From the NCBI GenBank assembly GCA_009392215.1, contig VFGZ01000026.1, forward strand, positions 124,001-188,000: a stretch of DNA of 64,000 nt, written 5' to 3'. A program made the position numbers and the translations under genes. Below the pieces are notes generated by a model. That model was not told the origin of the DNA. It did no database searches and saw nothing but the letters and a program-made list of their open reading frames with translations. Source of the stretch: SAR202 cluster bacterium. GTDB taxonomy: Bacteria; Chloroflexota; Dehalococcoidia; Lucifugimonadales; Lucifugimonadaceae. This document shows, in pieces, positions 1 through 64,000 of the stretch; within the stretch, counting starts at the first letter, position 1, and each line of letters opens with the position of its first letter.

Positions 1-612
1 GCCCATAATTTGTTCGGATCCTCTACTGATTGGTACCGGTGGATCATTGGGATGCAACGCGAACCGAACACCGTTTTCCGATGCGACTGGTATTACAGCT
101 TCGAGGAAGTATGTGATGTTGTCCCACATCGCACTTGCTGTGTGGGCGCCCTCCTCCGGCAGTGGTGGTAAACCTTCGACCATTTGATAATCGAATGCCC
201 GATACTTAGCTCCGCCACGACCTTCTTCGAGATAGTAACCTTCGGTAGCTCGATGGGCGTACCAGTTATATTCGATCACTGGTATACCTAATATTGCTGC
301 AACTTTGACGGATTGTATTACCGCCTCGATTTCCTCGTCTCTGCCAGGGCGACCGTAGATGGTATTTGGGAACCCAGTGATCATCCTAGCTCCCATCCTC
401 ATGCCATGTGAATTAAGGGCCAGGATTTCGGATCTAAGCGATTTTTCCGTCCATGGGAGGTGCTTATCAAGTCCAAAGTTTGTATTTGGGCTCGGAATGC
501 CGCCACTAGAGTGGACCGTGGTTATTCCCAACTGGCGCACACGCCTGAGGGTTGAATCATCGAAATTACTTATTGATATTCCGATTTTTGGTCCATCAGA
601 AGTGTCGGTCAT
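1..612 (-). CDS. Mannonate dehydratase-like TIM-barrel enzyme (partial, C-terminus outside window)
   Basis: The 204 visible codons start at ATG 612 with AGGAG about 10 nt upstream; the frame runs off the left edge, so the C-terminal part is missing. The protein is a paralog of the complete gene at 13110-14174. Both share a GRPGRDEEIE-type segment, the IEYNWYAHR / MEYNFYAHR segment, the MWDNITYFL segment and the metal-site motif HPNDPP. HPNDPP is typical of the UxuA family of D-mannonate dehydratases (xylose-isomerase-like TIM barrel). It is the last visible gene of a minus-strand run with the ceramidase-like gene, 25 nt downstream of that gene's stop. A sugar-acid dehydratase or isomerase role is likely; the exact substrate cannot be read from the sequence. 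Confidence 0.8.
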   Translation of the reverse strand, partial: MTDTSDGPKIGISISNFDDSTLRRVRQLGITTVHSSGGIPSPNTNFGLDKHLPWTEKSLRSEILALNSHGMRMGARMITGFPNTIYGRPGRDEEIEAVIQSVKVAAILGIPVIEYNWYAHRATEGYYLEEGRGGAKYRAFDYQMVEGLPPLPEEGAHTASAMWDNITYFLEAVIPVASENGVRFALHPNDPPVPISRGSEQIMG

Positions 613-637
613 AGTTTGATTAGGACTCCTAAGTGTG

Positions 638-2047
638 TTAGCCGTGATTCCATAGTTTGTTAATTGCGTCTAGGCAGTCTTCAATCATCTGTTCCGCGGC
701 TCCGGATTCGAAAGGTGCAGTAGGTCCAACTTCATATCCTCCTTCCGCGTAGGCGTATGCCATCGGTAGATATCCGTAATATCCGTTTGAATACCCAGAA
801 AATAATGTCCAGTCAGCAGGAGATCGCTCTTTGACCGCTGTGCCGATTTCGGCAAAAGGCTCTACTGGAATTGCAACCAGAGCGGTATTACCTATCCGAA
901 TGACCTGGATCGGTATATCGTGGGTTCCACCCCCTCTTCCAAATGTTTGGGTATGGCGTAGTAGAAGCGTTTCGCGTTTTGCTGGGAATGCGGCCTGTTT
1001 TATTTCGTCAATGGTGCCCCCGTTTTTCCTCACGCTATTAAGGTTTGCCGTTATACGGTCGAAATTGGCTTGTACCTCTGATTCTGGAGGCATTTCCTTG
1101 ATGGCTAGCGAGGCGACAGAACTGACCGAGGCAAGAGAATCATCCGATTCACCGACCTGATTGAAGGAGTAGATGCCTATGTCAGCTCCAGACGGCAAAA
1201 TCGTTTCAAGATTTTCTTCTCTCGGTACGGGATCAATATTAAGACGAACTCTGGAAGCTTCTATTCCTAGTTGTTTTCCAAGTCGTCGGTAAACTGCAGT
1301 ATCTCCGGTAAATCCTTCTATTGGTCCTTGGTTGCCGGCAGCCCCTTGCAGGAATATGCATGTTCCTCCCACTATATTTTCGACAGTTTCTCGTACTACC
1401 CCCGGGTAGTCTGGGGTAATTAGACGGTTTTCAGGTCCCATGATCGTTGGGTGGCAGGCGTAGTTAACTAAAGTCGCGATCGGTTTGCCGTCGAGATTAT
1501 CGATCGCGGTGACCAACACTTCATGATCAACAAATCCACTGGGGTTTCGACCCGTGAAAACCTTACCGTTATCACTGACAGGTCGACGATTAATGTTGAT
1601 TTCACAGTGTCCGGCACCTGAATCGACTCTGACATCAGTGAGGTTTGATATCGCCTCTTCGACTGCTTGGACTGAGGCGGGCCCCATCGAGTCAAACCAG
1701 GGCTTAATCATTTCTGACCCCTCAGCTATCCACGATAGACCTTCGATCGGTCCGGAGTGTGTGTGTGTATAAGCTATGCGTTGATTGGAGCCGGGAATCC
1801 CAGTTGCTTCATTCACTGCACGCCTGATCATGTCGTCATAGGTATCTACAAGCATGCAAGTGTCGATATCAAGAATTGCGATGCGCTCTGATGACGTTGC
1901 ATTGCCACTTGATTCGATTACTAGCGCGGTGATCGTGAGAGGCATGTCGATACCTTCGGCACCTTCATGGGATTGTGCCCCCCAGCCGGCGTGAGCTATT
2001 CCGATTGGTGGTGTGATGTCGGCTCGTCCTGTTCCAGCTGCGAGCAT
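638..2047 (-). CDS. Neutral/alkaline ceramidase-like amidohydrolase
   Basis: A 469-residue protein beginning LAAGTGRADITPPIG, the N-terminal signature of the neutral/alkaline non-lysosomal ceramidase family (PF04734). Two Zn-ligand histidine motifs of the family are present: THTHSGP at about residues 94-100 and YACHPT at about 196-201. A Glu in PVEPFAEIG and a Tyr-rich YSNGYYGYLP near the C-terminus match the other expected ligands. No signal peptide is visible, so it is probably cytoplasmic, unlike secreted ceramidases. Bacterial members of this size are often uncharacterised and may hydrolyse other amides. GGAG lies just upstream of ATG 2047. A degenerate relative without the zinc histidines is at 45077-46135. 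Confidence 0.78.
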   Translation of the reverse strand: MLAAGTGRADITPPIGIAHAGWGAQSHEGAEGIDMPLTITALVIESSGNATSSERIAILDIDTCMLVDTYDDMIRRAVNEATGIPGSNQRIAYTHTHSGPIEGLSWIAEGSEMIKPWFDSMGPASVQAVEEAISNLTDVRVDSGAGHCEININRRPVSDNGKVFTGRNPSGFVDHEVLVTAIDNLDGKPIATLVNYACHPTIMGPENRLITPDYPGVVRETVENIVGGTCIFLQGAAGNQGPIEGFTGDTAVYRRLGKQLGIEASRVRLNIDPVPREENLETILPSGADIGIYSFNQVGESDDSLASVSSVASLAIKEMPPESEVQANFDRITANLNSVRKNGGTIDEIKQAAFPAKRETLLLRHTQTFGRGGGTHDIPIQVIRIGNTALVAIPVEPFAEIGTAVKERSPADWTLFSGYSNGYYGYLPMAYAYAEGGYEVGPTAPFESGAAEQMIEDCLDAINKLWNHG

Positions 2048-2114
2048 TTATTTCTCCGTGATGTTACTAGTCATTGTGGTGTCAAATCAGGTTATGAGAA
2101 CAGTACGCTGTGAA

Positions 2115-2130
2115 GCACCCATATGGGTGC
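2115..2130. repeat. Perfect 16-bp palindrome in an intergenic region
   Basis: GCACCCATATGGGTGC is a perfect inverted repeat in the 108-bp gap between the TPP-enzyme stop (2156) and the ceramidase-like start (2047). It lies 67 nt upstream of that start on the minus strand. No T-run follows on either strand, so it is more like an operator or an RNA hairpin than an intrinsic terminator. Function unknown. Confidence 0.5.
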
Positions 2131-2155
2131 CTGATTGTAGTTCTCGCTAAGATCG

Positions 2156-3841
2156 CTAGTCCCAAGCCTTTGGTGCGATGCTGTCTATATTGGTTTTCAC
2201 ATCAATTACTGCGGGTTTGCCAGTATTTAATGCTTGATCCAGCGCACCTTCAAAATGATTAGGCTTAGTTACTGTTATGCCTAAGCCACCCATCTGTTCT
2301 GCCATAGCTGCAAAATCAACGTTGGTCAGCTTCCATAGTTCGTCTGAACCTGGAAGAGGGCCGCCGTAATTGCGTTCATTTAATGCACGCTCTTGGTTGA
2401 GTGAGGCATTGTTGTTTACAACTGTTACCGTGTTCAAGCCATAACGGACGCCGGTGTCTAGTTCCATGAAGTGATACCACATAGCTCCGTCGCCAGCGAA
2501 CGTGATTACAGGTCGGTTAGGGGCCGCTGCTTTAGCTCCAAAGGCAGCAGGGAATGCCCAACCTAAGGAGCCCGCACACCTGATGAATGACTGATCGGGA
2601 CTAGAGAAATCTATCATTGTTCCTGTCCATATACCGGAGTGACCCGTGTCAGCCACCAGGATTGCGTCGTCAGGAAGGTGATCGGCTAGTTCTTTAGATA
2701 ATCGTTCAGTTCGCATAGGCACGTCATCAGAGTTCCACAGATGATCTACGCTAGCTTTCCAGTCATCCACCAAGTTTTGAACGTGGGTTACCCATGCCGC
2801 CCGATCCTGTTCATCACTGGCTTTTCCAACTTCGCCTGTCGAACGGAGCATTTTTTGAAGTCCTGCCTGAATGTCCGATTGAAGACCTACTTCAATGGGG
2901 AATGACCTTCCCAGTTCAGCGGCATTGATATCCATTTGGATGATTCTTGTATTTGCCCGTGGAAGCTTCCAGTCATTTGTGACCTGTCCGCCGGTATGAC
3001 TGCCAATGAAGAAAACTAAGTCGGCTTCAGCAACCGCTTGATTCGCGCAGGCTCGTGAGTAGGATCCGGGGACGCCGATCGCGAGTGGGTGGTTTGCGGG
3101 GAATGTATCTTTAGCATTCAATGCTGTTGCTACAGGGATATTCAACCGTTCAGCAAGTTCAATCAGCTGTTTACTAGCGCCCGATGTCTTCACGCCTCCA
3201 CCTGCAATAATCACCGGTTTATTAGCGCTTCCGAGAGCGCTGAGTGCAGCATTAATAGAGCTTGCATCCGGTTCAGGTCTGAACGGAGGCAGACTAGAGA
3301 ATTGATTTTCGATCACCACTTCCATGTCAGCGCTGTTTTTGGTGATTTCTCCACCGGCAATACCTGCCAGGTCAAGGTGAGCTGGTCCTGGTGTTCCTGT
3401 GGTCGCCTCACGAATGGCCTGTCGCAAGTACATGGGTAATTGATCGGTCTTGTCTACCCTCGCACTGTATTTAGTATTCGCTGAAAATGGGCTACTGTGG
3501 TCGACTTCCTGATAGGCGTTTCGATCCTGTTGTTCTTGTGCCAGGCGACCTGTCAGAGCAATAACTGGGGAATTTGCCAGGTATGCGTCTTGCAAACCTG
3601 CAGCAAGATTTGTAGCTCCAACCGATTGTGCCCCGCAGAAACCGACAGATCCTTTAACCCGTGCATAACCGTCGGCCATGTAAGCCGCAGGCTTTTCGCT
3701 GTGGACCATTACTCGGGTTATTCCAAGTTTTTCCATGTGCGGCATGGCATCATCGACGATGACCGGCATAAAGAAGAAATGCGTAACTCCATAGCCATGC
3801 ATGGTTTCAGCAAGAAAGGCGGCGCCAGACATTTGTGTCAT
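2156..3841 (-). CDS. Thiamine pyrophosphate-dependent enzyme (acetolactate synthase large-subunit family)
   Basis: A 561-residue protein with the three-domain layout of the acetolactate synthase / benzoylformate decarboxylase superfamily. The catalytic Glu is in VHSEKPAAYMADGYAR (E49). The central domain has VIIAGGGVKTSGA. The TPP/Mg motif GDGAMW through VVNNN is at about residues 450-478. The length is normal for the family. The ATG at 3841 has GAGGA about 10 nt upstream. No regulatory subunit or other branched-chain synthesis gene is near, so it is more likely a catabolic TPP enzyme (2-oxoacid decarboxylase, or oxalyl-CoA / sulfoacetaldehyde type) than biosynthetic IlvB. It lies between a flavin monooxygenase and a ceramidase-like hydrolase on the same strand. 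Confidence 0.85.
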   Translation of the reverse strand: MTQMSGAAFLAETMHGYGVTHFFFMPVIVDDAMPHMEKLGITRVMVHSEKPAAYMADGYARVKGSVGFCGAQSVGATNLAAGLQDAYLANSPVIALTGRLAQEQQDRNAYQEVDHSSPFSANTKYSARVDKTDQLPMYLRQAIREATTGTPGPAHLDLAGIAGGEITKNSADMEVVIENQFSSLPPFRPEPDASSINAALSALGSANKPVIIAGGGVKTSGASKQLIELAERLNIPVATALNAKDTFPANHPLAIGVPGSYSRACANQAVAEADLVFFIGSHTGGQVTNDWKLPRANTRIIQMDINAAELGRSFPIEVGLQSDIQAGLQKMLRSTGEVGKASDEQDRAAWVTHVQNLVDDWKASVDHLWNSDDVPMRTERLSKELADHLPDDAILVADTGHSGIWTGTMIDFSSPDQSFIRCAGSLGWAFPAAFGAKAAAPNRPVITFAGDGAMWYHFMELDTGVRYGLNTVTVVNNNASLNQERALNERNYGGPLPGSDELWKLTNVDFAAMAEQMGGLGITVTKPNHFEGALDQALNTGKPAVIDVKTNIDSIAPKAWD

Positions 3842-4010
3842 TTTGAGATGATCCTCGTAATCTATCTGAATGTAATTTGTGGCGCACTTTACCTGATGTA
3901 TTCAACGAGCGGTTTTCTTAACAAACTTTAATGCTGCTGTTTGCACAAAATAAAAGAGGCTTTTACTTGAAAGGCCTGATCCTTTTGCAATGTGTAATCG
4001 GTTTTAGCCG

Positions 4011-5249
4011 TTACTTGAAGATACCAGCAATGTGCCGACATACGTGCTTTGCATCTTCACCGACGCCGATGAACTGTGCTGACTTCGATCCGTACATCCA
4101 TTGCAGGCCCATGAAATATAAACCTGGGAATTCAGTTACGCCGCGTTGCTGAACCGGAAAATTGTATTCATCTGTGACGGGTAATTTGATCCAATCAAAG
4201 TCGTACTTGAAGCCCGTTGACCAGATGATTGTTTTTATGCCAAAGTCAAGTAGATTAAATGATGTTGGGCCGTCGGATCTAGGCCACTGTTGGATTCCGC
4301 TGGGTTCGACCGTGTCGTCCAGCGGAACTTTGATGCCAAATCGTTCAATGTATTCATCGACGTTTTTTTTCCAAGTGATCGGATGGTCGTCGACCTTCTC
4401 TAGGGTTTTTATTAGTCCAAGCTCGAGCGTTAGATTGTTTCCGCTTATCCCGCTTACAGAACCTACTAATTGCATGCCCTTTTTGGCCATTTGGCGCAGA
4501 TAGATATCGTGCCCTCCTTTAGTTCCACTAGTGTGGGCTGAGGAACCGAATCTTGATTTATTTATCGACTCGACGTCCTCGATAGTCTTATCAAAATTGC
4601 CCATGGCGTAATTCCACCAAGATGAATCGCGCCCCCGGTAGCGCCGTGGTCGTCTGCCAGCCCTCCCAACTGATAAAACAACTTTTCGTCCTGCCTCTAG
4701 AAGCTCTTCACTTATTTGAGCGCCAGACTGGCCAGAGCCAACTACCAATACTCCACCACGAGGCAAGGTATGAGGGTTTTTGTACTCTGATGAGTGCATT
4801 TGCTTTATGGACGCGCTAATCTCCGACGCGTAATCGGGGATCTTTGGTATGCCGAATGCACCAGTTGCAATAATTACGCATCGAGCACTAATGTTTTGTC
4901 CTTTAGAGGTATTAAGGAGGTAGTAGTGATCTTTTTTCACTAAGGATTCGACTGCAACATCGGTGAGGACTGGCGAATCGAAATACTTCGCGTAATCATG
5001 TAAATATGCGATCGTCGCGTCTTTAGACAAGTATCCTTCTGGTTGAGATCCGGTGTAGTGAAATCCCGGTAGACGCAACGCCCAATTTGGATTCACAAGG
5101 TGAAATCCGTCCCATCTTTCCTTGATCCATGTATTACCGATATCGCCTCGCTCGATGACAACGTGGTCCAGTTTCATTCTCGTGAGCCAGTAACTTGTCG
5201 CTAGACCGGCCGACCCTGCACCCACAACGACAATATTCTCAGTTTTCAT
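4011..5249 (-). CDS. Flavin-dependent monooxygenase (FMO / Baeyer-Villiger type)
   Basis: The protein opens MKTENIVVVGAGSAGLA, placing the FAD-binding GxGxxG at residues 10-15, and has a second nucleotide-binding motif VLVVGSGQSGAQ for NADPH. Between them QMHSSEY fits the HxxxY part of the class B monooxygenase fingerprint, though the full FxGxxxH form is not evident. WSTGFKYDF near the C-terminus resembles the ATG-containing segment typical of FMOs. I chose ATG 5249 because it puts the Rossmann motif at the usual position; an in-frame GTG at 5312 would add 21 basic residues, and neither start has a good ribosome site. It probably oxygenates a small organic substrate in the cytoplasm and heads the minus-strand run. 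Confidence 0.82.
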   Translation of the reverse strand: MKTENIVVVGAGSAGLATSYWLTRMKLDHVVIERGDIGNTWIKERWDGFHLVNPNWALRLPGFHYTGSQPEGYLSKDATIAYLHDYAKYFDSPVLTDVAVESLVKKDHYYLLNTSKGQNISARCVIIATGAFGIPKIPDYASEISASIKQMHSSEYKNPHTLPRGGVLVVGSGQSGAQISEELLEAGRKVVLSVGRAGRRPRRYRGRDSSWWNYAMGNFDKTIEDVESINKSRFGSSAHTSGTKGGHDIYLRQMAKKGMQLVGSVSGISGNNLTLELGLIKTLEKVDDHPITWKKNVDEYIERFGIKVPLDDTVEPSGIQQWPRSDGPTSFNLLDFGIKTIIWSTGFKYDFDWIKLPVTDEYNFPVQQRGVTEFPGLYFMGLQWMYGSKSAQFIGVGEDAKHVCRHIAGIFK

Positions 5250-5493
5250 CTGTTTACGTTTTGGCTTAGGCAAACTTGTGTCATCTCGGTTTGATCGTTC
5301 TCTTGTGACCACTACGTGATTATTAGTAATTATTTAGCAATTTAGACTGTAATTGCTGATAATCCTATTGAAGGATTTGCATCTTTGGGGTTTTAAACAC
5401 AGAGATGAACCTCTTGTCGCACGATTGATTCCTTGTGAAACTTGTTTCACTAATGCAAATGCACAAACATTATTTTTATACTCGAAAACTGTT

Positions 5494-6648
5494 ATGAAGA
5501 TTACAAAGATAACCCCTTGGCTCCTTCTGGCTACAGCTGCTTATAATTTTGGTAGGCAGGGTGAGTACATATTTGTAGAGGTTCAGACAGACGAGGGAAT
5601 TACCGGATGGGGGGAAGTGACAACCACTTACCCGGCTGCTAATCGGGCAGTTTGTGCCGTTCTTCAACAATTGGAACCCATGTTGAAAGGTGATGACCCC
5701 CTTCACATTGAAATGATCTGGAACAAAATTTTCAGGCGGTTTACTTATATGGGTTCCCGAGGAGCTACCACCAATGCCATCAGTGGTATTGATATAGCCC
5801 TATGGGACATTCGTGGAAAGATATTAAATCAGCCTATCTACAATTTGCTGGGTGGACCTGTACGAGAAAGCGTAGAACTTTACACGCATCCCGATCCCAA
5901 TATCGGACCTGACGAAGCAAAGAGGCAGGCGAAGGAGATTGCAGATTCGGGGCATACAGCTATGAAATTTGATCCGTATCCGAATATGCCGGAGGAGAGT
6001 AACGGTTATCTGAGTGGAAAGATGACGGCCCAAGGTGAGGCAGAGGGCAATGAAATAACAGCGGCGATTCGTGAAGGCGCAGGTCCTGAAATGGAACTGC
6101 TTATTGATGCACATGGTCGCTTTGATGTGCCTACCACTGTTCGTTTATCACGTAGCGTTGCCTCTTCGAACATTCACTGGTGGGAAGAACCCGTCCCCGT
6201 CGAAAGCACGCACGCGCTGAAAAATGTACGTGATCAGATCGATCTTCCGATTTCTGTCGGTGAGCGGCTTCATACCCGCTGGGAATTTGTAGCCGTTCTC
6301 GAGCAGGATCTAACCGATTTTCTAATGCCAGATGTCACTTGGACCGGCGGGATATCGGAGTTGAAGAAAATTTCCACTATGGCTGAGGCCTACTATGTTC
6401 CGATATCACCTCATGATGCCAGTGGTCCAATTAATGTACTCGCTGGAGCTCAGGTTATGATGACTGTCCCGAACTTCTACAAACTCGAAACAGCTCGTCA
6501 CAGATTAGTTGCATATGACAACTTTATTCAAACCCCCTTGGACGTTCGAGATGGTAAGTTGCATTTATCTGATGCTCCAGGTCTTGGGATTGAGATGAAC
6601 ATGGACTTTATGCGATCAAATTCTGATAAGCAGTTTTGCGGGGATTAG
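5494..6648 (+). CDS. Enolase-superfamily sugar-acid dehydratase (galactonate/mannonate dehydratase-like)
   Basis: A 384-residue mandelate racemase/muconate lactonizing-type protein starting MKITKITPW, the usual N-terminus of the family. The frame is open further upstream to a TTG at 5353, but that extension does not look like this family. Expected active-site elements are in order: AMKFDPYP after the capping domain, metal-ligand Asp plus His in IDAHGRF, Glu in WWEEPVP, Glu in VGERLHTRWEF, and catalytic His in SPHDASGP. The DxHGR pattern is that of D-galactonate and D-mannonate dehydratases, so dehydration of an aldonic acid to a 2-keto-3-deoxy acid is the likely reaction. It is first in a plus-strand run with another enolase-superfamily gene and an MFS transporter. 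Confidence 0.85.
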   Translation: MKITKITPWLLLATAAYNFGRQGEYIFVEVQTDEGITGWGEVTTTYPAANRAVCAVLQQLEPMLKGDDPLHIEMIWNKIFRRFTYMGSRGATTNAISGIDIALWDIRGKILNQPIYNLLGGPVRESVELYTHPDPNIGPDEAKRQAKEIADSGHTAMKFDPYPNMPEESNGYLSGKMTAQGEAEGNEITAAIREGAGPEMELLIDAHGRFDVPTTVRLSRSVASSNIHWWEEPVPVESTHALKNVRDQIDLPISVGERLHTRWEFVAVLEQDLTDFLMPDVTWTGGISELKKISTMAEAYYVPISPHDASGPINVLAGAQVMMTVPNFYKLETARHRLVAYDNFIQTPLDVRDGKLHLSDAPGLGIEMNMDFMRSNSDKQFCGD

Positions 6649-6716
6649 AAGAATGTAAATTTCTGCGTAGCCGACAACTAATTGATGCCGAATAAATACA
6701 TACGAGACAAAACATA

Positions 6717-7895
6717 ATGAAGATCAGATCAGTGAAAGCAGTCGAAATTGATGCGACGCCTCAAGTCAAGACTGTGCCACGTGTTCCCAAGACTGAGACA
6801 GATGGTTTTGTGAGTCCTATGCAGAGGTACCCCGAGATGAACCGGTCAGATTGGGCTAATGATTGGAAGCGGACTGCCTGCGTGGTAACGGCGGATGACG
6901 GCACTTGGGGCTTCGGATTGACTCTGCATAGTGGTGTCACGGTTTCCTTGATTAACGACCATATTGGTCCGATGGTTGAAGGGGAAAACTGTATGGCCAC
7001 GGAGCGAATTTGGGATCTGATGCAAAAAGCTACCTCTCCTTATGGCACGGCTGGAATTTCCAGTTTTGCAATTAGCGCCGTGGACAATGCCATTTGGGAT
7101 TTAAAAGGTAAATTATTAGGCAAACCTGTTTACGAATTGATCGGTGGGCCACAGAAAGAGAAAATATTCTGTTATGCAAGTAACACAGACCTGTCGTATG
7201 GCACTCACAACTCAATTGCTTGGTTTTTGGAACTTGGGTTTAAAGCCGTAAAACTTTTTTTGAGAGAAGGTCCGGATGCTGGTATAGCTGGACTTAATCG
7301 GACAGAGGAGTTGGTTGCAAGTACACGTGAGCAAGTGGGCAGCGACATCGAAATTGCTGTTGATTGTTGGATGTCAATGAATACCGATTACATGGTGAGG
7401 CTTGCTGAGATACTGCGTCCGTATCGTATAAAGTGGCTTGAGGACTATATGCTTCCTGAGGATCTGGATAGTTATTTTAATCTGCGTCAGAGGGTTCCTT
7501 ATCAGACCTTAGCAACCGGTGAGCATTGGTATTCCATACATCCCTTTGCTCTGGCTGCGAGCCATGGTCTGGTTGATATATTTCAACCAGACTTGCAATG
7601 GGTCGGTGGACTTACGGCCGGGATCAAGATCTGCCATCTAGCGGAAGCTCATGGTTTGACAGTTATTCCACATGCTTCGACAAACTATCCTTATGGACAA
7701 CATCTCGCATACGCCATGCCCGCTGTGATGTGGGCTGAACGTTCCGAAGGGGTTGCTCCCCCTGGTGTGCCATTAGAAGAGTTAGTAGTTCTTCCAGGTA
7801 CACCGATTATTAAAGACGGTTATCTGACTCCGTCCAATGCTCCGGGTTTTGGATTTGAATTTGAACTTGATTGGATCGAACAGCGATCGACGTAA
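6717..7895 (+). CDS. Enolase-superfamily enzyme, L-rhamnonate dehydratase-like
   Basis: A 392-residue member of the mandelate racemase subgroup, diverged from the preceding gene. Visible elements: Lys in AVKLFLREG, metal ligands in AVDCWMS (Asp), KWLEDYM (Glu) and ATGEHWYS (Glu), and a His in VIPHASTNY. The DCWMS, GEHWYS and IPHAS pattern and the long N-terminal insertion resemble L-rhamnonate dehydratase; substrate assignment remains inferred. The protein would act in the cytoplasm on an acid sugar. It starts 68 nt after the previous gene and is followed by the MFS gene 110 nt downstream, which suggests a shared catabolic role. Confidence 0.84.
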   Translation: MKIRSVKAVEIDATPQVKTVPRVPKTETDGFVSPMQRYPEMNRSDWANDWKRTACVVTADDGTWGFGLTLHSGVTVSLINDHIGPMVEGENCMATERIWDLMQKATSPYGTAGISSFAISAVDNAIWDLKGKLLGKPVYELIGGPQKEKIFCYASNTDLSYGTHNSIAWFLELGFKAVKLFLREGPDAGIAGLNRTEELVASTREQVGSDIEIAVDCWMSMNTDYMVRLAEILRPYRIKWLEDYMLPEDLDSYFNLRQRVPYQTLATGEHWYSIHPFALAASHGLVDIFQPDLQWVGGLTAGIKICHLAEAHGLTVIPHASTNYPYGQHLAYAMPAVMWAERSEGVAPPGVPLEELVVLPGTPIIKDGYLTPSNAPGFGFEFELDWIEQRST

Positions 7896-8005
7896 GGAAG
7901 CCTATTTTTTAGATTCCACCAACGTTTGTTTTTTGTTTTAAGTAGTGAGGGTAATATTTCTGTCGTGTTGAGATCTAACGCTGTAACAGATCAGAGCTAT
8001 CCGCT

Positions 8006-9487
8006 TTGAGCGATCTCAATCATATGCCGGCAACCCCAAATTTTGACCCGGGTGCCTCTTCTACCAATAAGTGGTTAGCCTTCTCAGCAATTGGTATTTC
8101 ATTTTTCACCATGGTGGCGAGCATGGGTATGGTGTTTATTGCTCTTATTCAGATCGCAGAAACTTTTGGTGTCACCCTTCGTTCAGCATCATGGGTGGTT
8201 ATTGCTCAAGGTCTGACAATCTCGGCTTTTATGCTGCCAATGGGTCGAATGGCCGACATCATCGGCCGAAAGAAAGTTCATCTCATGGGTCTGGTTTTAT
8301 TTGCTGCTGGATCGGTGCTCACTGCGCTTGCCCCGACATTTGGCCTGCTTATAGTTGCACGAATTGTCGCTGCAATTGGTAATTCCATGGGACAGTCAGT
8401 TGGGACCGCTATGGTTCTTTCAATATTCCCTCCGCATGAACGTGGTAAAGGTATTGGTGCTCAAACGACTTCTGTAGCAATTGGGGGAGCGATGGGTCCG
8501 GTTATTGCAGGCTTAGTCCTGCAATTTTTGCCTTGGGAAGCACTTTTCTTGCTGCTCACGGTACCAATTGTTATTGCATTTGTTGCCGGTTATTTCATTC
8601 TCAATGAACAAATCGTAAGTGGACACAGGAAAGATTCTCATGAACCTTTTGACTGGATAGGTGCTGTTGTTTCTGCAATGATTATCACGGTTTTAGTGAT
8701 TTTGATTAACAACCCCTTGGGCGTCGCAATATTCTCTCCCTTTATTCTTGGTGGTTGTATTTCTGCCATAGGCTTATTTACGTTTTTCGTATGGTGGGAG
8801 CTCAACTCCGATTCTCCAATGTTGCAATTAAGGATGTTCAAAAACCTTGTTATGTCCATGGCGGTAGCGACAAGGTTTCTAGGGTTTTTGGGAACAACTA
8901 CTGTTAGATTCCTAATGCCGATTTATTTGATCAGTTTGAGGGATATCCAGGAAGCAGCCGTTGGGGGGATGCTCTTCCTGACTTCACTTGGGATGGCTGT
9001 GGCAGCCAGTTCCTCGGGGCGTCTGGGTGACCGCATTGGAGAAAGACCGTTCACTATCGCTGGATTCTCGATTGTCGTAATTACCGCCATTGGTTTCACG
9101 TTTTTTACTGGAGATACATCGCTGTGGATTGTCATGAGCGTGCTTTTGATAAACGGGCTGGCCATGGGACTCTGGGGAGTGCCGAATAACAGTACGATTC
9201 TTGGCAGTGTTCCTAGAGAGGCTTTTGGAGTGGTCGGTGCATTGACGAATCTCACACGTAATGTCGGGAACGTGACAGGGCAGGCTGTTGCATCGGCTGT
9301 GGTAGTAGGAGTTATGGCAGCTGACGGATTTGATATCCCTTTGAGTGAAATCACAGGCAACGATGCTGCAAGCGCATCATTCTTAGATGGATGGAAACTT
9401 GCTTATATCCTGGTGATGGTATTTTCACTTATGGGATTGGCATTAGCGATTTTTACGAAACCTGAGCGTGTTGCTTTGACCGATTAA
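8006..9487 (+). CDS. MFS transporter, DHA2 (14-TM drug:H+ antiporter) type
   Basis: A 493-residue integral membrane protein with about 14 hydrophobic segments. The loop motif GRMADIIGRKKVHLMG between TM2 and TM3 is the classic major-facilitator motif A, and a motif C-like GGAMGPVIAGLV follows in TM5. This pattern fits the EmrB/QacA (DHA2) family, so proton-coupled export is the usual role, although its place after two sugar-acid dehydratases allows substrate uptake. The start is uncertain: TTG 8006 or ATG 8024, neither with a clear Shine-Dalgarno. It ends directly against the convergent gene with no base between the stop codons. Confidence 0.85.
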   Translation: MSDLNHMPATPNFDPGASSTNKWLAFSAIGISFFTMVASMGMVFIALIQIAETFGVTLRSASWVVIAQGLTISAFMLPMGRMADIIGRKKVHLMGLVLFAAGSVLTALAPTFGLLIVARIVAAIGNSMGQSVGTAMVLSIFPPHERGKGIGAQTTSVAIGGAMGPVIAGLVLQFLPWEALFLLLTVPIVIAFVAGYFILNEQIVSGHRKDSHEPFDWIGAVVSAMIITVLVILINNPLGVAIFSPFILGGCISAIGLFTFFVWWELNSDSPMLQLRMFKNLVMSMAVATRFLGFLGTTTVRFLMPIYLISLRDIQEAAVGGMLFLTSLGMAVAASSSGRLGDRIGERPFTIAGFSIVVITAIGFTFFTGDTSLWIVMSVLLINGLAMGLWGVPNNSTILGSVPREAFGVVGALTNLTRNVGNVTGQAVASAVVVGVMAADGFDIPLSEITGNDAASASFLDGWKLAYILVMVFSLMGLALAIFTKPERVALTD

Positions 9488-12400
9488 CTAATTCGCATCC
9501 TCGGTAATTTCATGCACGCGATTAACCGTGATTTTTTCTTTTGTTGTGGTTCGACCACTGGGCCATTCGATGGATACGTCTACGGAATTGGATGAACCAA
9601 CTCCGAAGTGAGCATCTAGTGAACTCATTGAGAGGAAACTCGACGATCCCATCACTTCCCGCGTCTGGGTAATTAGGTTTTCATTTTCAGATCTATGAAC
9701 GACGGTAACTTTAGCTCCAATCGCATCGGCGTTTGAGCCGGTTCCATCCACAGCCATACGTCCCTGAAGTTTGAACGAAACCCAATTGTTATCACCGCCT
9801 CCGTTCATCCATACAAATAAGGGTCCGCTTGCTACTTCGAGTTCTCCATGATGATTAAATGTTTCTCCATTGCTGTTGGTTCCGATCACATCGATAAAGC
9901 CGTCAGCGTTCAAATCGCCCACAGCGACGCCTTTACCGTTTTCGTGGTATTCCGGTCCGAGTCGATGTTTGGAACCGTTGAAATTGTGGTTGTCTGAATC
10001 GAGAATTGAATAGTCCACTGCCAATGCGTCTATAGTTCTAGATTCGACGGTCACGTCTTTGAAAGATTTATCTCCGGTGTTTTGCAGCATCCTTCCAAAA
10101 CCAATTGCTATGTTTCCATTTGGACCTTCTCCTCTGGATCCTAATGACCCTAACCAGTAGAGGTCTTGATCTGCATCATTGTCCATGTCAAAAAAGGCCG
10201 TGCCGAAACCGAATTCATAGGCTTCAATGCCGGTTATGCCGTTATTGTTGGCTGCTTGAAATTCCTCCCCTAGAGAGGCTGGTGGAAGAATTGGACTAGC
10301 AACGACTTTTGTCTCTCCGGCAACAAAGCGGAATGCTCCATGTCGATCGGGGTTGGAACCTTCGTTAACCCGATTCTCTATAAGCGCATGGAAACACGTC
10401 CCATAGTCAGTCGGGTGATAGTAGGCGCAATCGGCCGAAGGTGTCGTCGGTCGAGGTCGAGTAAGTGGTTGGAATCCCATGTTGGTCACAAACACGTCTA
10501 AATCAGCATCGCCATCGTAATCACCGATTGCGAAACCCATCCATTGACCAATCTGATCGATGCCTAGTTGTTCTGCTATAGGGGTGAACAGCATACCGTC
10601 GTCCGTAGAGTCGTTGCGATAGACCTTGAGCCTGTCCCCATCGTCTCCAACCCAAAGGTCGAGGTCTCCGTCTGAATCATGATCGAACATTGCAGTTGCC
10701 CAAGTTTGCCCGGCAGGATCTCCTACTATATTCCCTTCTCCATCCACCATATTGGTATCAAATCCCTCTAGAGATGCTCCATCCGCCCGTGGGAACGTAA
10801 TTGGATTACCTTCCTGGTCAAGCATTCGAATTTCTGGCGATATCAATCCGGCTTCGACGGTACGATCAGAAAACGTGAGATCACCGTTATTTTGGAACAG
10901 TGTGTTGTAATGTCCGTGATGACGCGAAGTGTCGAATCGTACGAAATCCTGATCTGCTCGGTTACCGACATATACATCAAGCCAGCCGTCGTTGTCTAAG
11001 TCACCACAAGCTACGCTCGCAGTTGACCGTATATTCACGTGCTCAGAGAAGGCGCTCGCTGTGATATCTGTAAAGGTGCCATCAGCGTTGTTATGAAATA
11101 ATCGATCTTGCATTACCACGGCAAGATTAGGATGCTGCGCCAGAGAACGGTAATCGAGGTTGTCTCCGATACGACCTTGGGCACCTACATAAAGATCTTG
11201 ATAGCCGTCATTATCGAAATCACAGGCAGCGACTGCCGTTGAGTTGTGGGCATTAGCCGCCACCCCGGCTGAGACGGCAACATCAGTGTAAATATTTCCA
11301 TCATTTCTGAATAGCTTATTGGCCCCGCCGCGAGTGATCTGGAACACTGCATTCGATTCGGCGGATGTTACATAGAAATCCAAGTCCCCATCTCTGTCGA
11401 AATCAAAAATCGCCACTCCCGGGTAACGGTTTTCGATCAGCGCGTCATCTCCAATTTGTGGAGCGATATTTTGGAATGGGGCGAATTCGTCCTTGGCAGG
11501 AATTCCGTCGAAAACTTCAGGGTTAATTGTATTTTCGGAAGGGACGTAGCCAGATGCTTGGAATAACTGTTGGATTGATCTTTGTTCTATAGGTTTCTTA
11601 ATCCTGTCACTGAGACCTGCATTCTCCCAGAAATAGTTGCCTCCAAAAAGCACTAGTAAACCCCCTAAAGCCCCCACTGCCCAAGTCGCGGTAGCAAATG
11701 TAACGAGCCCTTTTTTTGGCATTAACTTTGCGAGACCCCAGAAGGTTACAGGCCCTCCCGCGGCAGCGCTGAAAAGCAATGTTGCGCCTGGTGCTGTTCC
11801 CATGCCAAGTAGCAGTAGCAAGGCGACCAGAGGAATTTCGAAAAGCAACGGGACGTTTATCAATATTCCAAATGTTGCTGCGATCAATATGCCACGGACA
11901 TCGTTTCCTAGATAGGTGGCAACCACTTCAGGATTTAGCCATTGAATGACTAGTCCACTCGCAAAGCCTGCTACGATCATGATAGGTGAAAGCCTGATTG
12001 CGTATCCAATGCTTGCTTTTCCCCAGTGCCTAAAAGCGGGTGCCAGCGTTTCTTTCCACCCTGCATGATCCGGGATGTCTACAAAGGAATCGGGTATTTC
12101 TACAGCTTTAGCTCGATCTTTTCTGATACTTAAAACAACAATCGGTCCGATGATTAGAGCACCGATCACAGCCAAAGCAAGTCGACTTATTCCAAGTACC
12201 GGACTGAATACAAAAAATACCATTGCAAGTGCCGGAATATTTAATGTGGTCGATCCTTGGACCATTGCCACGGCACCCTCAACGCTCGCTCGTTTGTGAA
12301 AGGCTGATGACACAGGGACGATGCATGCAGAACAGAGGTTCATTACTCCTCCCGCTGCAGCTCCCTGGACGGTTCGACGGAACACCCCAGCTGTTGGTAG

Positions 12401-12715
12401 GCCTTTTCCTACAGATTTTGAAAAAAGAAAAGCTTCAGCTAAACCGGCAGTGACGAATGCGAAAGTCATACCAACGGTTACGAGCCGTAAGTATGAGATA
12501 GAGAAATTCAGCCACCGACTTACAAAACTCACTCCCGGATCGCGTTCAATACAGAATCCCTGGAAGCACTGGCTGGTAGGGGAGTTGACGGCATCTAAGT
12601 CTTCACCAACTATTCCAATTTTTGGTAGACGGTTGAAAGCCAAAAACAAGCCCAGAACGACTGCTAATATCACCAAGCCTACTATAAGTCTCTTGCGATC
12701 AGCTGATGCAAACAT
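9488..12715 (-). CDS. Permease (ArsP/DUF318-like) fused to an extracellular FG-GAP/VCBS propeller and ASPIC/UnbV domain
   Basis: A 1075-residue fusion. Residues 1-360 hold an N-terminal TM segment and about eight further hydrophobic segments with LCSACIVPVSSAFHKRAS at 127-144, resembling the conserved Cys-containing motif of the DUF318/ArsP predicted-permease family. After a linker, about residues 430-930 carry at least seven calcium-binding DxDxDG repeats (DFDRDGDLD, DFDNDGYQD, DLDNDGWLD, DHDSDGDLD, DYDGDADLD, DMDNDADQD, DLNADGFID), the FG-GAP/VCBS beta-propeller pattern. The last 110 residues, with VSFKLQGRM, GAKVTVVH and VSIEWPSGRTT, match the ASPIC/UnbV domain. The propeller is probably extracytoplasmic and could bind a substrate for the permease; the cargo is unknown. 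Start ATG 12715 overlaps the upstream micro-gene stop by one base (TAATG), so translation is likely coupled. Confidence 0.85.
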   Translation of the reverse strand: MFASADRKRLIVGLVILAVVLGLFLAFNRLPKIGIVGEDLDAVNSPTSQCFQGFCIERDPGVSFVSRWLNFSISYLRLVTVGMTFAFVTAGLAEAFLFSKSVGKGLPTAGVFRRTVQGAAAGGVMNLCSACIVPVSSAFHKRASVEGAVAMVQGSTTLNIPALAMVFFVFSPVLGISRLALAVIGALIIGPIVVLSIRKDRAKAVEIPDSFVDIPDHAGWKETLAPAFRHWGKASIGYAIRLSPIMIVAGFASGLVIQWLNPEVVATYLGNDVRGILIAATFGILINVPLLFEIPLVALLLLLGMGTAPGATLLFSAAAGGPVTFWGLAKLMPKKGLVTFATATWAVGALGGLLVLFGGNYFWENAGLSDRIKKPIEQRSIQQLFQASGYVPSENTINPEVFDGIPAKDEFAPFQNIAPQIGDDALIENRYPGVAIFDFDRDGDLDFYVTSAESNAVFQITRGGANKLFRNDGNIYTDVAVSAGVAANAHNSTAVAACDFDNDGYQDLYVGAQGRIGDNLDYRSLAQHPNLAVVMQDRLFHNNADGTFTDITASAFSEHVNIRSTASVACGDLDNDGWLDVYVGNRADQDFVRFDTSRHHGHYNTLFQNNGDLTFSDRTVEAGLISPEIRMLDQEGNPITFPRADGASLEGFDTNMVDGEGNIVGDPAGQTWATAMFDHDSDGDLDLWVGDDGDRLKVYRNDSTDDGMLFTPIAEQLGIDQIGQWMGFAIGDYDGDADLDVFVTNMGFQPLTRPRPTTPSADCAYYHPTDYGTCFHALIENRVNEGSNPDRHGAFRFVAGETKVVASPILPPASLGEEFQAANNNGITGIEAYEFGFGTAFFDMDNDADQDLYWLGSLGSRGEGPNGNIAIGFGRMLQNTGDKSFKDVTVESRTIDALAVDYSILDSDNHNFNGSKHRLGPEYHENGKGVAVGDLNADGFIDVIGTNSNGETFNHHGELEVASGPLFVWMNGGGDNNWVSFKLQGRMAVDGTGSNADAIGAKVTVVHRSENENLITQTREVMGSSSFLSMSSLDAHFGVGSSNSVDVSIEWPSGRTTTKEKITVNRVHEITEDAN

Positions 12716-12849
12716 TATTTACGGAACCTGTCCCGTAATCTGCTTGCAAAATCAGATTCTCCATCAGGAGCCGGTATTAGCACCCATAATAAAAATAGGC
12801 AGATGAAAACGGCTGAAGGTAAAGTTGCTTCAATCCACCATTCAGGCAT
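12715..12849 (-). CDS. Single-TM micro-protein coupled to the permease fusion
   Basis: A 44-residue reading frame with ATG at 12849 and AGAGG five bases upstream, a good ribosome site. It encodes a short MPEWWIEA head, one transmembrane segment (AVFICLFLLWVLIP) and a charged cytoplasmic-type tail ending RLRDRFRK. Its TAA overlaps the ATG of the 1075-residue permease fusion by one base (TAATG). It may be a small accessory subunit or a leader that sets translation of the large protein. No family recognised. Its coding nature rests on the ribosome site, the TM pattern and the coupling. Confidence 0.65.
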   Translation of the reverse strand: MPEWWIEATLPSAVFICLFLLWVLIPAPDGESDFASRLRDRFRK

Positions 12850-13109
12850 TTATACCTCTGCTGCTAGTGATAAATTCGTCCAATGTTTGGAATTGTTATT
12901 TAAGAGTACCCCGAATAAAACTCCGACTATGCTCACTTTAGGAGATTCAAGAAATTATTTAACTCTTAGAACAAAATCCTGAATCAATCTTTTTGAAAAC
13001 TCGGGCTTTTATAAATTCGGACAGTTTTACCGCGTCCTTAGCTGTTTATTAGGTTATTCTGTCGCGTCGTGGTTATCGAGACTCCATTTTTTGAGGTTAG
13101 GATGAAGCA

Positions 13110-14174
13110 ATGATTTACGATGCTGCCGGGATTGATGATTCAATAAAAAATCAGGGCCACTGGCCTGAATCCCCTGATACTCCAACACTCACTTTGTTCC
13201 TTCAGAATCTTGAAAATCGCTCTCTTCGTCGCGTAAAGCAACTGGGGGTGACTGGCGTTAGCATGGCCGGACTTGATACTGGCGGACTCGAGACTTGGAC
13301 TGATCATAACTTGAAGCGACATATAGAACGGGCTGCATCTGCTGATCTTCAGTTACGGAACGTTATGTTTAACCCTTCACCGAGGGTCCGATTTGGTGAG
13401 CCAGGACGCGACGAGGACATTGAAACCATAAACCGCGCTATTCAAATCGCAGGCAGGCAGGGCCTACCAGTGATGGAATATAACTTTTATGCTCATCGGA
13501 TAGTTGAGGGTTATCGCGTCGTGGCTGGAAGGGGTGGTTCAGGGTTGATGGATTTCAATTATGAACGGGTGAAAAATTTACCGCCTCTCGTTGGGGAGAG
13601 TGAGCATTCATTATCTGATATGTGGGATAACGTCACTTATTTTTTAAAGGCTGTGATTCCGGTAGCTGCAGAGGCTAATGTGCGTCTCGCGTTGCATCCA
13701 AATGACCCGCCCGCTCCGTTAAGCCGAGGGTCAGGACAGATAATGAGTACCTTGGACGGATGGAAGAAACTTACAGATATTGTCCCCAGCCCATACAACG
13801 GGATAACTTTTGATTGTGGAGTGACAAAAGAGTTGGGGCACGATCCTGTTGAAGTATGTAGGTACTTTGGTGAGCGGGATCAGATCAACCATGTGCACTT
13901 CCGCAATGTTGTTTCGCGCGTGCCAAATCTTGACTATACGGAAGTTTGGATTGACGAAGGTCAGGTAGATATGTTCGCTGTGATGAGTGAACTGGTTAGG
14001 CAGAAATATCCTCGCCTAATCTATCCCGAACATCCTCCTGCAAACGATGCTGATACAGAATTTCCTTTCGACGGAATATCAGCTACGACATATACAGGAT
14101 TCGCCTACACTGTCGGGTATGCTAGGGCCATGATGCAGGCGGCTATATCGACTCAGGCTCAAGATTTGAAGTAG
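13110..14174 (+). CDS. Mannonate dehydratase-like TIM-barrel enzyme (UxuA family)
   Basis: A complete 354-residue paralog of the partial gene at 1-612. UxuA-type elements include HPNDPPAPLSRGSGQIM, TFDCGVTKELGHD with its Cys, NHVHFRNV with the metal-ligand His, and IYPEHPP near the end. D-mannonate dehydratase converts D-mannonate to 2-keto-3-deoxygluconate; the relatives here may have a shifted specificity. GAGG and AGGA elements precede the ATG. The next gene (bicupin) starts 11 nt after the stop with its own AGGAG, so the two are almost surely co-transcribed. Confidence 0.82.
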   Translation: MIYDAAGIDDSIKNQGHWPESPDTPTLTLFLQNLENRSLRRVKQLGVTGVSMAGLDTGGLETWTDHNLKRHIERAASADLQLRNVMFNPSPRVRFGEPGRDEDIETINRAIQIAGRQGLPVMEYNFYAHRIVEGYRVVAGRGGSGLMDFNYERVKNLPPLVGESEHSLSDMWDNVTYFLKAVIPVAAEANVRLALHPNDPPAPLSRGSGQIMSTLDGWKKLTDIVPSPYNGITFDCGVTKELGHDPVEVCRYFGERDQINHVHFRNVVSRVPNLDYTEVWIDEGQVDMFAVMSELVRQKYPRLIYPEHPPANDADTEFPFDGISATTYTGFAYTVGYARAMMQAAISTQAQDLK

Positions 14175-14185
14175 GAGAATTACTA

Positions 14186-14923
14186 ATGATTTCTGTACCG
14201 ACCATGAATTCGCGCATAGCCCGTCACTCAGAAATTATGGGACGACATGCTGAAGGTACCCCCTGGGCAGAACAGTTGCTCGAAGATGGAAGAAATCGTG
14301 CAGTTTGGATATCTGGGCCACCTGGTACTCCGCCAGATCCTCATATCCATCCTGATTTCAATGAGTGGTGGATAGCCCTTGATGGGCGTACCCAATGGCA
14401 AATTGGTCAGTATGAACCGGTTGTTTCCAGCTGGGGGGACATAATCATGGCCCCTGCCGGATTTGCACACGATATTCGTCCAAAAGAGGGTGTGCAGGCT
14501 ATTCGTCTAGGGGTAACTCATCCAAACAGTAACCACGATATAAAAGGGGTGACCCCGTGTCGATTAATCCCTGTGGATGACGGTCAGACCAATCCTAATT
14601 TGATACATACAAAAATGAAGTCCTTTGTTGATAGTAACGGTACATCCACTGACTGGACTGAAATAGTTGTTTCTGACAATCGGAATTACGCTACATACAC
14701 TCATGAATTATCGGGTCACTCTTCTGGTGTGGAAATGAATCCTGATGAAAATCTCTGGTGGGTTGTGTTGCAAGGCAAGATAGTCTGGTCGGTCGAAGGT
14801 CAGGAATCATTCGTTGCCGATCGAGGTGATGTCGTTTATGTCGAAAAGGGTGTCAGTTATTCTATAGTTACCACAGGAGATTCATCTTCGATAAGGTTGA
14901 CTGTTAGCGCTCCTGTCATTTAG
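14186..14923 (+). CDS. Bicupin domain protein
   Basis: A 245-residue protein with two cupin barrels. The first has PHIHPDFNEWWIALDG with metal-type His residues, a downstream Glu, and APAGFAHDI. The second has ENLWWVVLQGKIVW and DRGDVVYVEKGVSYSI but lacks the HxH pair, so only the first half looks able to bind metal. AGGAG lies 8 nt before the ATG. Its position 11 nt after the mannonate-dehydratase-like gene suggests a role in the same sugar-acid pathway, perhaps as an isomerase or lyase; no specific reaction can be assigned. Confidence 0.75.
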   Translation: MISVPTMNSRIARHSEIMGRHAEGTPWAEQLLEDGRNRAVWISGPPGTPPDPHIHPDFNEWWIALDGRTQWQIGQYEPVVSSWGDIIMAPAGFAHDIRPKEGVQAIRLGVTHPNSNHDIKGVTPCRLIPVDDGQTNPNLIHTKMKSFVDSNGTSTDWTEIVVSDNRNYATYTHELSGHSSGVEMNPDENLWWVVLQGKIVWSVEGQESFVADRGDVVYVEKGVSYSIVTTGDSSSIRLTVSAPVI

Positions 14924-14979
14924 CTGCGATTTTCTGTCACAGAGGAGCGTATGATCGCCTATAAAGGCGTTCAGAATAT

Positions 14980-15846
14980 TTATTCGGCCATTAGGCGGTT
15001 AATATCGCTTTGTAATTGTTCAAGATAGTCGAGATAAGAATTGTTCTGATATTTCAGTGCGTTATTCCCTCCCTCATCTGAATACCAGGCGAAGTGACCT
15101 TCAGATGACTGATATACAGCTTGATCAGGATCAACTTCGATCATTTTGAAATAATCAGTGACGTATTGAGAACCTTGCATGCGCCACGTATCACCACCAC
15201 TGACATTGATGACTCTAGTTGCATCCGTCAATTCTGCGGTCACGGCTGATGTGATTGCGGTGACCGCATCATCGCGATGTATGAACTCAATTTTTTGATC
15301 TGGCAGAAAGGGCCATGCCTCTGGTGGCTCTTGGAATACAGGAACCGAAACACCTGAGATTCTTAATACACAAGAATCTATGCCGGAATTCAAGACTAAC
15401 TGCTCAGATTCACATTTAGTTTTGGCGTAGTTGTCGTCTGGGTTATAGCGCATGGAAGTGGTTACTTCATCGTCAGTAGTTGGCTTGCCGTAAACGCTCA
15501 CAGATGAACTAAACACCAGTCTTGCCGTGGGGTTATTAGATTGCATCACTTCAATGAGAGTCTCTGTCCCTTGCACGTTAACCAGTCGGGCCAATTCGAT
15601 TTGCTGATCGGCAACCGGTGGCAGTATTGCTGCCAGATGCACGACCACATCGATGTTGTCGATAGCGGAATCCAAACTGGTTTTGGATGTCAAATCTCCG
15701 GTCAGTGCAGAAACACCATCGGGAAGACGTTCGAAATTTGCCGTTTCCAGATCGAAAGCTCTTATAGTGTGTCCTTTGGAAGCAAGCCTATGGCAGACCA
15801 ATCTGCCCATGCTGCCGGCCCCACCTGTGACCAATACGGATGCCAT
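14980..15846 (-). CDS. NAD-dependent epimerase/dehydratase (extended SDR)
   Basis: A 288-residue protein with the N-terminal Rossmann motif LVTGGAGSMGRLV, VVHLAAILP after strand 4, SSSVSVYGKP with the catalytic Ser, and a Tyr/Lys pair in NYAKTKCESEQL. This is the nucleotide-sugar epimerase type of extended short-chain dehydrogenase. The ATG overlaps the stop of the upstream 86-residue gene by one base (TAATG), so translation is coupled. It probably acts on a sugar or sugar acid; substrate unknown. Confidence 0.82.
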   Translation of the reverse strand: MASVLVTGGAGSMGRLVCHRLASKGHTIRAFDLETANFERLPDGVSALTGDLTSKTSLDSAIDNIDVVVHLAAILPPVADQQIELARLVNVQGTETLIEVMQSNNPTARLVFSSSVSVYGKPTTDDEVTTSMRYNPDDNYAKTKCESEQLVLNSGIDSCVLRISGVSVPVFQEPPEAWPFLPDQKIEFIHRDDAVTAITSAVTAELTDATRVINVSGGDTWRMQGSQYVTDYFKMIEVDPDQAVYQSSEGHFAWYSDEGGNNALKYQNNSYLDYLEQLQSDINRLMAE

Positions 15847-16106
15847 TAGGTGAGGACTGTTCCAGGCGCATCGGCTTTGTCTTCGATTTCCACTACAAGA
15901 GCTTCCACGGCTGCGACATTTGCGTCTGAGCTATCAGTACTGAGCGCTGTGCCGGCTTTTTTTACTTTGTTCGCAAGTGGAACGCCGGCAAGCGAGGTAA
16001 AAAAGAATTTCTCGCGTTGAGCCAAGAGACGATCCGCGAGTTCGTTATGTCCTGCATTTGAAATGAGGGTTATTGCTTCATCGAGCATATCTTGTGCTCT
16101 TGCCAT
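15846..16106 (-). CDS. Small helical protein of unknown function
   Basis: An 86-residue, mostly helical, acidic protein (MARAQDMLDEAITL at the start, VEALVVEIEDKADAPG near the end) with no recognised motif. It is likely real: AGGAG precedes the ATG, it lies between a DUF362 gene 48 nt upstream and an epimerase with which it shares a TAATG overlap, and all three point the same way. No signal peptide or TM segment. Function not assigned. Confidence 0.6.
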   Translation of the reverse strand: MARAQDMLDEAITLISNAGHNELADRLLAQREKFFFTSLAGVPLANKVKKAGTALSTDSSDANVAAVEALVVEIEDKADAPGTVLT

Positions 16107-16154
16107 TGTTACAAAGGTCTCCTAATTTGATCTTATTGTTATTAAGGTTGTTTA

Positions 16155-17642
16155 TTAGCGTTCGTGGGTGGTTGAATGTGAACGCGTCCCTTCTTCTCCG
16201 GGATGCCATTGATTTCCTGGGGCGCTGTGACCGTTGGGCCCGTGACTCGTTCCATCACCATGGTAAGGTGCGTGTGAATGAGTCCCAACGGTTGGTCCGT
16301 CGTGCGGTTTGACTGCCTCGATATCCACCTCAGGTAGCCGATCGTAGCCATGGCCGTCGTGACGGTCGTATGGGAACGGCTGGAATTTTTCAAACATCCG
16401 CGCGAATCGTTGCCGGGTTGGTCGTTCATCGTAGGGGAATCTGAATTTATCCCTCCCGACAGGTTCTACGTGGTGCAATTCGTAGCTTCTACTACCGAGG
16501 CCATTGACTACTGCTGTGTTGATCGTGGTCTGTTCGGAGAGACCTTCTATGGCTGCTCCTGCAAGATCGAATTTTCGTTCACCAGCATCTCCGACACCCA
16601 TCTCGTCGCTGAGAGATCCAGGGATTCCCGGCGAACCAGTAACTGCGTCCACGCAGGCTTGATCGATTGCCACAGGATCTTTGCTTGCAAAAACACCTAA
16701 GTTAGGAACGATTGGCATATCTGAGAAGCCAGCACAATCACATTTCGGTGAAACGTCAATAGCGAGCGTAACGAATCCGACTTTTGGGACCGTTTTCACT
16801 ACTCCAAGAGCCGCATCTCCGATAGCAATATCGGTAGCATCAAATAGCATCTGGTTTGGTTGGAAAATACCTCGAGGATTCATTACGCCAAGACAACCGA
16901 GACAGGTCATACATTTGTCTCGGTCCCAGGCGATAGTGTTATCTTCTTGTATCTCGAAGAGTCCAATCGGACAGGCTTCCTCTATCAACTCCCACTCGAC
17001 ATCTTTTTCTTTGTCCACAACGAATTTCTCGTCGAACTCTACTGCGGCTCCTACTCCGTATTTTGGATGACCGCCCATATGGACGTTGAACTTACCACGT
17101 TTTGATTGTGCTCCGATTCCAAGATTCTTTAACGCTCCGCCTATAACACCCATGCCGTGACCTTTGAAGTGCGTCAGGGCGATAAGCACGTCTGCTGCGG
17201 CGATTGCCTGCGCTACGTACGCTTCTTTTAGTAAATAGCCTTCAGGAATATCAACTAGGTAGTCGCTTGTTCCTACGTAACCATCTGCAACGATGAATGG
17301 GCAGCCGAGGACTGCAGATGAAAAGCCGTTCCGCTCGGCGGTTTGCAGGAGGTCAAGCTCCGTTGCCCGAGTAGAAAATGGACTATAAGTCAGTGTGGTT
17401 GTATCACATACGAATGGTCGTCCGCCAAGTTCTTTTACGCGGTCAGCAATTGCTCTGGCATAAACAGGTCGCAGGTAGGCGCTGGAATTCCATTCGCCGC
17501 AATGTAGCTTTATCGCGACTACATCTCCGGGCTTAACTAGTTCGTCTAGCCCCGCAGCGTCGAAAACAGTTACTGTTTTTGCAATCAAGCTTGTATCGGC
17601 CGAGTCGCTCCGCGCGTCCATGAAGTAAACGTCAGATGTCAT
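16155..17642 (-). CDS. DUF362 ferredoxin-like protein with a C-terminal His-rich tail
   Basis: A 495-residue protein with the DUF362 (PF04015) pattern: VVAIKLHCGEWN, HFKGHGMGVIGGALKNLGIG and SPKCDCAG. An internal cluster motif KCMTCLGC, with a Cys-Pro in EEACPIGLF about 25 residues before it, supplies four Cys suitable for one 4Fe-4S cluster. The last 71 residues (425-495) are low-complexity and rich in His (11), Gly, Pro and Ser, for example HSHAPYHGDGTSHG; this tail is not part of the family core and could bind Zn, Ni or Cu. AGGA lies upstream of the ATG. The family's reaction is unknown. First gene of a three-gene minus-strand run. Confidence 0.8.
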   Translation of the reverse strand: MTSDVYFMDARSDSADTSLIAKTVTVFDAAGLDELVKPGDVVAIKLHCGEWNSSAYLRPVYARAIADRVKELGGRPFVCDTTTLTYSPFSTRATELDLLQTAERNGFSSAVLGCPFIVADGYVGTSDYLVDIPEGYLLKEAYVAQAIAAADVLIALTHFKGHGMGVIGGALKNLGIGAQSKRGKFNVHMGGHPKYGVGAAVEFDEKFVVDKEKDVEWELIEEACPIGLFEIQEDNTIAWDRDKCMTCLGCLGVMNPRGIFQPNQMLFDATDIAIGDAALGVVKTVPKVGFVTLAIDVSPKCDCAGFSDMPIVPNLGVFASKDPVAIDQACVDAVTGSPGIPGSLSDEMGVGDAGERKFDLAGAAIEGLSEQTTINTAVVNGLGSRSYELHHVEPVGRDKFRFPYDERPTRQRFARMFEKFQPFPYDRHDGHGYDRLPEVDIEAVKPHDGPTVGTHSHAPYHGDGTSHGPNGHSAPGNQWHPGEEGTRSHSTTHER

Positions 17643-17831
17643 TACAGGATCCTAATTTTCTGAAAACCAAATCGTCTTGCTGCGAAAATATAACCGATAT
17701 TAACCGTTTTGCGCGGGGCTAATTTGCCAAGTATCGTCATTACTTGGGTCACATTTGTTACTGTATGGGTAGAAGTGATTGCAACGGGGATTCGACTCTG
17801 GGCGTATTTGTACTGACAACAGGAGCTATCG

Positions 17832-18734
17832 ATGGCAGAAAAAGTAGAGAAACTCGCGGCTGAGAATGCACTGGTCGGCGAGGGGCCTGTTTGGGATGTG
17901 GAATCTCAGACACTTTATTGGATTGATATTCAGGGCGGTAAGTTCTGGAATTACGATCCCGTTAATGGAGAGAACAAATTACTTCATCAAGGCTACAACG
18001 TTGCCGGTGTTACCCGTAACAAGGGTGGTGGACTTGCTGTCGGGACGTGGGAGGGAGTGCAATTATGGAATTCTGATGATGATTTCCATTGGTTGCATCG
18101 CGGAGATATTGATGGTCGTCCGATCAAATTAAACGACATCAGTGTCGGTCCAGACGGGAGCCTTTATGGTGGAACTGGACACTTGGACTCGTGCACTTTG
18201 TTCAGATTTAAGCCTGACGGTTCGGCTGAAATAATTGATGACGGTCTGGACCTGTGCAATGGGATGGGATTTTCCCCAGATTTGAAGACATTTTATTCTA
18301 CTGACTCACCCAAACACGAGATTTACAGATGGGATCACAATCCCACCACCGGTAGCATTACTAATAGAAAAGTGTTTACAACCATTCCTGATAACTGGGG
18401 TATTCCTGATGGTATGACCGTCGATGCGGAGGGATTTGTTTGGTCGGCGATATGGTATGGAGGGATGGTGGTGCGATTTGACCCTGACGGTAAGGAAGAG
18501 CGTCGTGTAGAGATTCCCGCTGCCCAAACGTCGTCAGCAATGTTTGGTGGTAAAGACCTGAACGAGCTTTATGTTACAACTGCCAGTTTTGGGACTGGCG
18601 ATCCTGGGAAGACGGGCTGGGAGCCCGAAGGGTTCGAGATGAGCACTTATCGTGGTGGTGACCTATACCGGGTGAAACTGGACATTCAGGGGAAACCAGA
18701 ATTTATAACTGATTTCGCTGTGCCGTCATCTTGA
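17832..18734 (+). CDS. SMP-30/gluconolactonase family protein
   Basis: A 300-residue six-bladed-propeller protein. Metal-site residues of the SMP-30/LRE family are in place: Glu in VGEGPVWD (about residue 17), Asn in LCNGMGFSPD and Asp in GIPDGMTVDAEG. These enzymes hydrolyse sugar lactones such as gluconolactone to the free acid, which fits the many sugar-acid dehydratases here. No signal peptide, so probably cytoplasmic. CAGGAG precedes the ATG by 7 nt. It stands alone between divergent and convergent neighbours and thus has its own promoter in the preceding 189 bp. Confidence 0.86.
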   Translation: MAEKVEKLAAENALVGEGPVWDVESQTLYWIDIQGGKFWNYDPVNGENKLLHQGYNVAGVTRNKGGGLAVGTWEGVQLWNSDDDFHWLHRGDIDGRPIKLNDISVGPDGSLYGGTGHLDSCTLFRFKPDGSAEIIDDGLDLCNGMGFSPDLKTFYSTDSPKHEIYRWDHNPTTGSITNRKVFTTIPDNWGIPDGMTVDAEGFVWSAIWYGGMVVRFDPDGKEERRVEIPAAQTSSAMFGGKDLNELYVTTASFGTGDPGKTGWEPEGFEMSTYRGGDLYRVKLDIQGKPEFITDFAVPSS

Positions 18735-18879
18735 CAGCGCTGAGTTCCATTCGGCTGGGCACTTTTAACTCTGCCGACTCAAGACTGGTTATGGAGTTTA
18801 AAACAGAAATCCCGGAGGACCTGCGATTTATATAGTGACCTTCGGAGCCTTCTGGGCTTGTGATTTTAGTTCTCAGAAT

Positions 18880-19935
18880 TTATGAGTTGGCAGGGATGGC
18901 CTTAATAGTCTCTTTTTCCGTCTGGAAAGTGCTGGTGATGTCCGTGTCGGTCATCTCACCATTTTCTTCGTGTAAGAGGCATGCCGTAAGCTGGTGATCA
19001 TTGATCAGGTATTGCGCAGGTTTTGTGTCCTGACATCGATCCATTACAGCAGGGCACCGATCGGCAAACCTGCAACCCGTGATTTGCAGGTCAGATGTGT
19101 CCCAATTTTGCTGGGGTGGTTCTGAGCCCCATCTATTTTTCGGGTCAGGCTGTGGGATCGATTCGATCAATAATTTGGTATACGGGTGTTGAGGGTCGGG
19201 AATCACCGCATCAACGGTACCTGCTTCCACAACTGTTCCTCTGTACATCACCATTATGTTATCGCTGATCTGGTAGGCAGTCGTCAGATCGTGCGTTATA
19301 TAAATGACTGAAATTCCTAAATCTCGATTGAGTCTGCGGATTGAATCAAGGATAGTTGCCCTAAGTGATGCATCTACCATGGAAACCGGCTCGTCAGCTA
19401 GGATCACTCTCGGCTTTAGAAGCAGAGCACGGGCTACCATTACGCGCTGGCGTTGGCCTCCACTGAGTTGATGCGGAAATCTGCCTAGAGTTTCTTCTGG
19501 TACCAGCCCGACCATTTCAAGGGCATCTTCGATCATCTGTTGTTTCTCAGAGGCGGAAGAAGCAAGTCTGAAATTCTTGATTGGCTCGTCTAAAACATGG
19601 TCGACTTTGTAAAACGGGTTGTAAGACTCAAACGGGTCTTGAAATATCGGTTGAATTTCACGTCGGAAATTGCGACGCTCGCGTCGAGTAAGCCGAGTGA
19701 AGTCTTTGCCCCGATATAGCATTCGGCCAGCGTTTGGCACATGGCTGCCCAAAAGAAGCCTGGCGAGGGTGGTTTTGCCGCTTCCACTTTCGCCAGCTAC
19801 TGTGGTGATGGAAGATTCGTCTTCATCAATCGAGAGTGAAACATCATCGACTGCAACTGTCACCGAGCCATTGCCGAACATGCCTTCACTTCCGAAGGTT
19901 TTGGTGACGTGCTCTAATTCGAGGAATGTGCTCAT
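18880..19935 (-). CDS. ABC transporter ATPase, oligopeptide/dipeptide type (DppF/OppF-like)
   Basis: A 351-residue ATPase with Walker A GESGSGKTT, signature LSGGQRQRV, Walker B VILADEP and the C-terminal oligopeptide-transporter extension with CRFADRCPAVMDRC. The start chosen is ATG 19935: it overlaps the TGA of the partner ATPase by four bases (ATGA) and has GAGG upstream; an in-frame start at 19965 would overlap more. Last gene of the four-gene importer operon at 18880-22987. It pairs with the next ATPase to energise uptake across the cytoplasmic membrane. After the extension is a short Thr/Glu-rich tail of no known role. Confidence 0.9.
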   Translation of the reverse strand: MSTFLELEHVTKTFGSEGMFGNGSVTVAVDDVSLSIDEDESSITTVAGESGSGKTTLARLLLGSHVPNAGRMLYRGKDFTRLTRRERRNFRREIQPIFQDPFESYNPFYKVDHVLDEPIKNFRLASSASEKQQMIEDALEMVGLVPEETLGRFPHQLSGGQRQRVMVARALLLKPRVILADEPVSMVDASLRATILDSIRRLNRDLGISVIYITHDLTTAYQISDNIMVMYRGTVVEAGTVDAVIPDPQHPYTKLLIESIPQPDPKNRWGSEPPQQNWDTSDLQITGCRFADRCPAVMDRCQDTKPAQYLINDHQLTACLLHEENGEMTDTDITSTFQTEKETIKAIPANS

Positions 19936-20966
19936 GATTTGGCCTCTTCTTCGTATAGATGGCAAGCTACTTCTCTACGGCCGCCAAGATCGAACAAGTC
20001 AGGTATTTCAGCTTGGCATTTTTCAAAACGAGATGGACATCGATCTTCAAATGCACATCCCTCTGGCAGAAATATCAACTGGGGGGGCAGACCGGGAATC
20101 CCAAGGAATTCCCGTTTTTCTTGCAGAGATGGCAGACTACCGATCAGAAGTTTTGTATACGGGTGCTTAGGGTCGCTGAACACTTCCTCGACCGGACCTA
20201 TTTCGACGAGTTTACCTGCGTACATAACACCGATTGTGTCTGCAAACTGGGCGACCAACCCCATGTCGTGACCTACTAACATGATCGAGGCATCTAGGCC
20301 CTCTTGCAGCCGGCCCAGCGTTTGCATTATCTGTCGTTGAACGACGACATCAAGAGCTGAAGTTGGCTCGTCGGCAATTATTAGTTTGGGACGCAACGAA
20401 ATGCCAATGGCCATTGCTACACGTTGTTTCATCCCGCCAGATAGTTCGTGAGGGAATAATCGGGCTACAGATGGTCTGAGACCAACGCGTGTAAGTAGAT
20501 CCCGCACCGTTTCTTGCAATTCTTCCTTGGTGGGTTTGGGATCATCATCGTCGAGGTGGTCGATAATCCCATCGACAATTTGTCGCTCGATCCTCATTAC
20601 CGGGTTCAGGGAGTTCATTGCTCCTTGGGGGACGAGTGCTAGTTCAGAAAGGCGTGTTTTACGCATTTCATCATCCGAGAGTTTGGTAATGTCGCGCCCA
20701 TTCAGTGTGACGCTGCCTTTTGCTATGTGTCCCGGCGGTCGGGTTAATCGCATGAGAGCCATTGCCAGTGTTGTCTTACCAGATCCAGATTCACCCACGA
20801 GTGCAAAACGTTCACCTTGCTTCAGAGTGAAAGTGACGTCATCGCAGGCTTTGACGGTTCCGTTATCGGTTTCGTAGTAAACCGAAAGATCCTCTACAAC
20901 GAGAGCATCGGCGTCGGTAATCCGAGCACCCTCTCGGTAAGTTTTGATTGCTTGTTCAGTGCTCAA
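19932..20966 (-). CDS. ABC transporter ATPase, oligopeptide/dipeptide type (DppD/OppD-like)
   Basis: The ATPase has Walker A GESGSGKTT, Q-loop LVPQGAMNSLNP, signature LSGGMKQRV, Walker B LIIADEPTSALD, H-loop VGHD and the C-terminal Cys motif CAFEDRCPSRFEKC. I place the start at TTG 20966: it overlaps the permease stop by four bases (TTGA) and has GAGGA six bases upstream, the pattern seen at other junctions here. A possible ATG at 20996 would overlap the permease by 34 bases and has a weaker ribosome site. It forms the heterodimeric motor with the downstream ATPase. Confidence 0.88.
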   Translation of the reverse strand: MSTEQAIKTYREGARITDADALVVEDLSVYYETDNGTVKACDDVTFTLKQGERFALVGESGSGKTTLAMALMRLTRPPGHIAKGSVTLNGRDITKLSDDEMRKTRLSELALVPQGAMNSLNPVMRIERQIVDGIIDHLDDDDPKPTKEELQETVRDLLTRVGLRPSVARLFPHELSGGMKQRVAMAIGISLRPKLIIADEPTSALDVVVQRQIMQTLGRLQEGLDASIMLVGHDMGLVAQFADTIGVMYAGKLVEIGPVEEVFSDPKHPYTKLLIGSLPSLQEKREFLGIPGLPPQLIFLPEGCAFEDRCPSRFEKCQAEIPDLFDLGGRREVACHLYEEEAKS

Positions 20967-21889
20967 ACGCGTTTCCTCAATCGTGGGTTGGACCATTCAT
21001 CCAGTCCTGATGAAATCAAGAACAGGCTTACGAATACGATTACAATTGCCACCAGAGGCGGGACCCACCACCACCACATTCCCAGCGTGATTGATGAGAA
21101 CTGTATGTTCCAATAGATCGTCATCCCCAAAGTAGGGTCGCTCAAATTGCCAAGCCCTATGGCTTCCAATCCAATGGAAGCCAGGATTGCTCCCGCAACC
21201 GATGCTACAAGGCTTGCTGTTATGTACGGTATCAGGTTGGGCATCATTTCCTTGAATATGATCCCCATCCCACTCGTGCCCGATAAGCGAGAGAGTTCGA
21301 CGTAGGCTTGCTCTCTCATTACAAGTACTTGTGATCGAATGGTTCTTGCAGGGAATACCCAACTAGTTAGACCAATCGCGATTCCCATTTCATCTGTCGA
21401 TAGCTCTCGCCCAACGTTGATCCGGACAAGAATCAGTATCAACAAGGCCGGCATCGCCAAGCCTACGTCGACAATTGAACGGATAGCGCCGTCTATCACG
21501 CCTCGATAGTAGGCGGATAGGAATGCTGCGACAGTGCCAAGGCCGATCGCTACGACTCCTGCGATTAGCCCGATACGTAGTGTTAGCGGCGTCCCCAAGA
21601 TAGCGATCGCAAGTAGGTCACGTCCTTGAGTGTCTGTCCCAAACGGATGTTCTGCGGTGGGTGCAAGGCGTGTCGGGGTAGAAAGTGGTCTGAACATTTC
21701 TGTATCCCATATCAAATGCCCAATCCCAACAAGAAACAACATACCGAATAGCAATACGAGTCCTACGATTAGGGATGGGTTACGTACAGCGTACTTTTTA
21801 ATTGGAACTATGCGTTCTTCGTTGAATTGATCCCATCCGCCGCTCGGAGCTTTGTTCATTTGGGTTGGTGAGGCAACTGAGTCAGTCAT
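20963..21889 (-). CDS. ABC transporter permease, DppC/OppC-like
   Basis: A 308-residue membrane protein with an N-terminal TM segment after a 40-residue cytoplasmic head, the HPFGTDTQGRDLLA motif typical of DppC/OppC proteins, and a binding-protein-dependent transport domain with about five more TM segments. The coupling loop is in the REQAYVELSRLSGTSGMGI region. Its ATG directly follows the stop codon of the DppB-like permease, so the two are translated from one message. It forms the translocation channel with that permease. Confidence 0.9.
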   Translation of the reverse strand: MTDSVASPTQMNKAPSGGWDQFNEERIVPIKKYAVRNPSLIVGLVLLFGMLFLVGIGHLIWDTEMFRPLSTPTRLAPTAEHPFGTDTQGRDLLAIAILGTPLTLRIGLIAGVVAIGLGTVAAFLSAYYRGVIDGAIRSIVDVGLAMPALLILILVRINVGRELSTDEMGIAIGLTSWVFPARTIRSQVLVMREQAYVELSRLSGTSGMGIIFKEMMPNLIPYITASLVASVAGAILASIGLEAIGLGNLSDPTLGMTIYWNIQFSSITLGMWWWWVPPLVAIVIVFVSLFLISSGLDEWSNPRLRKRV

Positions 21890-22987
21890 TTAAGTATTCC
21901 TCACTTTGATCCTAGGATCGAGCAATGGGTATAACACGTCGAGCAGGAAGGTCGCCCCGGCAATTCCTAGAATTATGACTATTACGATTCCTCGTATTAC
22001 GAAAAAGTCAGAGAGTCGAATCGCCTGAAATAGTATGTCTCCGATTCCTGGGTAAGAGAATACCCTTTCTACAAGGACCTGACCGGTGACAATGGTTCCT
22101 AAGACGAGGGCGAGGCCGGTTACCTGTGGAAGTAGGGCGTTACGAACTGCGTATCTCATAAATATCCGTGATCCCTTCAACCCTTTGGCATCTGCCTGAA
22201 TCATGTAGTCCTCACCCTGTGTATTAATCATCATCCCTCTCATGCCAATTGCCCAGAATCCAATTGCTGAAAAGATGATGGCGAAAGCAGGTAGGATTGC
22301 ATGACGGAGCACATCTACGACGAAATCCCAACTTAGATTTGGAAGGGTCGAAGGAGAATAGCCTCCAAATAACGGTAACCACCCTAGTTTGAACGCGATG
22401 ATAAAAATCAAGATCATCGCTAATAGATATTGTGGTATAGCGGAAAGGGTGAGGAGAGGCATAAAGACGTATTGGAGCCACCCCGGACGTCTGGGCCAAC
22501 CCAAAAAAGCTCCAGCCAGTGTCCCTAGTATGAATGCCAAAATTGTTACTGTTCCCATTAATCCCAAGGTCCACATCAAAGACTCAAAAACGATGTCATT
22601 GACGGTTCGAGGGAAAAAGGCGATTGATGTGCCAAGATTGAGCTTCGACAGGTCGATCATGTAGTTGGTGTATTGAGTCCAAAGGGGTTGGTCTAGACCG
22701 AATCTCTTTTGATAGGTCTTCGCCATTTCATCGAGTCCTGTTTGCATTGCTCCGCCACGCTGCGCTTCGAGGAGGAGCTTTTCCTTTACGGGATCCTGTC
22801 CGGACAGGCGCGGTATTATGAAAATCACCGTTGCTGCTATCCATACGACGAAAAGGAAAAATAAGAACCGCTTCACGACGAAATTGCCCAGAATACCTGA
22901 GAGGATACGGAGGGACGTTCCTGTAAAGGAACTTAGTTTCGATGGTGAAGAGTTTTCAGCGACCTCTGATTGCTCTGTCACGGGCAC
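21890..22987 (-). CDS. ABC transporter permease, DppB/OppB-like
   Basis: A 365-residue permease with a long N-terminal head of about 38 residues, TM1 at about 39-60 and the usual DppB pattern: FGLDQPLWTQYTNYM after TM1, LGTSI, then five TM segments, a coupling loop with YMIQADAKGLKGSRI, and VERVFSYPGIG. The start is GTG 22987; no strong ribosome site is visible and GTG 22981 is a close alternative. First gene of the importer operon and divergent from the binding-protein gene, with the 415-bp region between them holding the control signals. Confidence 0.88.
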   Translation of the reverse strand: MPVTEQSEVAENSSPSKLSSFTGTSLRILSGILGNFVVKRFLFFLFVVWIAATVIFIIPRLSGQDPVKEKLLLEAQRGGAMQTGLDEMAKTYQKRFGLDQPLWTQYTNYMIDLSKLNLGTSIAFFPRTVNDIVFESLMWTLGLMGTVTILAFILGTLAGAFLGWPRRPGWLQYVFMPLLTLSAIPQYLLAMILIFIIAFKLGWLPLFGGYSPSTLPNLSWDFVVDVLRHAILPAFAIIFSAIGFWAIGMRGMMINTQGEDYMIQADAKGLKGSRIFMRYAVRNALLPQVTGLALVLGTIVTGQVLVERVFSYPGIGDILFQAIRLSDFFVIRGIVIVIILGIAGATFLLDVLYPLLDPRIKVRNT

Positions 22988-23402
22988 AAACTCAATTCAA
23001 CAATTATTTAGTTCTAATAACGTTAATATTACTATGGCTGGCGTCCAAAGGTAACAATTGTTAACGCTTGTGGCTATGGCGGTATTCAGTCTGTTAGGGC
23101 ATTTTTTTGGGGTTATTGTACGAATGGTGACCTTAACTCTCTTGCATTCTTTGTGAATGTATTTCTTCAACACTGCGTCGCGCTTCAACCCATACGTGAT
23201 GTAGTGATACGTTGCTGAATAAATACACGTTTTCGGGTGTGCAGCATTAGCTGAGCCCTATTGAGCCAGGCAAATATTATGCTGCGCGTAGAACGTTTTT
23301 ATATTGACTGTATGTATGAATTCCGATATAAAATTGCCTTAATAGTAGTTCCCGCGTGGGGGCTGCTCGTAATTCGCGTCTGACATTTATTCGGAGGTCA
23401 TA
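22988..23402. other. 415-bp divergent control region between ABC operon and binding-protein gene
   Basis: No convincing gene is seen. A short minus-strand frame at 22997-23188 lacks a ribosome site and resembles no protein. The right half contains a near-consensus promoter for the binding protein at 23304-23332 and a leader of roughly 60 nt ending in CGGAGGT. The left part should hold the promoter for the permease/ATPase operon, but I cannot point to a clear one. Confidence 0.6.
23304..23332 (+). promoter_or_regulatory. Near-consensus sigma-70 promoter of the binding-protein gene
   Basis: A -35 box TTGACT (23304-23309), a spacer of exactly 17 bp and a -10 box TATAAA (23327-23332). Each box is one base from consensus. 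Transcription would begin around 23339, giving a leader of about 64 nt before the TTG start at 23403. Confidence 0.75.
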
Positions 23403-25265
23403 TTGACTTTTACTAAGAGTTGGAGAATCCTCTTCCTCGCCATGTTGTCGTTTGCTCTTGTAGCTGCGATTGCTTGTGGTGGAGACGATGACGATGCTCC
23501 AGCAGAATCAGCAGCGCCGGCCGCTAAGGAACCGGCTGCCGCTCCCGAACCCACGGCTAAACCCGCAGAGGAAGCTCCCAAGGCGTTGCCTGTAGAGGAA
23601 GTCTCACGAGACGACACTCTTATGGCGTATCTCGGTGGTGCTGAAGGCCGGTTTGTCGACCACGAACTTTGGAACCCTTATGCGATTGGTGCAAACCACC
23701 AATCCGGTCCAAACATCATCTTCGAGCCTCTTGCATTCTTTAGTGCATTCGACTCAAAGACGATTCCGTGGCTCGCAGAAAGCTGGGACTGGAACGGCGA
23801 CTATACAGAATTGACTATTAACCTGCGGACCGGAATTAACTGGTCTGATGGTGAAGAGTTCAACGCAGACGACGTTGTATACACGTTGAACACTCTCAAG
23901 GACCTCAAGGAAGAGGTTCGATGGGGTACAGACATTGACAACGCCATGAACCGTGCGGAAAAAGTCGACAGTCACACCGTAAAGGTGATACTGGATCGAC
24001 CAGACCCACGATTCATGTTCCTCTTGACCTACAAGTTCGACATCGGCGTATACATGGTGCCTGAGCACCACTACAACGGTCGAGACTGGACCACTTTCAA
24101 AGACTATGACCCTTCAAAGGGTTTCCCTCTGACAACAGGTCCATGGCAGGTTACATCTGGAACACCAGAACAGAAGATCATCGACCGCCGCGATTCTTGG
24201 TGGGGCGATGGCTTGGCTGACCTCGGTCAGTTCGGTAAGATGCCTGGACCAGCACGTGTGGTCTACCTTCCGACTCCTGACCAGACAGTCAGGTCGCAGG
24301 CTTTGATTTCTGACACCGTAGACTACTCGGCAATGACGACACCAGCTGTTATTGTTGAGACTCTAGGTAAGAACTCAGACCTTGTGACACACACTGGTAC
24401 AGAAAGCCCTTACGGCTATGTTGACTGGTGGCCCGTATCCATTGGATTCAACAACTCAGGTAAGTTCGGCCCTTACGACAACAAAGACGTACGATGGGCA
24501 TTCAGTTACTTCCTTGACAGGCAGGAACTGAGTGACGTGGCCTACGACGGTGCAGCAGCATTCAACCCGCTGACTATGCCTGGCTACCCGCCACTTAAGA
24601 AGTACTTTGATTCCGTAGCCGACATACTTGCAGTCTACGACACCACCGAGTTCAACGTTGAAAAAGCCAACGGTTTGCTTGAAGGTGCCGGATTCTCTAA
24701 GGACGGCGATGGCAACTGGGTAGACGCCCAGGGTAATGGCATCAACTGTGAAATCATTGGATTCAGCCCGTGGGTGGACCTAGGTCCTATCACTGCTGAG
24801 CAGCTGCGACGTCAGGGCATAAATGCTTCTTACTCACAGCCGCCCGATGCTTCTTCACGAATGGCTGAAGGTAACTTCGAATGTCTGATGTTCGGACACG
24901 GCGGATCGGTCCGTGACCCTTACTTCACAATGAAGCTTTACCAGTCAGCGTCAGTAAACATTCCTGGTGGTCACCAGGTTAACTTCTACCACTGGGAGAA
25001 TGCACGGTGGGATGAGCTTACTGACGAAGTGGCGAAGACTCACCCTGACGACATCGACAAGATGCAGGAACTGTGGCATGAGGCCATGGAGATCTGGCTG
25101 GCCGAACTTCCGGACGTACCAATCCTAGAGTTCTACCACCGTATCGTCATGAGTGAGAAGCGCTGGACAAATTGGCCTCTTGGTGGACAGACCGACGGTT
25201 ACGTGAATGAGGCCTCTTGGCACCTCACGTGGGGTATGGTTCTGCATGCACTTAAGGCTAAGTAG
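23403..25265 (+). CDS. ABC transporter substrate-binding lipoprotein (SBP family 5, peptide/nickel type)
   Basis: A 620-residue extracellular solute-binding protein. It has a lipoprotein signal peptide with Cys25 as the probable lipidated residue (VAAIAC then GGDDDD), then an Ala/Pro/Glu linker to about residue 65. The domain has the family 5 features [20 protein letters not shown] and [22 protein letters not shown] is the start: GGAGGT lies 6-7 nt upstream and no ATG fits. It delivers substrate to the divergent importer at 18880-22987. Codons in the body are strongly C- or G-ending (TTC, AAC, GAC, TAC, AAG), unlike most neighbours, as expected of a highly expressed gene. The ligand cannot be stated; the family covers peptides, nickel chelates and sugars. 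Confidence 0.9.
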
Positions 25266-25310
25266 CGAGACTCATGTAGTTTTTGCTACTTGAGATAAAA
25301 GACGCGATCG

Positions 25311-25343
25311 GAGTGCCCCGCCAAACAAATTGGCGGGGCACTC
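25311..25343 (+). terminator. Strong hairpin terminator after the binding-protein gene
   Basis: A perfect 13-bp GC-rich stem (GAGTGCCCCGCCA and its complement) with a 7-nt loop starts 46 nt after the stop. The following tract TCTTAGTT is only weakly T-rich, so it may also protect the message 3' end. Confidence 0.75.
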
Positions 25344-25391
25344 TTAGTTAACGGCAACTTTAGAATGCTGCATTAGGCTATCCTTCAGTTT

Positions 25392-25928
25392 ATGCATCAA
25401 TTTGTAATAAAACTGAGGTCCGCATCTGATTCACAACTGGGGTCAGTCGGTCTTTGGAACTCACCATTTTTTCACTGGTGCCTATTTCTCATGCTCTCCA
25501 CAACCTTGCTTTCATTTTTTGGATGTAGCACGGAGCGAGAAACACTGGTCGATGGTAAGACAATCGATGAAGACGGTTTAAGACTTACAGTTCGGCCAGG
25601 TGCCATATATACGATTGATGATCTTGTAGCTGTTGGTTACAAGAAGAATAAACAGTTCGAAGTGGATCAAGTTCCAGGAGCGAATGACATCTGGTACGGC
25701 TTTTTTCAACAGAAAGATATCGAGATACGGTTCTATGACTCGCATGCTGCGGCTGTCGAACTCGGCGTTGAACTGGCCGAAGAGGTGATCGCCAAGAAGG
25801 CAGGGCAACGAGATTTTCTCATACCAGTAGTCAACCTATATCCCGCATATGCTGTGGTTGGGAATACAGTTATGCTCTGCGAACGTCAGCTTTCCACTTG
25901 CGAGGCATTGATCGAAGCACTGGACTGA
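25392..25928 (+). CDS. Secreted lipoprotein, paralog A of a five-member family
   Basis: A 178-residue protein whose hydrophobic segment ends LLSFFGC, so the probable lipidated Cys is residue 45; the N-terminus before it is long and the true start may lie downstream. The mature part shares the family layout: YTIDDL, a VPGAND segment equal to the LPGA of paralogs, IEIRFYDSHAAAVELG, YAVVGNTVMLC and a final Cys a few residues later. It lacks the internal DRR-Cys loop seen in paralogs B, C and E. It is convergent with the other four and separated from them by a shared terminator. I do not recognise the family. Confidence 0.68.
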   Translation: MHQFVIKLRSASDSQLGSVGLWNSPFFHWCLFLMLSTTLLSFFGCSTERETLVDGKTIDEDGLRLTVRPGAIYTIDDLVAVGYKKNKQFEVDQVPGANDIWYGFFQQKDIEIRFYDSHAAAVELGVELAEEVIAKKAGQRDFLIPVVNLYPAYAVVGNTVMLCERQLSTCEALIEALD

Positions 25929-25957
25929 ATGATGAGTACGCCATCAAAATGTCAACT

Positions 25958-26002
25958 GAAAAGCCCGTGTTCTTTCTGATCGGGCTTTTCAATCATTTTT
26001 TT
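25958..26002. terminator. Terminator between convergent lipoprotein genes
   Basis: A perfect 10-bp stem (GAAAAGCCCG with CGGGCTTTTC, 13-nt loop) followed on the plus strand by seven T at 25996-26002. It lies 29 nt after the plus-strand gene and 11 nt beyond the end of the minus-strand gene, so it may work in both directions. Confidence 0.85.
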
Positions 26003-26013
26003 ACTTGGTCGGG

Positions 26014-26589
26014 TCACGCAGGCTCTAAGAGAGTTATCAAGTTATTGCAATTCTCAAATGCTGCAGAAGACTCATCTCCTTCGCAGAAGAGAATCATATT
26101 TCCTCGAATAACGTACTCAAGATACCGTGCGGAATATGAACAGCCTGAATGAGGGGTGCCTGCAGCCCGGCTGCATTTTCTACGATCCTTTTCACCCTCT
26201 TCCCACAAAACCTCATCGCCGATCACTACCGCATCATCGCCCGTTATTGAGTCCGCATAAAGTGTTCCTTGTTCAACAGCATCCTCATGAGTCGCGTAGA
26301 AGCGGATTTCATAGTCAAGCTTGTTGTAGATAACATTTCTGGCATCAAGTGCACCCGGAAGTTCTTCAATTTCGTATTTCTTGACTATCTTGACTCCGGA
26401 GGCCTTTATGGCTTCGATATCTTCGATTGCGTAGGTCCGATTACCGCCTAGCACACGTTCGATGGATGACTCTGAATCATTATCGGAACCGCTGCCACAT
26501 GCGGCAGTTAATACCAACATGAGCGTAATCACGCATCCGATTAGTAGTCTGGTAATTGGTCGATTTAAAACGAGTTGGCTGGACATCAC
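26014..26589 (-). CDS. Secreted lipoprotein, paralog B
   Basis: A 191-residue protein with a lipoprotein signal peptide ending LVLTAAC, then an acidic Ser/Asp linker. Family motifs: YAIEDIEAI, KKYEIEELPGALDA, YEIRFYATHEDAVEQG, W-EEG-KDRRKC, YVIRGNMILFCEG and a last Cys in ENCNNLI. Four Cys in the mature part form two likely pairs: the loop pair after DRR and the pair FCEG with ENC. GTG 26589 directly follows the TAG of paralog C, and ATG 26586 is an equally good start. Co-transcribed with C. Function unknown. Confidence 0.72.
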   Translation of the reverse strand: MMSSQLVLNRPITRLLIGCVITLMLVLTAACGSGSDNDSESSIERVLGGNRTYAIEDIEAIKASGVKIVKKYEIEELPGALDARNVIYNKLDYEIRFYATHEDAVEQGTLYADSITGDDAVVIGDEVLWEEGEKDRRKCSRAAGTPHSGCSYSARYLEYVIRGNMILFCEGDESSAAFENCNNLITLLEPA

Positions 26590-27165
26590 CTATTGCACCA
26601 CTGACATTAAGTCAGCACATGCCTGATGCGATGTCAAACTGTCTTTCCCTTGGCAAAGCATGATCATGTTACCAACAACCACGTAGTCAAAGTACTTTGG
26701 ATTGTCACATTTGCCAGAATGATGACCACCATTGCCCGCGCACTGTCTGCGATCTTTAAGTCCCTCGTCCCATCGTTGGATATCTTTGAGAATGACGGCA
26801 TTAGCCCCTGTGGCTTCGTCAGCGAAGTCTACTCCTGTGCTCATGGCTGTCGCGTGATCCGCATAAAAGCGCACTTCGTATTCAAGTCTAGAGTACGGGT
26901 CAGAGCCGTAAAAGCCATAGATTGCGGCGATGGCATCGTCTAGGCCTTCTACATCGTAGTCGTCATCTAGTTTGAAGTTGGTCGCGTTCTTGATGTCGTC
27001 TGTAGTGTATATACGGTCAGTATCGTTGATTTTTGCGATAGGTCCTTCAGATTCTGAAACCTCTCCATCCCCACCGCCACCACATGCGATCGCAGCAACT
27101 GCCAACGCTATTACCGCAAACAGCAGCAACGGTAATTGGAACATGCTGCTTTTTCTTTGGTTCAT
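26590..27165 (-). CDS. Secreted lipoprotein, paralog C
   Basis: A 191-residue protein with lipobox AVAAIAC and a Gly-rich linker. It carries YTTDDIKN, DDDYDVEGLDDA, YEVRFYADHATAMSTG, W-DEG-KDRRQC, YFDYVVVGNMIMLCQG and a last Cys in HQACADLM. The start ATG 27165 has GGGGAG six bases upstream. Paralog B follows with no gap. Cys layout matches paralogs B and E. Probably anchored to the outer face of the cytoplasmic membrane. No known family recognised. Confidence 0.72.
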   Translation of the reverse strand: MNQRKSSMFQLPLLLFAVIALAVAAIACGGGGDGEVSESEGPIAKINDTDRIYTTDDIKNATNFKLDDDYDVEGLDDAIAAIYGFYGSDPYSRLEYEVRFYADHATAMSTGVDFADEATGANAVILKDIQRWDEGLKDRRQCAGNGGHHSGKCDNPKYFDYVVVGNMIMLCQGKDSLTSHQACADLMSVVQ

Positions 27166-27293
27166 AAGAAGCTCCCCGTTATAAGCGCGAATCCCACCGC
27201 AAGCGTAGTGTAGAAAAATATAGTGTGCGGTAGATACGTCAAATATACCTTTTTATAGCTCGATAGTCATCTCGTAATATTCAGATACCGTAA

Positions 27294-27857
27294 TTATCCA
27301 CCTTTACCTCGTAAACGTGAGATCAACGGTGCGCAGTGGTCAAGGGCGTGTTGCGAAGTTCTTCCTTCGCAAAGTATTACTACATTGCCCAAGATTACAT
27401 AATCCCCGTACCGAGGGTTTTGACTCCCTCGAGATCCGCCTCCGACGATCATTCTTCTATCCCGGACTCCTTCACTCCATAATGTATCGCTTAAGCCGAG
27501 GGATGCGTTTGCTCCTGAGGCATCTTCAGCGAAAGGTGTCCCTTGTTCCACTGCTAAGTTGTGGTCTGGATAGATCCTTATTTCATAATTCAAACTGCTT
27601 AGACCTGGTGGAGTCCAGAATCCAACATACGCAGCTTCGGCCCCTGTCAGGCCGTCAACGTCATATTTTTTCCCTCGCTTCCATCCAGCGTTTTCTAGAT
27701 CTTCTATGGTTAGGACTCTATCGATGTTTTCAATTTTGGCAATGGACCGTTCCGGTTCAGCAACCCCGGAATTTAAAGTGCAGCCTAAAATGCCCGAGGT
27801 GGGAAATAAGGTTAGTAAGATCAAAAAGCTAACGACGATGGCTCTTATCTTATTCAT
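27294..27857 (-). CDS. Secreted lipoprotein, paralog D
   Basis: A 187-residue protein with a signal peptide ending SGILGC. Family motifs: LTIEDLENAGW, KKYDVDGLTGAE, YEIRIYPDHNLAVEQG, W-SEG-RDRRM, YGDYVILGNVVILCEG and a last Cys in LDHCAPLI. It has the terminal Cys pair but has lost both Cys of the DRR loop, which argues that those two form a pair in the paralogs that keep them. Its ATG overlaps the end of paralog E by eight bases, so D and E are translated together. Confidence 0.7.
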   Translation of the reverse strand: MNKIRAIVVSFLILLTLFPTSGILGCTLNSGVAEPERSIAKIENIDRVLTIEDLENAGWKRGKKYDVDGLTGAEAAYVGFWTPPGLSSLNYEIRIYPDHNLAVEQGTPFAEDASGANASLGLSDTLWSEGVRDRRMIVGGGSRGSQNPRYGDYVILGNVVILCEGRTSQHALDHCAPLISRLRGKGG

Positions 27858-28422
27858 TTTTCATTAATTCGGTTGCCAGTAATCCACATCGCTCAACAGA
27901 CTGGGTTTGATCTGCACCCTCACAGAGCATCAATACATTGCCGAAGATAGCGTAACTTCCGAACTTCGAACAGATTCCGCTTCGGGCACCGCCACCGACT
28001 CCGCTGCCACACGCCATTCGACGATTTTTAACCCCTTCCTTGTAGGTTGAATCGCTTTTATTCAAAATAGCGGTATCGCCAGAGCCTTCGATGGCTAGCG
28101 CTGTACCGAGATCGACTGCTTTTTGGTGTGATTCGTAAAACCGTACTTCATATTCGTAAGGATCACCGCCTGGTATTCGCAGGAATCCATAACTGACAGC
28201 TGAAGAGCCTGGTAGGCCTTCAGTTGGGTAGTTACTCGATTCTTTGAATGTTGTTTTTAGCAGGTCATCTAAAGTGAAGACCTGCCCGGGATCACTTATC
28301 TGCGGGAAGTTGTCTTCTTCGGTTGTAAGTGATGTGCAAGCGGTGATAGCACCAATGATAGCTACAACTAATAGGGCTTTTAGAGGTCGTTTGTGTAGAT
28401 GGTTCGCTATCCGAATTTTCAA
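27850..28422 (-). CDS. Secreted lipoprotein, paralog E
   Basis: A roughly 190-residue protein with a basic N-terminus and a signal peptide ending GAITAC. Motifs: FTLDDLLKT, NYPTEGLPGSSA, YEVRFYESHQKAVDLG, Y-KEG-KNRRMAC, GSYAIFGNVLMLCEG and a last Cys in VERCGLL. I chose TTG 28422, with AAGGA and GGAG just upstream; TTG 28437 in the same frame is possible. First of the minus-strand lipoprotein genes, divergent from the epimerase pair at 28650. Function unknown. Confidence 0.7.
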   Translation of the reverse strand: MKIRIANHLHKRPLKALLVVAIIGAITACTSLTTEEDNFPQISDPGQVFTLDDLLKTTFKESSNYPTEGLPGSSAVSYGFLRIPGGDPYEYEVRFYESHQKAVDLGTALAIEGSGDTAILNKSDSTYKEGVKNRRMACGSGVGGGARSGICSKFGSYAIFGNVLMLCEGADQTQSVERCGLLATELMKNE

Positions 28423-28612
28423 TGATTCCTTCTCCAAACAAAAGTTGTGATTAGCGTACCAAACATTATGGTGTGACCCGATAAGTAAGTTAGACTTTTT
28501 TGCTGATGAGATACCGCGTCAGTAAATTGTGTTTCTATTAATTAGGGTCTCCCTATCACACTTCGATGTCTTTTCAGGGTTAGTATTTAGCTATTGGGTG
28601 AAGGAACCTTTT

Positions 28613-28635
28613 GAGTTTTGTAAAACTCTTTTTTT
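28613..28635 (+). promoter_or_regulatory. Intrinsic-terminator-like hairpin in the leader of the epimerase operon (possible attenuator)
   Basis: GAGTTT, loop TGTA, AAACTC, then seven T (28629-28635). It lies 2 nt before the AGGAG ribosome site of the gene starting at 28650. The right arm could instead pair with the ribosome site (GGAGTT), so it may switch transcription or translation. No named riboswitch class recognised. Confidence 0.5.
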
Positions 28636-28649
28636 GCAGGAGTTGAATA

Positions 28650-29336
28650 TTGAATATTTTGATAACCGCGGCGTCGTCAGCTACAGCACGTATCATAGCC
28701 GACTCGCTTTCTGGTAATCATATGATTCGTCTGACTGACCTTTCTCACAATGCAAAAGGTGACATGATTGCCAACGATCTTGATCATGGCGCTTTGACCG
28801 ACGATTTGGTTTCCGGTATCAACGCGATTATCAATATTGGTTTCGAGGGGCAAGATGGCACGGATACCCATTTAATGGATTACCACACTCGGTGTACTTA
28901 CAACCTTTTATATGCTGCATCTGGTTCTGGTGTATCGAAATTTATCAATATCAGCACTCTTCGCTTGTACCAAAACCATGAAGAAAATCTTGTGGTCACT
29001 GAGCGCTGGCGTACGGATCCATCGGCCGAGGATGTTGCCATTTTAGGAGCGCACATGACAGAGGTTGTTTGCAAAGAGTTCGCGAGAGACCGGTTAGTCG
29101 ACGTGGTTAATCTTAGATTCGGTTGGCCTTTTGTAGAAGCTGTTTTACCGGATTCATCTTATACCGCAGCAACTACGTATGATCTAATAGCCGCGACTGT
29201 ATCTGAGTCTTTGCTAAGTGACCAACTTGGCCCTTGGCAAGATGTCCATGTGCAATCACCGGTAAAACACCAGCGCTTTATTACTAATACAGCTGCCAAA
29301 TTTTTTCCGAAGTTAGCGGGTAGGTTGTCCCAGTGA
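28650..29336 (+). CDS. NAD(P)-binding epimerase-like protein (SDR fold)
   Basis: A 228-residue protein starting with the beta strand MNILITAASSATA in place of a classical GxxGxxG, then LTDLSHNAKGD, INIGFEG after strand 4 and KFINISTLRLY where the SDR active-site Ser usually sits. The Tyr-x3-Lys motif is not evident, so it could be a non-catalytic or atypical member. Start is TTG 28650 with AGGAG seven bases upstream. Its TGA overlaps the GTG of the next epimerase (GTGA), so the two are translationally coupled and may form a heteromer. Confidence 0.7.
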   Translation: MNILITAASSATARIIADSLSGNHMIRLTDLSHNAKGDMIANDLDHGALTDDLVSGINAIINIGFEGQDGTDTHLMDYHTRCTYNLLYAASGSGVSKFINISTLRLYQNHEENLVVTERWRTDPSAEDVAILGAHMTEVVCKEFARDRLVDVVNLRFGWPFVEAVLPDSSYTAATTYDLIAATVSESLLSDQLGPWQDVHVQSPVKHQRFITNTAAKFFPKLAGRLSQ

Positions 29337-30121
29337 AAATTCTCATATTAGGTGGAAATGGAATGCTCGGACCATGGGCGGTTCGTGCGTTGAAAGACCG
29401 ACATGAAATACTGCTGACGGATATCAATGAACGCCATCCTGATTACCAGGGTGATTATCTTCAGCTCTCTGTGGCTGATGTTGATGGTGTGGTAGAAGCA
29501 GCTAAAGACATGGATGTGATCGTTAATTTATCTGTTTTGAGACCACACAGACAGGACGCGTTTGATGTGAACACGATGGGTAATTACGCCATGATGGTTG
29601 CCGCCAGAAAGCACGGGATCAAACGTGTGATAAATTCTGGGCCACATTACCAAATGGCTGGACAACAGTATGAGGATTGGGATTTCGATCTTAACCCTGA
29701 CATGCCACCTGCGGCAGGGACGCGTCTCTATGCTCACACTAAGGCACTAGGTCAGGAAGTATGTCGAGTTTTTAGCCAGCGTCATGGTATACAAGTGATA
29801 ACTCTCTTGTACTACAACATGAAGCATTCTTGGGATCTTAGTGGAATGGAGCCTGGAGGACCTCAGTATCACCAAGATATGGTTCCCTATAGTACGGCAT
29901 GGCCTGATTGTGGTACGGCGGTTCAGGCTGCTGTCGAAGTTCCAGAAAGTCGTTTGGCGACTCGTTGTGAGACATTTTTTGTTTTTCCAGACTTGCCTCA
30001 TGGAAAATTCAATAATGAAAAAATTAAGCGGGTGCTGGGTTGGAAGCCGCGATACCAGGTTGAGGGGTTGTGGAACAAAGATTTTCGTACCCCGCCTGAT
30101 AATCTGCATGGAGCGTTTTAA
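29333..30121 (+). CDS. NAD-dependent epimerase/dehydratase family protein
   Basis: A 262-residue extended-SDR protein with the Rossmann motif ILGGNGMLGPWAVRAL, VNLSVLRPHRQ after strand 4, RVINSGPHYQMAG at the Ser position and RLYAHTKALGQEV with the Tyr-x3-Lys pair. Start is GTG 29333 by the four-base overlap with the upstream gene. It probably acts on a nucleotide sugar or sugar acid together with its partner; substrate not determinable. The next gene is convergent (pntB), 65 nt away. Confidence 0.8.
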   Translation: MKILILGGNGMLGPWAVRALKDRHEILLTDINERHPDYQGDYLQLSVADVDGVVEAAKDMDVIVNLSVLRPHRQDAFDVNTMGNYAMMVAARKHGIKRVINSGPHYQMAGQQYEDWDFDLNPDMPPAAGTRLYAHTKALGQEVCRVFSQRHGIQVITLLYYNMKHSWDLSGMEPGGPQYHQDMVPYSTAWPDCGTAVQAAVEVPESRLATRCETFFVFPDLPHGKFNNEKIKRVLGWKPRYQVEGLWNKDFRTPPDNLHGAF

Positions 30122-30186
30122 CCAACTCTCCTTAGTGTCGGTCGATACCGCTGATCTTTTGTTTTAATTGATATTAATTAATGCGC

Positions 30187-31590
30187 CTAAAGTTCTTTGA
30201 CTTCGCGGACGATCTTTTCCACAGAGTCTTTCGCATCTCCGAAAAGCATTTGGGTTTTCTCCAGAAAAAAAAGATCGTTTTGGATTCCTGCGAACCCCGA
30301 TGACATAGAACGTTTCATCATTATTACTGATTGGGCCTGATCCACGTTTAAGATTGGCATCCCGAAGATAGGGCTCGATTTGTTGTTGCGAGCAGACGGG
30401 TTAGTGACATCATTGGCACCGATGACCACGGCGACGTCTGTGCTTTGAAACTCGCCGTTGATTTCGTCTAGGTCTTTCAATTCGTCATAAGGCACATTTG
30501 CTTCGGCGAGAAGAACATTCATGTGGCCTGGCATTCGTCCGGCAACCGGGTGAATAGCGTACCTAACGCTAATTCCTTTTAGCTTTAGTAGATCAGCCAG
30601 TTCTCTTACTTGGTGTTGTGCTTGTGCTACGGCCAGTCCATAGCCAGGCACAAAAATTACTGATTGTGCATAGCCTAACATCATGGCGGCGTCTTCAGGA
30701 AATATTGATGTGACTGGACGCTCATCATCGCCAACTGTGCCGGTGGCTCCGTCTTCAACACCGAATCCGCCAAGCATTACGCTCAAAAGTGATCTGTTCA
30801 TTGCCTTAGTCATAATTCTTGTCAGAATCAGTCCGGATGCTCCAACAAGCGAACCTGCAATTATTAGGATGTTGTTTCCTAGAACAAATCCTGTGGCAGC
30901 TCCAGCAATGCCTGAATACGAGTTCAACAAGGCTATAACCACTGGCATGTCTGCCCCGCCAATTGGAATCACTATGAGAATTCCCAAGGTTAAAGCCATT
31001 ATCGCTGCTGTTAAAAATGGTTCGATCGAGGGGTCTATCACGAACCATGCTATTGAGGCGATCATGGAAAGTAGCAAGAAAATATTTATGACGTTTCGAA
31101 TTGGTAGCAACAATGGTCTAGTGGGGACAACACCCTGGAGCTTTCCGTATGCAATCAGACTGCCAGTGAGAGTTGCCCCACCTACTATGACGCTCGCCAT
31201 GATTGTTATCGAAACATCTTGTGGTATTGATTCGTCGAGATCTATTAGGCGTATCAACTCTGCAGCTGCCACAACAGCAGAAGTTGCTCCGCCTAAGCCA
31301 TTGAAAATTGCCACGAGTTGCGGCATCGAAGTCATTTGGATTTTTCTAGCGGAGTAGATTCCAATACCAGAACCTATCATTACACCAGCTAAGATCCACT
31401 CCCATGATGCAATGTCATTACTGAAAACGGTTGCGAGTACTGCCAATAACATTGCTAGTGCGGATAATCTGTTCCCGGTGCGGGCTGTGGCGGGGGAACC
31501 TAGACGCTTCAGCCCTAGGATGAAAAGAATCGCCGAGACTATATAGGCGATACCCGCTGCGTTTAAATCGAATAATGCCTCTGTGTTCAT
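30187..31590 (-). CDS. pntB: Proton-translocating NAD(P) transhydrogenase, beta subunit
   Basis: A 467-residue protein with an N-terminal half of about nine TM segments (domain II) and a C-terminal NADP-binding domain III, recognised by FVPGYGLAVAQAQHQV, HPVAGRMPGHMNVLLAEA, VVIGANDVTNPSAR and MKRSMSSGFAGI. It couples proton flow to hydride transfer between NADH and NADP+. The ATG overlaps the stop of the preceding small subunit by four bases (ATGA). Last of three genes that split the alpha subunit, an arrangement seen in several bacterial phyla. Confidence 0.95.
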   Translation of the reverse strand: MNTEALFDLNAAGIAYIVSAILFILGLKRLGSPATARTGNRLSALAMLLAVLATVFSNDIASWEWILAGVMIGSGIGIYSARKIQMTSMPQLVAIFNGLGGATSAVVAAAELIRLIDLDESIPQDVSITIMASVIVGGATLTGSLIAYGKLQGVVPTRPLLLPIRNVINIFLLLSMIASIAWFVIDPSIEPFLTAAIMALTLGILIVIPIGGADMPVVIALLNSYSGIAGAATGFVLGNNILIIAGSLVGASGLILTRIMTKAMNRSLLSVMLGGFGVEDGATGTVGDDERPVTSIFPEDAAMMLGYAQSVIFVPGYGLAVAQAQHQVRELADLLKLKGISVRYAIHPVAGRMPGHMNVLLAEANVPYDELKDLDEINGEFQSTDVAVVIGANDVTNPSARNNKSSPIFGMPILNVDQAQSVIMMKRSMSSGFAGIQNDLFFLEKTQMLFGDAKDSVEKIVREVKEL

Positions 31591-31889
31591 GACTCTTTTC
31601 CGTCAGATCGTTTGAACATTTTCAACATTCGGTCCGTGACCATGAATCCGCCAATAACGTTGATCATTGCTAAGCCGACCGCGATTGCTCCCAGAATTTG
31701 ACTAATCAATCCGTCGGCTTTGCTGGCAACTAGTAGGGCACCCACGATCACGATGCCAGATATAGCGTTGGATCCGGACATCAGTGGTGTATGCAGCGTT
31801 GGCGGAACCTTGGTAATTACTTCGTATCCGATGAAAATTGCAAGTACAAATACAGTTAGCGCTACTATCAGCGTTTCAAGATCAAACAT
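31587..31889 (-). CDS. pntAB: NAD(P) transhydrogenase alpha subunit part 2 (membrane part)
   Basis: A 100-residue membrane protein with three to four TM segments and the conserved stretch GYEVITKVPPTLHTPLMSG, followed by SGIVIVGALL. It corresponds to the C-terminal membrane portion of E. coli PntA, encoded here as a separate gene. It lies between the soluble alpha part (71 nt upstream) and pntB (four-base overlap). Confidence 0.93.
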   Translation of the reverse strand: MFDLETLIVALTVFVLAIFIGYEVITKVPPTLHTPLMSGSNAISGIVIVGALLVASKADGLISQILGAIAVGLAMINVIGGFMVTDRMLKMFKRSDGKES

Positions 31890-31927
31890 TTAATTCAAAA
31901 TTCCTTTCATCTCGTTTCAGGATTTTG

Positions 31928-31956
31928 CTGCCGCTTATTGAGTCAATAACCGGCAG
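31928..31956 (-). other. Stable hairpin in the pntA-pntAB gap
   Basis: A 13-position stem (CTGCCGCTTATTG against CAATAACCGGCAG) with one C-C mismatch and a 3-nt loop. It begins four bases after the pntA stop on the minus strand and has no T-run. This looks like an mRNA-processing or stability element setting subunit ratios rather than a full terminator. Confidence 0.55.
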
Positions 31957-31960
31957 AATT

Positions 31961-33079
31961 TCATGAGCTGAATTTATGTCGGACTTTGCCAAGATGCACG
32001 ACGCAGGTCGCATCTATGACGTCGTCTTCTAAGTTTAAATTCAACGTTTTATCTTTTTTGCCGATGATCAAATCAAGCAAGGCCATAACATTTCTCGAAT
32101 AGAGTTGGCTTGAATGAAATGGCATTGAACTTGGCACGTTTATTGGTCCGTGGATAGATACGCCGTTGATATTAATTATCTTTCCCGGTGTTGTGCCTTC
32201 GACGTTTCCGCCAGATTCGGCAGCAAGATCGATCACCACACTACCCTGCTGCATGGCGTCGATCATTTCTGCTGTGACTAATATCGGTGCGGGTCGCCCG
32301 GGGATTGCAGCAGTTGTGATCAGTGCATCTACGTCGCCAAGATGCTCTTTGATGAATAAACGTTGAAGATGTTGCTCATCTTCGGTCTGCTCTCTTGCAT
32401 AACCTCCGGATCCCTCACCATCTTTGGATTTTGGTGGGTGGATAAATTTAGCGCCTAGGCTTTCCACCTGTTCTCCAGCTGCAGTTCGTACGTCAAAAGC
32501 CTCGACTATTGCGCCTAGACGACGCGCCGTGGCTATTGCTTGCAGTCCTGCAACACCGGCTCCGAGCACTAAGATCTTTGCTGGAGGGATTGTTCCCGCA
32601 GCAGTCATCATCATGGGTAGGTATTTCCCTAAGGCATTCGCAGCGAGGAGAGCGGCTTTATAGCCTGATATTGACGCTTGGGATGAAAGTACGTCCATTC
32701 GCTGTGCTCGCGCTATACGGGGAACTAACTCCATTGCAATAGCAGTGACGCCCGCTGATTCAAGGACCGATATGCGGGAGGCATCATTACGGGCGTTCAT
32801 GATACTCACTACCAGGGCACCAGGTTTTAACTTCTGTATTTCATCTACGGTTGGTGGCTGGACATGAACGAAGACATCAACTGTTTCATTGACTTCATTT
32901 CCTGTTAATGTTTCAGCGCCTGCTTGCGAATACGCTATATCAGGAAACCCTGCGGTAAGACCGGCACCTTGTTCTATGCATACCTTGTGACCTGCCTTAA
33001 TCAGTTGTGCAGCTGTCTCCGGTACAAGTGCTACGCGGTGTTCATCAGATTCGGACTCCCGCAACGCACCAATTTTCAT
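31961..33079 (-). CDS. pntA: NAD(P) transhydrogenase alpha subunit part 1 (NAD-binding domain)
   Basis: A 372-residue soluble protein of the alanine dehydrogenase/PntA family: start MKIGALRESESDEHRVALVP, VLVLGAG-type nucleotide site in KILVLGAGVAGLQA, AFDVRTAAGEQVESLGAKF, DALITTAAIPGRPAP and VIDLAAESGGNVEGT. It binds NAD(H) and docks on the membrane subunits. GGAG precedes the ATG. First of the three pnt genes. It supplies or consumes NADPH for the sugar pathways around it; regulation not visible. Confidence 0.94.
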   Translation of the reverse strand: MKIGALRESESDEHRVALVPETAAQLIKAGHKVCIEQGAGLTAGFPDIAYSQAGAETLTGNEVNETVDVFVHVQPPTVDEIQKLKPGALVVSIMNARNDASRISVLESAGVTAIAMELVPRIARAQRMDVLSSQASISGYKAALLAANALGKYLPMMMTAAGTIPPAKILVLGAGVAGLQAIATARRLGAIVEAFDVRTAAGEQVESLGAKFIHPPKSKDGEGSGGYAREQTEDEQHLQRLFIKEHLGDVDALITTAAIPGRPAPILVTAEMIDAMQQGSVVIDLAAESGGNVEGTTPGKIININGVSIHGPINVPSSMPFHSSQLYSRNVMALLDLIIGKKDKTLNLNLEDDVIDATCVVHLGKVRHKFSS

Positions 33080-33315
33080 CTATTACTCCGCTCGAAAAAT
33101 ATTTTGTTCACCGGTTCATTGGTTGGGGCGATTCGCTAATGATATAAGCAATATATTCTAGTGGAATTGAAAACACGTGAAATTGATGTGAGATTAACGA
33201 CTAAGTAGAGTTTTACGTTGTACTTTGGTGCGGTTGGATATCGCGTAATTCATGGAGCGTATCCTGTTTTGTGGTCAATTATTAGGTTTGCGACAGATTC
33301 GAAAAGGAAAAAGTG

Positions 33316-33639
33316 ATGTATCTGATTAGACGTGTTTATGACGTTAAGCCGGGATTGGCCCGCAAGGTAGCGACCCTTGTGCAGCGTCAAGGTGATGTTT
33401 ATACAGCGGCTGGGCAACGCTCTAAAGTGCTCGTGTATTTCAATGGTGGCACAGTTCCTGGTCAAAACAATCGCGTATATATGGAGTGGACTGATGAAAC
33501 AATTGAATCCCCTATGCGGGAAGGTTTGGCGCTCCCAAAAGAAGCTCTAGAAATTGGAGCAGCTGTTCGTGAACTTATTGAAGATCAGTACATAGAATTC
33601 TTTGAGATGATGATTCCAGCTAAGATGCAGGAGGAATAA
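33316..33639 (+). CDS. Small dimeric alpha/beta-barrel-like protein
   Basis: A 107-residue protein with alternating strands and helices (YLIRRVYDVKPG, KVLVYFNGG, VYMEWTDETIES) in the pattern of dimeric alpha-beta barrel (NIPSNAP/ABM-like) proteins. AAGGA lies upstream of the adjoining GTG 33313 and ATG 33316; ATG is taken. It precedes an enolase-superfamily gene by 35 nt and is probably co-transcribed with it and the kinase. No residue pointing to a reaction; it could be a small accessory or degradative monooxygenase-like protein. Confidence 0.6.
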   Translation: MYLIRRVYDVKPGLARKVATLVQRQGDVYTAAGQRSKVLVYFNGGTVPGQNNRVYMEWTDETIESPMREGLALPKEALEIGAAVRELIEDQYIEFFEMMIPAKMQEE

Positions 33640-33674
33640 ATAGCTATTGTCAGCAATTCCGATTAGAAAGTAGC

Positions 33675-34847
33675 GTGTGTAATTTGAAGATTAAAGAGAT
33701 AAACGCTTTTCCAATACGAATCCCTCATGGGCATGATGTAGAAGAAGGGAAAGAGCGTCCTCCAGTAATTGATTTTGGCGATTATTTTGTTGATGAAAAG
33801 GCTTTTACGTCAATCTATTCTAAGCACCATGAAACAACTGTAATCAAAATTGAGACCGATACAGGAGTTGTCGGTTGGGGCGAGGCACAGTCTCCTGTGT
33901 CTCCTCGTACAACCCAAGTTATTGTCGAGGATCTCGTGCGTCCTTTGGTACTAGGACGAGATCCGTTCGATATCGAAGCAATCTGGACACGTAATCATGG
34001 AGCGATGCGTGAACGTGGCCATCCGACCGGTTTCTACGTTGATGCTATAGCTGGCACGGATATAGCACTTTGGGACATAGTGGGTAAAGTGACTGGCAAG
34101 CCAGTTCATAAATTGACTGGAGGCCGTTATAGAGACAAAGTCTTGCTTTACGCAGGTATTGGAGGTACCGATCCTGAAAAAGTTGCCGATATGGCTGAGG
34201 AGCATGTTGGCTATGGATACAAAGCACTCAAGTTACACCTGCTTTTGGATGCGGAGGGTGTTGCTGAAATTGCCTGTGCCGTCCGTAAACGTGTAGGTCC
34301 CAGCATTATGCTCATGTGTGATGTTCACATGCGGCAGTCTGTTACAAGTGCTATTAAGCTTGGCAGAGATCTTGAGAAACTGGATTTCACCTGGCTAGAG
34401 TCACCGTTGGTCCCGGACGATATACCTGGGGCCGTCGCGCTTTGTGAGGCACTTGATATGGCTGTCGCAATAGGGGAATGGAGTCGTACCCGATATGAAA
34501 TGCGTGAGGGTTTCGAAAGGCGCGCATATGACATCGTGATGCACGATATAGCTCGCACTGGGATTACCGAAGGTCATCGTATTGGTACGATTGCCGACAC
34601 TTACAACATTCCCGTGGCACCTCATGTCGGCGGCGGGGGAATTTTATCGGTAGCTTCTACAGTTGAATACTCAGTTTCATGCAACAACTTCATGATAATG
34701 GAGCACGGTCATCACGCTAACGAATATAAGAATGCGATTACATCTGCGCCTTATGCACCTAAAAACGGGTTCTTTGAAGCGACTGACAAACCAGGATTAG
34801 GTATAGAGATTGATCAGTCGTTAGTTGAGAAATATCTGGTCGGGTAG
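33675..34847 (+). CDS. Enolase-superfamily (mandelate racemase/muconate lactonizing) enzyme
   Basis: A 390-residue member, third in the window and distinct from the other two. Active-site elements: KALKLHLLLD (Lys and His), metal ligands in MCDVHMR (Asp), WLESPLVPDD (Glu) and IGEWSRTRYE (Glu), and His in APHVGGGG. N-terminal capping strand KIKEINAFPIRI. Start uncertain: GTG 33675 or TTG 33684, the latter giving the usual MKI beginning; no clear ribosome site. It probably dehydrates or epimerises an acid sugar and sits before an FGGY kinase, consistent with sugar-acid catabolism. Confidence 0.83.
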   Translation: MCNLKIKEINAFPIRIPHGHDVEEGKERPPVIDFGDYFVDEKAFTSIYSKHHETTVIKIETDTGVVGWGEAQSPVSPRTTQVIVEDLVRPLVLGRDPFDIEAIWTRNHGAMRERGHPTGFYVDAIAGTDIALWDIVGKVTGKPVHKLTGGRYRDKVLLYAGIGGTDPEKVADMAEEHVGYGYKALKLHLLLDAEGVAEIACAVRKRVGPSIMLMCDVHMRQSVTSAIKLGRDLEKLDFTWLESPLVPDDIPGAVALCEALDMAVAIGEWSRTRYEMREGFERRAYDIVMHDIARTGITEGHRIGTIADTYNIPVAPHVGGGGILSVASTVEYSVSCNNFMIMEHGHHANEYKNAITSAPYAPKNGFFEATDKPGLGIEIDQSLVEKYLVG

Positions 34848-34877
34848 CACAGGGTTTCGACAAGAGCAGGAGGCAAC

Positions 34878-36362
34878 GTGGCTGGTTTTGAACCACCTTA
34901 TGTTTTGGCGATAGATGTCGGCAGTTCAGCAGTTAAGGCAGGACTTTTTGATTCGCAGGCGCGTAGTGTCGGAGACACAGAGGTGTCAGTTGCACATAAA
35001 CAGCGCGTAGCATCTGACGGAACATCTGAAGAAGCTGCTGCGCAGATTCTGAGAGCAACTGAAAACGCGATCGACCTGGTATTGGAAAAATCAGGCAAAC
35101 TTGCCGGTGAAATTATTGGAGTAGGATTCGACTGTATGGCAAGTACTGTCCTGGGGGTGGACCCTCAAGGCAATCCCGTGACTCCGGTTTATACATATGC
35201 AGATACCAGATCTGCGTACGACGTTGAAAGACTTAAAGAAGAACTTAACGTTCCGATCATTTATGACCGTACGGGTGTTAATCAGCATACTTCATATCTG
35301 CCAGGTCGAATTCGCTGGTTGCGAAGAACCAATAAGGAGCTTGCTGCTAACGTCTACAAGTATGTAGATGTTTCAACGTATATGTATTCGCGTTGGTTTG
35401 GAAGGCAAAACGTTAAGGCCAGTTATTGCGTCTCATCCTGGAGCGGATTGCTTAATCGACACGATCTCGATTGGGATCACCGTTTACTAGGGCGACTAGG
35501 TTTAGATGCAACTAGCTTGCCACAACTGGCACCATGGCATGAATACGAGGTAGGCTTAGTTGGGGAATACGCGGTACGGTGGCCATTTTTAGCTCAGATT
35601 CCATTTTTCCTTGCGGTGGGCGACGGTGCTGCTGTGAATGTTGGAACCGGATGCATTGATGAAACGAAGGTGGCATTAACCGTGGGGACGACGGGTGCAA
35701 TGCGAGTCCTGAGCGAAAACCCGGCTCCGGAAGTTCCGACAGGCCTTTGGGCGTACCGCTTAGGCGCAAATCGAACTCTTTTAGGTGGCTCATTTTCTGA
35801 AGGTGGAAATGTAGTTCAATGGGCACTTGATAATTTGAATTTGCCTCCTATAACTGATTTGAATCAAGATTTGCTTAAACTTCAACCTGCTGGTCACGGA
35901 ATAAACGTTTTACCGTTTATAGCCGGTGAACGAGCAACTGGATGGTCGACATCAGCGTCTGGTGTTTTCGAGGGCATACGGGTTTCTACTAAACCGATAG
36001 AGATGCTGCAGGCATTGTTAGAGTCTGTTGCATATCGCTTTGCGCTTGTAGCTGATCTTTTGTTGCCTGGTGTGAAATCTGATTATCAGCTCATTGCCAG
36101 CGGAGGAGCGATTCAGAATTCTCCGTGGTGGTTGCAAACGATGTCCGATGTTCTAGGTGTACCTGTTGGAGTTTCTGCTGAACAACAGGACACTAGTCGC
36201 GGGACGGCTATCCTTTCTTTATACGCTCTGGGAATTTGGGATACGCTAGATGCCTTCCCAGCCAAAATTGCTGAAACTTATCAGCCTAGGCCTGAACATG
36301 TAGATGCTTATGCAAACGCCCGCGGGCGGCAGGCAGCGTTATATAAGCGGTTGCTCGGGTGA
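34878..36362 (+). CDS. FGGY-family carbohydrate kinase (gluconokinase-like)
   Basis: A 494-residue actin-fold kinase. N-terminal phosphate loop AIDVGSSAVKAGLFD; VGFDCMASTVLGVDPQG; TYADTRSA with the substrate-site Asp; a VGDGAAVNVGTGCI segment with the catalytic Asp; VGTTGAM; and ASGGAIQNSPWW for ATP binding. Length is normal. GTG start fixed by AGGAGG four bases upstream. The convergent neighbour cluster contains 6-phosphogluconate dehydrogenase, which makes gluconate the most likely substrate, but xylulose or another polyol is not excluded. Confidence 0.83.
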   Translation: MAGFEPPYVLAIDVGSSAVKAGLFDSQARSVGDTEVSVAHKQRVASDGTSEEAAAQILRATENAIDLVLEKSGKLAGEIIGVGFDCMASTVLGVDPQGNPVTPVYTYADTRSAYDVERLKEELNVPIIYDRTGVNQHTSYLPGRIRWLRRTNKELAANVYKYVDVSTYMYSRWFGRQNVKASYCVSSWSGLLNRHDLDWDHRLLGRLGLDATSLPQLAPWHEYEVGLVGEYAVRWPFLAQIPFFLAVGDGAAVNVGTGCIDETKVALTVGTTGAMRVLSENPAPEVPTGLWAYRLGANRTLLGGSFSEGGNVVQWALDNLNLPPITDLNQDLLKLQPAGHGINVLPFIAGERATGWSTSASGVFEGIRVSTKPIEMLQALLESVAYRFALVADLLLPGVKSDYQLIASGGAIQNSPWWLQTMSDVLGVPVGVSAEQQDTSRGTAILSLYALGIWDTLDAFPAKIAETYQPRPEHVDAYANARGRQAALYKRLLG

Positions 36363-36365
36363 GAT

Positions 36366-36608
36366 TCACTCAGCCGAACGACCTGGCTCATCAGAATGAC
36401 GCTCCACTCTTTCTGAGATAATTGATCCCATCTGCTGTCTCACTTCAAAGATCAACTCATCAGGTGGAGCGATGTCCTCTGGTGCCATTTCTGCCTCGTG
36501 TACCCACTCCCATAGGTCTTCCAAGGTTACCCGTAATTCTTTCGCTGTCATCAACTGTGTGTTGACTAATGGGTAATGAGGAGGGGCTGGATATTGGTTA
36601 TGTGTCAT
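36366..36608 (-). CDS. Small acidic protein of unknown function
   Basis: An 80-residue protein, Pro/Tyr-rich at the N-terminus then helical and acidic (LEDLWEWVHEAEMAPEDI, FEVRQQMGSIISERVE). No TM segment or signal peptide. It overlaps the end of the 6-phosphogluconate dehydrogenase gene by 11 bases in the same direction, which supports co-translation and reality of the gene. No family recognised; possibly a small partner of the dehydrogenase. Confidence 0.5.
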   Translation of the reverse strand: MTHNQYPAPPHYPLVNTQLMTAKELRVTLEDLWEWVHEAEMAPEDIAPPDELIFEVRQQMGSIISERVERHSDEPGRSAE

Positions 36609-37521
36609 GTTGATTTTCTGATTTTTTCACAGCATGTCCGCCAAATCCATTTCTCATTGCAGCGAGCATCTTACCTCCCAGCGGCTCATCTTGTCTGGAC
36701 CTGAACCTCATCTGTAATGCTGCTGAAATAACGGGTGCTGGGACGGCGAGTTCCACTGAGGTTTCCACGGTCCAGCGCCCTTCTCCGGAATCATCCACCC
36801 ATGAACTTAGTGACTCCAAACTCGGGTCTTTTCCCAATTCTATGGCTGTCAGGTCAAGTAGCCATGACCGTATCACGCTCCCACGGGTCCAGTTTTCGGC
36901 TATGGCAGCTATATCAAGATCGAATTCTTTTTTTGCTGTTAATAATTCAAAGCCCTCGGCATACGCTTGCATTAATCCATATTCGATACCATTGTGAATC
37001 ATTTTGACATAATGTCCAGATCCACTTGGCCCTACGTATAGATTACCTTCCGAATTATCGGGCGCCAGTGTCTGAAAAATGGTTCGGTTACGTTCGTACG
37101 CTTGTCGACTCCCCCCGATAGTTAGGCAGTAACCGTTACTTAATCCCCATACCCCACCGCTGGTTCCCGCATCTAGGAAATCGATACCATTTTGACTTGC
37201 AAATTCGGCACGTCGAATTGATTCTTTGTAGTTGGAGTTTCCTCCATCAATCAGTGTGTCGCCGTTGTCTAGAATTTCTATTAGGCTGTTTAAAATGTTC
37301 TCCGTAATTTCGCCAGCGGGAACCATCACCCATATAGTTCTTGGCCGAACTAGTTGACTGATAATATCTGAAAGTGATCGTGCGCCTAGGGCTCCATTTT
37401 TCGTTAATGCGGCGACCGATGATTCGTCTGAATCATATACGACTACTTGATGGCCGCCACGGATCAGTCGCTCCACCATGTTGCCGCCCATCCTACCGAG
37501 CCCAATCATTCCAAGTTTCAT
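36598..37521 (-). CDS. gnd: 6-phosphogluconate dehydrogenase, short (about 300-residue) form
   Basis: A 307-residue enzyme with MKLGMIGLGRMGGNM, DGGNSNYKES, GTSGGVWGLSNGYCL and the catalytic helix GSGHYVKMIHNGIEYG. It oxidatively decarboxylates 6-phosphogluconate to ribulose 5-phosphate. The short form is often NAD-linked; the cofactor-loop residues VYDSDESS (Asp after strand 2) fit NAD better than NADP. Together with RpiB, transaldolase and Pgi on the same strand it provides a pentose phosphate route. ATG preceded by GGAGATTCTAG. Confidence 0.9.
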   Translation of the reverse strand: MKLGMIGLGRMGGNMVERLIRGGHQVVVYDSDESSVAALTKNGALGARSLSDIISQLVRPRTIWVMVPAGEITENILNSLIEILDNGDTLIDGGNSNYKESIRRAEFASQNGIDFLDAGTSGGVWGLSNGYCLTIGGSRQAYERNRTIFQTLAPDNSEGNLYVGPSGSGHYVKMIHNGIEYGLMQAYAEGFELLTAKKEFDLDIAAIAENWTRGSVIRSWLLDLTAIELGKDPSLESLSSWVDDSGEGRWTVETSVELAVPAPVISAALQMRFRSRQDEPLGGKMLAAMRNGFGGHAVKKSENQHDT

Positions 37522-37622
37522 CTAGAATCTCCGGCTATTATTTCTGATCTAAAATGCCAATACTCGGAAGATGCCACCAAATCTCCGCATTCAGTTACGC
37601 TCGAGATCCTTTTGAGACGGTA

Positions 37623-38480
37623 CTACCTTCGAGTTGATGTGGCGGGAATTGTGACTTTCCACTCACCGTCGGCAACAATCGCCAAGGCATATAATCCTGG
37701 CTCTACCCCAAATACATAATCCGGAGAGAAGTTGATCAATTCAGCCCCAGACCATTTTCCATCAACAACTGACGGGTTGGACTCCATGTTTATGTCTACC
37801 ATCATTTCAGTATGACTTCCGTCGGACTTCAGCAAGTAAGCTTGGAAAATTGTTGAGCCCGTATGTTCCATACTAATTTTGAAGTTTCCTTTATCGAAGT
37901 CGATCCATTTAATTACGGCTTGCCCCGAACCCTGCCAGTCTATGGGTGGTTGCTTACCCCCGGGTGGAATGCCCTGTATTACATCGATGGTCCAGGGCCC
38001 ATCGGCTGTGACCTCCATTGAAACTGCGCCGGGTTCGAGTAGCTCAAATATGCTCTCTTCAGATAGACCCTGTTCTCCTTCACCGGGATCGCCGCTGAAA
38101 TCAGAAGCTTTATATACAGAATGCGCTACAGAACCAGTAAAATTTCCTGTCTCCTTGAAACTGACCTGGGTAGCATCTGCTCCAACTAAACTCACTCCGA
38201 AATCGCCAGAGCCTTCGTGCTTAGTACGTATTATCAGTACACCGCTGTTGAGCATTACATCGTTGAGCGTTGTGTCACCAGAACCACTGTATGATTCGAT
38301 GTTTAATCCGTTATCGGCTTCGGAATCTGAGGAATCTTGTTTAGGAGATGAAATTTCGACTATGGGAAACTCTTCTTTGACAACTACTTCTTCTTCACTG
38401 CCTGATGTCACAGAACGGACTATCAGTATCACAATAATTAACCCTGCTAAACCCAGGATCCACTTAGCCTTTTTACCCAT
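37623..38480 (-). CDS. Membrane-anchored protein with two repeated beta-rich domains
   Basis: A 285-residue protein with one N-terminal TM segment (WILGLAGLIIVILIV), a Glu/Ser-rich linker, then two similar domains of about 100 residues. Each has GSG at the start, an H-x-GS pair (HEGSGDF and HTGSTIF), a PG turn (LEPGAVSMEV and VEPGLYALAI) and ends ADGPWTIDVI or ADGEWKVTIP. This is an internal duplication of a beta-sandwich-like unit facing outside. No catalytic motif. Probably a surface-binding or sensing protein. It lies between gnd and the DUF2090 gene on the same strand but with gaps of about 100 and 170 nt. Confidence 0.65.
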   Translation of the reverse strand: MGKKAKWILGLAGLIIVILIVRSVTSGSEEEVVVKEEFPIVEISSPKQDSSDSEADNGLNIESYSGSGDTTLNDVMLNSGVLIIRTKHEGSGDFGVSLVGADATQVSFKETGNFTGSVAHSVYKASDFSGDPGEGEQGLSEESIFELLEPGAVSMEVTADGPWTIDVIQGIPPGGKQPPIDWQGSGQAVIKWIDFDKGNFKISMEHTGSTIFQAYLLKSDGSHTEMMVDINMESNPSVVDGKWSGAELINFSPDYVFGVEPGLYALAIVADGEWKVTIPATSTRR

Positions 38481-38649
38481 ACGAAAATTACTCCTAAGCG
38501 CCTTAAGACCTCTGCGCTAGTACATATTTTAGTCTGCCCAAAAGACTTGTGCTGTTTGCTTTTAATCTTTGGGTACTCGGTCGATTATAATTTACTTATT
38601 TAGTGTAGTTGGTGCCCTTTTTATTTTGCGACGGCGTCAGAGCGCTTTC

Positions 38650-39537
38650 TTAGAAAACTGCGGAAGTTGCTCGGGACTCTTCAAACAGCTTACTCATACT
38701 TATCAAATGGTTTGCTATGGAACCGATGGCTTCATCTCGCCCGATCGTTTTTTGGGTAAATTCGACCAATTGATGGTAGTAGGCACCTGGGCCTATTAGC
38801 AGACCGTCGATTCCATGTGTTCGTGCGGCAAGTTGTGTGATGTGTTTTTCGTTTGCCGTCAGTTGATTAGAGTTTCTATTTTGGAAATCATCTGATGCTG
38901 ACAGTAGCACCCTAGTCGGTCGACCATCTATATGTGCCTGAGCGGCGAGTGTTGCTGTGGAGGATTCAATGCCCTGTGGATCAAATGCCCAAAATGCAGA
39001 ATCAACTCCAACATCCTGAAATTGCTGTATTGATTTCACAAGCAAGTTTGCACGAGCTTTCATCGAGTTGCCAAACGTATCAATTTGGGCGGCGGTTGGA
39101 GTGTTATCGAGCTCGATGATCAAAGGGATTGAGCCCTTTTCATTATTGCTCGATAAGACCTTTAATTGTTTCAAGAACTGTTGGCGAGTATTCGGAGGGC
39201 TGTCAGGATTGAAGCTAAGATGTATACCGATATAGTCTACGAATAGATCTTGTACGGTTCCCAACCCGCTTCCGGGTGATGCGGAAGTCGCTATTGACAT
39301 TGCTTTCGCCCGGAGTAAAACGGACTCGCCAAGATCCCGGTCTGCCCATATGGCAATATTGGATGGAGGAATTCCCTGCTTGATAGCGGCCTTGACCCCT
39401 TCGAATACGACGCGTTTCAAATTGGCCGCCTCCACACGGTCTGCCGATGAGGGCTTGCCTGTGATAGCTAGGACATCTGCATATAAGTCAACTCGTTCAT
39501 CCAGTGTGAGGACAAAAAAAGGGAGAGTTTCTTTCAT
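38650..39537 (-). CDS. DUF2090-type TIM-barrel protein (aldolase-like)
   Basis: A 295-residue protein that follows, segment by segment, the DUF2090 domain known from the C-terminus of bifunctional IolC-type proteins: VFEGVKAAIKQGIPPSNIAI, FNPDSPPNTRQQFLKQLKVL, LVKSIQQFQDVGVDSAFW, DGLLIGPGAYY and IGRDEAIGSIANHL. The family's usual Lys after the VDSAFW position is Ala here and the usual R-Y-N before P reads SFNP, so activity may be altered or lost. ATG 39537 is chosen; TTG 39549 in frame is possible. It follows pgi by 43 nt in the pentose phosphate run. Confidence 0.65.
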   Translation of the reverse strand: MKETLPFFVLTLDERVDLYADVLAITGKPSSADRVEAANLKRVVFEGVKAAIKQGIPPSNIAIWADRDLGESVLLRAKAMSIATSASPGSGLGTVQDLFVDYIGIHLSFNPDSPPNTRQQFLKQLKVLSSNNEKGSIPLIIELDNTPTAAQIDTFGNSMKARANLLVKSIQQFQDVGVDSAFWAFDPQGIESSTATLAAQAHIDGRPTRVLLSASDDFQNRNSNQLTANEKHITQLAARTHGIDGLLIGPGAYYHQLVEFTQKTIGRDEAIGSIANHLISMSKLFEESRATSAVF

Positions 39538-39579
39538 TGAGCTAGTCAAAAGTTCAGCCGTTGTTTGTTGTAAATTCCA

Positions 39580-41193
39580 TTAAAAGCTTTCGCGTATCCC
39601 ACACCTGAGTTCTTCGATTGCTTTGTGCCCCAATAGAATCTGATTAACGTTTTGTCCCTGGTGAGCCATCGCACTAAAATCACCTTCTGCAAGTGCCCTA
39701 GTTAAATCACCAAAGGTGTAATTTGTGTTAGGCACAGGCAAATCATCGTATTTCCCTGACACGAAGCACAGAACCGACAAGTTATTTGGACCTCCTTTGT
39801 AAAGCTGTCCGATTGAGTGCAGGTAACGAGGCCCGTAACCGAAGGTCGTTGCAACTCCTGTTTTTTCTGAGATGGCTGCGCGTAATTCCATAAAGGTTTC
39901 GGTTAATGCGTCCGACTCTGGCATGAAAGCAGTTAATCCGACGTATTGTGGAGGAGTATTCGCGCTGATCACTTGTAATGCTTGCGTTAAATCACTTTTC
40001 ACAAAATTTGACCTATCTTGCGACAACAGTTTTCGTGTTCTGACCTTCGATGATTCGACGTCTGGTTGATCAAATGGATAAATTCCCATAAGGGCAGATG
40101 CCGTTGCTGTTGCGAACTGCCACCTAAAAAACTCACCCGCAATTTCGTGGATATCTGGAGTAAAAGTTTTGACCACAAAAACGGGATGTCCTGCACTATT
40201 TATCTCAGCCAGAAAGTCTGTATATTTTGGCCCGTAACCATTGGGGTCGAAAATAATGAATTGACGGTCATTTCCGTAACTAATTGGGTTCAGGAAAGGT
40301 TCGTTTGCTATCGGGATAAGTCCCTTTCGATTCTTGCCGGTTGACTCTGCAAGGAGTTGTTCGACCCACATCGCGAAGGCAGAGTATTTTTTAGGAGTGA
40401 TCAAGGTGACCTTATCGCGCCCCATCAGTGCATTAGACGCCATAAACGCTCCGAGTTCCAATCCAGGATTATCTATGGAATCTGATCGACATCTTAGGGC
40501 CATTGACCTGGAAAACTCAGCGAATTTCCGGATGTCTAATCCTGCCGCCGCCGCTGGCACCATTCCAAATGCACTTAGTGCTGAAAACCTGCCTCCCACG
40601 TCTTCTGGAGTTTGAACCCATGTGCCAAATTCACCTTCCCGTGCCCTTTCAGATAGCGGAGTATGCGGATCTGAAAGAGCGATGAAATTGGAACTGTTAC
40701 TTGAATAGTTTGTCTTAGGGTTATCTAAAGAGCGGAAGTGTGATTCCAGTGACAGGGTTTCTATTGTTGAGCCGGATTTGCTCGATACAAAGAACAGACT
40801 TTTATTTGGCTCAAGCTTTTTGCTGACCTCGTTAATGGTTGCGGGGATCACGGTGTCTATAATGTGGAATGTTAAATTTGGAGTTTTTCCCCGTGCGGAC
40901 TCTTTGAACAGCTCATTTAGGACGAGCGACGTCATACTACTGCCGCCCATACCGAGCAGGACGACATCCGAGAATCCGTCCTCCAAAATCTGGCTATTCA
41001 GACTTTGGAAATGATCAGCTAAAACCGATAATTTATTTGGTAAGTCTAACCACCCTAATGTTTTTTCGGTCGGTTCTGATCTTGCTGATGGTTCGGGCCA
41101 AAGATTGGAATCCCGATTCCATAGTTTAGACGCAAATGAGGAGTCCACAAGACATCCAAGCGCAACACTCGCCGAGTTCTGTTCGTCAACCAA
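39580..41193 (-). CDS. pgi: Glucose-6-phosphate isomerase
   Basis: A 537-residue protein with sugar-isomerase (SIS) elements GMGGSSMTSLVL and SSKSGSTIETLSLE, then MWVEQLLAESTGKNRKGLIP containing the PGI signature. It interconverts glucose 6-phosphate and fructose 6-phosphate. This is the Pgi type often found fused behind transaldolase in Chloroflexota, Cyanobacteria and Actinobacteria; here the two are separate genes 41 nt apart. Cytoplasmic. Confidence 0.88.
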   Translation of the reverse strand: MVDEQNSASVALGCLVDSSFASKLWNRDSNLWPEPSARSEPTEKTLGWLDLPNKLSVLADHFQSLNSQILEDGFSDVVLLGMGGSSMTSLVLNELFKESARGKTPNLTFHIIDTVIPATINEVSKKLEPNKSLFFVSSKSGSTIETLSLESHFRSLDNPKTNYSSNSSNFIALSDPHTPLSERAREGEFGTWVQTPEDVGGRFSALSAFGMVPAAAAGLDIRKFAEFSRSMALRCRSDSIDNPGLELGAFMASNALMGRDKVTLITPKKYSAFAMWVEQLLAESTGKNRKGLIPIANEPFLNPISYGNDRQFIIFDPNGYGPKYTDFLAEINSAGHPVFVVKTFTPDIHEIAGEFFRWQFATATASALMGIYPFDQPDVESSKVRTRKLLSQDRSNFVKSDLTQALQVISANTPPQYVGLTAFMPESDALTETFMELRAAISEKTGVATTFGYGPRYLHSIGQLYKGGPNNLSVLCFVSGKYDDLPVPNTNYTFGDLTRALAEGDFSAMAHQGQNVNQILLGHKAIEELRCGIRESF

Positions 41194-41234
41194 ATCGACT
41201 ATCTCCAGCTGGCTGAATGAAGTGGTCTTTTTTC

Positions 41235-42335
41235 CTAACCTATGGCCTGCAATTTTCCATCGATTCTATTAAGCAGAGACTCATATGAATCGGCGAATGC
41301 CTGAACTCCGGCTATCAGAAGTTCGTTAGTAATCGAATCAATAGAAACTCCTGCTTCAGCAAGGGCTTTCATTTCAGACCGGGCTTTATCGTGTCCAGTA
41401 GTTAGGTTAGATCCTGGTTTACCATGATCCTGAAAAGCCGTCATGGTGGTCTCAGGAACAGTGTTGACTGTATCCGGACCCATTAGTTCATCTACGTACA
41501 TCGTATCGGGATATGCGGGGTTCTTTACGCCAGTAGATGCCCACAAAGGTCGTTGGACCTGCGCACCCGTTGTGTGCAGAGGGAAGAATGTTCCTCCCCC
41601 GCCTAGATTTCGATCAAACAATTCATTGAACCTAGCGTATGCAAGTTTAGCGTTGGCGGTACCTATTTTCCCTTTTAGCTCGTGTCCATGGGGGAGGGCG
41701 TTATCGACAGACGTATCGACTCTGCTTACGAAGAACGAGGCAACAGATGCTACTGTCGATGACTGGCCTTTTCCAGATTGAGCAAACTGAGTTAAACCTT
41801 CGATATAGGCTTGAGCTGCAGCGGTGTATGCATCGATTGAAAACAGCAAAGTAACATTTACGTTGATGCCCTCGGAAATCAACGTTTTTATAGCAGGGAT
41901 GCCCGATGGCGTTCCGGGTACTTTGATCATCACATTGGGGCGATTTATTGCTGCCCACAATCGGCGAGCTTCATTGATTGTGCCTTCAGTGTCATGCGCA
42001 AGAACTGGTGAAACTTCAATGCTCACAAAACCGTCTCTAGTATGGCTACGGTTATATACGGGTCGTAGCACGTCGGCAGCGTCGCCAATGTCTTCTACTG
42101 CAAGGCGTTCAAATATGATCTCTCGACTAGCCCCGTCTTTTGCATATTCGATTAGTGACTCATCGTAAATATCGCTTTCCGCTAGGGCGTTATCGAATAT
42201 TGAAGGATTCGAAGTGACACCGGTTACCCCGAGACGGACGAATTTTTCGAGTTCCCCTGAATTGATCATTTGGCGGCTGATTGAGTCGAGCCATATCGAT
42301 TGGCCATTCTCTTTTGCTAATTGAATGTTATTCAT
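41235..42335 (-). CDS. tal: Transaldolase
   Basis: A 366-residue enzyme with WLDSISRQMINSGELEKF, GVTSNPSIFDNAL, the Schiff-base Lys in MIKVPGTPSG and FFVSRVDTSVD. The start chosen is ATG 42335, which gives the normal MNNIQLAKENGQSIW N-terminus; the open frame continues upstream into rpiB, but that part is unlike the family. No strong ribosome site, so coupling to the preceding gene is possible. It transfers a dihydroxyacetone unit between sedoheptulose 7-phosphate and glyceraldehyde 3-phosphate. Confidence 0.9.
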   Translation of the reverse strand: MNNIQLAKENGQSIWLDSISRQMINSGELEKFVRLGVTGVTSNPSIFDNALAESDIYDESLIEYAKDGASREIIFERLAVEDIGDAADVLRPVYNRSHTRDGFVSIEVSPVLAHDTEGTINEARRLWAAINRPNVMIKVPGTPSGIPAIKTLISEGINVNVTLLFSIDAYTAAAQAYIEGLTQFAQSGKGQSSTVASVASFFVSRVDTSVDNALPHGHELKGKIGTANAKLAYARFNELFDRNLGGGGTFFPLHTTGAQVQRPLWASTGVKNPAYPDTMYVDELMGPDTVNTVPETTMTAFQDHGKPGSNLTTGHDKARSEMKALAEAGVSIDSITNELLIAGVQAFADSYESLLNRIDGKLQAIG

Positions 42336-42397
42336 ATTTTTTTGCGTTTCACCGTTATTAGTTGATCTGTTGCAGTGTTTTATGGCAGAGGCGATTG

Positions 42398-42862
42398 TTA
42401 TTGACTTGGAATCTGACTTTTCTCGATAGCTGATACTTTGTCTAATCGCCTTTGGAATCGAGGTTCGTTGACCTCTAATTGCGCATTGATAAACGATTTC
42501 ACGAGATCCTCTGCTAGCGCCACACCGACCACACGAGCCCCCAAGCATAAAACGTTCATATCATCATGCTGAACGCCCTGACCTGCTGAGTAGGTGTCGT
42601 GGCACAATCCAGCTCTTACACCTGGGAATTTATTCGCTGTTATTGTCGCTCCGACTCCACTTCCACATATGATGATTCCTCGTTTTGCGTTGCCTGCTTG
42701 CACCGCAGCTGCTACCGGAGCAGCAAAATCAGGAAAATCATCCTCCGGGTCAAATTCGTGCGCTCCTTGGTCTATGACCTCATGACCCAGACTTTCAAGA
42801 AGTTTCACTAAGTCAGACTTGAGTTCGTATCCACCGTGATCGGCGCCGATTGCCACTTTCAT
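42398..42862 (-). CDS. rpiB: Ribose-5-phosphate isomerase B
   Basis: A 154-residue protein of the RpiB/LacAB family: KVAIGADHGGYELK, GIIICGSGVGATITANK with the catalytic Cys, and GLCHDTYSAGQGVQHDDMNVLCLG. It interconverts ribulose 5-phosphate and ribose 5-phosphate; Allose-type activity cannot be excluded. First gene of the minus-strand pentose phosphate run rpiB, tal, pgi, DUF2090. Confidence 0.92.
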   Translation of the reverse strand: MKVAIGADHGGYELKSDLVKLLESLGHEVIDQGAHEFDPEDDFPDFAAPVAAAVQAGNAKRGIIICGSGVGATITANKFPGVRAGLCHDTYSAGQGVQHDDMNVLCLGARVVGVALAEDLVKSFINAQLEVNEPRFQRRLDKVSAIEKSQIPSQ

Positions 42863-42976
42863 TACAGTCCAGCCTGTTCGGGTATTTTAAGACCTAATTG
42901 AGTAAATCATTTTCGTCGTAAATTTCATATTTTGCTACCCGAAGCCTTCATTATTTGGGTTTTGTTGCCCTTTCAT

Positions 42977-43936
42977 CTACCAATAACGACCGGCACCTGC
43001 GACCTTGACCCGGACGGAATAAAGTGATGTGTCACCACAAATATATATACGCTTTCCGTCTTTATCGCCGAATACGAGATTAGCTGTTGCCTGTTCTGGG
43101 ATTAGAATTTTTCCCAATAATGTCCCACTGGCTGAGTAGCACTGCACGCCATCCATGGCGCTGGTCCAGATGTTCCCCTGCTCATCAACTCGTAAACCGT
43201 CTGCGGCGCCTGGTCGAACTTCTGCGAATAATCTGCGGTTTGACAATGCGGTCGCATCTTTGGTCACATCGAATACCGCAATATTTTTTGGTTCCCCGGT
43301 GTCGGCGAGGTAGAGCATCGTTTCATCTGGGGAAAATGCAAGGCCATTGGGGCGGTCTGCGACATCATCGACGATGGAAAGTTCTTTCGATTGAGGGTCA
43401 AATCTGTAAGTGAAGTTACCTTCCAACTCCGATTCACGCTGATTACCCTCACGATTGGAAAGAATTCCGTAAGGAGGATCAGTGAACCATATTGTTCCAT
43501 CTGATTTCACGACGAGATCGTTTGGCGAGTTAAGGCGCTTACCCTGCCAGTTATCTATAAGGCATGTCACTGAGCCGTCTGGTTCAGTCCGCGAAATTCT
43601 GTTTGCGGCATGTTCGCATGAAACAAGTCGGCCCTGCTGGTCACGGAAGTGACCGTTTGTGTTGTTGCAGGGTTCTCGAAATACCGAAGTGACCCCTGAC
43701 CCTGCATCAAATTTTAGTATGCGGTTATTAGGAATATCAGACCATAATACGTAATCGCCTTCCGGGAAATAGGCAGGCCCTTCAGCCCATTCACAACCTT
43801 CCCAATGCTTTTCAATTTGGGCGTTTACATCGATTAATTCATGGAAAAAATCATCGATCACTTCTATACCCTGCAGTAAATCTTGGGCTGCTCTTGTAGA
43901 CCGGTGATTTGAAAATGTCTTAGGTTCCGCAGTCAT
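42977..43936 (-). CDS. SMP-30/gluconolactonase family protein (tandem copy 2)
   Basis: A 319-residue six-bladed propeller with an N-terminal extension of about 45 residues. Metal-site residues: Glu in EWAEGPAYFP, Asn in LNSPNDLVVKSDG and RPNGLAFSPD, Asp in AADGLRVDEQG. It shares SDIPNNRI, SPND-VVKSDG-IWFTDP and REP-cys-N-NG segments with the preceding gene at 43999, so they arose by tandem duplication. Likely a sugar lactonase making aldonate for the kinase and dehydratases nearby. The start ATG 43936 has a weak GAGA site. Confidence 0.85.
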   Translation of the reverse strand: MTAEPKTFSNHRSTRAAQDLLQGIEVIDDFFHELIDVNAQIEKHWEGCEWAEGPAYFPEGDYVLWSDIPNNRILKFDAGSGVTSVFREPCNNTNGHFRDQQGRLVSCEHAANRISRTEPDGSVTCLIDNWQGKRLNSPNDLVVKSDGTIWFTDPPYGILSNREGNQRESELEGNFTYRFDPQSKELSIVDDVADRPNGLAFSPDETMLYLADTGEPKNIAVFDVTKDATALSNRRLFAEVRPGAADGLRVDEQGNIWTSAMDGVQCYSASGTLLGKILIPEQATANLVFGDKDGKRIYICGDTSLYSVRVKVAGAGRYW

Positions 43937-43998
43937 GGTTATTTCTCGTTGAACTTACTAGATTAGAAAAATGATCACATTAGAAAATTGTAGGTCAA

Positions 43999-44916
43999 TT
44001 AACTTTGGGGTCGAGACGCTCCTGCAATGTTAAGTTCGATGCTCCATATTGAACTTGTAGCGCCGATAAATAGTGTTTGGTTGTCCGACATGCCAAATGA
44101 TAGATTCGCAGCTACTTCGGGAGTATGGATTTTACCCATAAGTGTGCCTGCGGGGCTAAAGACTTGCACACCATCTCCTACAGCCACCCAAATATTGCCG
44201 TCCGTGTCGGATCTAAACCCGTCGGGGACGTACGGGTTAACTTCAGCAAATAGTCTGGGGTTTTCCAAGCGATTACCTCTTACATCGAAGGCCATCAACT
44301 GATGCGGCCTGAACTCGCCATGGGTACGGCCAGTATCGCCGACGTAAAGAATCGATTCGTCGGTCGAAAATGTAATCCCGTTGGGTTTATCGAAATCTTC
44401 GCTTACTACTGAGATGTCAAGTGTCTCGGGATCTACCCTGAAGACCCGGTTGCGGTCTTGTTCGGGCATCTCTCCATGTCCAAGTTCGGGGTGTAAGAAT
44501 CCATAATCTGGATCTGTGAACCAAATTGAACCATCCGATTTAACCGCTACGTCGTTTGGTGATGTTAGTTTTCCACCGTTGAAAGAATCAGCAATAGTTA
44601 TCATTGTTCCGTCATGCTCTTCACGGACTACCGCTCTTCCACGTGTTAAGCAGGACAGAACACGTCCTTCGTTATCAACCGTATTTCCATTTGCGCATCC
44701 TGATGGTTCACGGTAAATATCAAAGCCCTCGAGCTCGTTCCAACTAACGATTCGGTTATTTGGGATATCACTGACAATAATTTTATTTTGATCCGGTATC
44801 CAGCAGACACCTTCAGCGAATGCCAGTCCGTCGACAAGTAGATTCAGCTTGGGATTCGGTCCGATGGCTCTCTGAAACTCATCATCGAAAATTTCAAACT
44901 GTTCTACTGCTGTCAT
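43999..44916 (-). CDS. SMP-30/gluconolactonase family protein (tandem copy 1)
   Basis: A 305-residue propeller with AFAEGVCWIPD, LTSPNDVAVKSDG, DKPNGITFSTD and VPDGFRSDTDG, giving the Glu, Asn, Asn and Asp of the metal site. Start ATG 44916 is fixed by CAGGAG ten bases upstream; the open frame reaches 45027 but would intrude into the divergent promoter region. 62 nt separate it from the second copy, so both are probably one transcript. The pair likely differ in lactone specificity. Confidence 0.85.
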   Translation of the reverse strand: MTAVEQFEIFDDEFQRAIGPNPKLNLLVDGLAFAEGVCWIPDQNKIIVSDIPNNRIVSWNELEGFDIYREPSGCANGNTVDNEGRVLSCLTRGRAVVREEHDGTMITIADSFNGGKLTSPNDVAVKSDGSIWFTDPDYGFLHPELGHGEMPEQDRNRVFRVDPETLDISVVSEDFDKPNGITFSTDESILYVGDTGRTHGEFRPHQLMAFDVRGNRLENPRLFAEVNPYVPDGFRSDTDGNIWVAVGDGVQVFSPAGTLMGKIHTPEVAANLSFGMSDNQTLFIGATSSIWSIELNIAGASRPQS

Positions 44917-45076
44917 CGGCGAATTTCTCCTGAACCGATTATGGTCATTTATCAACACTGCGAGCGTATCATCCGCGAGTAGGATTGACGATACTTCTAC
45001 CTCTTGTACGCTAATATCATTGGTCAATATTAGTATTAGTTTTTACAAAAAGGTGTGTATTCGAGTGGTTTTGGAA

Positions 45077-46135
45077 ATGCCAGGCAAAATTGAGCCAACT
45101 TTGTTCCAAGCAGGGACCGGGAAGGTTGTAATTACACCTCCCATCGGCTTTGTAATTCACGGTCCTGAACATCCGGAACGTTTATCTACTGGTATCGCTG
45201 ATGACCTTCTGGTACGAGTGATAGTGCTCGAATCTCAAGGAAGCCGGGTCTTATTAATTAGTCTCGACGTATGGGGGCTAGCTGAGTCATTAGCTGAAGC
45301 CATAAAAGATGCGGTTAGTATCTCTGCAGCTATAGACAAAAAATCGATCTGGCTTACAAATACTGGCAATGGAACGTCTCCTCCACTTTGGAGGGATGAG
45401 CCTCAATACGCTAATTACATCGCTTACTTGCCTGAACTGGTGAGTGGAGCCGTGCTGGCCGCTTTGGATTCAATGGAGCCAGCCTCAATGGGATCGAGTG
45501 GAACTCTTCTTCCTGATGTCTCGACATTTATTGATGGTCCCGGTTTACCTGGAAATCCTGCGTTATTTGTGGTTGCGATAAATCGTGCAGATAGAACTGG
45601 GATAGCGCGGATAATTAATTTCGCGTGTCCCGCGACCATAATTGGACCATCTACCTTGTGGACCGCAGATTATCCTGGTTACGCCTGTTGGGCACTTGAA
45701 CAAAATGGTGGTGGATTATCACTATTTTCGCAAGCACCGTCACACGATATTCGCCCGTTTGACTGGTGGGCTGAAAACACTGATCCAACTCATGCCGATA
45801 GAAATTCTCAGGATGTGCATGCCTTCGGCCTATTACTTGCGACTCAAGCAAACAACGCAGCCGCTGAAACCGTCCAGCGAAGAAATGTTGAAATAGCAGT
45901 TCGATCTGATGAGACTACTGGTGTACAAGTACTGCGTGTAGGAGATGCTTTTTTTATCTCTACAAACAAACCCCAACCAAATAAATTTGCAAGAAGACTG
46001 CGCCGACATTTTCCACATTCTAAAACCATTGTTGCGGCAAATTTATACGGTGGTTCATTCGATGCTAAGGCGACGTTTGATCCGCGAGGGATAAAGCGTA
46101 GTGTCACTTTGCTCGAAGAGCTTGGTGCTACCTAA
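45077..46135 (+). CDS. Ceramidase-like protein lacking zinc ligands (probable pseudoenzyme)
   Basis: A 352-residue relative of the ceramidase-like protein at 638-2047. The start FQAGTGKVVITPPIG and the segment NFACPATIIGPSTLW-ADYPG align with its LAAGTGRADITPPIG and NYACHPTIMGPENRL-PDYPG. But THTHSGP is TNTGNGT here (residues about 94-100), the Cys-His-Pro is Cys-Pro-Ala, and the later PVEPFAE Glu is gone, so no zinc site remains. The frame is intact and about 115 residues shorter. ATG 45077 is chosen over upstream TTG 45020 or GTG 45065; no good ribosome site. Possibly a binding or regulatory protein. Confidence 0.7.
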   Translation: MPGKIEPTLFQAGTGKVVITPPIGFVIHGPEHPERLSTGIADDLLVRVIVLESQGSRVLLISLDVWGLAESLAEAIKDAVSISAAIDKKSIWLTNTGNGTSPPLWRDEPQYANYIAYLPELVSGAVLAALDSMEPASMGSSGTLLPDVSTFIDGPGLPGNPALFVVAINRADRTGIARIINFACPATIIGPSTLWTADYPGYACWALEQNGGGLSLFSQAPSHDIRPFDWWAENTDPTHADRNSQDVHAFGLLLATQANNAAAETVQRRNVEIAVRSDETTGVQVLRVGDAFFISTNKPQPNKFARRLRRHFPHSKTIVAANLYGGSFDAKATFDPRGIKRSVTLLEELGAT

Positions 46136-46232
46136 TCGTTTCTGTGGTGGTGGAGCTTGATTTCATGTGCTAATTTGCCTGATCTGGATGATAATTGATC
46201 GAATAAAATAAATCCTAAGAAGGATATATACC

Positions 46233-47519
46233 TTGGCGAAAATTTCATTAATAGGCGCCGGTAGCGTCGTGTTTGCTCGGCGACTTTTGCAGGACATCGT
46301 ATGTGTCCCAGAACTGTCCGATGCAACGATTTCCTTGATGGACACTGATCTAGAGAGACTTGCGCTTATGAGCAAGTTTGCTAATAAACTTGCTCGTGAC
46401 ACGGACACAAGTATCAAAATTGAAACCACTTCTGATAGGCGATCAGCGCTCCGCGACTCAGACTATGTTCTAACCACCATCAGAGTCGGCGACAGTTATG
46501 AACGTGATATCGCAGTACCGTTGAAATACGGTGTGGATCAGTCAGTTGGCGATACTGTTGGACCGGGTGGTGTCTTCAAGGCTCTTCGCACAGCCCCCGT
46601 GCTTATTGATATTTGTGAGGACATAGCGGATGTTGCACCGACTGCCACTTTGCTGAACTACACCAATCCGATGGCGATAACATGCTGGGCGATCGCTGAA
46701 GTGACCGACGTTCCAACGATCGGTCTATGCCATAGTGTTCAGCATACGACGGCTGATCTTGCTAATTATGTTGGAGTTTCCAAAGACCGAGTTAAGGCCT
46801 GGGTCGCAGGTATTAATCATCTTGCTTGGTTCCTCAGATTTGAAGTTGACGGCAGGGATGCCTATCCTCAACTCTTTGAAGCTATGCAAGATCCTGAAAT
46901 ATTCTCTCAAGATACTGTTCGTTTTGAAGTAATGAAGCAGTTCGGTTATTTCGTAACGGAGTCCACCCGTCATATGTCTGAATACACGCCATACTTTCGA
47001 ACTGATCAGCAAACGATCGAAGATTTCAGATTGAACCAAATTCGTCAGGATCTCAAGAGGCGATCAGCACGAGTAGATGACCACTACAAAGACCTTCTTG
47101 AGGATGCAAATACCGACCGGCGGCTTACAGCTGAACGTTCAGAGGAATATGCTTGTCGGATTATTGAGGCGATGGAATCTGACCGTCCAACAGTGATCAA
47201 CGGGAATGTTCCGAACGAAGGATTCATCGATAATCTACTATATTCGAGTAGTGTCGAGGTGCCGATTCTAATCGATAAACTTGGCTCCCACCCTATGGCG
47301 GTTGGTGAACTACCTGGGCAGCTTGCTGCTCTGAGTCGATCTAATCAGGCTGTGCAACAAATGGCTGTAAAAGCGATTATCGATGGTGACAAAGAGGCCG
47401 CTTTTCACGCTATTGCTCTGGATCCACTCACCTCTGCAGTCCTATCTCTGGGTGACATCAGGATGATGTTCGATGAGATGTGGGAAGCGCATGGCGACGA
47501 ACTCGCTGCATATTCGTGA
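46233..47519 (+). CDS. Glycoside hydrolase family 4 (alpha-galactosidase/6-phosphoglucosidase type)
   Basis: A 428-residue GH4 protein: Rossmann start KISLIGAGSVVFARRLLQDI, DTVGPGGVFKALRT, LLNYTNPMAI, the metal Cys and His in IGLCHSVQH and AGINHLAWFL. GH4 enzymes need NAD+ and Mn2+ and cleave via a redox-elimination route; the NYTNPM-CHSVQ-INHLAW set is closest to MelA-type alpha-galactosidases and alpha-glucuronidases. Start is TTG with AAGAAGGATAT upstream. Probably co-transcribed with the dehydrogenase 17 nt downstream. Confidence 0.88.
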   Translation: MAKISLIGAGSVVFARRLLQDIVCVPELSDATISLMDTDLERLALMSKFANKLARDTDTSIKIETTSDRRSALRDSDYVLTTIRVGDSYERDIAVPLKYGVDQSVGDTVGPGGVFKALRTAPVLIDICEDIADVAPTATLLNYTNPMAITCWAIAEVTDVPTIGLCHSVQHTTADLANYVGVSKDRVKAWVAGINHLAWFLRFEVDGRDAYPQLFEAMQDPEIFSQDTVRFEVMKQFGYFVTESTRHMSEYTPYFRTDQQTIEDFRLNQIRQDLKRRSARVDDHYKDLLEDANTDRRLTAERSEEYACRIIEAMESDRPTVINGNVPNEGFIDNLLYSSSVEVPILIDKLGSHPMAVGELPGQLAALSRSNQAVQQMAVKAIIDGDKEAAFHAIALDPLTSAVLSLGDIRMMFDEMWEAHGDELAAYS

Positions 47520-47536
47520 TATTTGATGCTAGGAAC

Positions 47537-48514
47537 ATGATGCGCGCTGCAATTGCGATAGAAAAAGGTGTTGTCCGCTGTGAGGAAGTATCTATTCCTG
47601 TTCCGGCAGACGATCACGTTCTCGTTCGTACTATGGCGGCTTCAATTTGTGGCAGTGATCTGCATATGGTCAACACTGGATGGTCTATGCACGCCTTTCC
47701 GGCGATGCCAGGTCACCCTGGCCACGAAGCGGTTGGAGAGGTAATTGAATCGAAATCTGAGAAATTTTCAGTAGGCGATATCGTTCTTACTACCCCGCAT
47801 ATATGGCACTCACGCTGTTTCGCTGAATATCAGGCCGTAGATGATGCTCATGTGCTAAAACTTTCATCAGATGTTGATGTCGACACAATCACGCTGTCCC
47901 AGCAATTGGGCACTGTTGTTTATGCAGCGAAACGGCTACCAGCAAGCCTGCAAGGTCAATCCTGCGTCGTCATTGGGCAGGGCAGTGCCGGACTATTTTG
48001 GGATTTTCAATTGAAGTTACTTGGCGCCGAGAAAGTTTTTTCAATCGAGCCGTTGTCCTGGCGACGGGACTTGGGCCTTAGGTACGGCGTCGACCAAGCA
48101 ATTGATGTAACGGGAGATGATGCAATCGATGCGGTCAATGATATGACAGGCGGTATTGGCGTAGATCTTGTAGTTGAAGCGGTTGGATCAACTGAAACAT
48201 TATCTCAGGCATTTCATGTCGTTCGTGATCAGGGCAGGGTTGTGCTATTCGGGCTTCCGGAATCCGAAAACCCGGTGCCTTTCGATTATTCTCAGATGTT
48301 TAAGAGTCGCGCAAATGCCTTTACTGTATTAGGCTCACAAGATGAAGTTGGTCTGAAAAGTTATGCAGAGTCTGTGCGCCTTATTAGTCAAGGTCAAATT
48401 GATGTTAAACCAATAATCTCTCATCGAGTCAATATTGCTGATATAGATTGGGCATTTCAGCTTGCAAGTGAACGGGTTGACGGAGTGGTTAAAATTGGAG
48501 TTACGTTCGATTAA
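47537..48514 (+). CDS. Zinc-type alcohol dehydrogenase (MDR superfamily), polyol/sugar dehydrogenase-like
   Basis: A 325-residue medium-chain dehydrogenase: ASICGSDLHM with the catalytic-zinc Cys, GHPGHEAVGEV with His and Glu, and the NAD site VVIGQGSAGLF. The four-Cys structural-zinc loop is absent, as in some sugar dehydrogenases. AGGA lies just before ATG 47537 and the adjoining ATG 47540; the frame upstream overlaps the GH4 gene and is disregarded. The context suggests oxidation of a sugar or polyol. Confidence 0.83.
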   Translation: MMRAAIAIEKGVVRCEEVSIPVPADDHVLVRTMAASICGSDLHMVNTGWSMHAFPAMPGHPGHEAVGEVIESKSEKFSVGDIVLTTPHIWHSRCFAEYQAVDDAHVLKLSSDVDVDTITLSQQLGTVVYAAKRLPASLQGQSCVVIGQGSAGLFWDFQLKLLGAEKVFSIEPLSWRRDLGLRYGVDQAIDVTGDDAIDAVNDMTGGIGVDLVVEAVGSTETLSQAFHVVRDQGRVVLFGLPESENPVPFDYSQMFKSRANAFTVLGSQDEVGLKSYAESVRLISQGQIDVKPIISHRVNIADIDWAFQLASERVDGVVKIGVTFD

Positions 48515-48554
48515 GTAAACGAAAAATTTGTGTGACATTCCAAATGAGACCGCA

Positions 48555-49037
48555 GTGAACGCCGAGATTATATTTTTAAGACTTCTACATATAGTGCCTG
48601 GGGTCGTCTGGGTTGGCGGCACAATATTCTTTGCTTTTGTTCTGCAGCCATCACTTATAAAAACGGGACCAAAACATTTTGGACCTGTTATGGAGAGCTT
48701 GCTTAAACCAATGCTGGCACTGATCCATACAAGCGCTTGGATGACAATAATTTTCGGTCTTGCTATGGCATTTCGGGTGCGAGATCCTTTATTCGATTTC
48801 CTTTGGTCGACTAATTGGGGCATTGCCATCGTCTCGGGTTTTGTTACAGCCTTGGCTGGGTATGGGTTGGGAGTCATATCCGTGCGGTATAGCAAGAAAA
48901 TAATTGGTTTCAGCGCTGTAACTTCAGATGGGTCTGGACTGCGGGACTTGCAAAATAGAGCGGTATTGTCTTCTAAAATGTCCGCTTTGTTCGTGGTGCT
49001 CTCTGTTGTGACCATGGCAATTGCACAGCATATTTAG
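48555..49037 (+). CDS. CopD/DUF2269-like four-TM membrane protein
   Basis: A 160-residue integral membrane protein with four TM segments; the first, LRLLHIVPGVVWVGGTIFF, carries the H-x6-W pattern of CopD/DUF2269 proteins, and a second His lies in ALIHTSAWM. The His residues may bind heme or copper. GTG 48555 is preferred because it puts the TM1 motif near the N-terminus; TTG 48528 in frame is possible. Function unknown; it may handle copper or electrons. Ends 54 nt from the convergent HIT gene. Confidence 0.65.
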   Translation: MNAEIIFLRLLHIVPGVVWVGGTIFFAFVLQPSLIKTGPKHFGPVMESLLKPMLALIHTSAWMTIIFGLAMAFRVRDPLFDFLWSTNWGIAIVSGFVTALAGYGLGVISVRYSKKIIGFSAVTSDGSGLRDLQNRAVLSSKMSALFVVLSVVTMAIAQHI

Positions 49038-49091
49038 ATGCAACCGAACTAGATCCCTAGGTGATGTAGGCCAACTAATCTCACGGGCAAT

Positions 49092-49748
49092 CTAAATGTA
49101 CAATCCCAATTGACCACCCCCCATAAAAAATAATTCAGAAGGGTTGCTTCCCGCACAAACATAATTATTGGACGGATCAAAACTGGCCATCAGCCGATAC
49201 CCGTCGGGTGAACGTTGTCTGCTAAGTTTTAGCGCTTCCTGAGCTGCTGTATTTATTAGTTCCGTACTCCACATTTCTCTTTGTTTGGTACCAGTGCTGG
49301 ACGAAATTCTTGCTGTGAATGGCGTCTCTGTAATTGAGTATTCTTCGGTAACCAAATCATTTCTTTTGTTGATGTTTGATTTGAAAGTCGATTCTTTTAT
49401 CTGACGGGAGATACCTGAGACTACATGTAGGTGGGCGTGGATTTGGCTTTGATGTGCTTTACGACCAAAGTTTGCGATCACGCGGTAACCGTACTGACTA
49501 CAGTGTTTATCCCCCATTTCCACGGCGAGTTTGGCACATTCCATCAGTGTGCTCGAAGACCATAGTTCTCCTTGTGTCATGTGCTTGGCTGGAACTACCA
49601 AAAGCATCACTTTTGCCCATTTCAAACGATTATGAAAACATACCGCATCTGTTTGATTGGTCGCATGTTTTTCCCATCTGGCGAAGCTGTCTCCATTTAT
49701 GATCTGGCAAAACACGCAAGAATTTTCCGCTGGTAAATCAGATCTCAT
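49092..49748 (-). CDS. HIT-family protein with a degenerate second HIT-like half
   Basis: A 218-residue protein. The first half is a histidine-triad domain: NSCVFCQII with a Cys pair, VVPAKHM and the catalytic SQIHAHLHVVSG. The second half (about 130-218) repeats ELWSS-like and YGYRVIANF-like segments (EMWSTELINTAAQEA, DGYRLMASFDPSNN) but has no His triad. HIT proteins hydrolyse or transfer nucleotides such as adenosine polyphosphates. The ATG overlaps the upstream helicase-loader-like gene's stop by four bases (ATGA). Confidence 0.8.
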   Translation of the reverse strand: MRSDLPAENSCVFCQIINGDSFARWEKHATNQTDAVCFHNRLKWAKVMLLVVPAKHMTQGELWSSSTLMECAKLAVEMGDKHCSQYGYRVIANFGRKAHQSQIHAHLHVVSGISRQIKESTFKSNINKRNDLVTEEYSITETPFTARISSSTGTKQREMWSTELINTAAQEALKLSRQRSPDGYRLMASFDPSNNYVCAGSNPSELFFMGGGQLGLYI

Positions 49749-51187
49749 GTTCGGCGTGATTTTTTTTTCGTTGTCCGAGGTCGAGGGGAAGCACCTCTGT
49801 GTCTGAAATCAGGGGCTGATAAGTACCGTTCTGCCACTACTTTGGCATCGGTAAGCCGGGAAACTATTGCTTCTGAGTACCGAGACGTGATTTGAGATGC
49901 TGAATCGCCTATAGTTTCGAGTGCTATGCGACTGGTGAACACGGTGGGCATAATGGCGTCATGTCTGTGTACGATCAACTGGTAAAGCTTTTCTTCAGCC
50001 CATGCCGTTGATACTTCTGCTCCAAGATCGTCGAGTATTAGTACGTCCACATCGCGCACTTGAGCGAATATGCTGTCAAATGATTGTTCTCCACCTGGAC
50101 TGTATGACCTTCTGAGATCGTCAAGTAGGTTGGGAATGAATTTGAAGAGTACATTGCGGCCCTGCTGGATACTTTCCCCGACGATAGCCGCGGCGAGATG
50201 TGTTTTCCCTACTCCAGTTGGGCCCGCTAGGTACAGCCAGCCCGCTGGATGGTCCGCAAATACTCTTGCTGCGTCCTCAGCTTCGGATAAAGATCGTTTC
50301 TGGGCTGATGATGCTCCACTGGCACCTTTGGATGTGAAACTGTTGAACGTCATTGATTCGGCCAAATGGATATCCAGGCCCGAGTGTTTTATGTCTGGAG
50401 TCCCACTTCCCGACTTTATGTGTACCAGTTTCGAAAAATACGGATCCCCTAATCTAGTGCGTAGGCGATCGTTTAACTCGTCGAAGCGCTGTCCGGTGGT
50501 AACCATCGTCGGTAGGCGACGATTGTAGCGATGAGTAAGAATTTGATCTAGTTTTTCATCTGCCCAGGCTGTGCCTGATTGGACTCCTAGATCATCAAGT
50601 ATGAGTATCGGTGCTTCTATCGCCTGTAGGAATATATCGTCAAATTGTGCACCTATTGCAGGGTCGAAAGCTGATCGTAGATGATCTAAGAGATCGGGTA
50701 CGGATACAAATCGCACCGGTTGGTTGGTTTCTACTAGAGCATTGCCAACGGCGGCTGCTAGGAGTGTCTTACCGGTGCCTGATGGTCCGGACAGGACTAG
50801 CCACCCCTGTGGATCAGAAACAAACCTTTGTGCTGCATGATAGGCTTCTCGAAAGCTGGAAGGCTCGGAGAAGGTGTCCTTGGAGCCGAGTTCTACGGCA
50901 TCAAAAGTGAGTCGTTCTAGCGGTCCTAGGTCTGAATACTGCCTGATGCGATCGGAGGACTTTACCCCCCAGACCCTTTCCTGACACTTGCATGGGATGA
51001 CCGTCCGGGCTGATGCTGGAGAATTTTCTTTCGGTGCGACAACAAACCACCGTTTGTCATCGCAAATGTCGCAACGAATCTCTGGGTTAGTTAGCTCCTC
51101 GAGCTCGCTGTCGTTTGAGGTATTCACCGTAGAACTGGTCTGATCGATCCTCTTCAAGATCTCGTTCAGTGGTTCCATTCCTTCCAT
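49745..51187 (-). CDS. DnaC/IstB-like ATPase with two tandem AAA+ domains
   Basis: A 480-residue protein. The N-terminal region has CDICDD and CKCQ Cys pairs, a probable zinc finger. AAA+ domain 1 has Walker A GPSGTGKT, Walker B ILILDDLG and GTAWADEKLDQIL. Domain 2 repeats this with GPTGVGKT, VLILDDLG and STAWAEEKLYQLI. A basic tail ends KKKSRRT. Helicase loaders normally have one such domain. It lies after dnaB and a DnaD-like gene, so loading DnaB is the likely role. ATG 51187 has GAGGAG seven bases upstream and overlaps the DnaD-like gene by 101 bases; TTG 51193 is an alternative. Confidence 0.85.
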   Translation of the reverse strand: MEGMEPLNEILKRIDQTSSTVNTSNDSELEELTNPEIRCDICDDKRWFVVAPKENSPASARTVIPCKCQERVWGVKSSDRIRQYSDLGPLERLTFDAVELGSKDTFSEPSSFREAYHAAQRFVSDPQGWLVLSGPSGTGKTLLAAAVGNALVETNQPVRFVSVPDLLDHLRSAFDPAIGAQFDDIFLQAIEAPILILDDLGVQSGTAWADEKLDQILTHRYNRRLPTMVTTGQRFDELNDRLRTRLGDPYFSKLVHIKSGSGTPDIKHSGLDIHLAESMTFNSFTSKGASGASSAQKRSLSEAEDAARVFADHPAGWLYLAGPTGVGKTHLAAAIVGESIQQGRNVLFKFIPNLLDDLRRSYSPGGEQSFDSIFAQVRDVDVLILDDLGAEVSTAWAEEKLYQLIVHRHDAIMPTVFTSRIALETIGDSASQITSRYSEAIVSRLTDAKVVAERYLSAPDFRHRGASPRPRTTKKKSRRT

Positions 51188-51818
51188 GCTCAAGCTCCTC
51201 AGGCCTGCCTTCGATCGCCCATCGGCGAAGTATTGCAGCTATATAATTCCAGTTTCTTGCGTTTGCTTCCGTTGCCTTTCGTATGGCCAAAAGCACTTCG
51301 TCTTCTGGGTGTTGTTCCAATGCCGTTCGAATGTTTTCTGCGATCAGTGGGGTCATATGCCCCACGTTATGTTCGTAAAACGTTATTGCATCTAACCTGT
51401 CTGATGCTGCCTCGGTGATTGCCCACGTCTCTACTGGCTCGTCATGCTTCTGTGCAATATCCAATCCGTGCCTCACAAGAGCTCGCCTGACCGGTTCGGT
51501 ATTTAGAAAAATCTGACTCTTTATACCATCTGTTTCTAAGATTAGTAATATTCCGCGTTTGGATGCAGATTTAACTGCAGACTGGACTACTTCTTCAAGT
51601 TCCCGACCTGATGTATGAAGCATAGCCGCTACCGTTCGGTCAGAATAAAGATCCGAAATTGATATCGATGCGGGAACTTTTCGTTGTCGGTGCAACGCGT
51701 GAATTGTGCGTAATATCACCTTGAGCTCGTCTAGGGAATCGAATTCTTCCAATAAAGAAGCTAGGAGTGGATCAGGAACTGGCGTGAAATTAACCCCTCG
51801 CGGGAAACCTTCTTTCAC
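51087..51818 (-). CDS. DnaD-like primosome protein
   Basis: A 243-residue protein with an N-terminal winged-helix-like part and, at about 145-205, a DnaD/DnaB-type domain: FYEHNVGHMTPLIAENI, then AIRKATEANARNWNYIAAIL, the W-x-YI signature of PF07261. A charged tail follows. In Firmicutes DnaD remodels DNA for helicase loading. GTG 51818 overlaps the dnaB stop by four bases (GTGA), and its own 3' end overlaps the ATPase gene by 101 bases. Together these form a dnaB-DnaD-loader unit. Confidence 0.85.
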   Translation of the reverse strand: MKEGFPRGVNFTPVPDPLLASLLEEFDSLDELKVILRTIHALHRQRKVPASISISDLYSDRTVAAMLHTSGRELEEVVQSAVKSASKRGILLILETDGIKSQIFLNTEPVRRALVRHGLDIAQKHDEPVETWAITEAASDRLDAITFYEHNVGHMTPLIAENIRTALEQHPEDEVLLAIRKATEANARNWNYIAAILRRWAIEGRPEELEHGRNGTTERDLEEDRSDQFYGEYLKRQRARGAN

Positions 51819-53224
51819 CGTCCGACTCCGAGCCCAGACACATATGAAGGTGTATCTTGTGTTTGATACGACAACTCTTCAAAAATTCCTACAGCATCCC
51901 GAACTTTCATTTCTACTTCGTCGGTTGGTCCGTTACGGTGTTTGGCTATGATCAGAGTTGCTCTATCTCGTGGATATGGCTCCGTTGGATGTGATTTATT
52001 CCATTCTTCTTCGGTAGTGAATTTCTCCTCTCTGTGGATGAACATTACTACGTCGGCATCCTGCTCAATCGAACCGGATTCCCTTAGGTCTGAAAGCATC
52101 GGCCGATGCGACGTTCGATGCTCTACCGCTCGGCTTAGTTGTGAAATAGCTAAAACAGGAATCTTGAGATCTCTCGCCATGCCTTTCATTTGTCGGGAAA
52201 TTTCAGAAACTTCCTGAGCGCGATTGCCATCACGTCGTCCGCTCGAACCTCCATTGATTAATTGCATGTAATCGACGATCAAAAAATCCAAACCGTGTGT
52301 CATTTGCAGTCTACGGGCTTTACCACGCATTTCAGCAACTGTTTGGAAGGGTGTGTCGTCTACATAAATAGTTAAGTCTGATAATAGTCCGATGGAGTTG
52401 ATTACCTGGTCTTCTTCGCTAGGCGATTGAATTCGACTTCTAATTTTTTGATGGTTTACTCTCGACTGAGCTGCGAGCAGTCGCATTGCAATCTGTTCTC
52501 GACCCATTTCAAGAGAAAAAATTCCTACCTTGTATCCAGCTTTGGCTGCACTGAGGGTGAAGTTTAATCCCATCATCGATTTTCCAACTGACGGGCGTGC
52601 GGCAAGGACTATCATGTCGGATCTCTGTAGCCCACCGACAAGTAGATTGTCTAAGCGTTTGTACCCAGTGACTATTGGTGAAGTATCCTGTTGTTCATCC
52701 ATCTGATCGAGAGGAGAGGATTCTTCCAGATAAGGCACTAGAGAATCTGCAATTGGAACAAAATCTCGGTTTTGTGACCCTTGGCGGATTCCGAATAACG
52801 CATCTTCAGCGGTAGAAAGTGCGTCATCTACATCCGGGTTGTCTTGATAGCCGATATCAGCGATTTCTATAGCAGTGTCGATCAACCTGCGCATAGTAGC
52901 TGTGCGGTGCACTAAATTAGCATAGTGTTTAATATGAACAGAGGTTGGTGTAACAGTTACAAGGTGCGACAGGTACCCTGGCCCCTCGTCTTTTAATAAT
53001 CCTCGATTTTCCATCTCATGCGTGACCGTGATCTGGTTAATCGCCTCGTCCCGTTCGAATAGGTCGTAGCAAACCTCAAAGCATTGGCGATTGATTTCGC
53101 GATAGAAATCGTCCGCAGAAAGAAAGCCTGCGATCTGGGTGATCGTCATCCCGTCGATTAATATAGAACCCAGAACGGCTTCTTCAGCTTGTAAGTCATG
53201 TGGTGGTAGTCTGTTGGCTTGCAT
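51815..53224 (-). CDS. dnaB: Replicative DNA helicase DnaB
   Basis: A 469-residue protein with the N-terminal PPHDLQAEEAVLGSIL domain and a RecA-like core: Walker A ARPSVGKS, GIFSLEMG, DFLIVDYMQLI and ISQLSRAVEHR, SDLRESGSIEQDAD. It unwinds DNA at the replication fork. ATG 53224 is taken; TTG 53233 in frame with AAGG upstream is possible. The next gene overlaps by four bases. Normal length, no intein. Confidence 0.94.
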   Translation of the reverse strand: MQANRLPPHDLQAEEAVLGSILIDGMTITQIAGFLSADDFYREINRQCFEVCYDLFERDEAINQITVTHEMENRGLLKDEGPGYLSHLVTVTPTSVHIKHYANLVHRTATMRRLIDTAIEIADIGYQDNPDVDDALSTAEDALFGIRQGSQNRDFVPIADSLVPYLEESSPLDQMDEQQDTSPIVTGYKRLDNLLVGGLQRSDMIVLAARPSVGKSMMGLNFTLSAAKAGYKVGIFSLEMGREQIAMRLLAAQSRVNHQKIRSRIQSPSEEDQVINSIGLLSDLTIYVDDTPFQTVAEMRGKARRLQMTHGLDFLIVDYMQLINGGSSGRRDGNRAQEVSEISRQMKGMARDLKIPVLAISQLSRAVEHRTSHRPMLSDLRESGSIEQDADVVMFIHREEKFTTEEEWNKSHPTEPYPRDRATLIIAKHRNGPTDEVEMKVRDAVGIFEELSYQTQDTPSYVSGLGVGR

Positions 53225-53390
53225 GGATACCAAGCACTATACCTTGCATGGAACGCTAAATTTAAGACCCAAACGACGTAGCATTGCTGAATTTCCCTGA
53301 CCTTTTTATAGCCATCGGAAATTTCGTTCGAACTTATCAGGATTTATAACGTCAATAAATCCACAACCGTTAATCTAAAGTGATCAGTGT

Positions 53391-53413
53391 AAAGGCGAAT
53401 CATATTCACCTTT
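53391..53413 (-). terminator. Hairpin after rplI (weak terminator candidate)
   Basis: A 10-bp stem (AAAGGTGAAT with ATTCGCCTTT read on the minus strand, one G-U pair, loop ATG) starts 9 nt after the rplI stop. No T-run follows, so it may only slow transcription or protect the message between rplI and dnaB. Confidence 0.35.
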
Positions 53414-53422
53414 AATCAGGAA

Positions 53423-54091
53423 TTACTTTTCGGATTTTTCGTTGGAATCGGCTGTCGGATCGTCCTCTGATTCCGACTCGTCGTCGACCTCATCAGATTG
53501 CTCTGGAGATTCGGATGCTTCTTCGTCGATTTTTGCTTCGGCTGCGGCTAATACGTCTTCAAAAGACGGGTCTAGAACGTTAGTTTCTTCTTCTGTGAGT
53601 AATGCCGTCGCTTCTTCCATTTGCTTGTTCAATTCGATGGATGCCTCGTCGGCTATGACCTCTACAAGGAGAGTCGTAGAAACACCATCTACGAACCTGG
53701 CTGGAATCTTGTAATCACCGATAGCACGTATAGGTGCGGGTATCTGTATGCCCTTCCGATCAATTTCTCGGTTGGTCATTTCTCCAAGTTTTTCAGCGAT
53801 CATCGTATTGGTGACAGAACCGTACAGGCGTCCTGTTGGGCCGGTTCGAACTTCTATCCGAATTTTTTGTTCCTTCAGGCCATCGGCGACTTCCTGCCAC
53901 TCTTTGGCTTCTAATAGACGTCTGTCTTCTGCTTGCTGGCGTAGACCAGCTGCCCGGCGTAGTTCATGTTCCGTTGCAATTACTGCGTAGCCTTGTGGAA
54001 TTAGGTAATTCCGTCCAAAACCGTCTTTTACTTCCTTGACATCGCCGGCACGCGCGGTCGGCCGGACATCCTGTAAAAATAGAACTTTCAA
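53423..54091 (-). CDS. rplI: Ribosomal protein L9 with a long acidic C-terminal tail
   Basis: The first 150 residues are a normal L9: MKVLFLQDVRPTARAGDVKEV, FGRNYLIPQGYA, the connecting helix and the C-terminal domain with GPTGRLYGSVTN and IPAPIRAIGDYKIPARFV. L9 usually ends near residue 150; here about 70 residues follow, very rich in Glu, Asp and Ser (ASESPEQSDEVDDESESEDD). L9 binds 23S rRNA at the base of L1. The location upstream of dnaB matches the common rplI-dnaB arrangement. Confidence 0.93.
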   Translation of the reverse strand: MKVLFLQDVRPTARAGDVKEVKDGFGRNYLIPQGYAVIATEHELRRAAGLRQQAEDRRLLEAKEWQEVADGLKEQKIRIEVRTGPTGRLYGSVTNTMIAEKLGEMTNREIDRKGIQIPAPIRAIGDYKIPARFVDGVSTTLLVEVIADEASIELNKQMEEATALLTEEETNVLDPSFEDVLAAAEAKIDEEASESPEQSDEVDDESESEDDPTADSNEKSEK

Positions 54092-54392
54092 TTTCTTATC
54101 ACCTTGTGCGTCCGATGGTAGGTTTTACACTGAAATACAGCGGGTCAGCATGCCGACCCAGTCCCAATTTGGTGACTGCCATCACACTCACTGTGCTATA
54201 TGTTGATTTTGCAAACAGGGAGCATCGACAAAAGCCGGTCTGCTTGTTTACCAACTTAATTAAAGGTACAACAATGCCTGATGATCATCCAGTCTCTCAT
54301 TGGATCTAAGTGGTTATAGCAATAAAAGTTGAGTAGTATTTCGTAATTTCGGTTATTTAACCAAGCTATGACCTAAGGCTAGGATCTTGTTT
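54092..54392. other. 301-bp intergenic region upstream of rplI and the gluconolactonase-like gene
   Basis: A divergent control region. It contains an 18-bp imperfect palindrome at 54142-54159 and an AGGATC ribosome site just before 54393. A 67-codon frame at 54106-54309 has no ribosome site and no protein-like pattern, so I do not call it a gene. No RNA gene recognised. Confidence 0.5.
54142..54159. repeat. Imperfect 18-bp palindrome upstream of rplI
   Basis: GGGTCAGCATGCCGACCC, symmetric except for one A/C pair, centred about 60 nt upstream of the rplI start. It could be an operator or an RNA hairpin in the rplI leader. No T-run. Function not known. Confidence 0.35.
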
Positions 54393-55283
54393 ATGCAGGC
54401 CACGTCAGTTTTCCACAAAAATCTCGGCGAACCGGAAGCTCCTGTTCTTCTTTCTGATGGCAGATGGGCAGTTGTTGAAATGAGTCCAGAAAAAGGCTGT
54501 GTGTCAATTATTTCCAGAGATGGAATGATCAAAAATGTTGTGGCTCGTACGGGTCGTCCTAATGGGATGCTGATCGACTCTCAAGGCGTTTTATGGGTGG
54601 CTGAATCAATGAATCCGCCATCACTCAAAAAAGTTGAACTCGATGGTTCGTCAGAGGTGATTATCACTGGTGGTGATGGTACGAATTTCTTGTTCCCGAA
54701 CGATGTGGCTTTTGGTCCAGATGGTGCACTCTATATGACCGATTCGGGGGTTTCTCGACCTAAATTTCAGGAGGCGCGTGAAAAAGGTTTTTTGTATCCA
54801 AATATTGATGGGAAAGTGTTCAGAATTGATCTGCCAACTCGAACCGCAACGATCCTAGATGATGGATTGCAATTTGCCAATGGTTTAGCGTTTGGATTGG
54901 ATGATGCTTTGTACGTAACTGCAACCATAACTGGTTTGGTTTATCGCTATGAGTGGAAGGGCAATGGCATCCTGGGGCCTAGAGAAGTATTCACTGATCT
55001 GGTTGATAGAAATCGCAAAACAGGCTTTGCTGGTGGTGATGGATTGGCTGTAGGTTCAAATGGATTTTTATACTGTGCGGTATTAGGTCAAGGTAATGTC
55101 GCTGTCGTAGATAGAGATGGTTTGCTAGTGAACCGTATGAGCGTTGGTGGTCAACAACCAACCAATGTTGCGTTCGGCTCTAGAGATAGCGGAGATCTTT
55201 ATGTGACAGTTAAGGATGCGGGTACACTTGAGCGCTATCAGATTGGCATCATGGGCCTGCCGTTGCACTCTGGAAATCTTTGA
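54393..55283 (+). CDS. SMP-30/gluconolactonase-like propeller protein
   Basis: A 296-residue protein, more distant from the other three. Elements: GRPNGMLIDSQG, FLFPNDVAFGPDGALYMTD, FANGLAFGLDDALYV and GGDGLAVGSNGFLYCA, giving repeated Asn and Asp metal-site positions; the N-terminal Glu is less clear. ATG 54393 has AGGATC eight bases upstream; TTG 54387 in frame is possible. Likely a sugar-lactone hydrolase, or a non-enzymatic strictosidine-synthase-like propeller. Confidence 0.76.
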   Translation: MQATSVFHKNLGEPEAPVLLSDGRWAVVEMSPEKGCVSIISRDGMIKNVVARTGRPNGMLIDSQGVLWVAESMNPPSLKKVELDGSSEVIITGGDGTNFLFPNDVAFGPDGALYMTDSGVSRPKFQEAREKGFLYPNIDGKVFRIDLPTRTATILDDGLQFANGLAFGLDDALYVTATITGLVYRYEWKGNGILGPREVFTDLVDRNRKTGFAGGDGLAVGSNGFLYCAVLGQGNVAVVDRDGLLVNRMSVGGQQPTNVAFGSRDSGDLYVTVKDAGTLERYQIGIMGLPLHSGNL

Positions 55284-55300
55284 GCATAGAAATTCGTGGT

Positions 55301-55900
55301 TTAAGTATCGGTATGGGTCGAACTTGAATGCGGAAAATCGTTTGAGATAACTTGAGTTCCTGTTAAGAACCAGTTGATGGCTGCCGCAGCTATTTCGGGG
55401 TTATATCTTGTTAAAGAATTCCCGCAACCTTCTGGTTCGGCGAGAGTAGAATTTCTGAGTTGTTCGTGCATTTGAACAGCACGTTCATGGCTTTGAATTG
55501 TGCTTTGTCTTCCTCGCAATATTAAAAAAGGTACGGCATGCATTGTATTAATCCTATGAGTAGGGACATCTCCATCGCAGATTATTGTTGCGTTAATGGC
55601 GCCAGGCGCGATATCCAGCACCTGACTGATCCAATCTGCTGCCATTAAACCTTCACCTAAGACGAGTGTTGGTTCGCCAATTTCCCAAATCAACATCAAC
55701 AGTTCATACGCTGAGGAAACTTCAACGAAAATAACCGCATGCGATTTATTTAGGTTAGAGACAAAATCTGACCAATATGCTGGAGAACTGTCTGGTGCAA
55801 CTATTATTGCTGGTTGTGCTGATTCCGAGCCAGGCCAAGCGTGTATTTGTAATGCGGAACCAGATTGTAACCTCACCCTGATCTTTTCTACTCTATTCAC
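55301..55900 (-). CDS. Alpha/beta-hydrolase-fold protein without catalytic triad
   Basis: A 199-residue protein with the strand-helix order of an alpha/beta hydrolase: AIIVAPDSSPAYWSDF, HAVIFVEV, PTLVLGEGLMAADWISQV, ATIICDGDVP, PFLILRGRQSTIQS and EGCGNSLTRYNPEIAAAAINWFL. At the nucleophile elbow GxSxG reads GEGLM, the acid position has RGRQS, and the His of the usual GxGHS reads GCGNS, so all three triad residues are replaced. The cap region is also short. It may be a non-catalytic relative. Convergent with the propeller gene, 17 nt away. Confidence 0.55.
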   Translation of the reverse strand: MNRVEKIRVRLQSGSALQIHAWPGSESAQPAIIVAPDSSPAYWSDFVSNLNKSHAVIFVEVSSAYELLMLIWEIGEPTLVLGEGLMAADWISQVLDIAPGAINATIICDGDVPTHRINTMHAVPFLILRGRQSTIQSHERAVQMHEQLRNSTLAEPEGCGNSLTRYNPEIAAAAINWFLTGTQVISNDFPHSSSTHTDT

Positions 55901-56132
55901 TTATCCGTTTCCGCCTGTCTTGCCATTCGACCGATCTGATACCTTGGGCTGAGAATATCATTTTCGCATACTAGGGCGCAGGATTAAGCTTGTGCTCACC
56001 GTTTCAATAGGTGCATATAGTCATAATCAGCGGTATATTTGCGAGCGCTATCAAGGGATATGATTATCAAGATTAATATTCCACCCGATATTTCACATAG
56101 TTGACTCGATTGGATAAAAGAGGAGTACCGAA

Positions 56133-57284
56133 GTGACAACTGCAGATTGGGGATCTATCTACAAAGAAATGGGAGCGAAGCCTGTCATTAACGCGACTGG
56201 TAGCGTGACGCTTTTGGGCGGCTCTACACCGGTGCCTGAGGTAAAAGCTGCAATGGATGCTGCTGACTCTGCATACATCCCTTTGATTGAATTAGAACAA
56301 GTAGCGGGAGATCAAATTGCAGAGATGCTTGATGTTCCGGCTGCGTACATAACCTCTGGTGCGGGTTCCGCTTTAACACTAGCAACAGCCGCTTTTATGG
56401 CGGGTGCCGATGACGACAAAATTCAACAATTGCCAGATACGACAGGGATGCCCAACGAAATTTTAATTCAAAAGCGACAGCGATATTGGTATGACCGTTG
56501 TCTCGAGTTGGCTGGGGCTAAACTTGTAGAATACGGTGATGAAAATGGCACTACCGAAGACGATTTACGGAATGCTATATCAGATAAAACTGCTGCTGTG
56601 CACCAGGTCATCTACGAACAAAAACCGACTGATCCAAATGTTCTGACTCTTGAGCAGGTTATTGAAATAACCCATGCAGCTGGTAAGCCAGTTTCTGTTG
56701 ACGCAGCTGGACAGATTTACCCACTAGAAAATTTTGGCAAATATGTAAGAATGGGTGCTGACTTCCAATGCATCGCTGCAAAATATATGGGAGCACCCCA
56801 TTCAACGGGATTCGCGCTGGGCACTAAAGAGGTAATAGACGCTATCGGACGGCATTCCTTTGTAGGTTATGAAGGTCGACGCATACGAGGTGTCGGGCGT
56901 CCGCATAAGATTGATCGACAGGAGATCATGGGAGTTGTTGCGGCTGTCAGGCGCTGGATGACTCTGAACCACGAGGACCGTCTTTCAAGTGCTGAGGCAC
57001 AGTCCCGGTCCATTCTTAAACCTCTTATGGGTTTGCCTGGGGTTACCGCTGAGCTAAATACCAATATTAAAGGGCACCAGCCTTTTGGTGTCTTGGTAAG
57101 CGTGGACCCAGATGTGGTGGGGTTTACAAATGATGATCTGGTCGCAAAATTGCGTGACGGTGATCCATCTATCTGGACTCGGGTTTCTTTGGATGCTCCT
57201 GTCTTAGAAATCCATGTTTTCGGTTTGGGCGACGGGCAGGCTGAACTTGTGGGCAACGCGATTGCGGACGCGGTTACCGGGTAA
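56133..57284 (+). CDS. PLP-dependent SelA/DgaE-like enzyme
   Basis: A 383-residue fold-type I PLP protein. It begins YKEMGAKPVINATGSVTLLGG, then YITSGAGSALTLATAA, SVDAAGQIYPLENF with the cofactor Asp, and the Lys in CIAAKYMGAPHSTGFALG. This is the family of selenocysteine synthase-related proteins and D-glucosaminate-6-phosphate ammonia-lyase (DgaE). No selenocysteine genes are near, so a role on an amino-sugar acid is more likely. GTG start fixed by GAGGAG upstream. Confidence 0.8.
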   Translation: MTTADWGSIYKEMGAKPVINATGSVTLLGGSTPVPEVKAAMDAADSAYIPLIELEQVAGDQIAEMLDVPAAYITSGAGSALTLATAAFMAGADDDKIQQLPDTTGMPNEILIQKRQRYWYDRCLELAGAKLVEYGDENGTTEDDLRNAISDKTAAVHQVIYEQKPTDPNVLTLEQVIEITHAAGKPVSVDAAGQIYPLENFGKYVRMGADFQCIAAKYMGAPHSTGFALGTKEVIDAIGRHSFVGYEGRRIRGVGRPHKIDRQEIMGVVAAVRRWMTLNHEDRLSSAEAQSRSILKPLMGLPGVTAELNTNIKGHQPFGVLVSVDPDVVGFTNDDLVAKLRDGDPSIWTRVSLDAPVLEIHVFGLGDGQAELVGNAIADAVTG

Positions 57285-57419
57285 TTTCGTCTAAGTCTTA
57301 AGTGTGGTTAGTAAACGCTAAGGGCTTTGATCTATGGCTAGTGAAGCACATCCATAATAGGGTGCTGCTGGCCATGGAATTTTTTGGTTGCGTTTTATTT
57401 TTTAATGAGGGAGTTTTTT

Positions 57420-58295
57420 GTGACAGTTGAAACAGTGGGGGTAATGAGTCCAGGTGATATGGGAAGTGGAGTTGGAGGAGTTTTAGCGCACAATGGTCTG
57501 CGCGTGATTACCAGCCTGCAGGGTCGTAGCGAAGCCTCAAGTAATCGTGCCGCAGAACAGGGTATTGTTGATGTTGGGTCCCTGGACGATCTAGTGACAG
57601 CTTCTGATCTAATACTTTCGATCCTGGTGCCGTCTGAGGCTCTTGCGTTTGCTGAGAGCGTTGGGGAATCCATTGTTCGTACAGGTAGTCAAGTAGCCTT
57701 CGCTGACTGTAACGCAGTATCTCCATCCACTGGGATTAAGATCGGCGAGATTGTTACTGATGCAGGTGGAACGTTTATTGATGCTGGAATTATTGGAGGA
57801 TCCCCGAGAACTGGCGCTACACCTCGTTTTTATGCTTCGGGTGAATATGCAATGATCTTGGCAGAACTTGACGGTAAAGGTATTGCAGTTCCAGTAATGA
57901 ATGGGCCGGTAGGCCATGCTTCTGCGATCAAAATGTTTTACGCTGCCCTTACCAAAGGTACGGCCGCCTTGTACTCCGCTACTTTGATGTCAGCTGAAAA
58001 ATTTGGACTGCTTGGTGAGTTATTAGGAGAATTACAGGATACGCAAACCGAAACTTTGCAGGCTATGAATAGTGTGAATTCAATCTCTACAAAGGCTTTT
58101 AGATGGATTGGAGAAATGCATGAAATTGCTGAAACGTTTGCCTCTGTTGGACTTCCATCTGAAATACATACCGGAGCTGCGAAAACGTTTCAAATGATTG
58201 CTGATTCTTCAATAGGTCACGAAAGAGTTGACACCTTGGATAAATCTCGGATTCTCGAGGATTCCATAGCGGCTATGCTCCTGCCTCCGAATTAA
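57420..58295 (+). CDS. NAD(P)-dependent 6PGDH/beta-hydroxyacid dehydrogenase-like protein with DUF1932-type C-terminus
   Basis: A 291-residue dehydrogenase: VGVMSPGDMGSGVGGVLAHNG at the N-terminus, FADCNAVSPSTG, FIDAGIIGGSPR and a helical C-terminal domain with NGPVGHASAIKMFYAALTKG carrying the catalytic Lys. The C-terminal part resembles DUF1932. GTG 57420 is chosen because GAGGGAG lies six bases upstream; the open frame reaches 57384. It follows the PLP enzyme by 135 nt and may act in the same pathway on a hydroxyacid. Confidence 0.8.
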   Translation: MTVETVGVMSPGDMGSGVGGVLAHNGLRVITSLQGRSEASSNRAAEQGIVDVGSLDDLVTASDLILSILVPSEALAFAESVGESIVRTGSQVAFADCNAVSPSTGIKIGEIVTDAGGTFIDAGIIGGSPRTGATPRFYASGEYAMILAELDGKGIAVPVMNGPVGHASAIKMFYAALTKGTAALYSATLMSAEKFGLLGELLGELQDTQTETLQAMNSVNSISTKAFRWIGEMHEIAETFASVGLPSEIHTGAAKTFQMIADSSIGHERVDTLDKSRILEDSIAAMLLPPN

Positions 58296-58305
58296 AACAC
58301 GAAAT

Positions 58306-59028
58306 ATGACAACTCGTAAATTTGTGGTATTTGTGTTTTTCGGTTCGGTGACGATTAATGCATTCTTAGGAATTATTGCTCTTGTTGTAGGAGATTTTGG
58401 TGATACGCAAGGCAAGGTGCTTCTTACATCCTTGAGCGTATCTGCAGCTAGCGTACTGTCTCTTGCAATGTTTCCGGCGCGAGTACGTGGTCATCTCGCT
58501 GGCATACCAAATATCGGTATTGGATTATCGATTACTGGTTTTGCACTGTTGATTATCGTAATTTGGTTTGAATCTGGGGAGGAACTACTCTGGAAGGTTA
58601 CCGCGTCGGTTTTAATATTTGCTATTGCCGCCGGACACTCTTGTCTGATTTCGCTATTTGTTTTACAGCCGCGATATTTCAATGTCTCAAAAATCGCTTA
58701 CTGTCTAGTGGGCCTTCTCTCAGTTCTGATTGTTGGAGCTATATGGAGTGAGCCAGTCGGAGAAATATTCCCAAGGATTTTGGGTGTGCTTTCGATTCTT
58801 ATTGCGGCTGCAACGGTTTCTATACCAGTTCTTCACAGATTGACTAGAACTAAAGAAGATGTGCGGAGGACCACAGCGGTTTTATCTCGCGATCCAACTC
58901 GTGTTTTCATGGAAAATCTACCAACCATATGCCTTGTTTGTGGCCAGAAGTGGATCGCTGATTACGATTCTGATATTTTCAAATGCAGCGCCTGTGATGC
59001 ATTCTTTGAGGTGGAGATAAGAGGTTAA
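58306..59028 (+). CDS. Six-TM membrane protein with C-terminal zinc ribbon
   Basis: A 240-residue protein with six predicted TM segments in three pairs (for example FVVFVFFGSVTINAFLGII and VTASVLIFAIAAGHSCLISL), a short basic linker, and a C-terminal rubredoxin-like knuckle pair CLVCGQKW and FKCSACDAFF that should bind one Zn. Ten bases after the preceding gene; no clear ribosome site. I do not recognise the family. Convergent with mrp, 4 nt apart. Confidence 0.65.
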   Translation: MTTRKFVVFVFFGSVTINAFLGIIALVVGDFGDTQGKVLLTSLSVSAASVLSLAMFPARVRGHLAGIPNIGIGLSITGFALLIIVIWFESGEELLWKVTASVLIFAIAAGHSCLISLFVLQPRYFNVSKIAYCLVGLLSVLIVGAIWSEPVGEIFPRILGVLSILIAAATVSIPVLHRLTRTKEDVRRTTAVLSRDPTRVFMENLPTICLVCGQKWIADYDSDIFKCSACDAFFEVEIRG

Positions 59029-59032
59029 GCCT

Positions 59033-59848
59033 CTAAGGCTTTGAGGCTATGATCTGACTCTTTAATTCCTCTGTTATTGCTGTGAATTCAGCGTCAATCG
59101 ATTTGGATTCGAGTGATGCAGGATGTTTTGAATTTGTATATTCGGATCGCATCTTTATCGAACCTAGAAATGGAAGATTCATTTCTTCTGCAAGCGCCTG
59201 CCCCCCGCCCGTTCCGAACACACCACCTGAAAGATTTTCGATCACACCGAAGACGTTTAAATTCATTTTTTTGATCATATTGATTGATCGTTTTGCATCT
59301 AATACAGCTAGTTCGTGAGGTGTGGTAACAATGATGAAGCCATCGAGATTAAGTGTTTGCATGACCGTTAATGGTGCGTCTGATGTTCCTGGAGGTAAGT
59401 CAACGATCATGTAATCAGGGTTACCCCACTCCGTTGATTGCAGGAATTGATTAATTGCGTTGTGTATCATCGGGCCGCGCCAGACTATTGCTTCATCTTC
59501 GTTTTCCTGAAAGAACGCCATTGACATCACTTTGACACCGAATCGCGTAGGCGGGATGAGTTTTTGACCGTTTTGGGCCGGACCCTCAGTTATCCTCAGG
59601 ACTCGAGTTACATTTGGGCAGTCAATGTCGCAATCAAATAAGGCAACATCCTTGTCCTGGTTCGCTAAAGTTACGGCTAAGTTGGTTGCGACTGTGGTTT
59701 TACCAACTCCTCCCTTGCCCGAGTAAACACCGATTCTGGTTCCGATCCCTTCAAGTGATTGGGTCACACGCCGTCGTTCTTCAAAATTCTTACGAACTTG
59801 CGCTAGACGGGCTTCTTCTTGGGGGGTTAATTTTCTGGGTGACGACAT
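59033..59848 (-). CDS. mrp: Mrp/NBP35-type P-loop ATPase lacking the CPxC motif
   Basis: A 271-residue protein with the deviant Walker A SGKGGVGKTTVATNL, FDCDIDCPNVTRVL, MIVDLPPGTSDAPL and VTTPHELAVLDAKRS. Mrp proteins carry Fe-S clusters to apoproteins, usually through a CPxC motif after the ENMS segment; here that segment reads VIENLSGGVFGTGGG with the Cys region deleted. The Cys in CDIDCPN are retained. It follows the MIP18-family gene by 59 nt on the same strand, which supports an Fe-S role. Confidence 0.85.
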   Translation of the reverse strand: MSSPRKLTPQEEARLAQVRKNFEERRRVTQSLEGIGTRIGVYSGKGGVGKTTVATNLAVTLANQDKDVALFDCDIDCPNVTRVLRITEGPAQNGQKLIPPTRFGVKVMSMAFFQENEDEAIVWRGPMIHNAINQFLQSTEWGNPDYMIVDLPPGTSDAPLTVMQTLNLDGFIIVTTPHELAVLDAKRSINMIKKMNLNVFGVIENLSGGVFGTGGGQALAEEMNLPFLGSIKMRSEYTNSKHPASLESKSIDAEFTAITEELKSQIIASKP

Positions 59849-59907
59849 TGCATCTTATGTTTGACGATCGAGTTTTGTTTCAAATTGTGCCCGGTGTAAT
59901 TGGACGA

Positions 59908-60222
59908 TTAGTCGATTCCAAGAAGACGCTTCCCGTCTTCTGTAATCATATCCGGGGTCCATGGAGGATCGAAAACAACATCAACTTGTACGTCTTCAAC
60001 ATCATCGATCTCAGCAATTCGCCATTCAGCCTGCTGGGCGATGTAGGGTCCCATCCCGCAACCCGGTGCTGTAAGAGTCATTTCAACATGGACGTCACCA
60101 TCTGCAACTTCTACTGTATAAATCAGGCCCAAGTCTACGACATTAACTGGAATTTCTGGATCGTAAACGTCCCGAAGAGCTTCTAGGACGGTTCCCTGCT
60201 CTAAAGTTTCAGTTTCAGGCAT
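59908..60222 (-). CDS. MIP18/DUF59 family protein (SufT/PaaD-like)
   Basis: A 104-residue protein with DVYDPEIPVNVVDLGLIY and LTAPGCGMG, the DUF59 signature with the reactive Cys. Family members assist Fe-S cluster assembly or maturation. ATG 60222 has GGAG six bases upstream; ATG 60234 in frame would add four residues. The gene precedes mrp on the same strand. A role in metal-sulfur insertion with Mrp is likely. Confidence 0.86.
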   Translation of the reverse strand: MPETETLEQGTVLEALRDVYDPEIPVNVVDLGLIYTVEVADGDVHVEMTLTAPGCGMGPYIAQQAEWRIAEIDDVEDVQVDVVFDPPWTPDMITEDGKRLLGID

Positions 60223-60334
60223 CGGCATCTCCATAGTCAGTGAAGGTTTATGTATTAGATTGATCTAATCAGGTAATTTTTACTGATGTTAAGCCTATCA
60301 AAGCGACAGGCAATTGTTCATCGGATCTGAGTGG

Positions 60335-62413
60335 TCAATCGGCGTTAATAAGCTCTTCAGGGATACCATCCTGTTCGAGTGGGGCAAGGTCGACTTCCTT
60401 GTCTGGTTCGGGATCTAGTGAGTCACCCATGTCGACCAGCACCTTGCGAAGGTCAACCACCTGGTCTCGTAGCAATGCGGCTTTTTCGAATTCCAGCTCA
60501 CGAGCAGCTTTTTTCATCTGTTTTTCGAGGTCTCTCACTAGGCGAGCAAGATCGTTCTTTGGCAAAGTTCCGGGTTTGACGTGTGGCGTTTTGGTATCCG
60601 CTAGTTGACGGGCATGTGAAGTGATTTCCTTGACAGATTTTACGATGGAGATTGGGATTATCGCGTTAGCATCGTTGTGTGCAGATTGGATTTCACGTCG
60701 CCTATTTGTTTCGTCGATTGCATATCGCATCGATTCTGTGATCTTGTCAGCGTACATAACCACTGTGCCTTCCACATGCCTTGCTGCTCGACCAATAGTT
60801 TGGACGAGAGATGTACTGGACCGTAGATATCCTTCTTTATCTGCATCAAGGATTGCCACTAACGATACCTCCGGAAGGTCCAATCCCTCTCGTAATAGAT
60901 TTATGCCAACGACCACATCGTATACGCCAAGTCTCAGATCTCGTAGAATTTCAGAACGTTCCATAGTTTGGATTTCAGAGTGTAGGTACTGGACTCTAAC
61001 CCCTAATTCTCTTAGATATTCAGATAGCTCTTCAGCCATACGTTTTGTGAGAGTGGTCACAAGAACACGCTCGTTTTTCTCGGTGGTTGCCTGAATTCTT
61101 TCCAGTAGATTATCGATTTGACCCTCGGTGGGTGCGATGATGATTTCAGGATCAACCAGCCCTGTCGGACGGATAACCTGTTCAACTCGTTGCTCCTCAT
61201 GTGTACTTTCGTATGGGCCAGGTGTAGCAGATACGTAGACGATCTGATTTACCCGATCTTCGAACTCTTCAAAGGCAAGAGGTCGATTGTCAATCGCTGA
61301 AGGTAATCTGAAACCATAGTCGACAAGATTTGTTTTGCGAGAGATATCACCCTTATACATGCCACGGATCTGCGGCAGTGTTATATGAGATTCATCAATG
61401 AAGATGAGGAAGTCATCTGGGAAGTAGTCCAGTAGTGTCCACGGCGCAGAACCGGGAGGGCGCCGACCTAACGGTCGAGAGTAATTCTCTACCCCAGGGC
61501 AAGACCCGGTCTCTCGAAGCATTTCCAGATCAAAATGAGTTCGCTGTTCAAGTCGTTGTGCTTCAAGTAATTTACCGGCTGATCTGAGCTGATCGAGACG
61601 TTGTACGAGTTCCTCCTCGATATCTTTTAAAGCTTCTTTCAACTCATCCTCGGGCGTAACGAAATGTTTGCCAGGGAAAATATCGATTTGTTCAAGTTCT
61701 GCAAGCACTTCACCGGTTAATGGGTCTAGCTCAATGATTCGTTCAATCTCATCACCAAAGAACTGCACCCTTACGGCTAATTCCTCGTATGCAGGCATGA
61801 TTTCCAGTGTGTCACCGCGAAGTCGGAATCGTCCTCGAATCATTTCCATGTCGTTTCGTTCGTAATACATGTCGATCAATTTTCGGACGACGCTGCGTAA
61901 CCCAGGTTCTTCTCCTTTTTTTAGACTGAGAACTACGGATCGATATTCCTCGGGGGAACCTAAACCGTAAATGCATGACACGCTTGCGACGATTAACGTG
62001 TCCCGCCGAGTTAATACTGCTCTGGTTGCTGCATGGCGGAGTCGGTCGATTTCTTCGTTGACATCGGATTCCTTTTCGATGAACGTGTCCGATTGTGGGA
62101 TGTATGCTTCTGGTTGGTAATAGTCGTAGTAACTGACGAAATACTGAACTGAGTTGTTTGGGAAAAAGTCTTGGAATTCAGCGGAAAGTTGGGCAGCTAG
62201 TGTTTTGTTGTGGGCAATAACCAGAGTTGGGCGCTGTACTTCCTCGATGATTTTGGCCATTGTGAAAGTTTTACCCGATCCAGTCACGCCCAGTAGTGTT
62301 TGGTGACGGAGTTTTCTTTTCAATCCATCGGCAAGTGCACTGATGGCAGTCGGTTGATCTCCAGTTGGTTGGAAGCTGGCCTCTATTACAAATTGTCCAG
62401 TGCTATTTGGCAT
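60335..62413 (-). CDS. uvrB: Excinuclease ABC subunit B
   Basis: A 692-residue UvrB: Walker [16 protein letters not shown], beta-hairpin region [74 protein letters not shown] and a C-terminal UVR coiled coil at about 625-665 with [16 protein letters not shown]. It verifies DNA damage with UvrA and recruits UvrC. Normal length plus a short acidic tail. Not in an obvious operon. Confidence 0.96.
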
Positions 62414-62609
62414 ATGGGAATTTTACTCTGTAGTGATCCTTGGCATGAGTTTTATAAAGCGTTCATCTAGGGAAAGTAGACGAGTTCGTGGGAGTTTGTT
62501 ACTTCGCCGGTTAATGAATTAATATCTAAGTTATGACTGTTGGATATTTGCGCATTCTGCTTAGTGTGAGATTATTTGAACTTGCCTAAAAAGGAACTGG
62601 AGAACATCG

Positions 62610-63575
62610 ATGGCCAAATTGAAGGTAGTTATTGGAACTGATCATGTCGGAAGGCAGTACATTGACGATTTAATTGACACCTTTCCTGAAATTGATTTCA
62701 TAGCTGCATATGATCCCAAGAACCATCAAGAGGCCATTCGTGATGCCGATGTCTTTTTTGGGTGGCCAGATGGTCAGGCTTTCTCCGCAGCTCGACAATT
62801 AAAATGGATCGCCTGTCCTGGTATGGGAATCGACAAGATTGTCGCGTATCAAAATATAGTTGACTCGGACGTGCCTATCACCAATGCTCCGGGGACCCAT
62901 GTCACATCGATGGGTGACCACGTCATAGGAGCCATGATTGGTTTGACACATCGGTTTCAAGAGGCCTTTGAAGATCGCAAAAAGAAAATATGGGACACGC
63001 AAAAATATGCCTCGCGCATAACTGAATTAACGGGGACAACAGTTGGTATATTCGGTCTTGGAGCGATCGGTAGGTCTGTTGCAGACCGCGTCGCTGCTTT
63101 CGGAACGACTACCTTCGCAATCGATCCAGGCCCGGCTAACGTTCCTACTAGCGTACGTGAGTGTTGGAACCTAGATCGAATAGATGATTTGTGCCGGATA
63201 TCTAACTTTCTCGTGATCGCAGCACCAGTTCTAGAAAACACTCGAAACTCGATTGACGCTCGTCGAATAGCATTGATGCCTAAAGGAAGTTATATCATCG
63301 TTATTTCTCGAGGAGAGATCGTGGATGAAGATGCCATGTGTGATGCATTGGAATCTGGTCATCTCGCTGGAGCAGCTTTGGACGCAACAGCGGTAGAGCC
63401 ACTTGCTCAAACTTCCAGACTTTGGAGTCTTGAGAATGTGATTCTGACTCCTCATTCCTCTGCTTTAACTCCCGAATTATATGAGATGCGGCGCCAGGCT
63501 TTTAAGGCAAACCTTCGAAAATTTTCAGTTGGTGATCCGCTAGAAAACGTTTGCGATAAAACTGCAGGCTTCTAG
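62610..63575 (+). CDS. D-isomer-specific 2-hydroxyacid dehydrogenase
   Basis: A 321-residue enzyme with NAD site VGIFGLGAIGRSVADR, an Arg in VISRGEIVDED, Glu in AVEPLAQTSRLW and catalytic His in LTPHSSALTPE, in the usual order. It reduces a 2-keto acid or oxidises a D-2-hydroxy acid such as glycerate or a sugar-derived acid. GGAG lies about nine bases before the ATG. Divergent from uvrB. Confidence 0.86.
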   Translation: MAKLKVVIGTDHVGRQYIDDLIDTFPEIDFIAAYDPKNHQEAIRDADVFFGWPDGQAFSAARQLKWIACPGMGIDKIVAYQNIVDSDVPITNAPGTHVTSMGDHVIGAMIGLTHRFQEAFEDRKKKIWDTQKYASRITELTGTTVGIFGLGAIGRSVADRVAAFGTTTFAIDPGPANVPTSVRECWNLDRIDDLCRISNFLVIAAPVLENTRNSIDARRIALMPKGSYIIVISRGEIVDEDAMCDALESGHLAGAALDATAVEPLAQTSRLWSLENVILTPHSSALTPELYEMRRQAFKANLRKFSVGDPLENVCDKTAGF

Positions 63576-63614
63576 CGTTATTCGTTGGAACTGTTAGAGC
63601 TTTTACACTATCGG

Positions 63615-64000
63615 TTATGTTCTTGATATTTGGTATTCGGAACGTTTCGCCAGCACCACTATTTCTTCACTTTCTTCTCTCAATTCCTCACCTTCGAAAT
63701 TTCCCCACATTTCGAGAATTTCCAGACCAACTAGATCACATAATTTAATAACTTGTTCAGGATGAAGATAGCGAACCAGCACATCTAATTCTTGCCGACG
63801 CAATGAATTCCCATTTTGGTCAAGTTCTTCGACTATTTGGGTTCCGTGGTTTAATTGCTCGACTGTATCGAAATGATTCTTGGCCGTTAAAACGTATCTG
63901 CCTCCATCTGGCCTTTCCACCACTTCAAGTAGAAATTCTTCTTCAGGATCTTCTGCAAGCATCTGTGGGTCGGGGTAGAAAATATTGAACGCCATTGTTC
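63615..64000 (-). CDS. SAM-dependent methyltransferase, C-terminal part (5' end outside window)
   Basis: The frame stays open to the right window edge. The visible part matches the C-terminal half of class I methyltransferases: MAFNIFYPDPQMLAEDPE as the DxFxP-type strand, a GGRYVLTAKNHFD strand, VRYLHPEQVIKLCDLVGLEI and MWGNFEGEELREESEEIVVL ending in a lone strand. The SAM-binding motif would lie beyond the window. An in-frame ATG at 63995 exists but is probably internal. Confidence 0.7.
   Translation of the reverse strand, partial: TMAFNIFYPDPQMLAEDPEEEFLLEVVERPDGGRYVLTAKNHFDTVEQLNHGTQIVEELDQNGNSLRRQELDVLVRYLHPEQVIKLCDLVGLEILEMWGNFEGEELREESEEIVVLAKRSEYQISRT

Follow-up and report, generated by a model that had tools for sequence, protein, structure and literature searches.

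Five adjacent lipoprotein genes, designated A to E, lie in the window (the whole 64,000-nucleotide stretch that was analysed) next to a gene for a family-5 solute-binding lipoprotein (SBP_bac_5, hereafter SBP) and four genes of an oligopeptide-type ABC importer (Table 1). The arrangement of one plus-strand and four minus-strand lipoprotein genes described in the first-pass annotation was recovered, each ORF encoding a product of 178-195 aa with a hydrophobic leader and a lipobox Cys at its end (5/5). A putative lipobox Cys was likewise found in 171 of the 173 family members of a non-redundant set. Gene A is transcribed in the same direction as the upstream SBP and opposite to B-E. Since D and E overlap by 8 bases (at the end of E) and B and C abut with a gap of 0, B-E seem to form one or two transcription units. 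The hairpin that separates the SBP from A could be terminator-like or could stabilise the 3' end of the SBP transcript. It was missed by the terminator scan because its T-run is poor, and the promoter and terminator scan gave a result at chance level. Two ORFs elsewhere in the window were noted by eye. One (9488-12715, minus strand, 1,075 aa) appears to join an ArsP-like permease to an FG-GAP/ASPIC-UnbV-like extracellular part, and a similar long ORF adjoins DUF6810 in L086; the other (49745-51193, minus strand) carries two consecutive DnaC/IstB-like ATPase domains.

Table 1. Lipoprotein genes A-E and neighbouring features (positions in the window)
Feature	Position	Strand	Remark
Oligopeptide-type ABC importer ATPase 1	18880..19965	-	assigned from sequence
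Oligopeptide-type ABC importer ATPase 2	19932..20996	-	assigned from sequence
Oligopeptide-type ABC importer membrane component 1	20963..21889	-	assigned from sequence
Oligopeptide-type ABC importer membrane component 2	21890..22987	-	assigned from sequence
Family-5 solute-binding lipoprotein (SBP_bac_5)	23403..25265	+	conserved neighbour, codon-biased
GC-rich hairpin, 15 pairs, strong	25310..25344	+	between SBP and A; z -4.87; poor T-run
Gene A, DUF6810 lipoprotein	25392..25928	+	lacks W-EG-DRR segment and loop Cys pair
Gene B, DUF6810 lipoprotein	26014..26589	-	loop and terminal Cys pairs present
Gene C, DUF6810 lipoprotein	26590..27165	-	Cys pairs C142/C153 and C171/C183
Gene D, DUF6810 lipoprotein	27294..27857	-	terminal Cys pair, no loop pair
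Gene E, DUF6810 lipoprotein	27850..28437	-	loop and terminal Cys pairs present

The five products had been described as sharing an ordered series of motifs. Alignment confirmed the order, but not the presence of W-x-E-G-x-D-R-R in all five: the segment is missing entirely from A, which reads GQRDFLIPVVNLY there, and E has Y-K-E-G-V-K-N-R-R in its place, with Y and N variants. Several letters of the other motifs vary as well. The products had also been assigned to an unrecognised family, which a profile search corrected by placing them in the catalogued Pfam family PF20650 (DUF6810). The E-values (A, 7.6e-22; B, 5.8e-35; C, 9.5e-45; D, 3.7e-55; E, 2.7e-55) put the five-way similarity far beyond chance. 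Scores ranged from 78 to 187 bits against a curated cut-off of 25 bits, DUF6810 was the sole Pfam match above cut-off, and all 105 of the 105 aligned relatives matched the same model. Pfam describes PF20650 as a 'family of unknown function'. An NCBIfam search of A-E gave no informative match, SBP family profiles had no match above cut-off in A-E, and a literature search for 'DUF6810' found no paper mentioning the name. DUF6810 is a known domain family, and the system itself is real, lineage-restricted and unstudied. To the PF20650 description the present analysis adds three features for which no paper was found under the name DUF6810: the importer-side array, the fusion to a permease and an optional pair of Cys (all below).

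The distribution of the family was narrow. DUF6810 occurred in 2 of 400 genomes of an even sample across the phylum, both from the window's own family, and class-wide in 13 of 393 genomes, again all from that family. Within the family, 36 of 61 genomes carried it, with 1 to 31 domain matches per genome; the maximum of 31 was reached in a 1.3 Mb genome, and the window's own genome (1.8 Mb) has about 16 DUF6810 genes. DUF6810 is confined to a single Chloroflexota family, SAR202 group I, which includes the cultured Ca. Lucifugimonas marina. A DUF6810 match labelled Acidimicrobiaceae (L122) sits on a 3.3 kb contig that may have been mis-binned. Cultured SAR202 group I has 80 enolase-superfamily genes (PMC10444878); in the main text of that cultivation paper the terms 'lipoprotein' and 'unknown function' are both missing.

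We found that the array is old. A phylogeny of 163 members, with several deep forks unsupported, placed each of the five genes in a lineage of its own, and each lineage contained the genes at the same position from other species. The gene order ABC transporter / SBP / A+ / B- C- D- E- was preserved in most of L073-L089, and Ca. Lucifugimonas marina JH1073 carries the same cluster (L081). At L092, L109, L116, L131, L139, L143 and L144 the order included extra copies or was partly rearranged, and several of these loci have different outer flanks. Compared with L073, dN/dS was 0.04-0.14 in A-E, against 0.03-0.07 in the transporter genes, values indicating that all five lipoproteins are under purifying selection. 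Judged from the tree, gene order and substitution rates, the array is made up of five old, constrained paralogue lineages that are orthologous across genera in a fixed order. The tandem diversification proposed in the first-pass annotation, if taken as recent, does not agree with this history, and recent tandem duplication was ruled out by the tree and synteny. Tandem surface paralogues could also arise in conflict with phages or predators, as decoys or receptor shields, and A-E do change faster than the transporter genes (77-90% versus 91-95% identity to the closest relative). The low dN/dS of all paralogues and the fixed order of their orthologues across genera nevertheless make such a conflict highly improbable. 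No DUF6810 relative was found in viral contigs, on which ground a phage link was rejected. In relatives (L074:11244-11819, L081:11724-12302 and orthologues) a lipoprotein weakly resembling staphylococcal nuclease lies just past gene E; the window lacks it. A distant homologue (L165:5404-6132) matches SNase and Excalibur.

SBP orthologues sharing at least 65% identity (65-100%) numbered 24. Two were cut by contig ends, and all 22 readable ones had a DUF6810 gene within about 1.5 kb downstream; for L190 this gene was seen at G434:C19:191904. Six distant SBP paralogues (47-52% identity) had no DUF6810 gene in the flanks examined. Conversely, the SBP was the most enriched neighbour family of DUF6810 genes (20/24), a figure whose p-value overstates independence, the loci having been picked for DUF6810 and many of them being orthologous. 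By strength of codon bias the SBP ranks third among the window's 53 ORFs (Nc 50.1). Its synonymous divergence was also the lowest (pS 0.31 versus 0.43-0.66). These two measures agree with the earlier view of the adjoining binding lipoprotein as highly expressed, as a predicted level. No codon bias was seen in A-D, and E ranked 7th of the 53 ORFs. It could be argued that DUF6810 proteins are general envelope lipoproteins with structural or housekeeping functions, and that the old gene order at the importer implies no functional coupling. Purifying selection on A-E would be expected of such proteins too. However, the link between SBP and DUF6810 persists at loci whose other flanks (epimerases, transhydrogenase) differ, and the distant SBP paralogues lack it, so that a general envelope role is rather unlikely.

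The remaining copies bear on the same question. Eleven of the 16 DUF6810 genes in the window's genome are scattered beside unrelated genes. These neighbours include sulfatases, dehydrogenases and members of the enolase superfamily, among others, and no single partner is common to them, as a general envelope role would have it. A sulfatase is the immediate neighbour at 3 of about 11 dispersed loci of this genome (C54, C12 and C45), and L. marina has one DUF6810 locus with a sulfatase neighbour (L162). The adjoining sulfatase genes of the window's genome are L063:3782-6332, L071:4576-6997 and L067:3951-6245. A cultured SAR202 group I strain has 18 sulfatases and responds to sugars (PMC10444878). 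These observations would suit small carbohydrate-binding or substrate-presenting proteins that serve extracellular catabolic enzymes such as sulfatases, the importer link being one case among others. This is very unlikely, in that the family of the C54-adjacent sulfatase was not clearly enriched beside DUF6810 when all loci were taken together (7/15, p 0.06).

DUF6810 also occurs within larger proteins. Three genomes of the genus encode an FtsX-type permease, about 1,500 aa long, in which the stretch between the membrane parts holds two ankyrin repeats and one or two DUF6810 domains (L062:1-4560, on contig C32 of the window's genome; L152:3361-7830; L153:3076-7494). As three assemblies contain it, a chimeric contig is unlikely. 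Several species also have lipoproteins of about 390 aa in which DUF6810 forms the C-terminal part and the N-terminal half contains Cys.

The first-pass annotation had proposed two co-varying Cys pairs, one of them dispensable, and both parts of this proposal held. The alignment showed the terminal pair in all five products and the loop pair in B, C and E, with both of its members missing in A and D. Among 173 members with pairwise identity below 80%, the terminal pair was complete in 168, absent in 4 and reduced to one Cys in 1, and a Cys pair was present in the loop of 48, a single loop Cys in 2 and no loop Cys in 123; one pair is thus nearly universal and the other optional as a unit. The loop of E is ACGSGVGGGARSGICSK in the window and in its closest orthologue (L073), and IIGGGVGGGARSGIGPK or similar in the other E orthologues, which lack the loop pair. 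Both Cys therefore changed together in a loop that is otherwise alike. With the loop columns excluded from tree building, the two loop Cys needed 7 and 5 changes. A phylogeny-corrected test of their pairing was underpowered, as the supported branches offered 4 independent pairs (median p 0.5), so that the pairing claim rests on the counts and, for E, on the joint appearance of both Cys. By count the pairing appears convincing, with few events (about 5-7 independent changes) beneath it.

Confident structure predictions were obtained for two different paralogues, C (pLDDT 88.8, pTM 0.76) and mature E (pLDDT 92.4, pTM 0.86), each giving an alpha/beta domain. The predicted order of elements was a short helix, three strands, a helix, the variable loop, two strands and a C-terminal helix. 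In the model of mature E the loop residues C110 and C123 are placed on the two strands either side of the low-confidence loop, and of the terminal pair C139 is placed at the end of the last strand and C151 in the last helix. In the model of C the loop Cys fall just beside the corresponding elements. E64, R66, G78, N134, C139 and C151 (mature E numbering) were invariant in 79 diverse members, and K32, Y68 and H71 were conserved in about 95% or more of them. Because E64, R66 and Y68 alternate on one strand, they would face the same side, and V65 and F67 the opposite side. The E64/R66/Y68 face and the other conserved residues suggest a conserved polar site, and invariant charged residues of this kind, pointing to a specific site, count against a general envelope role.

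Comparison with known structures was less informative. Foldseek searches of the models against the PDB and viral models returned nothing at E<=0.001, and a PDB sequence search returned chance matches alone (best E 0.72). Many matches to kinase N-lobes were discarded as a common sheet-and-helix arrangement. The top VIA match of both models was 4esq, the extracellular domain of PknH, with almost all of the domain covered (Z 6.0, rmsd 5.9 over 126; Z 6.1, rmsd 4.9 over 119); by the tool's note, a Z near 6 is background level. The soluble domain of mycobacterial TiME scored 4.8-5.3. PknH-type sensor domains of mycobacteria (PF14032) also exist as free lipoproteins (LpqQ, LprH, LppH, LpqA), and like these the DUF6810 proteins are predicted to be membrane-anchored and extracytoplasmic; they are of similar size, and their two disulfides are likewise predicted. 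Such likeness, and the insertion of DUF6810 in an FtsX-type permease, raise the question whether DUF6810 proteins are PknH-like extracytoplasmic sensors or regulators that bind a signal and modulate membrane proteins near them, such as the ABC importer and the permease. Yet the Foldseek E for 4esq was 1.0 at best, PF14032 had no match in the window's genome at E<=1 and none among the listed family matches of the 105 members, and DUF6810 was not seen in fusion with any sensor kinase or one-component partner. We consider a sensor role unlikely; it and the general envelope role are the main rivals of the explanation that we prefer.

This explanation, to which we assign a probability of about 0.4, is that A-E are accessory ligand-capture lipoproteins for the adjacent family-5 SBP/ABC importer. 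It is based on synteny with the importer, the SBP link in 22/22 orthologues and the SBP enrichment of 20/24, as well as on the permease insertion, the conserved charged residues and purifying selection. The lipoproteins would be anchored outside the cytoplasmic membrane, where a charged face of K32, E64, R66 and Y68, with H71 (mature E), may bind a small polar ligand or precursor. They would concentrate this ligand for the abundant binding protein, or pass it on. The terminal Cys pair would pin the C-terminal helix onto the sheet, and the optional pair would close the variable loop, presumably the part that differs between paralogues. Against accessory capture, the 11 scattered genes mean that the family cannot serve the importer alone, and related uses of DUF6810 beyond the importer may exist elsewhere in the genome. 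Five different accessory proteins for one importer would be unusual, and the hairpin between the SBP and A and the opposite strand of B-E make co-transcription with the SBP questionable. Taken more broadly, the array probably helps to catch or sense a nutrient of the adjoining importer, and a putative ligand-related role of A-E is likely. The first-pass interpretation as a whole thus kept its Cys pairs and codon-biased SBP neighbour, and lost its unrecognised family and, as a recent event, its tandem diversification.

Accessory capture has known parallels. Like the SBP_bac_5 proteins of importers, DUF6810 proteins are surface lipoproteins encoded with an importer; unlike them, they consist of a single domain of about 140 residues without an SBP profile match, and the locus already has its own SBP besides. 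Accessory lipoproteins of the SusE/SusF type in Bacteroidota bind glycans at the cell surface and are encoded beside an uptake system. The proposed working mode of DUF6810, accessory ligand capture beside an uptake system, would be analogous, whereas the cell envelope and transporter differ and no sequence relation was seen. SAR202 bacteria, which the ocean holds in abundance, are known for their enlarged sets of catabolic enzymes. Lineage-restricted, strongly multiplied and importer-tied lipoproteins offer a direct handle on what their surface proteins capture, and the array also provides a lead to the role of an uncharacterised Pfam domain. The question is testable in Ca. Lucifugimonas marina JH1073, which is cultured, has a complete genome and carries the same cluster. 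A bolder view, quite unlikely in our estimate, is that DUF6810 is a recognition module of new fold that arose in one marine Chloroflexota family and reached 10-30 copies per genome, each paralogue capturing a different compound. If so, the module would serve both within an FtsX-type permease and in free lipoproteins encoded beside importer or catabolic genes, and would be the extracellular counterpart of the SAR202 enolase and dehydrogenase expansions for diverse, resistant organic matter.

Several further associations were observed at DUF6810 loci. Next to the dispersed copies there is, in 13 of 18 cases, a membrane protein (about 240-280 aa) that has no Pfam match (for example L102:8621-9337, L112:8792-9517 and L164:3432-4178). 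An MBOAT-family O-acyltransferase adjoins DUF6810 genes in 6 of 6 cases, with sites at L071:7013-8419, L149:4474-5895, L143:2244-3674 and L085:8204-9586. The lipoproteins of about 390 aa are found in the region of L154:5304-6476 and 6631-7620 and at L157, L158, L159 and L171; beside them lie a lipoprotein with a repeated Cys motif (no Pfam match) and an alcohol-dehydrogenase-like gene. At L155:1895-3742 (minus strand), a 616-aa ORF joins a Gfo/Idh/MocA oxidoreductase to a DUF6810 lipoprotein including its signal region, perhaps through a lost stop codon instead of a true fusion.
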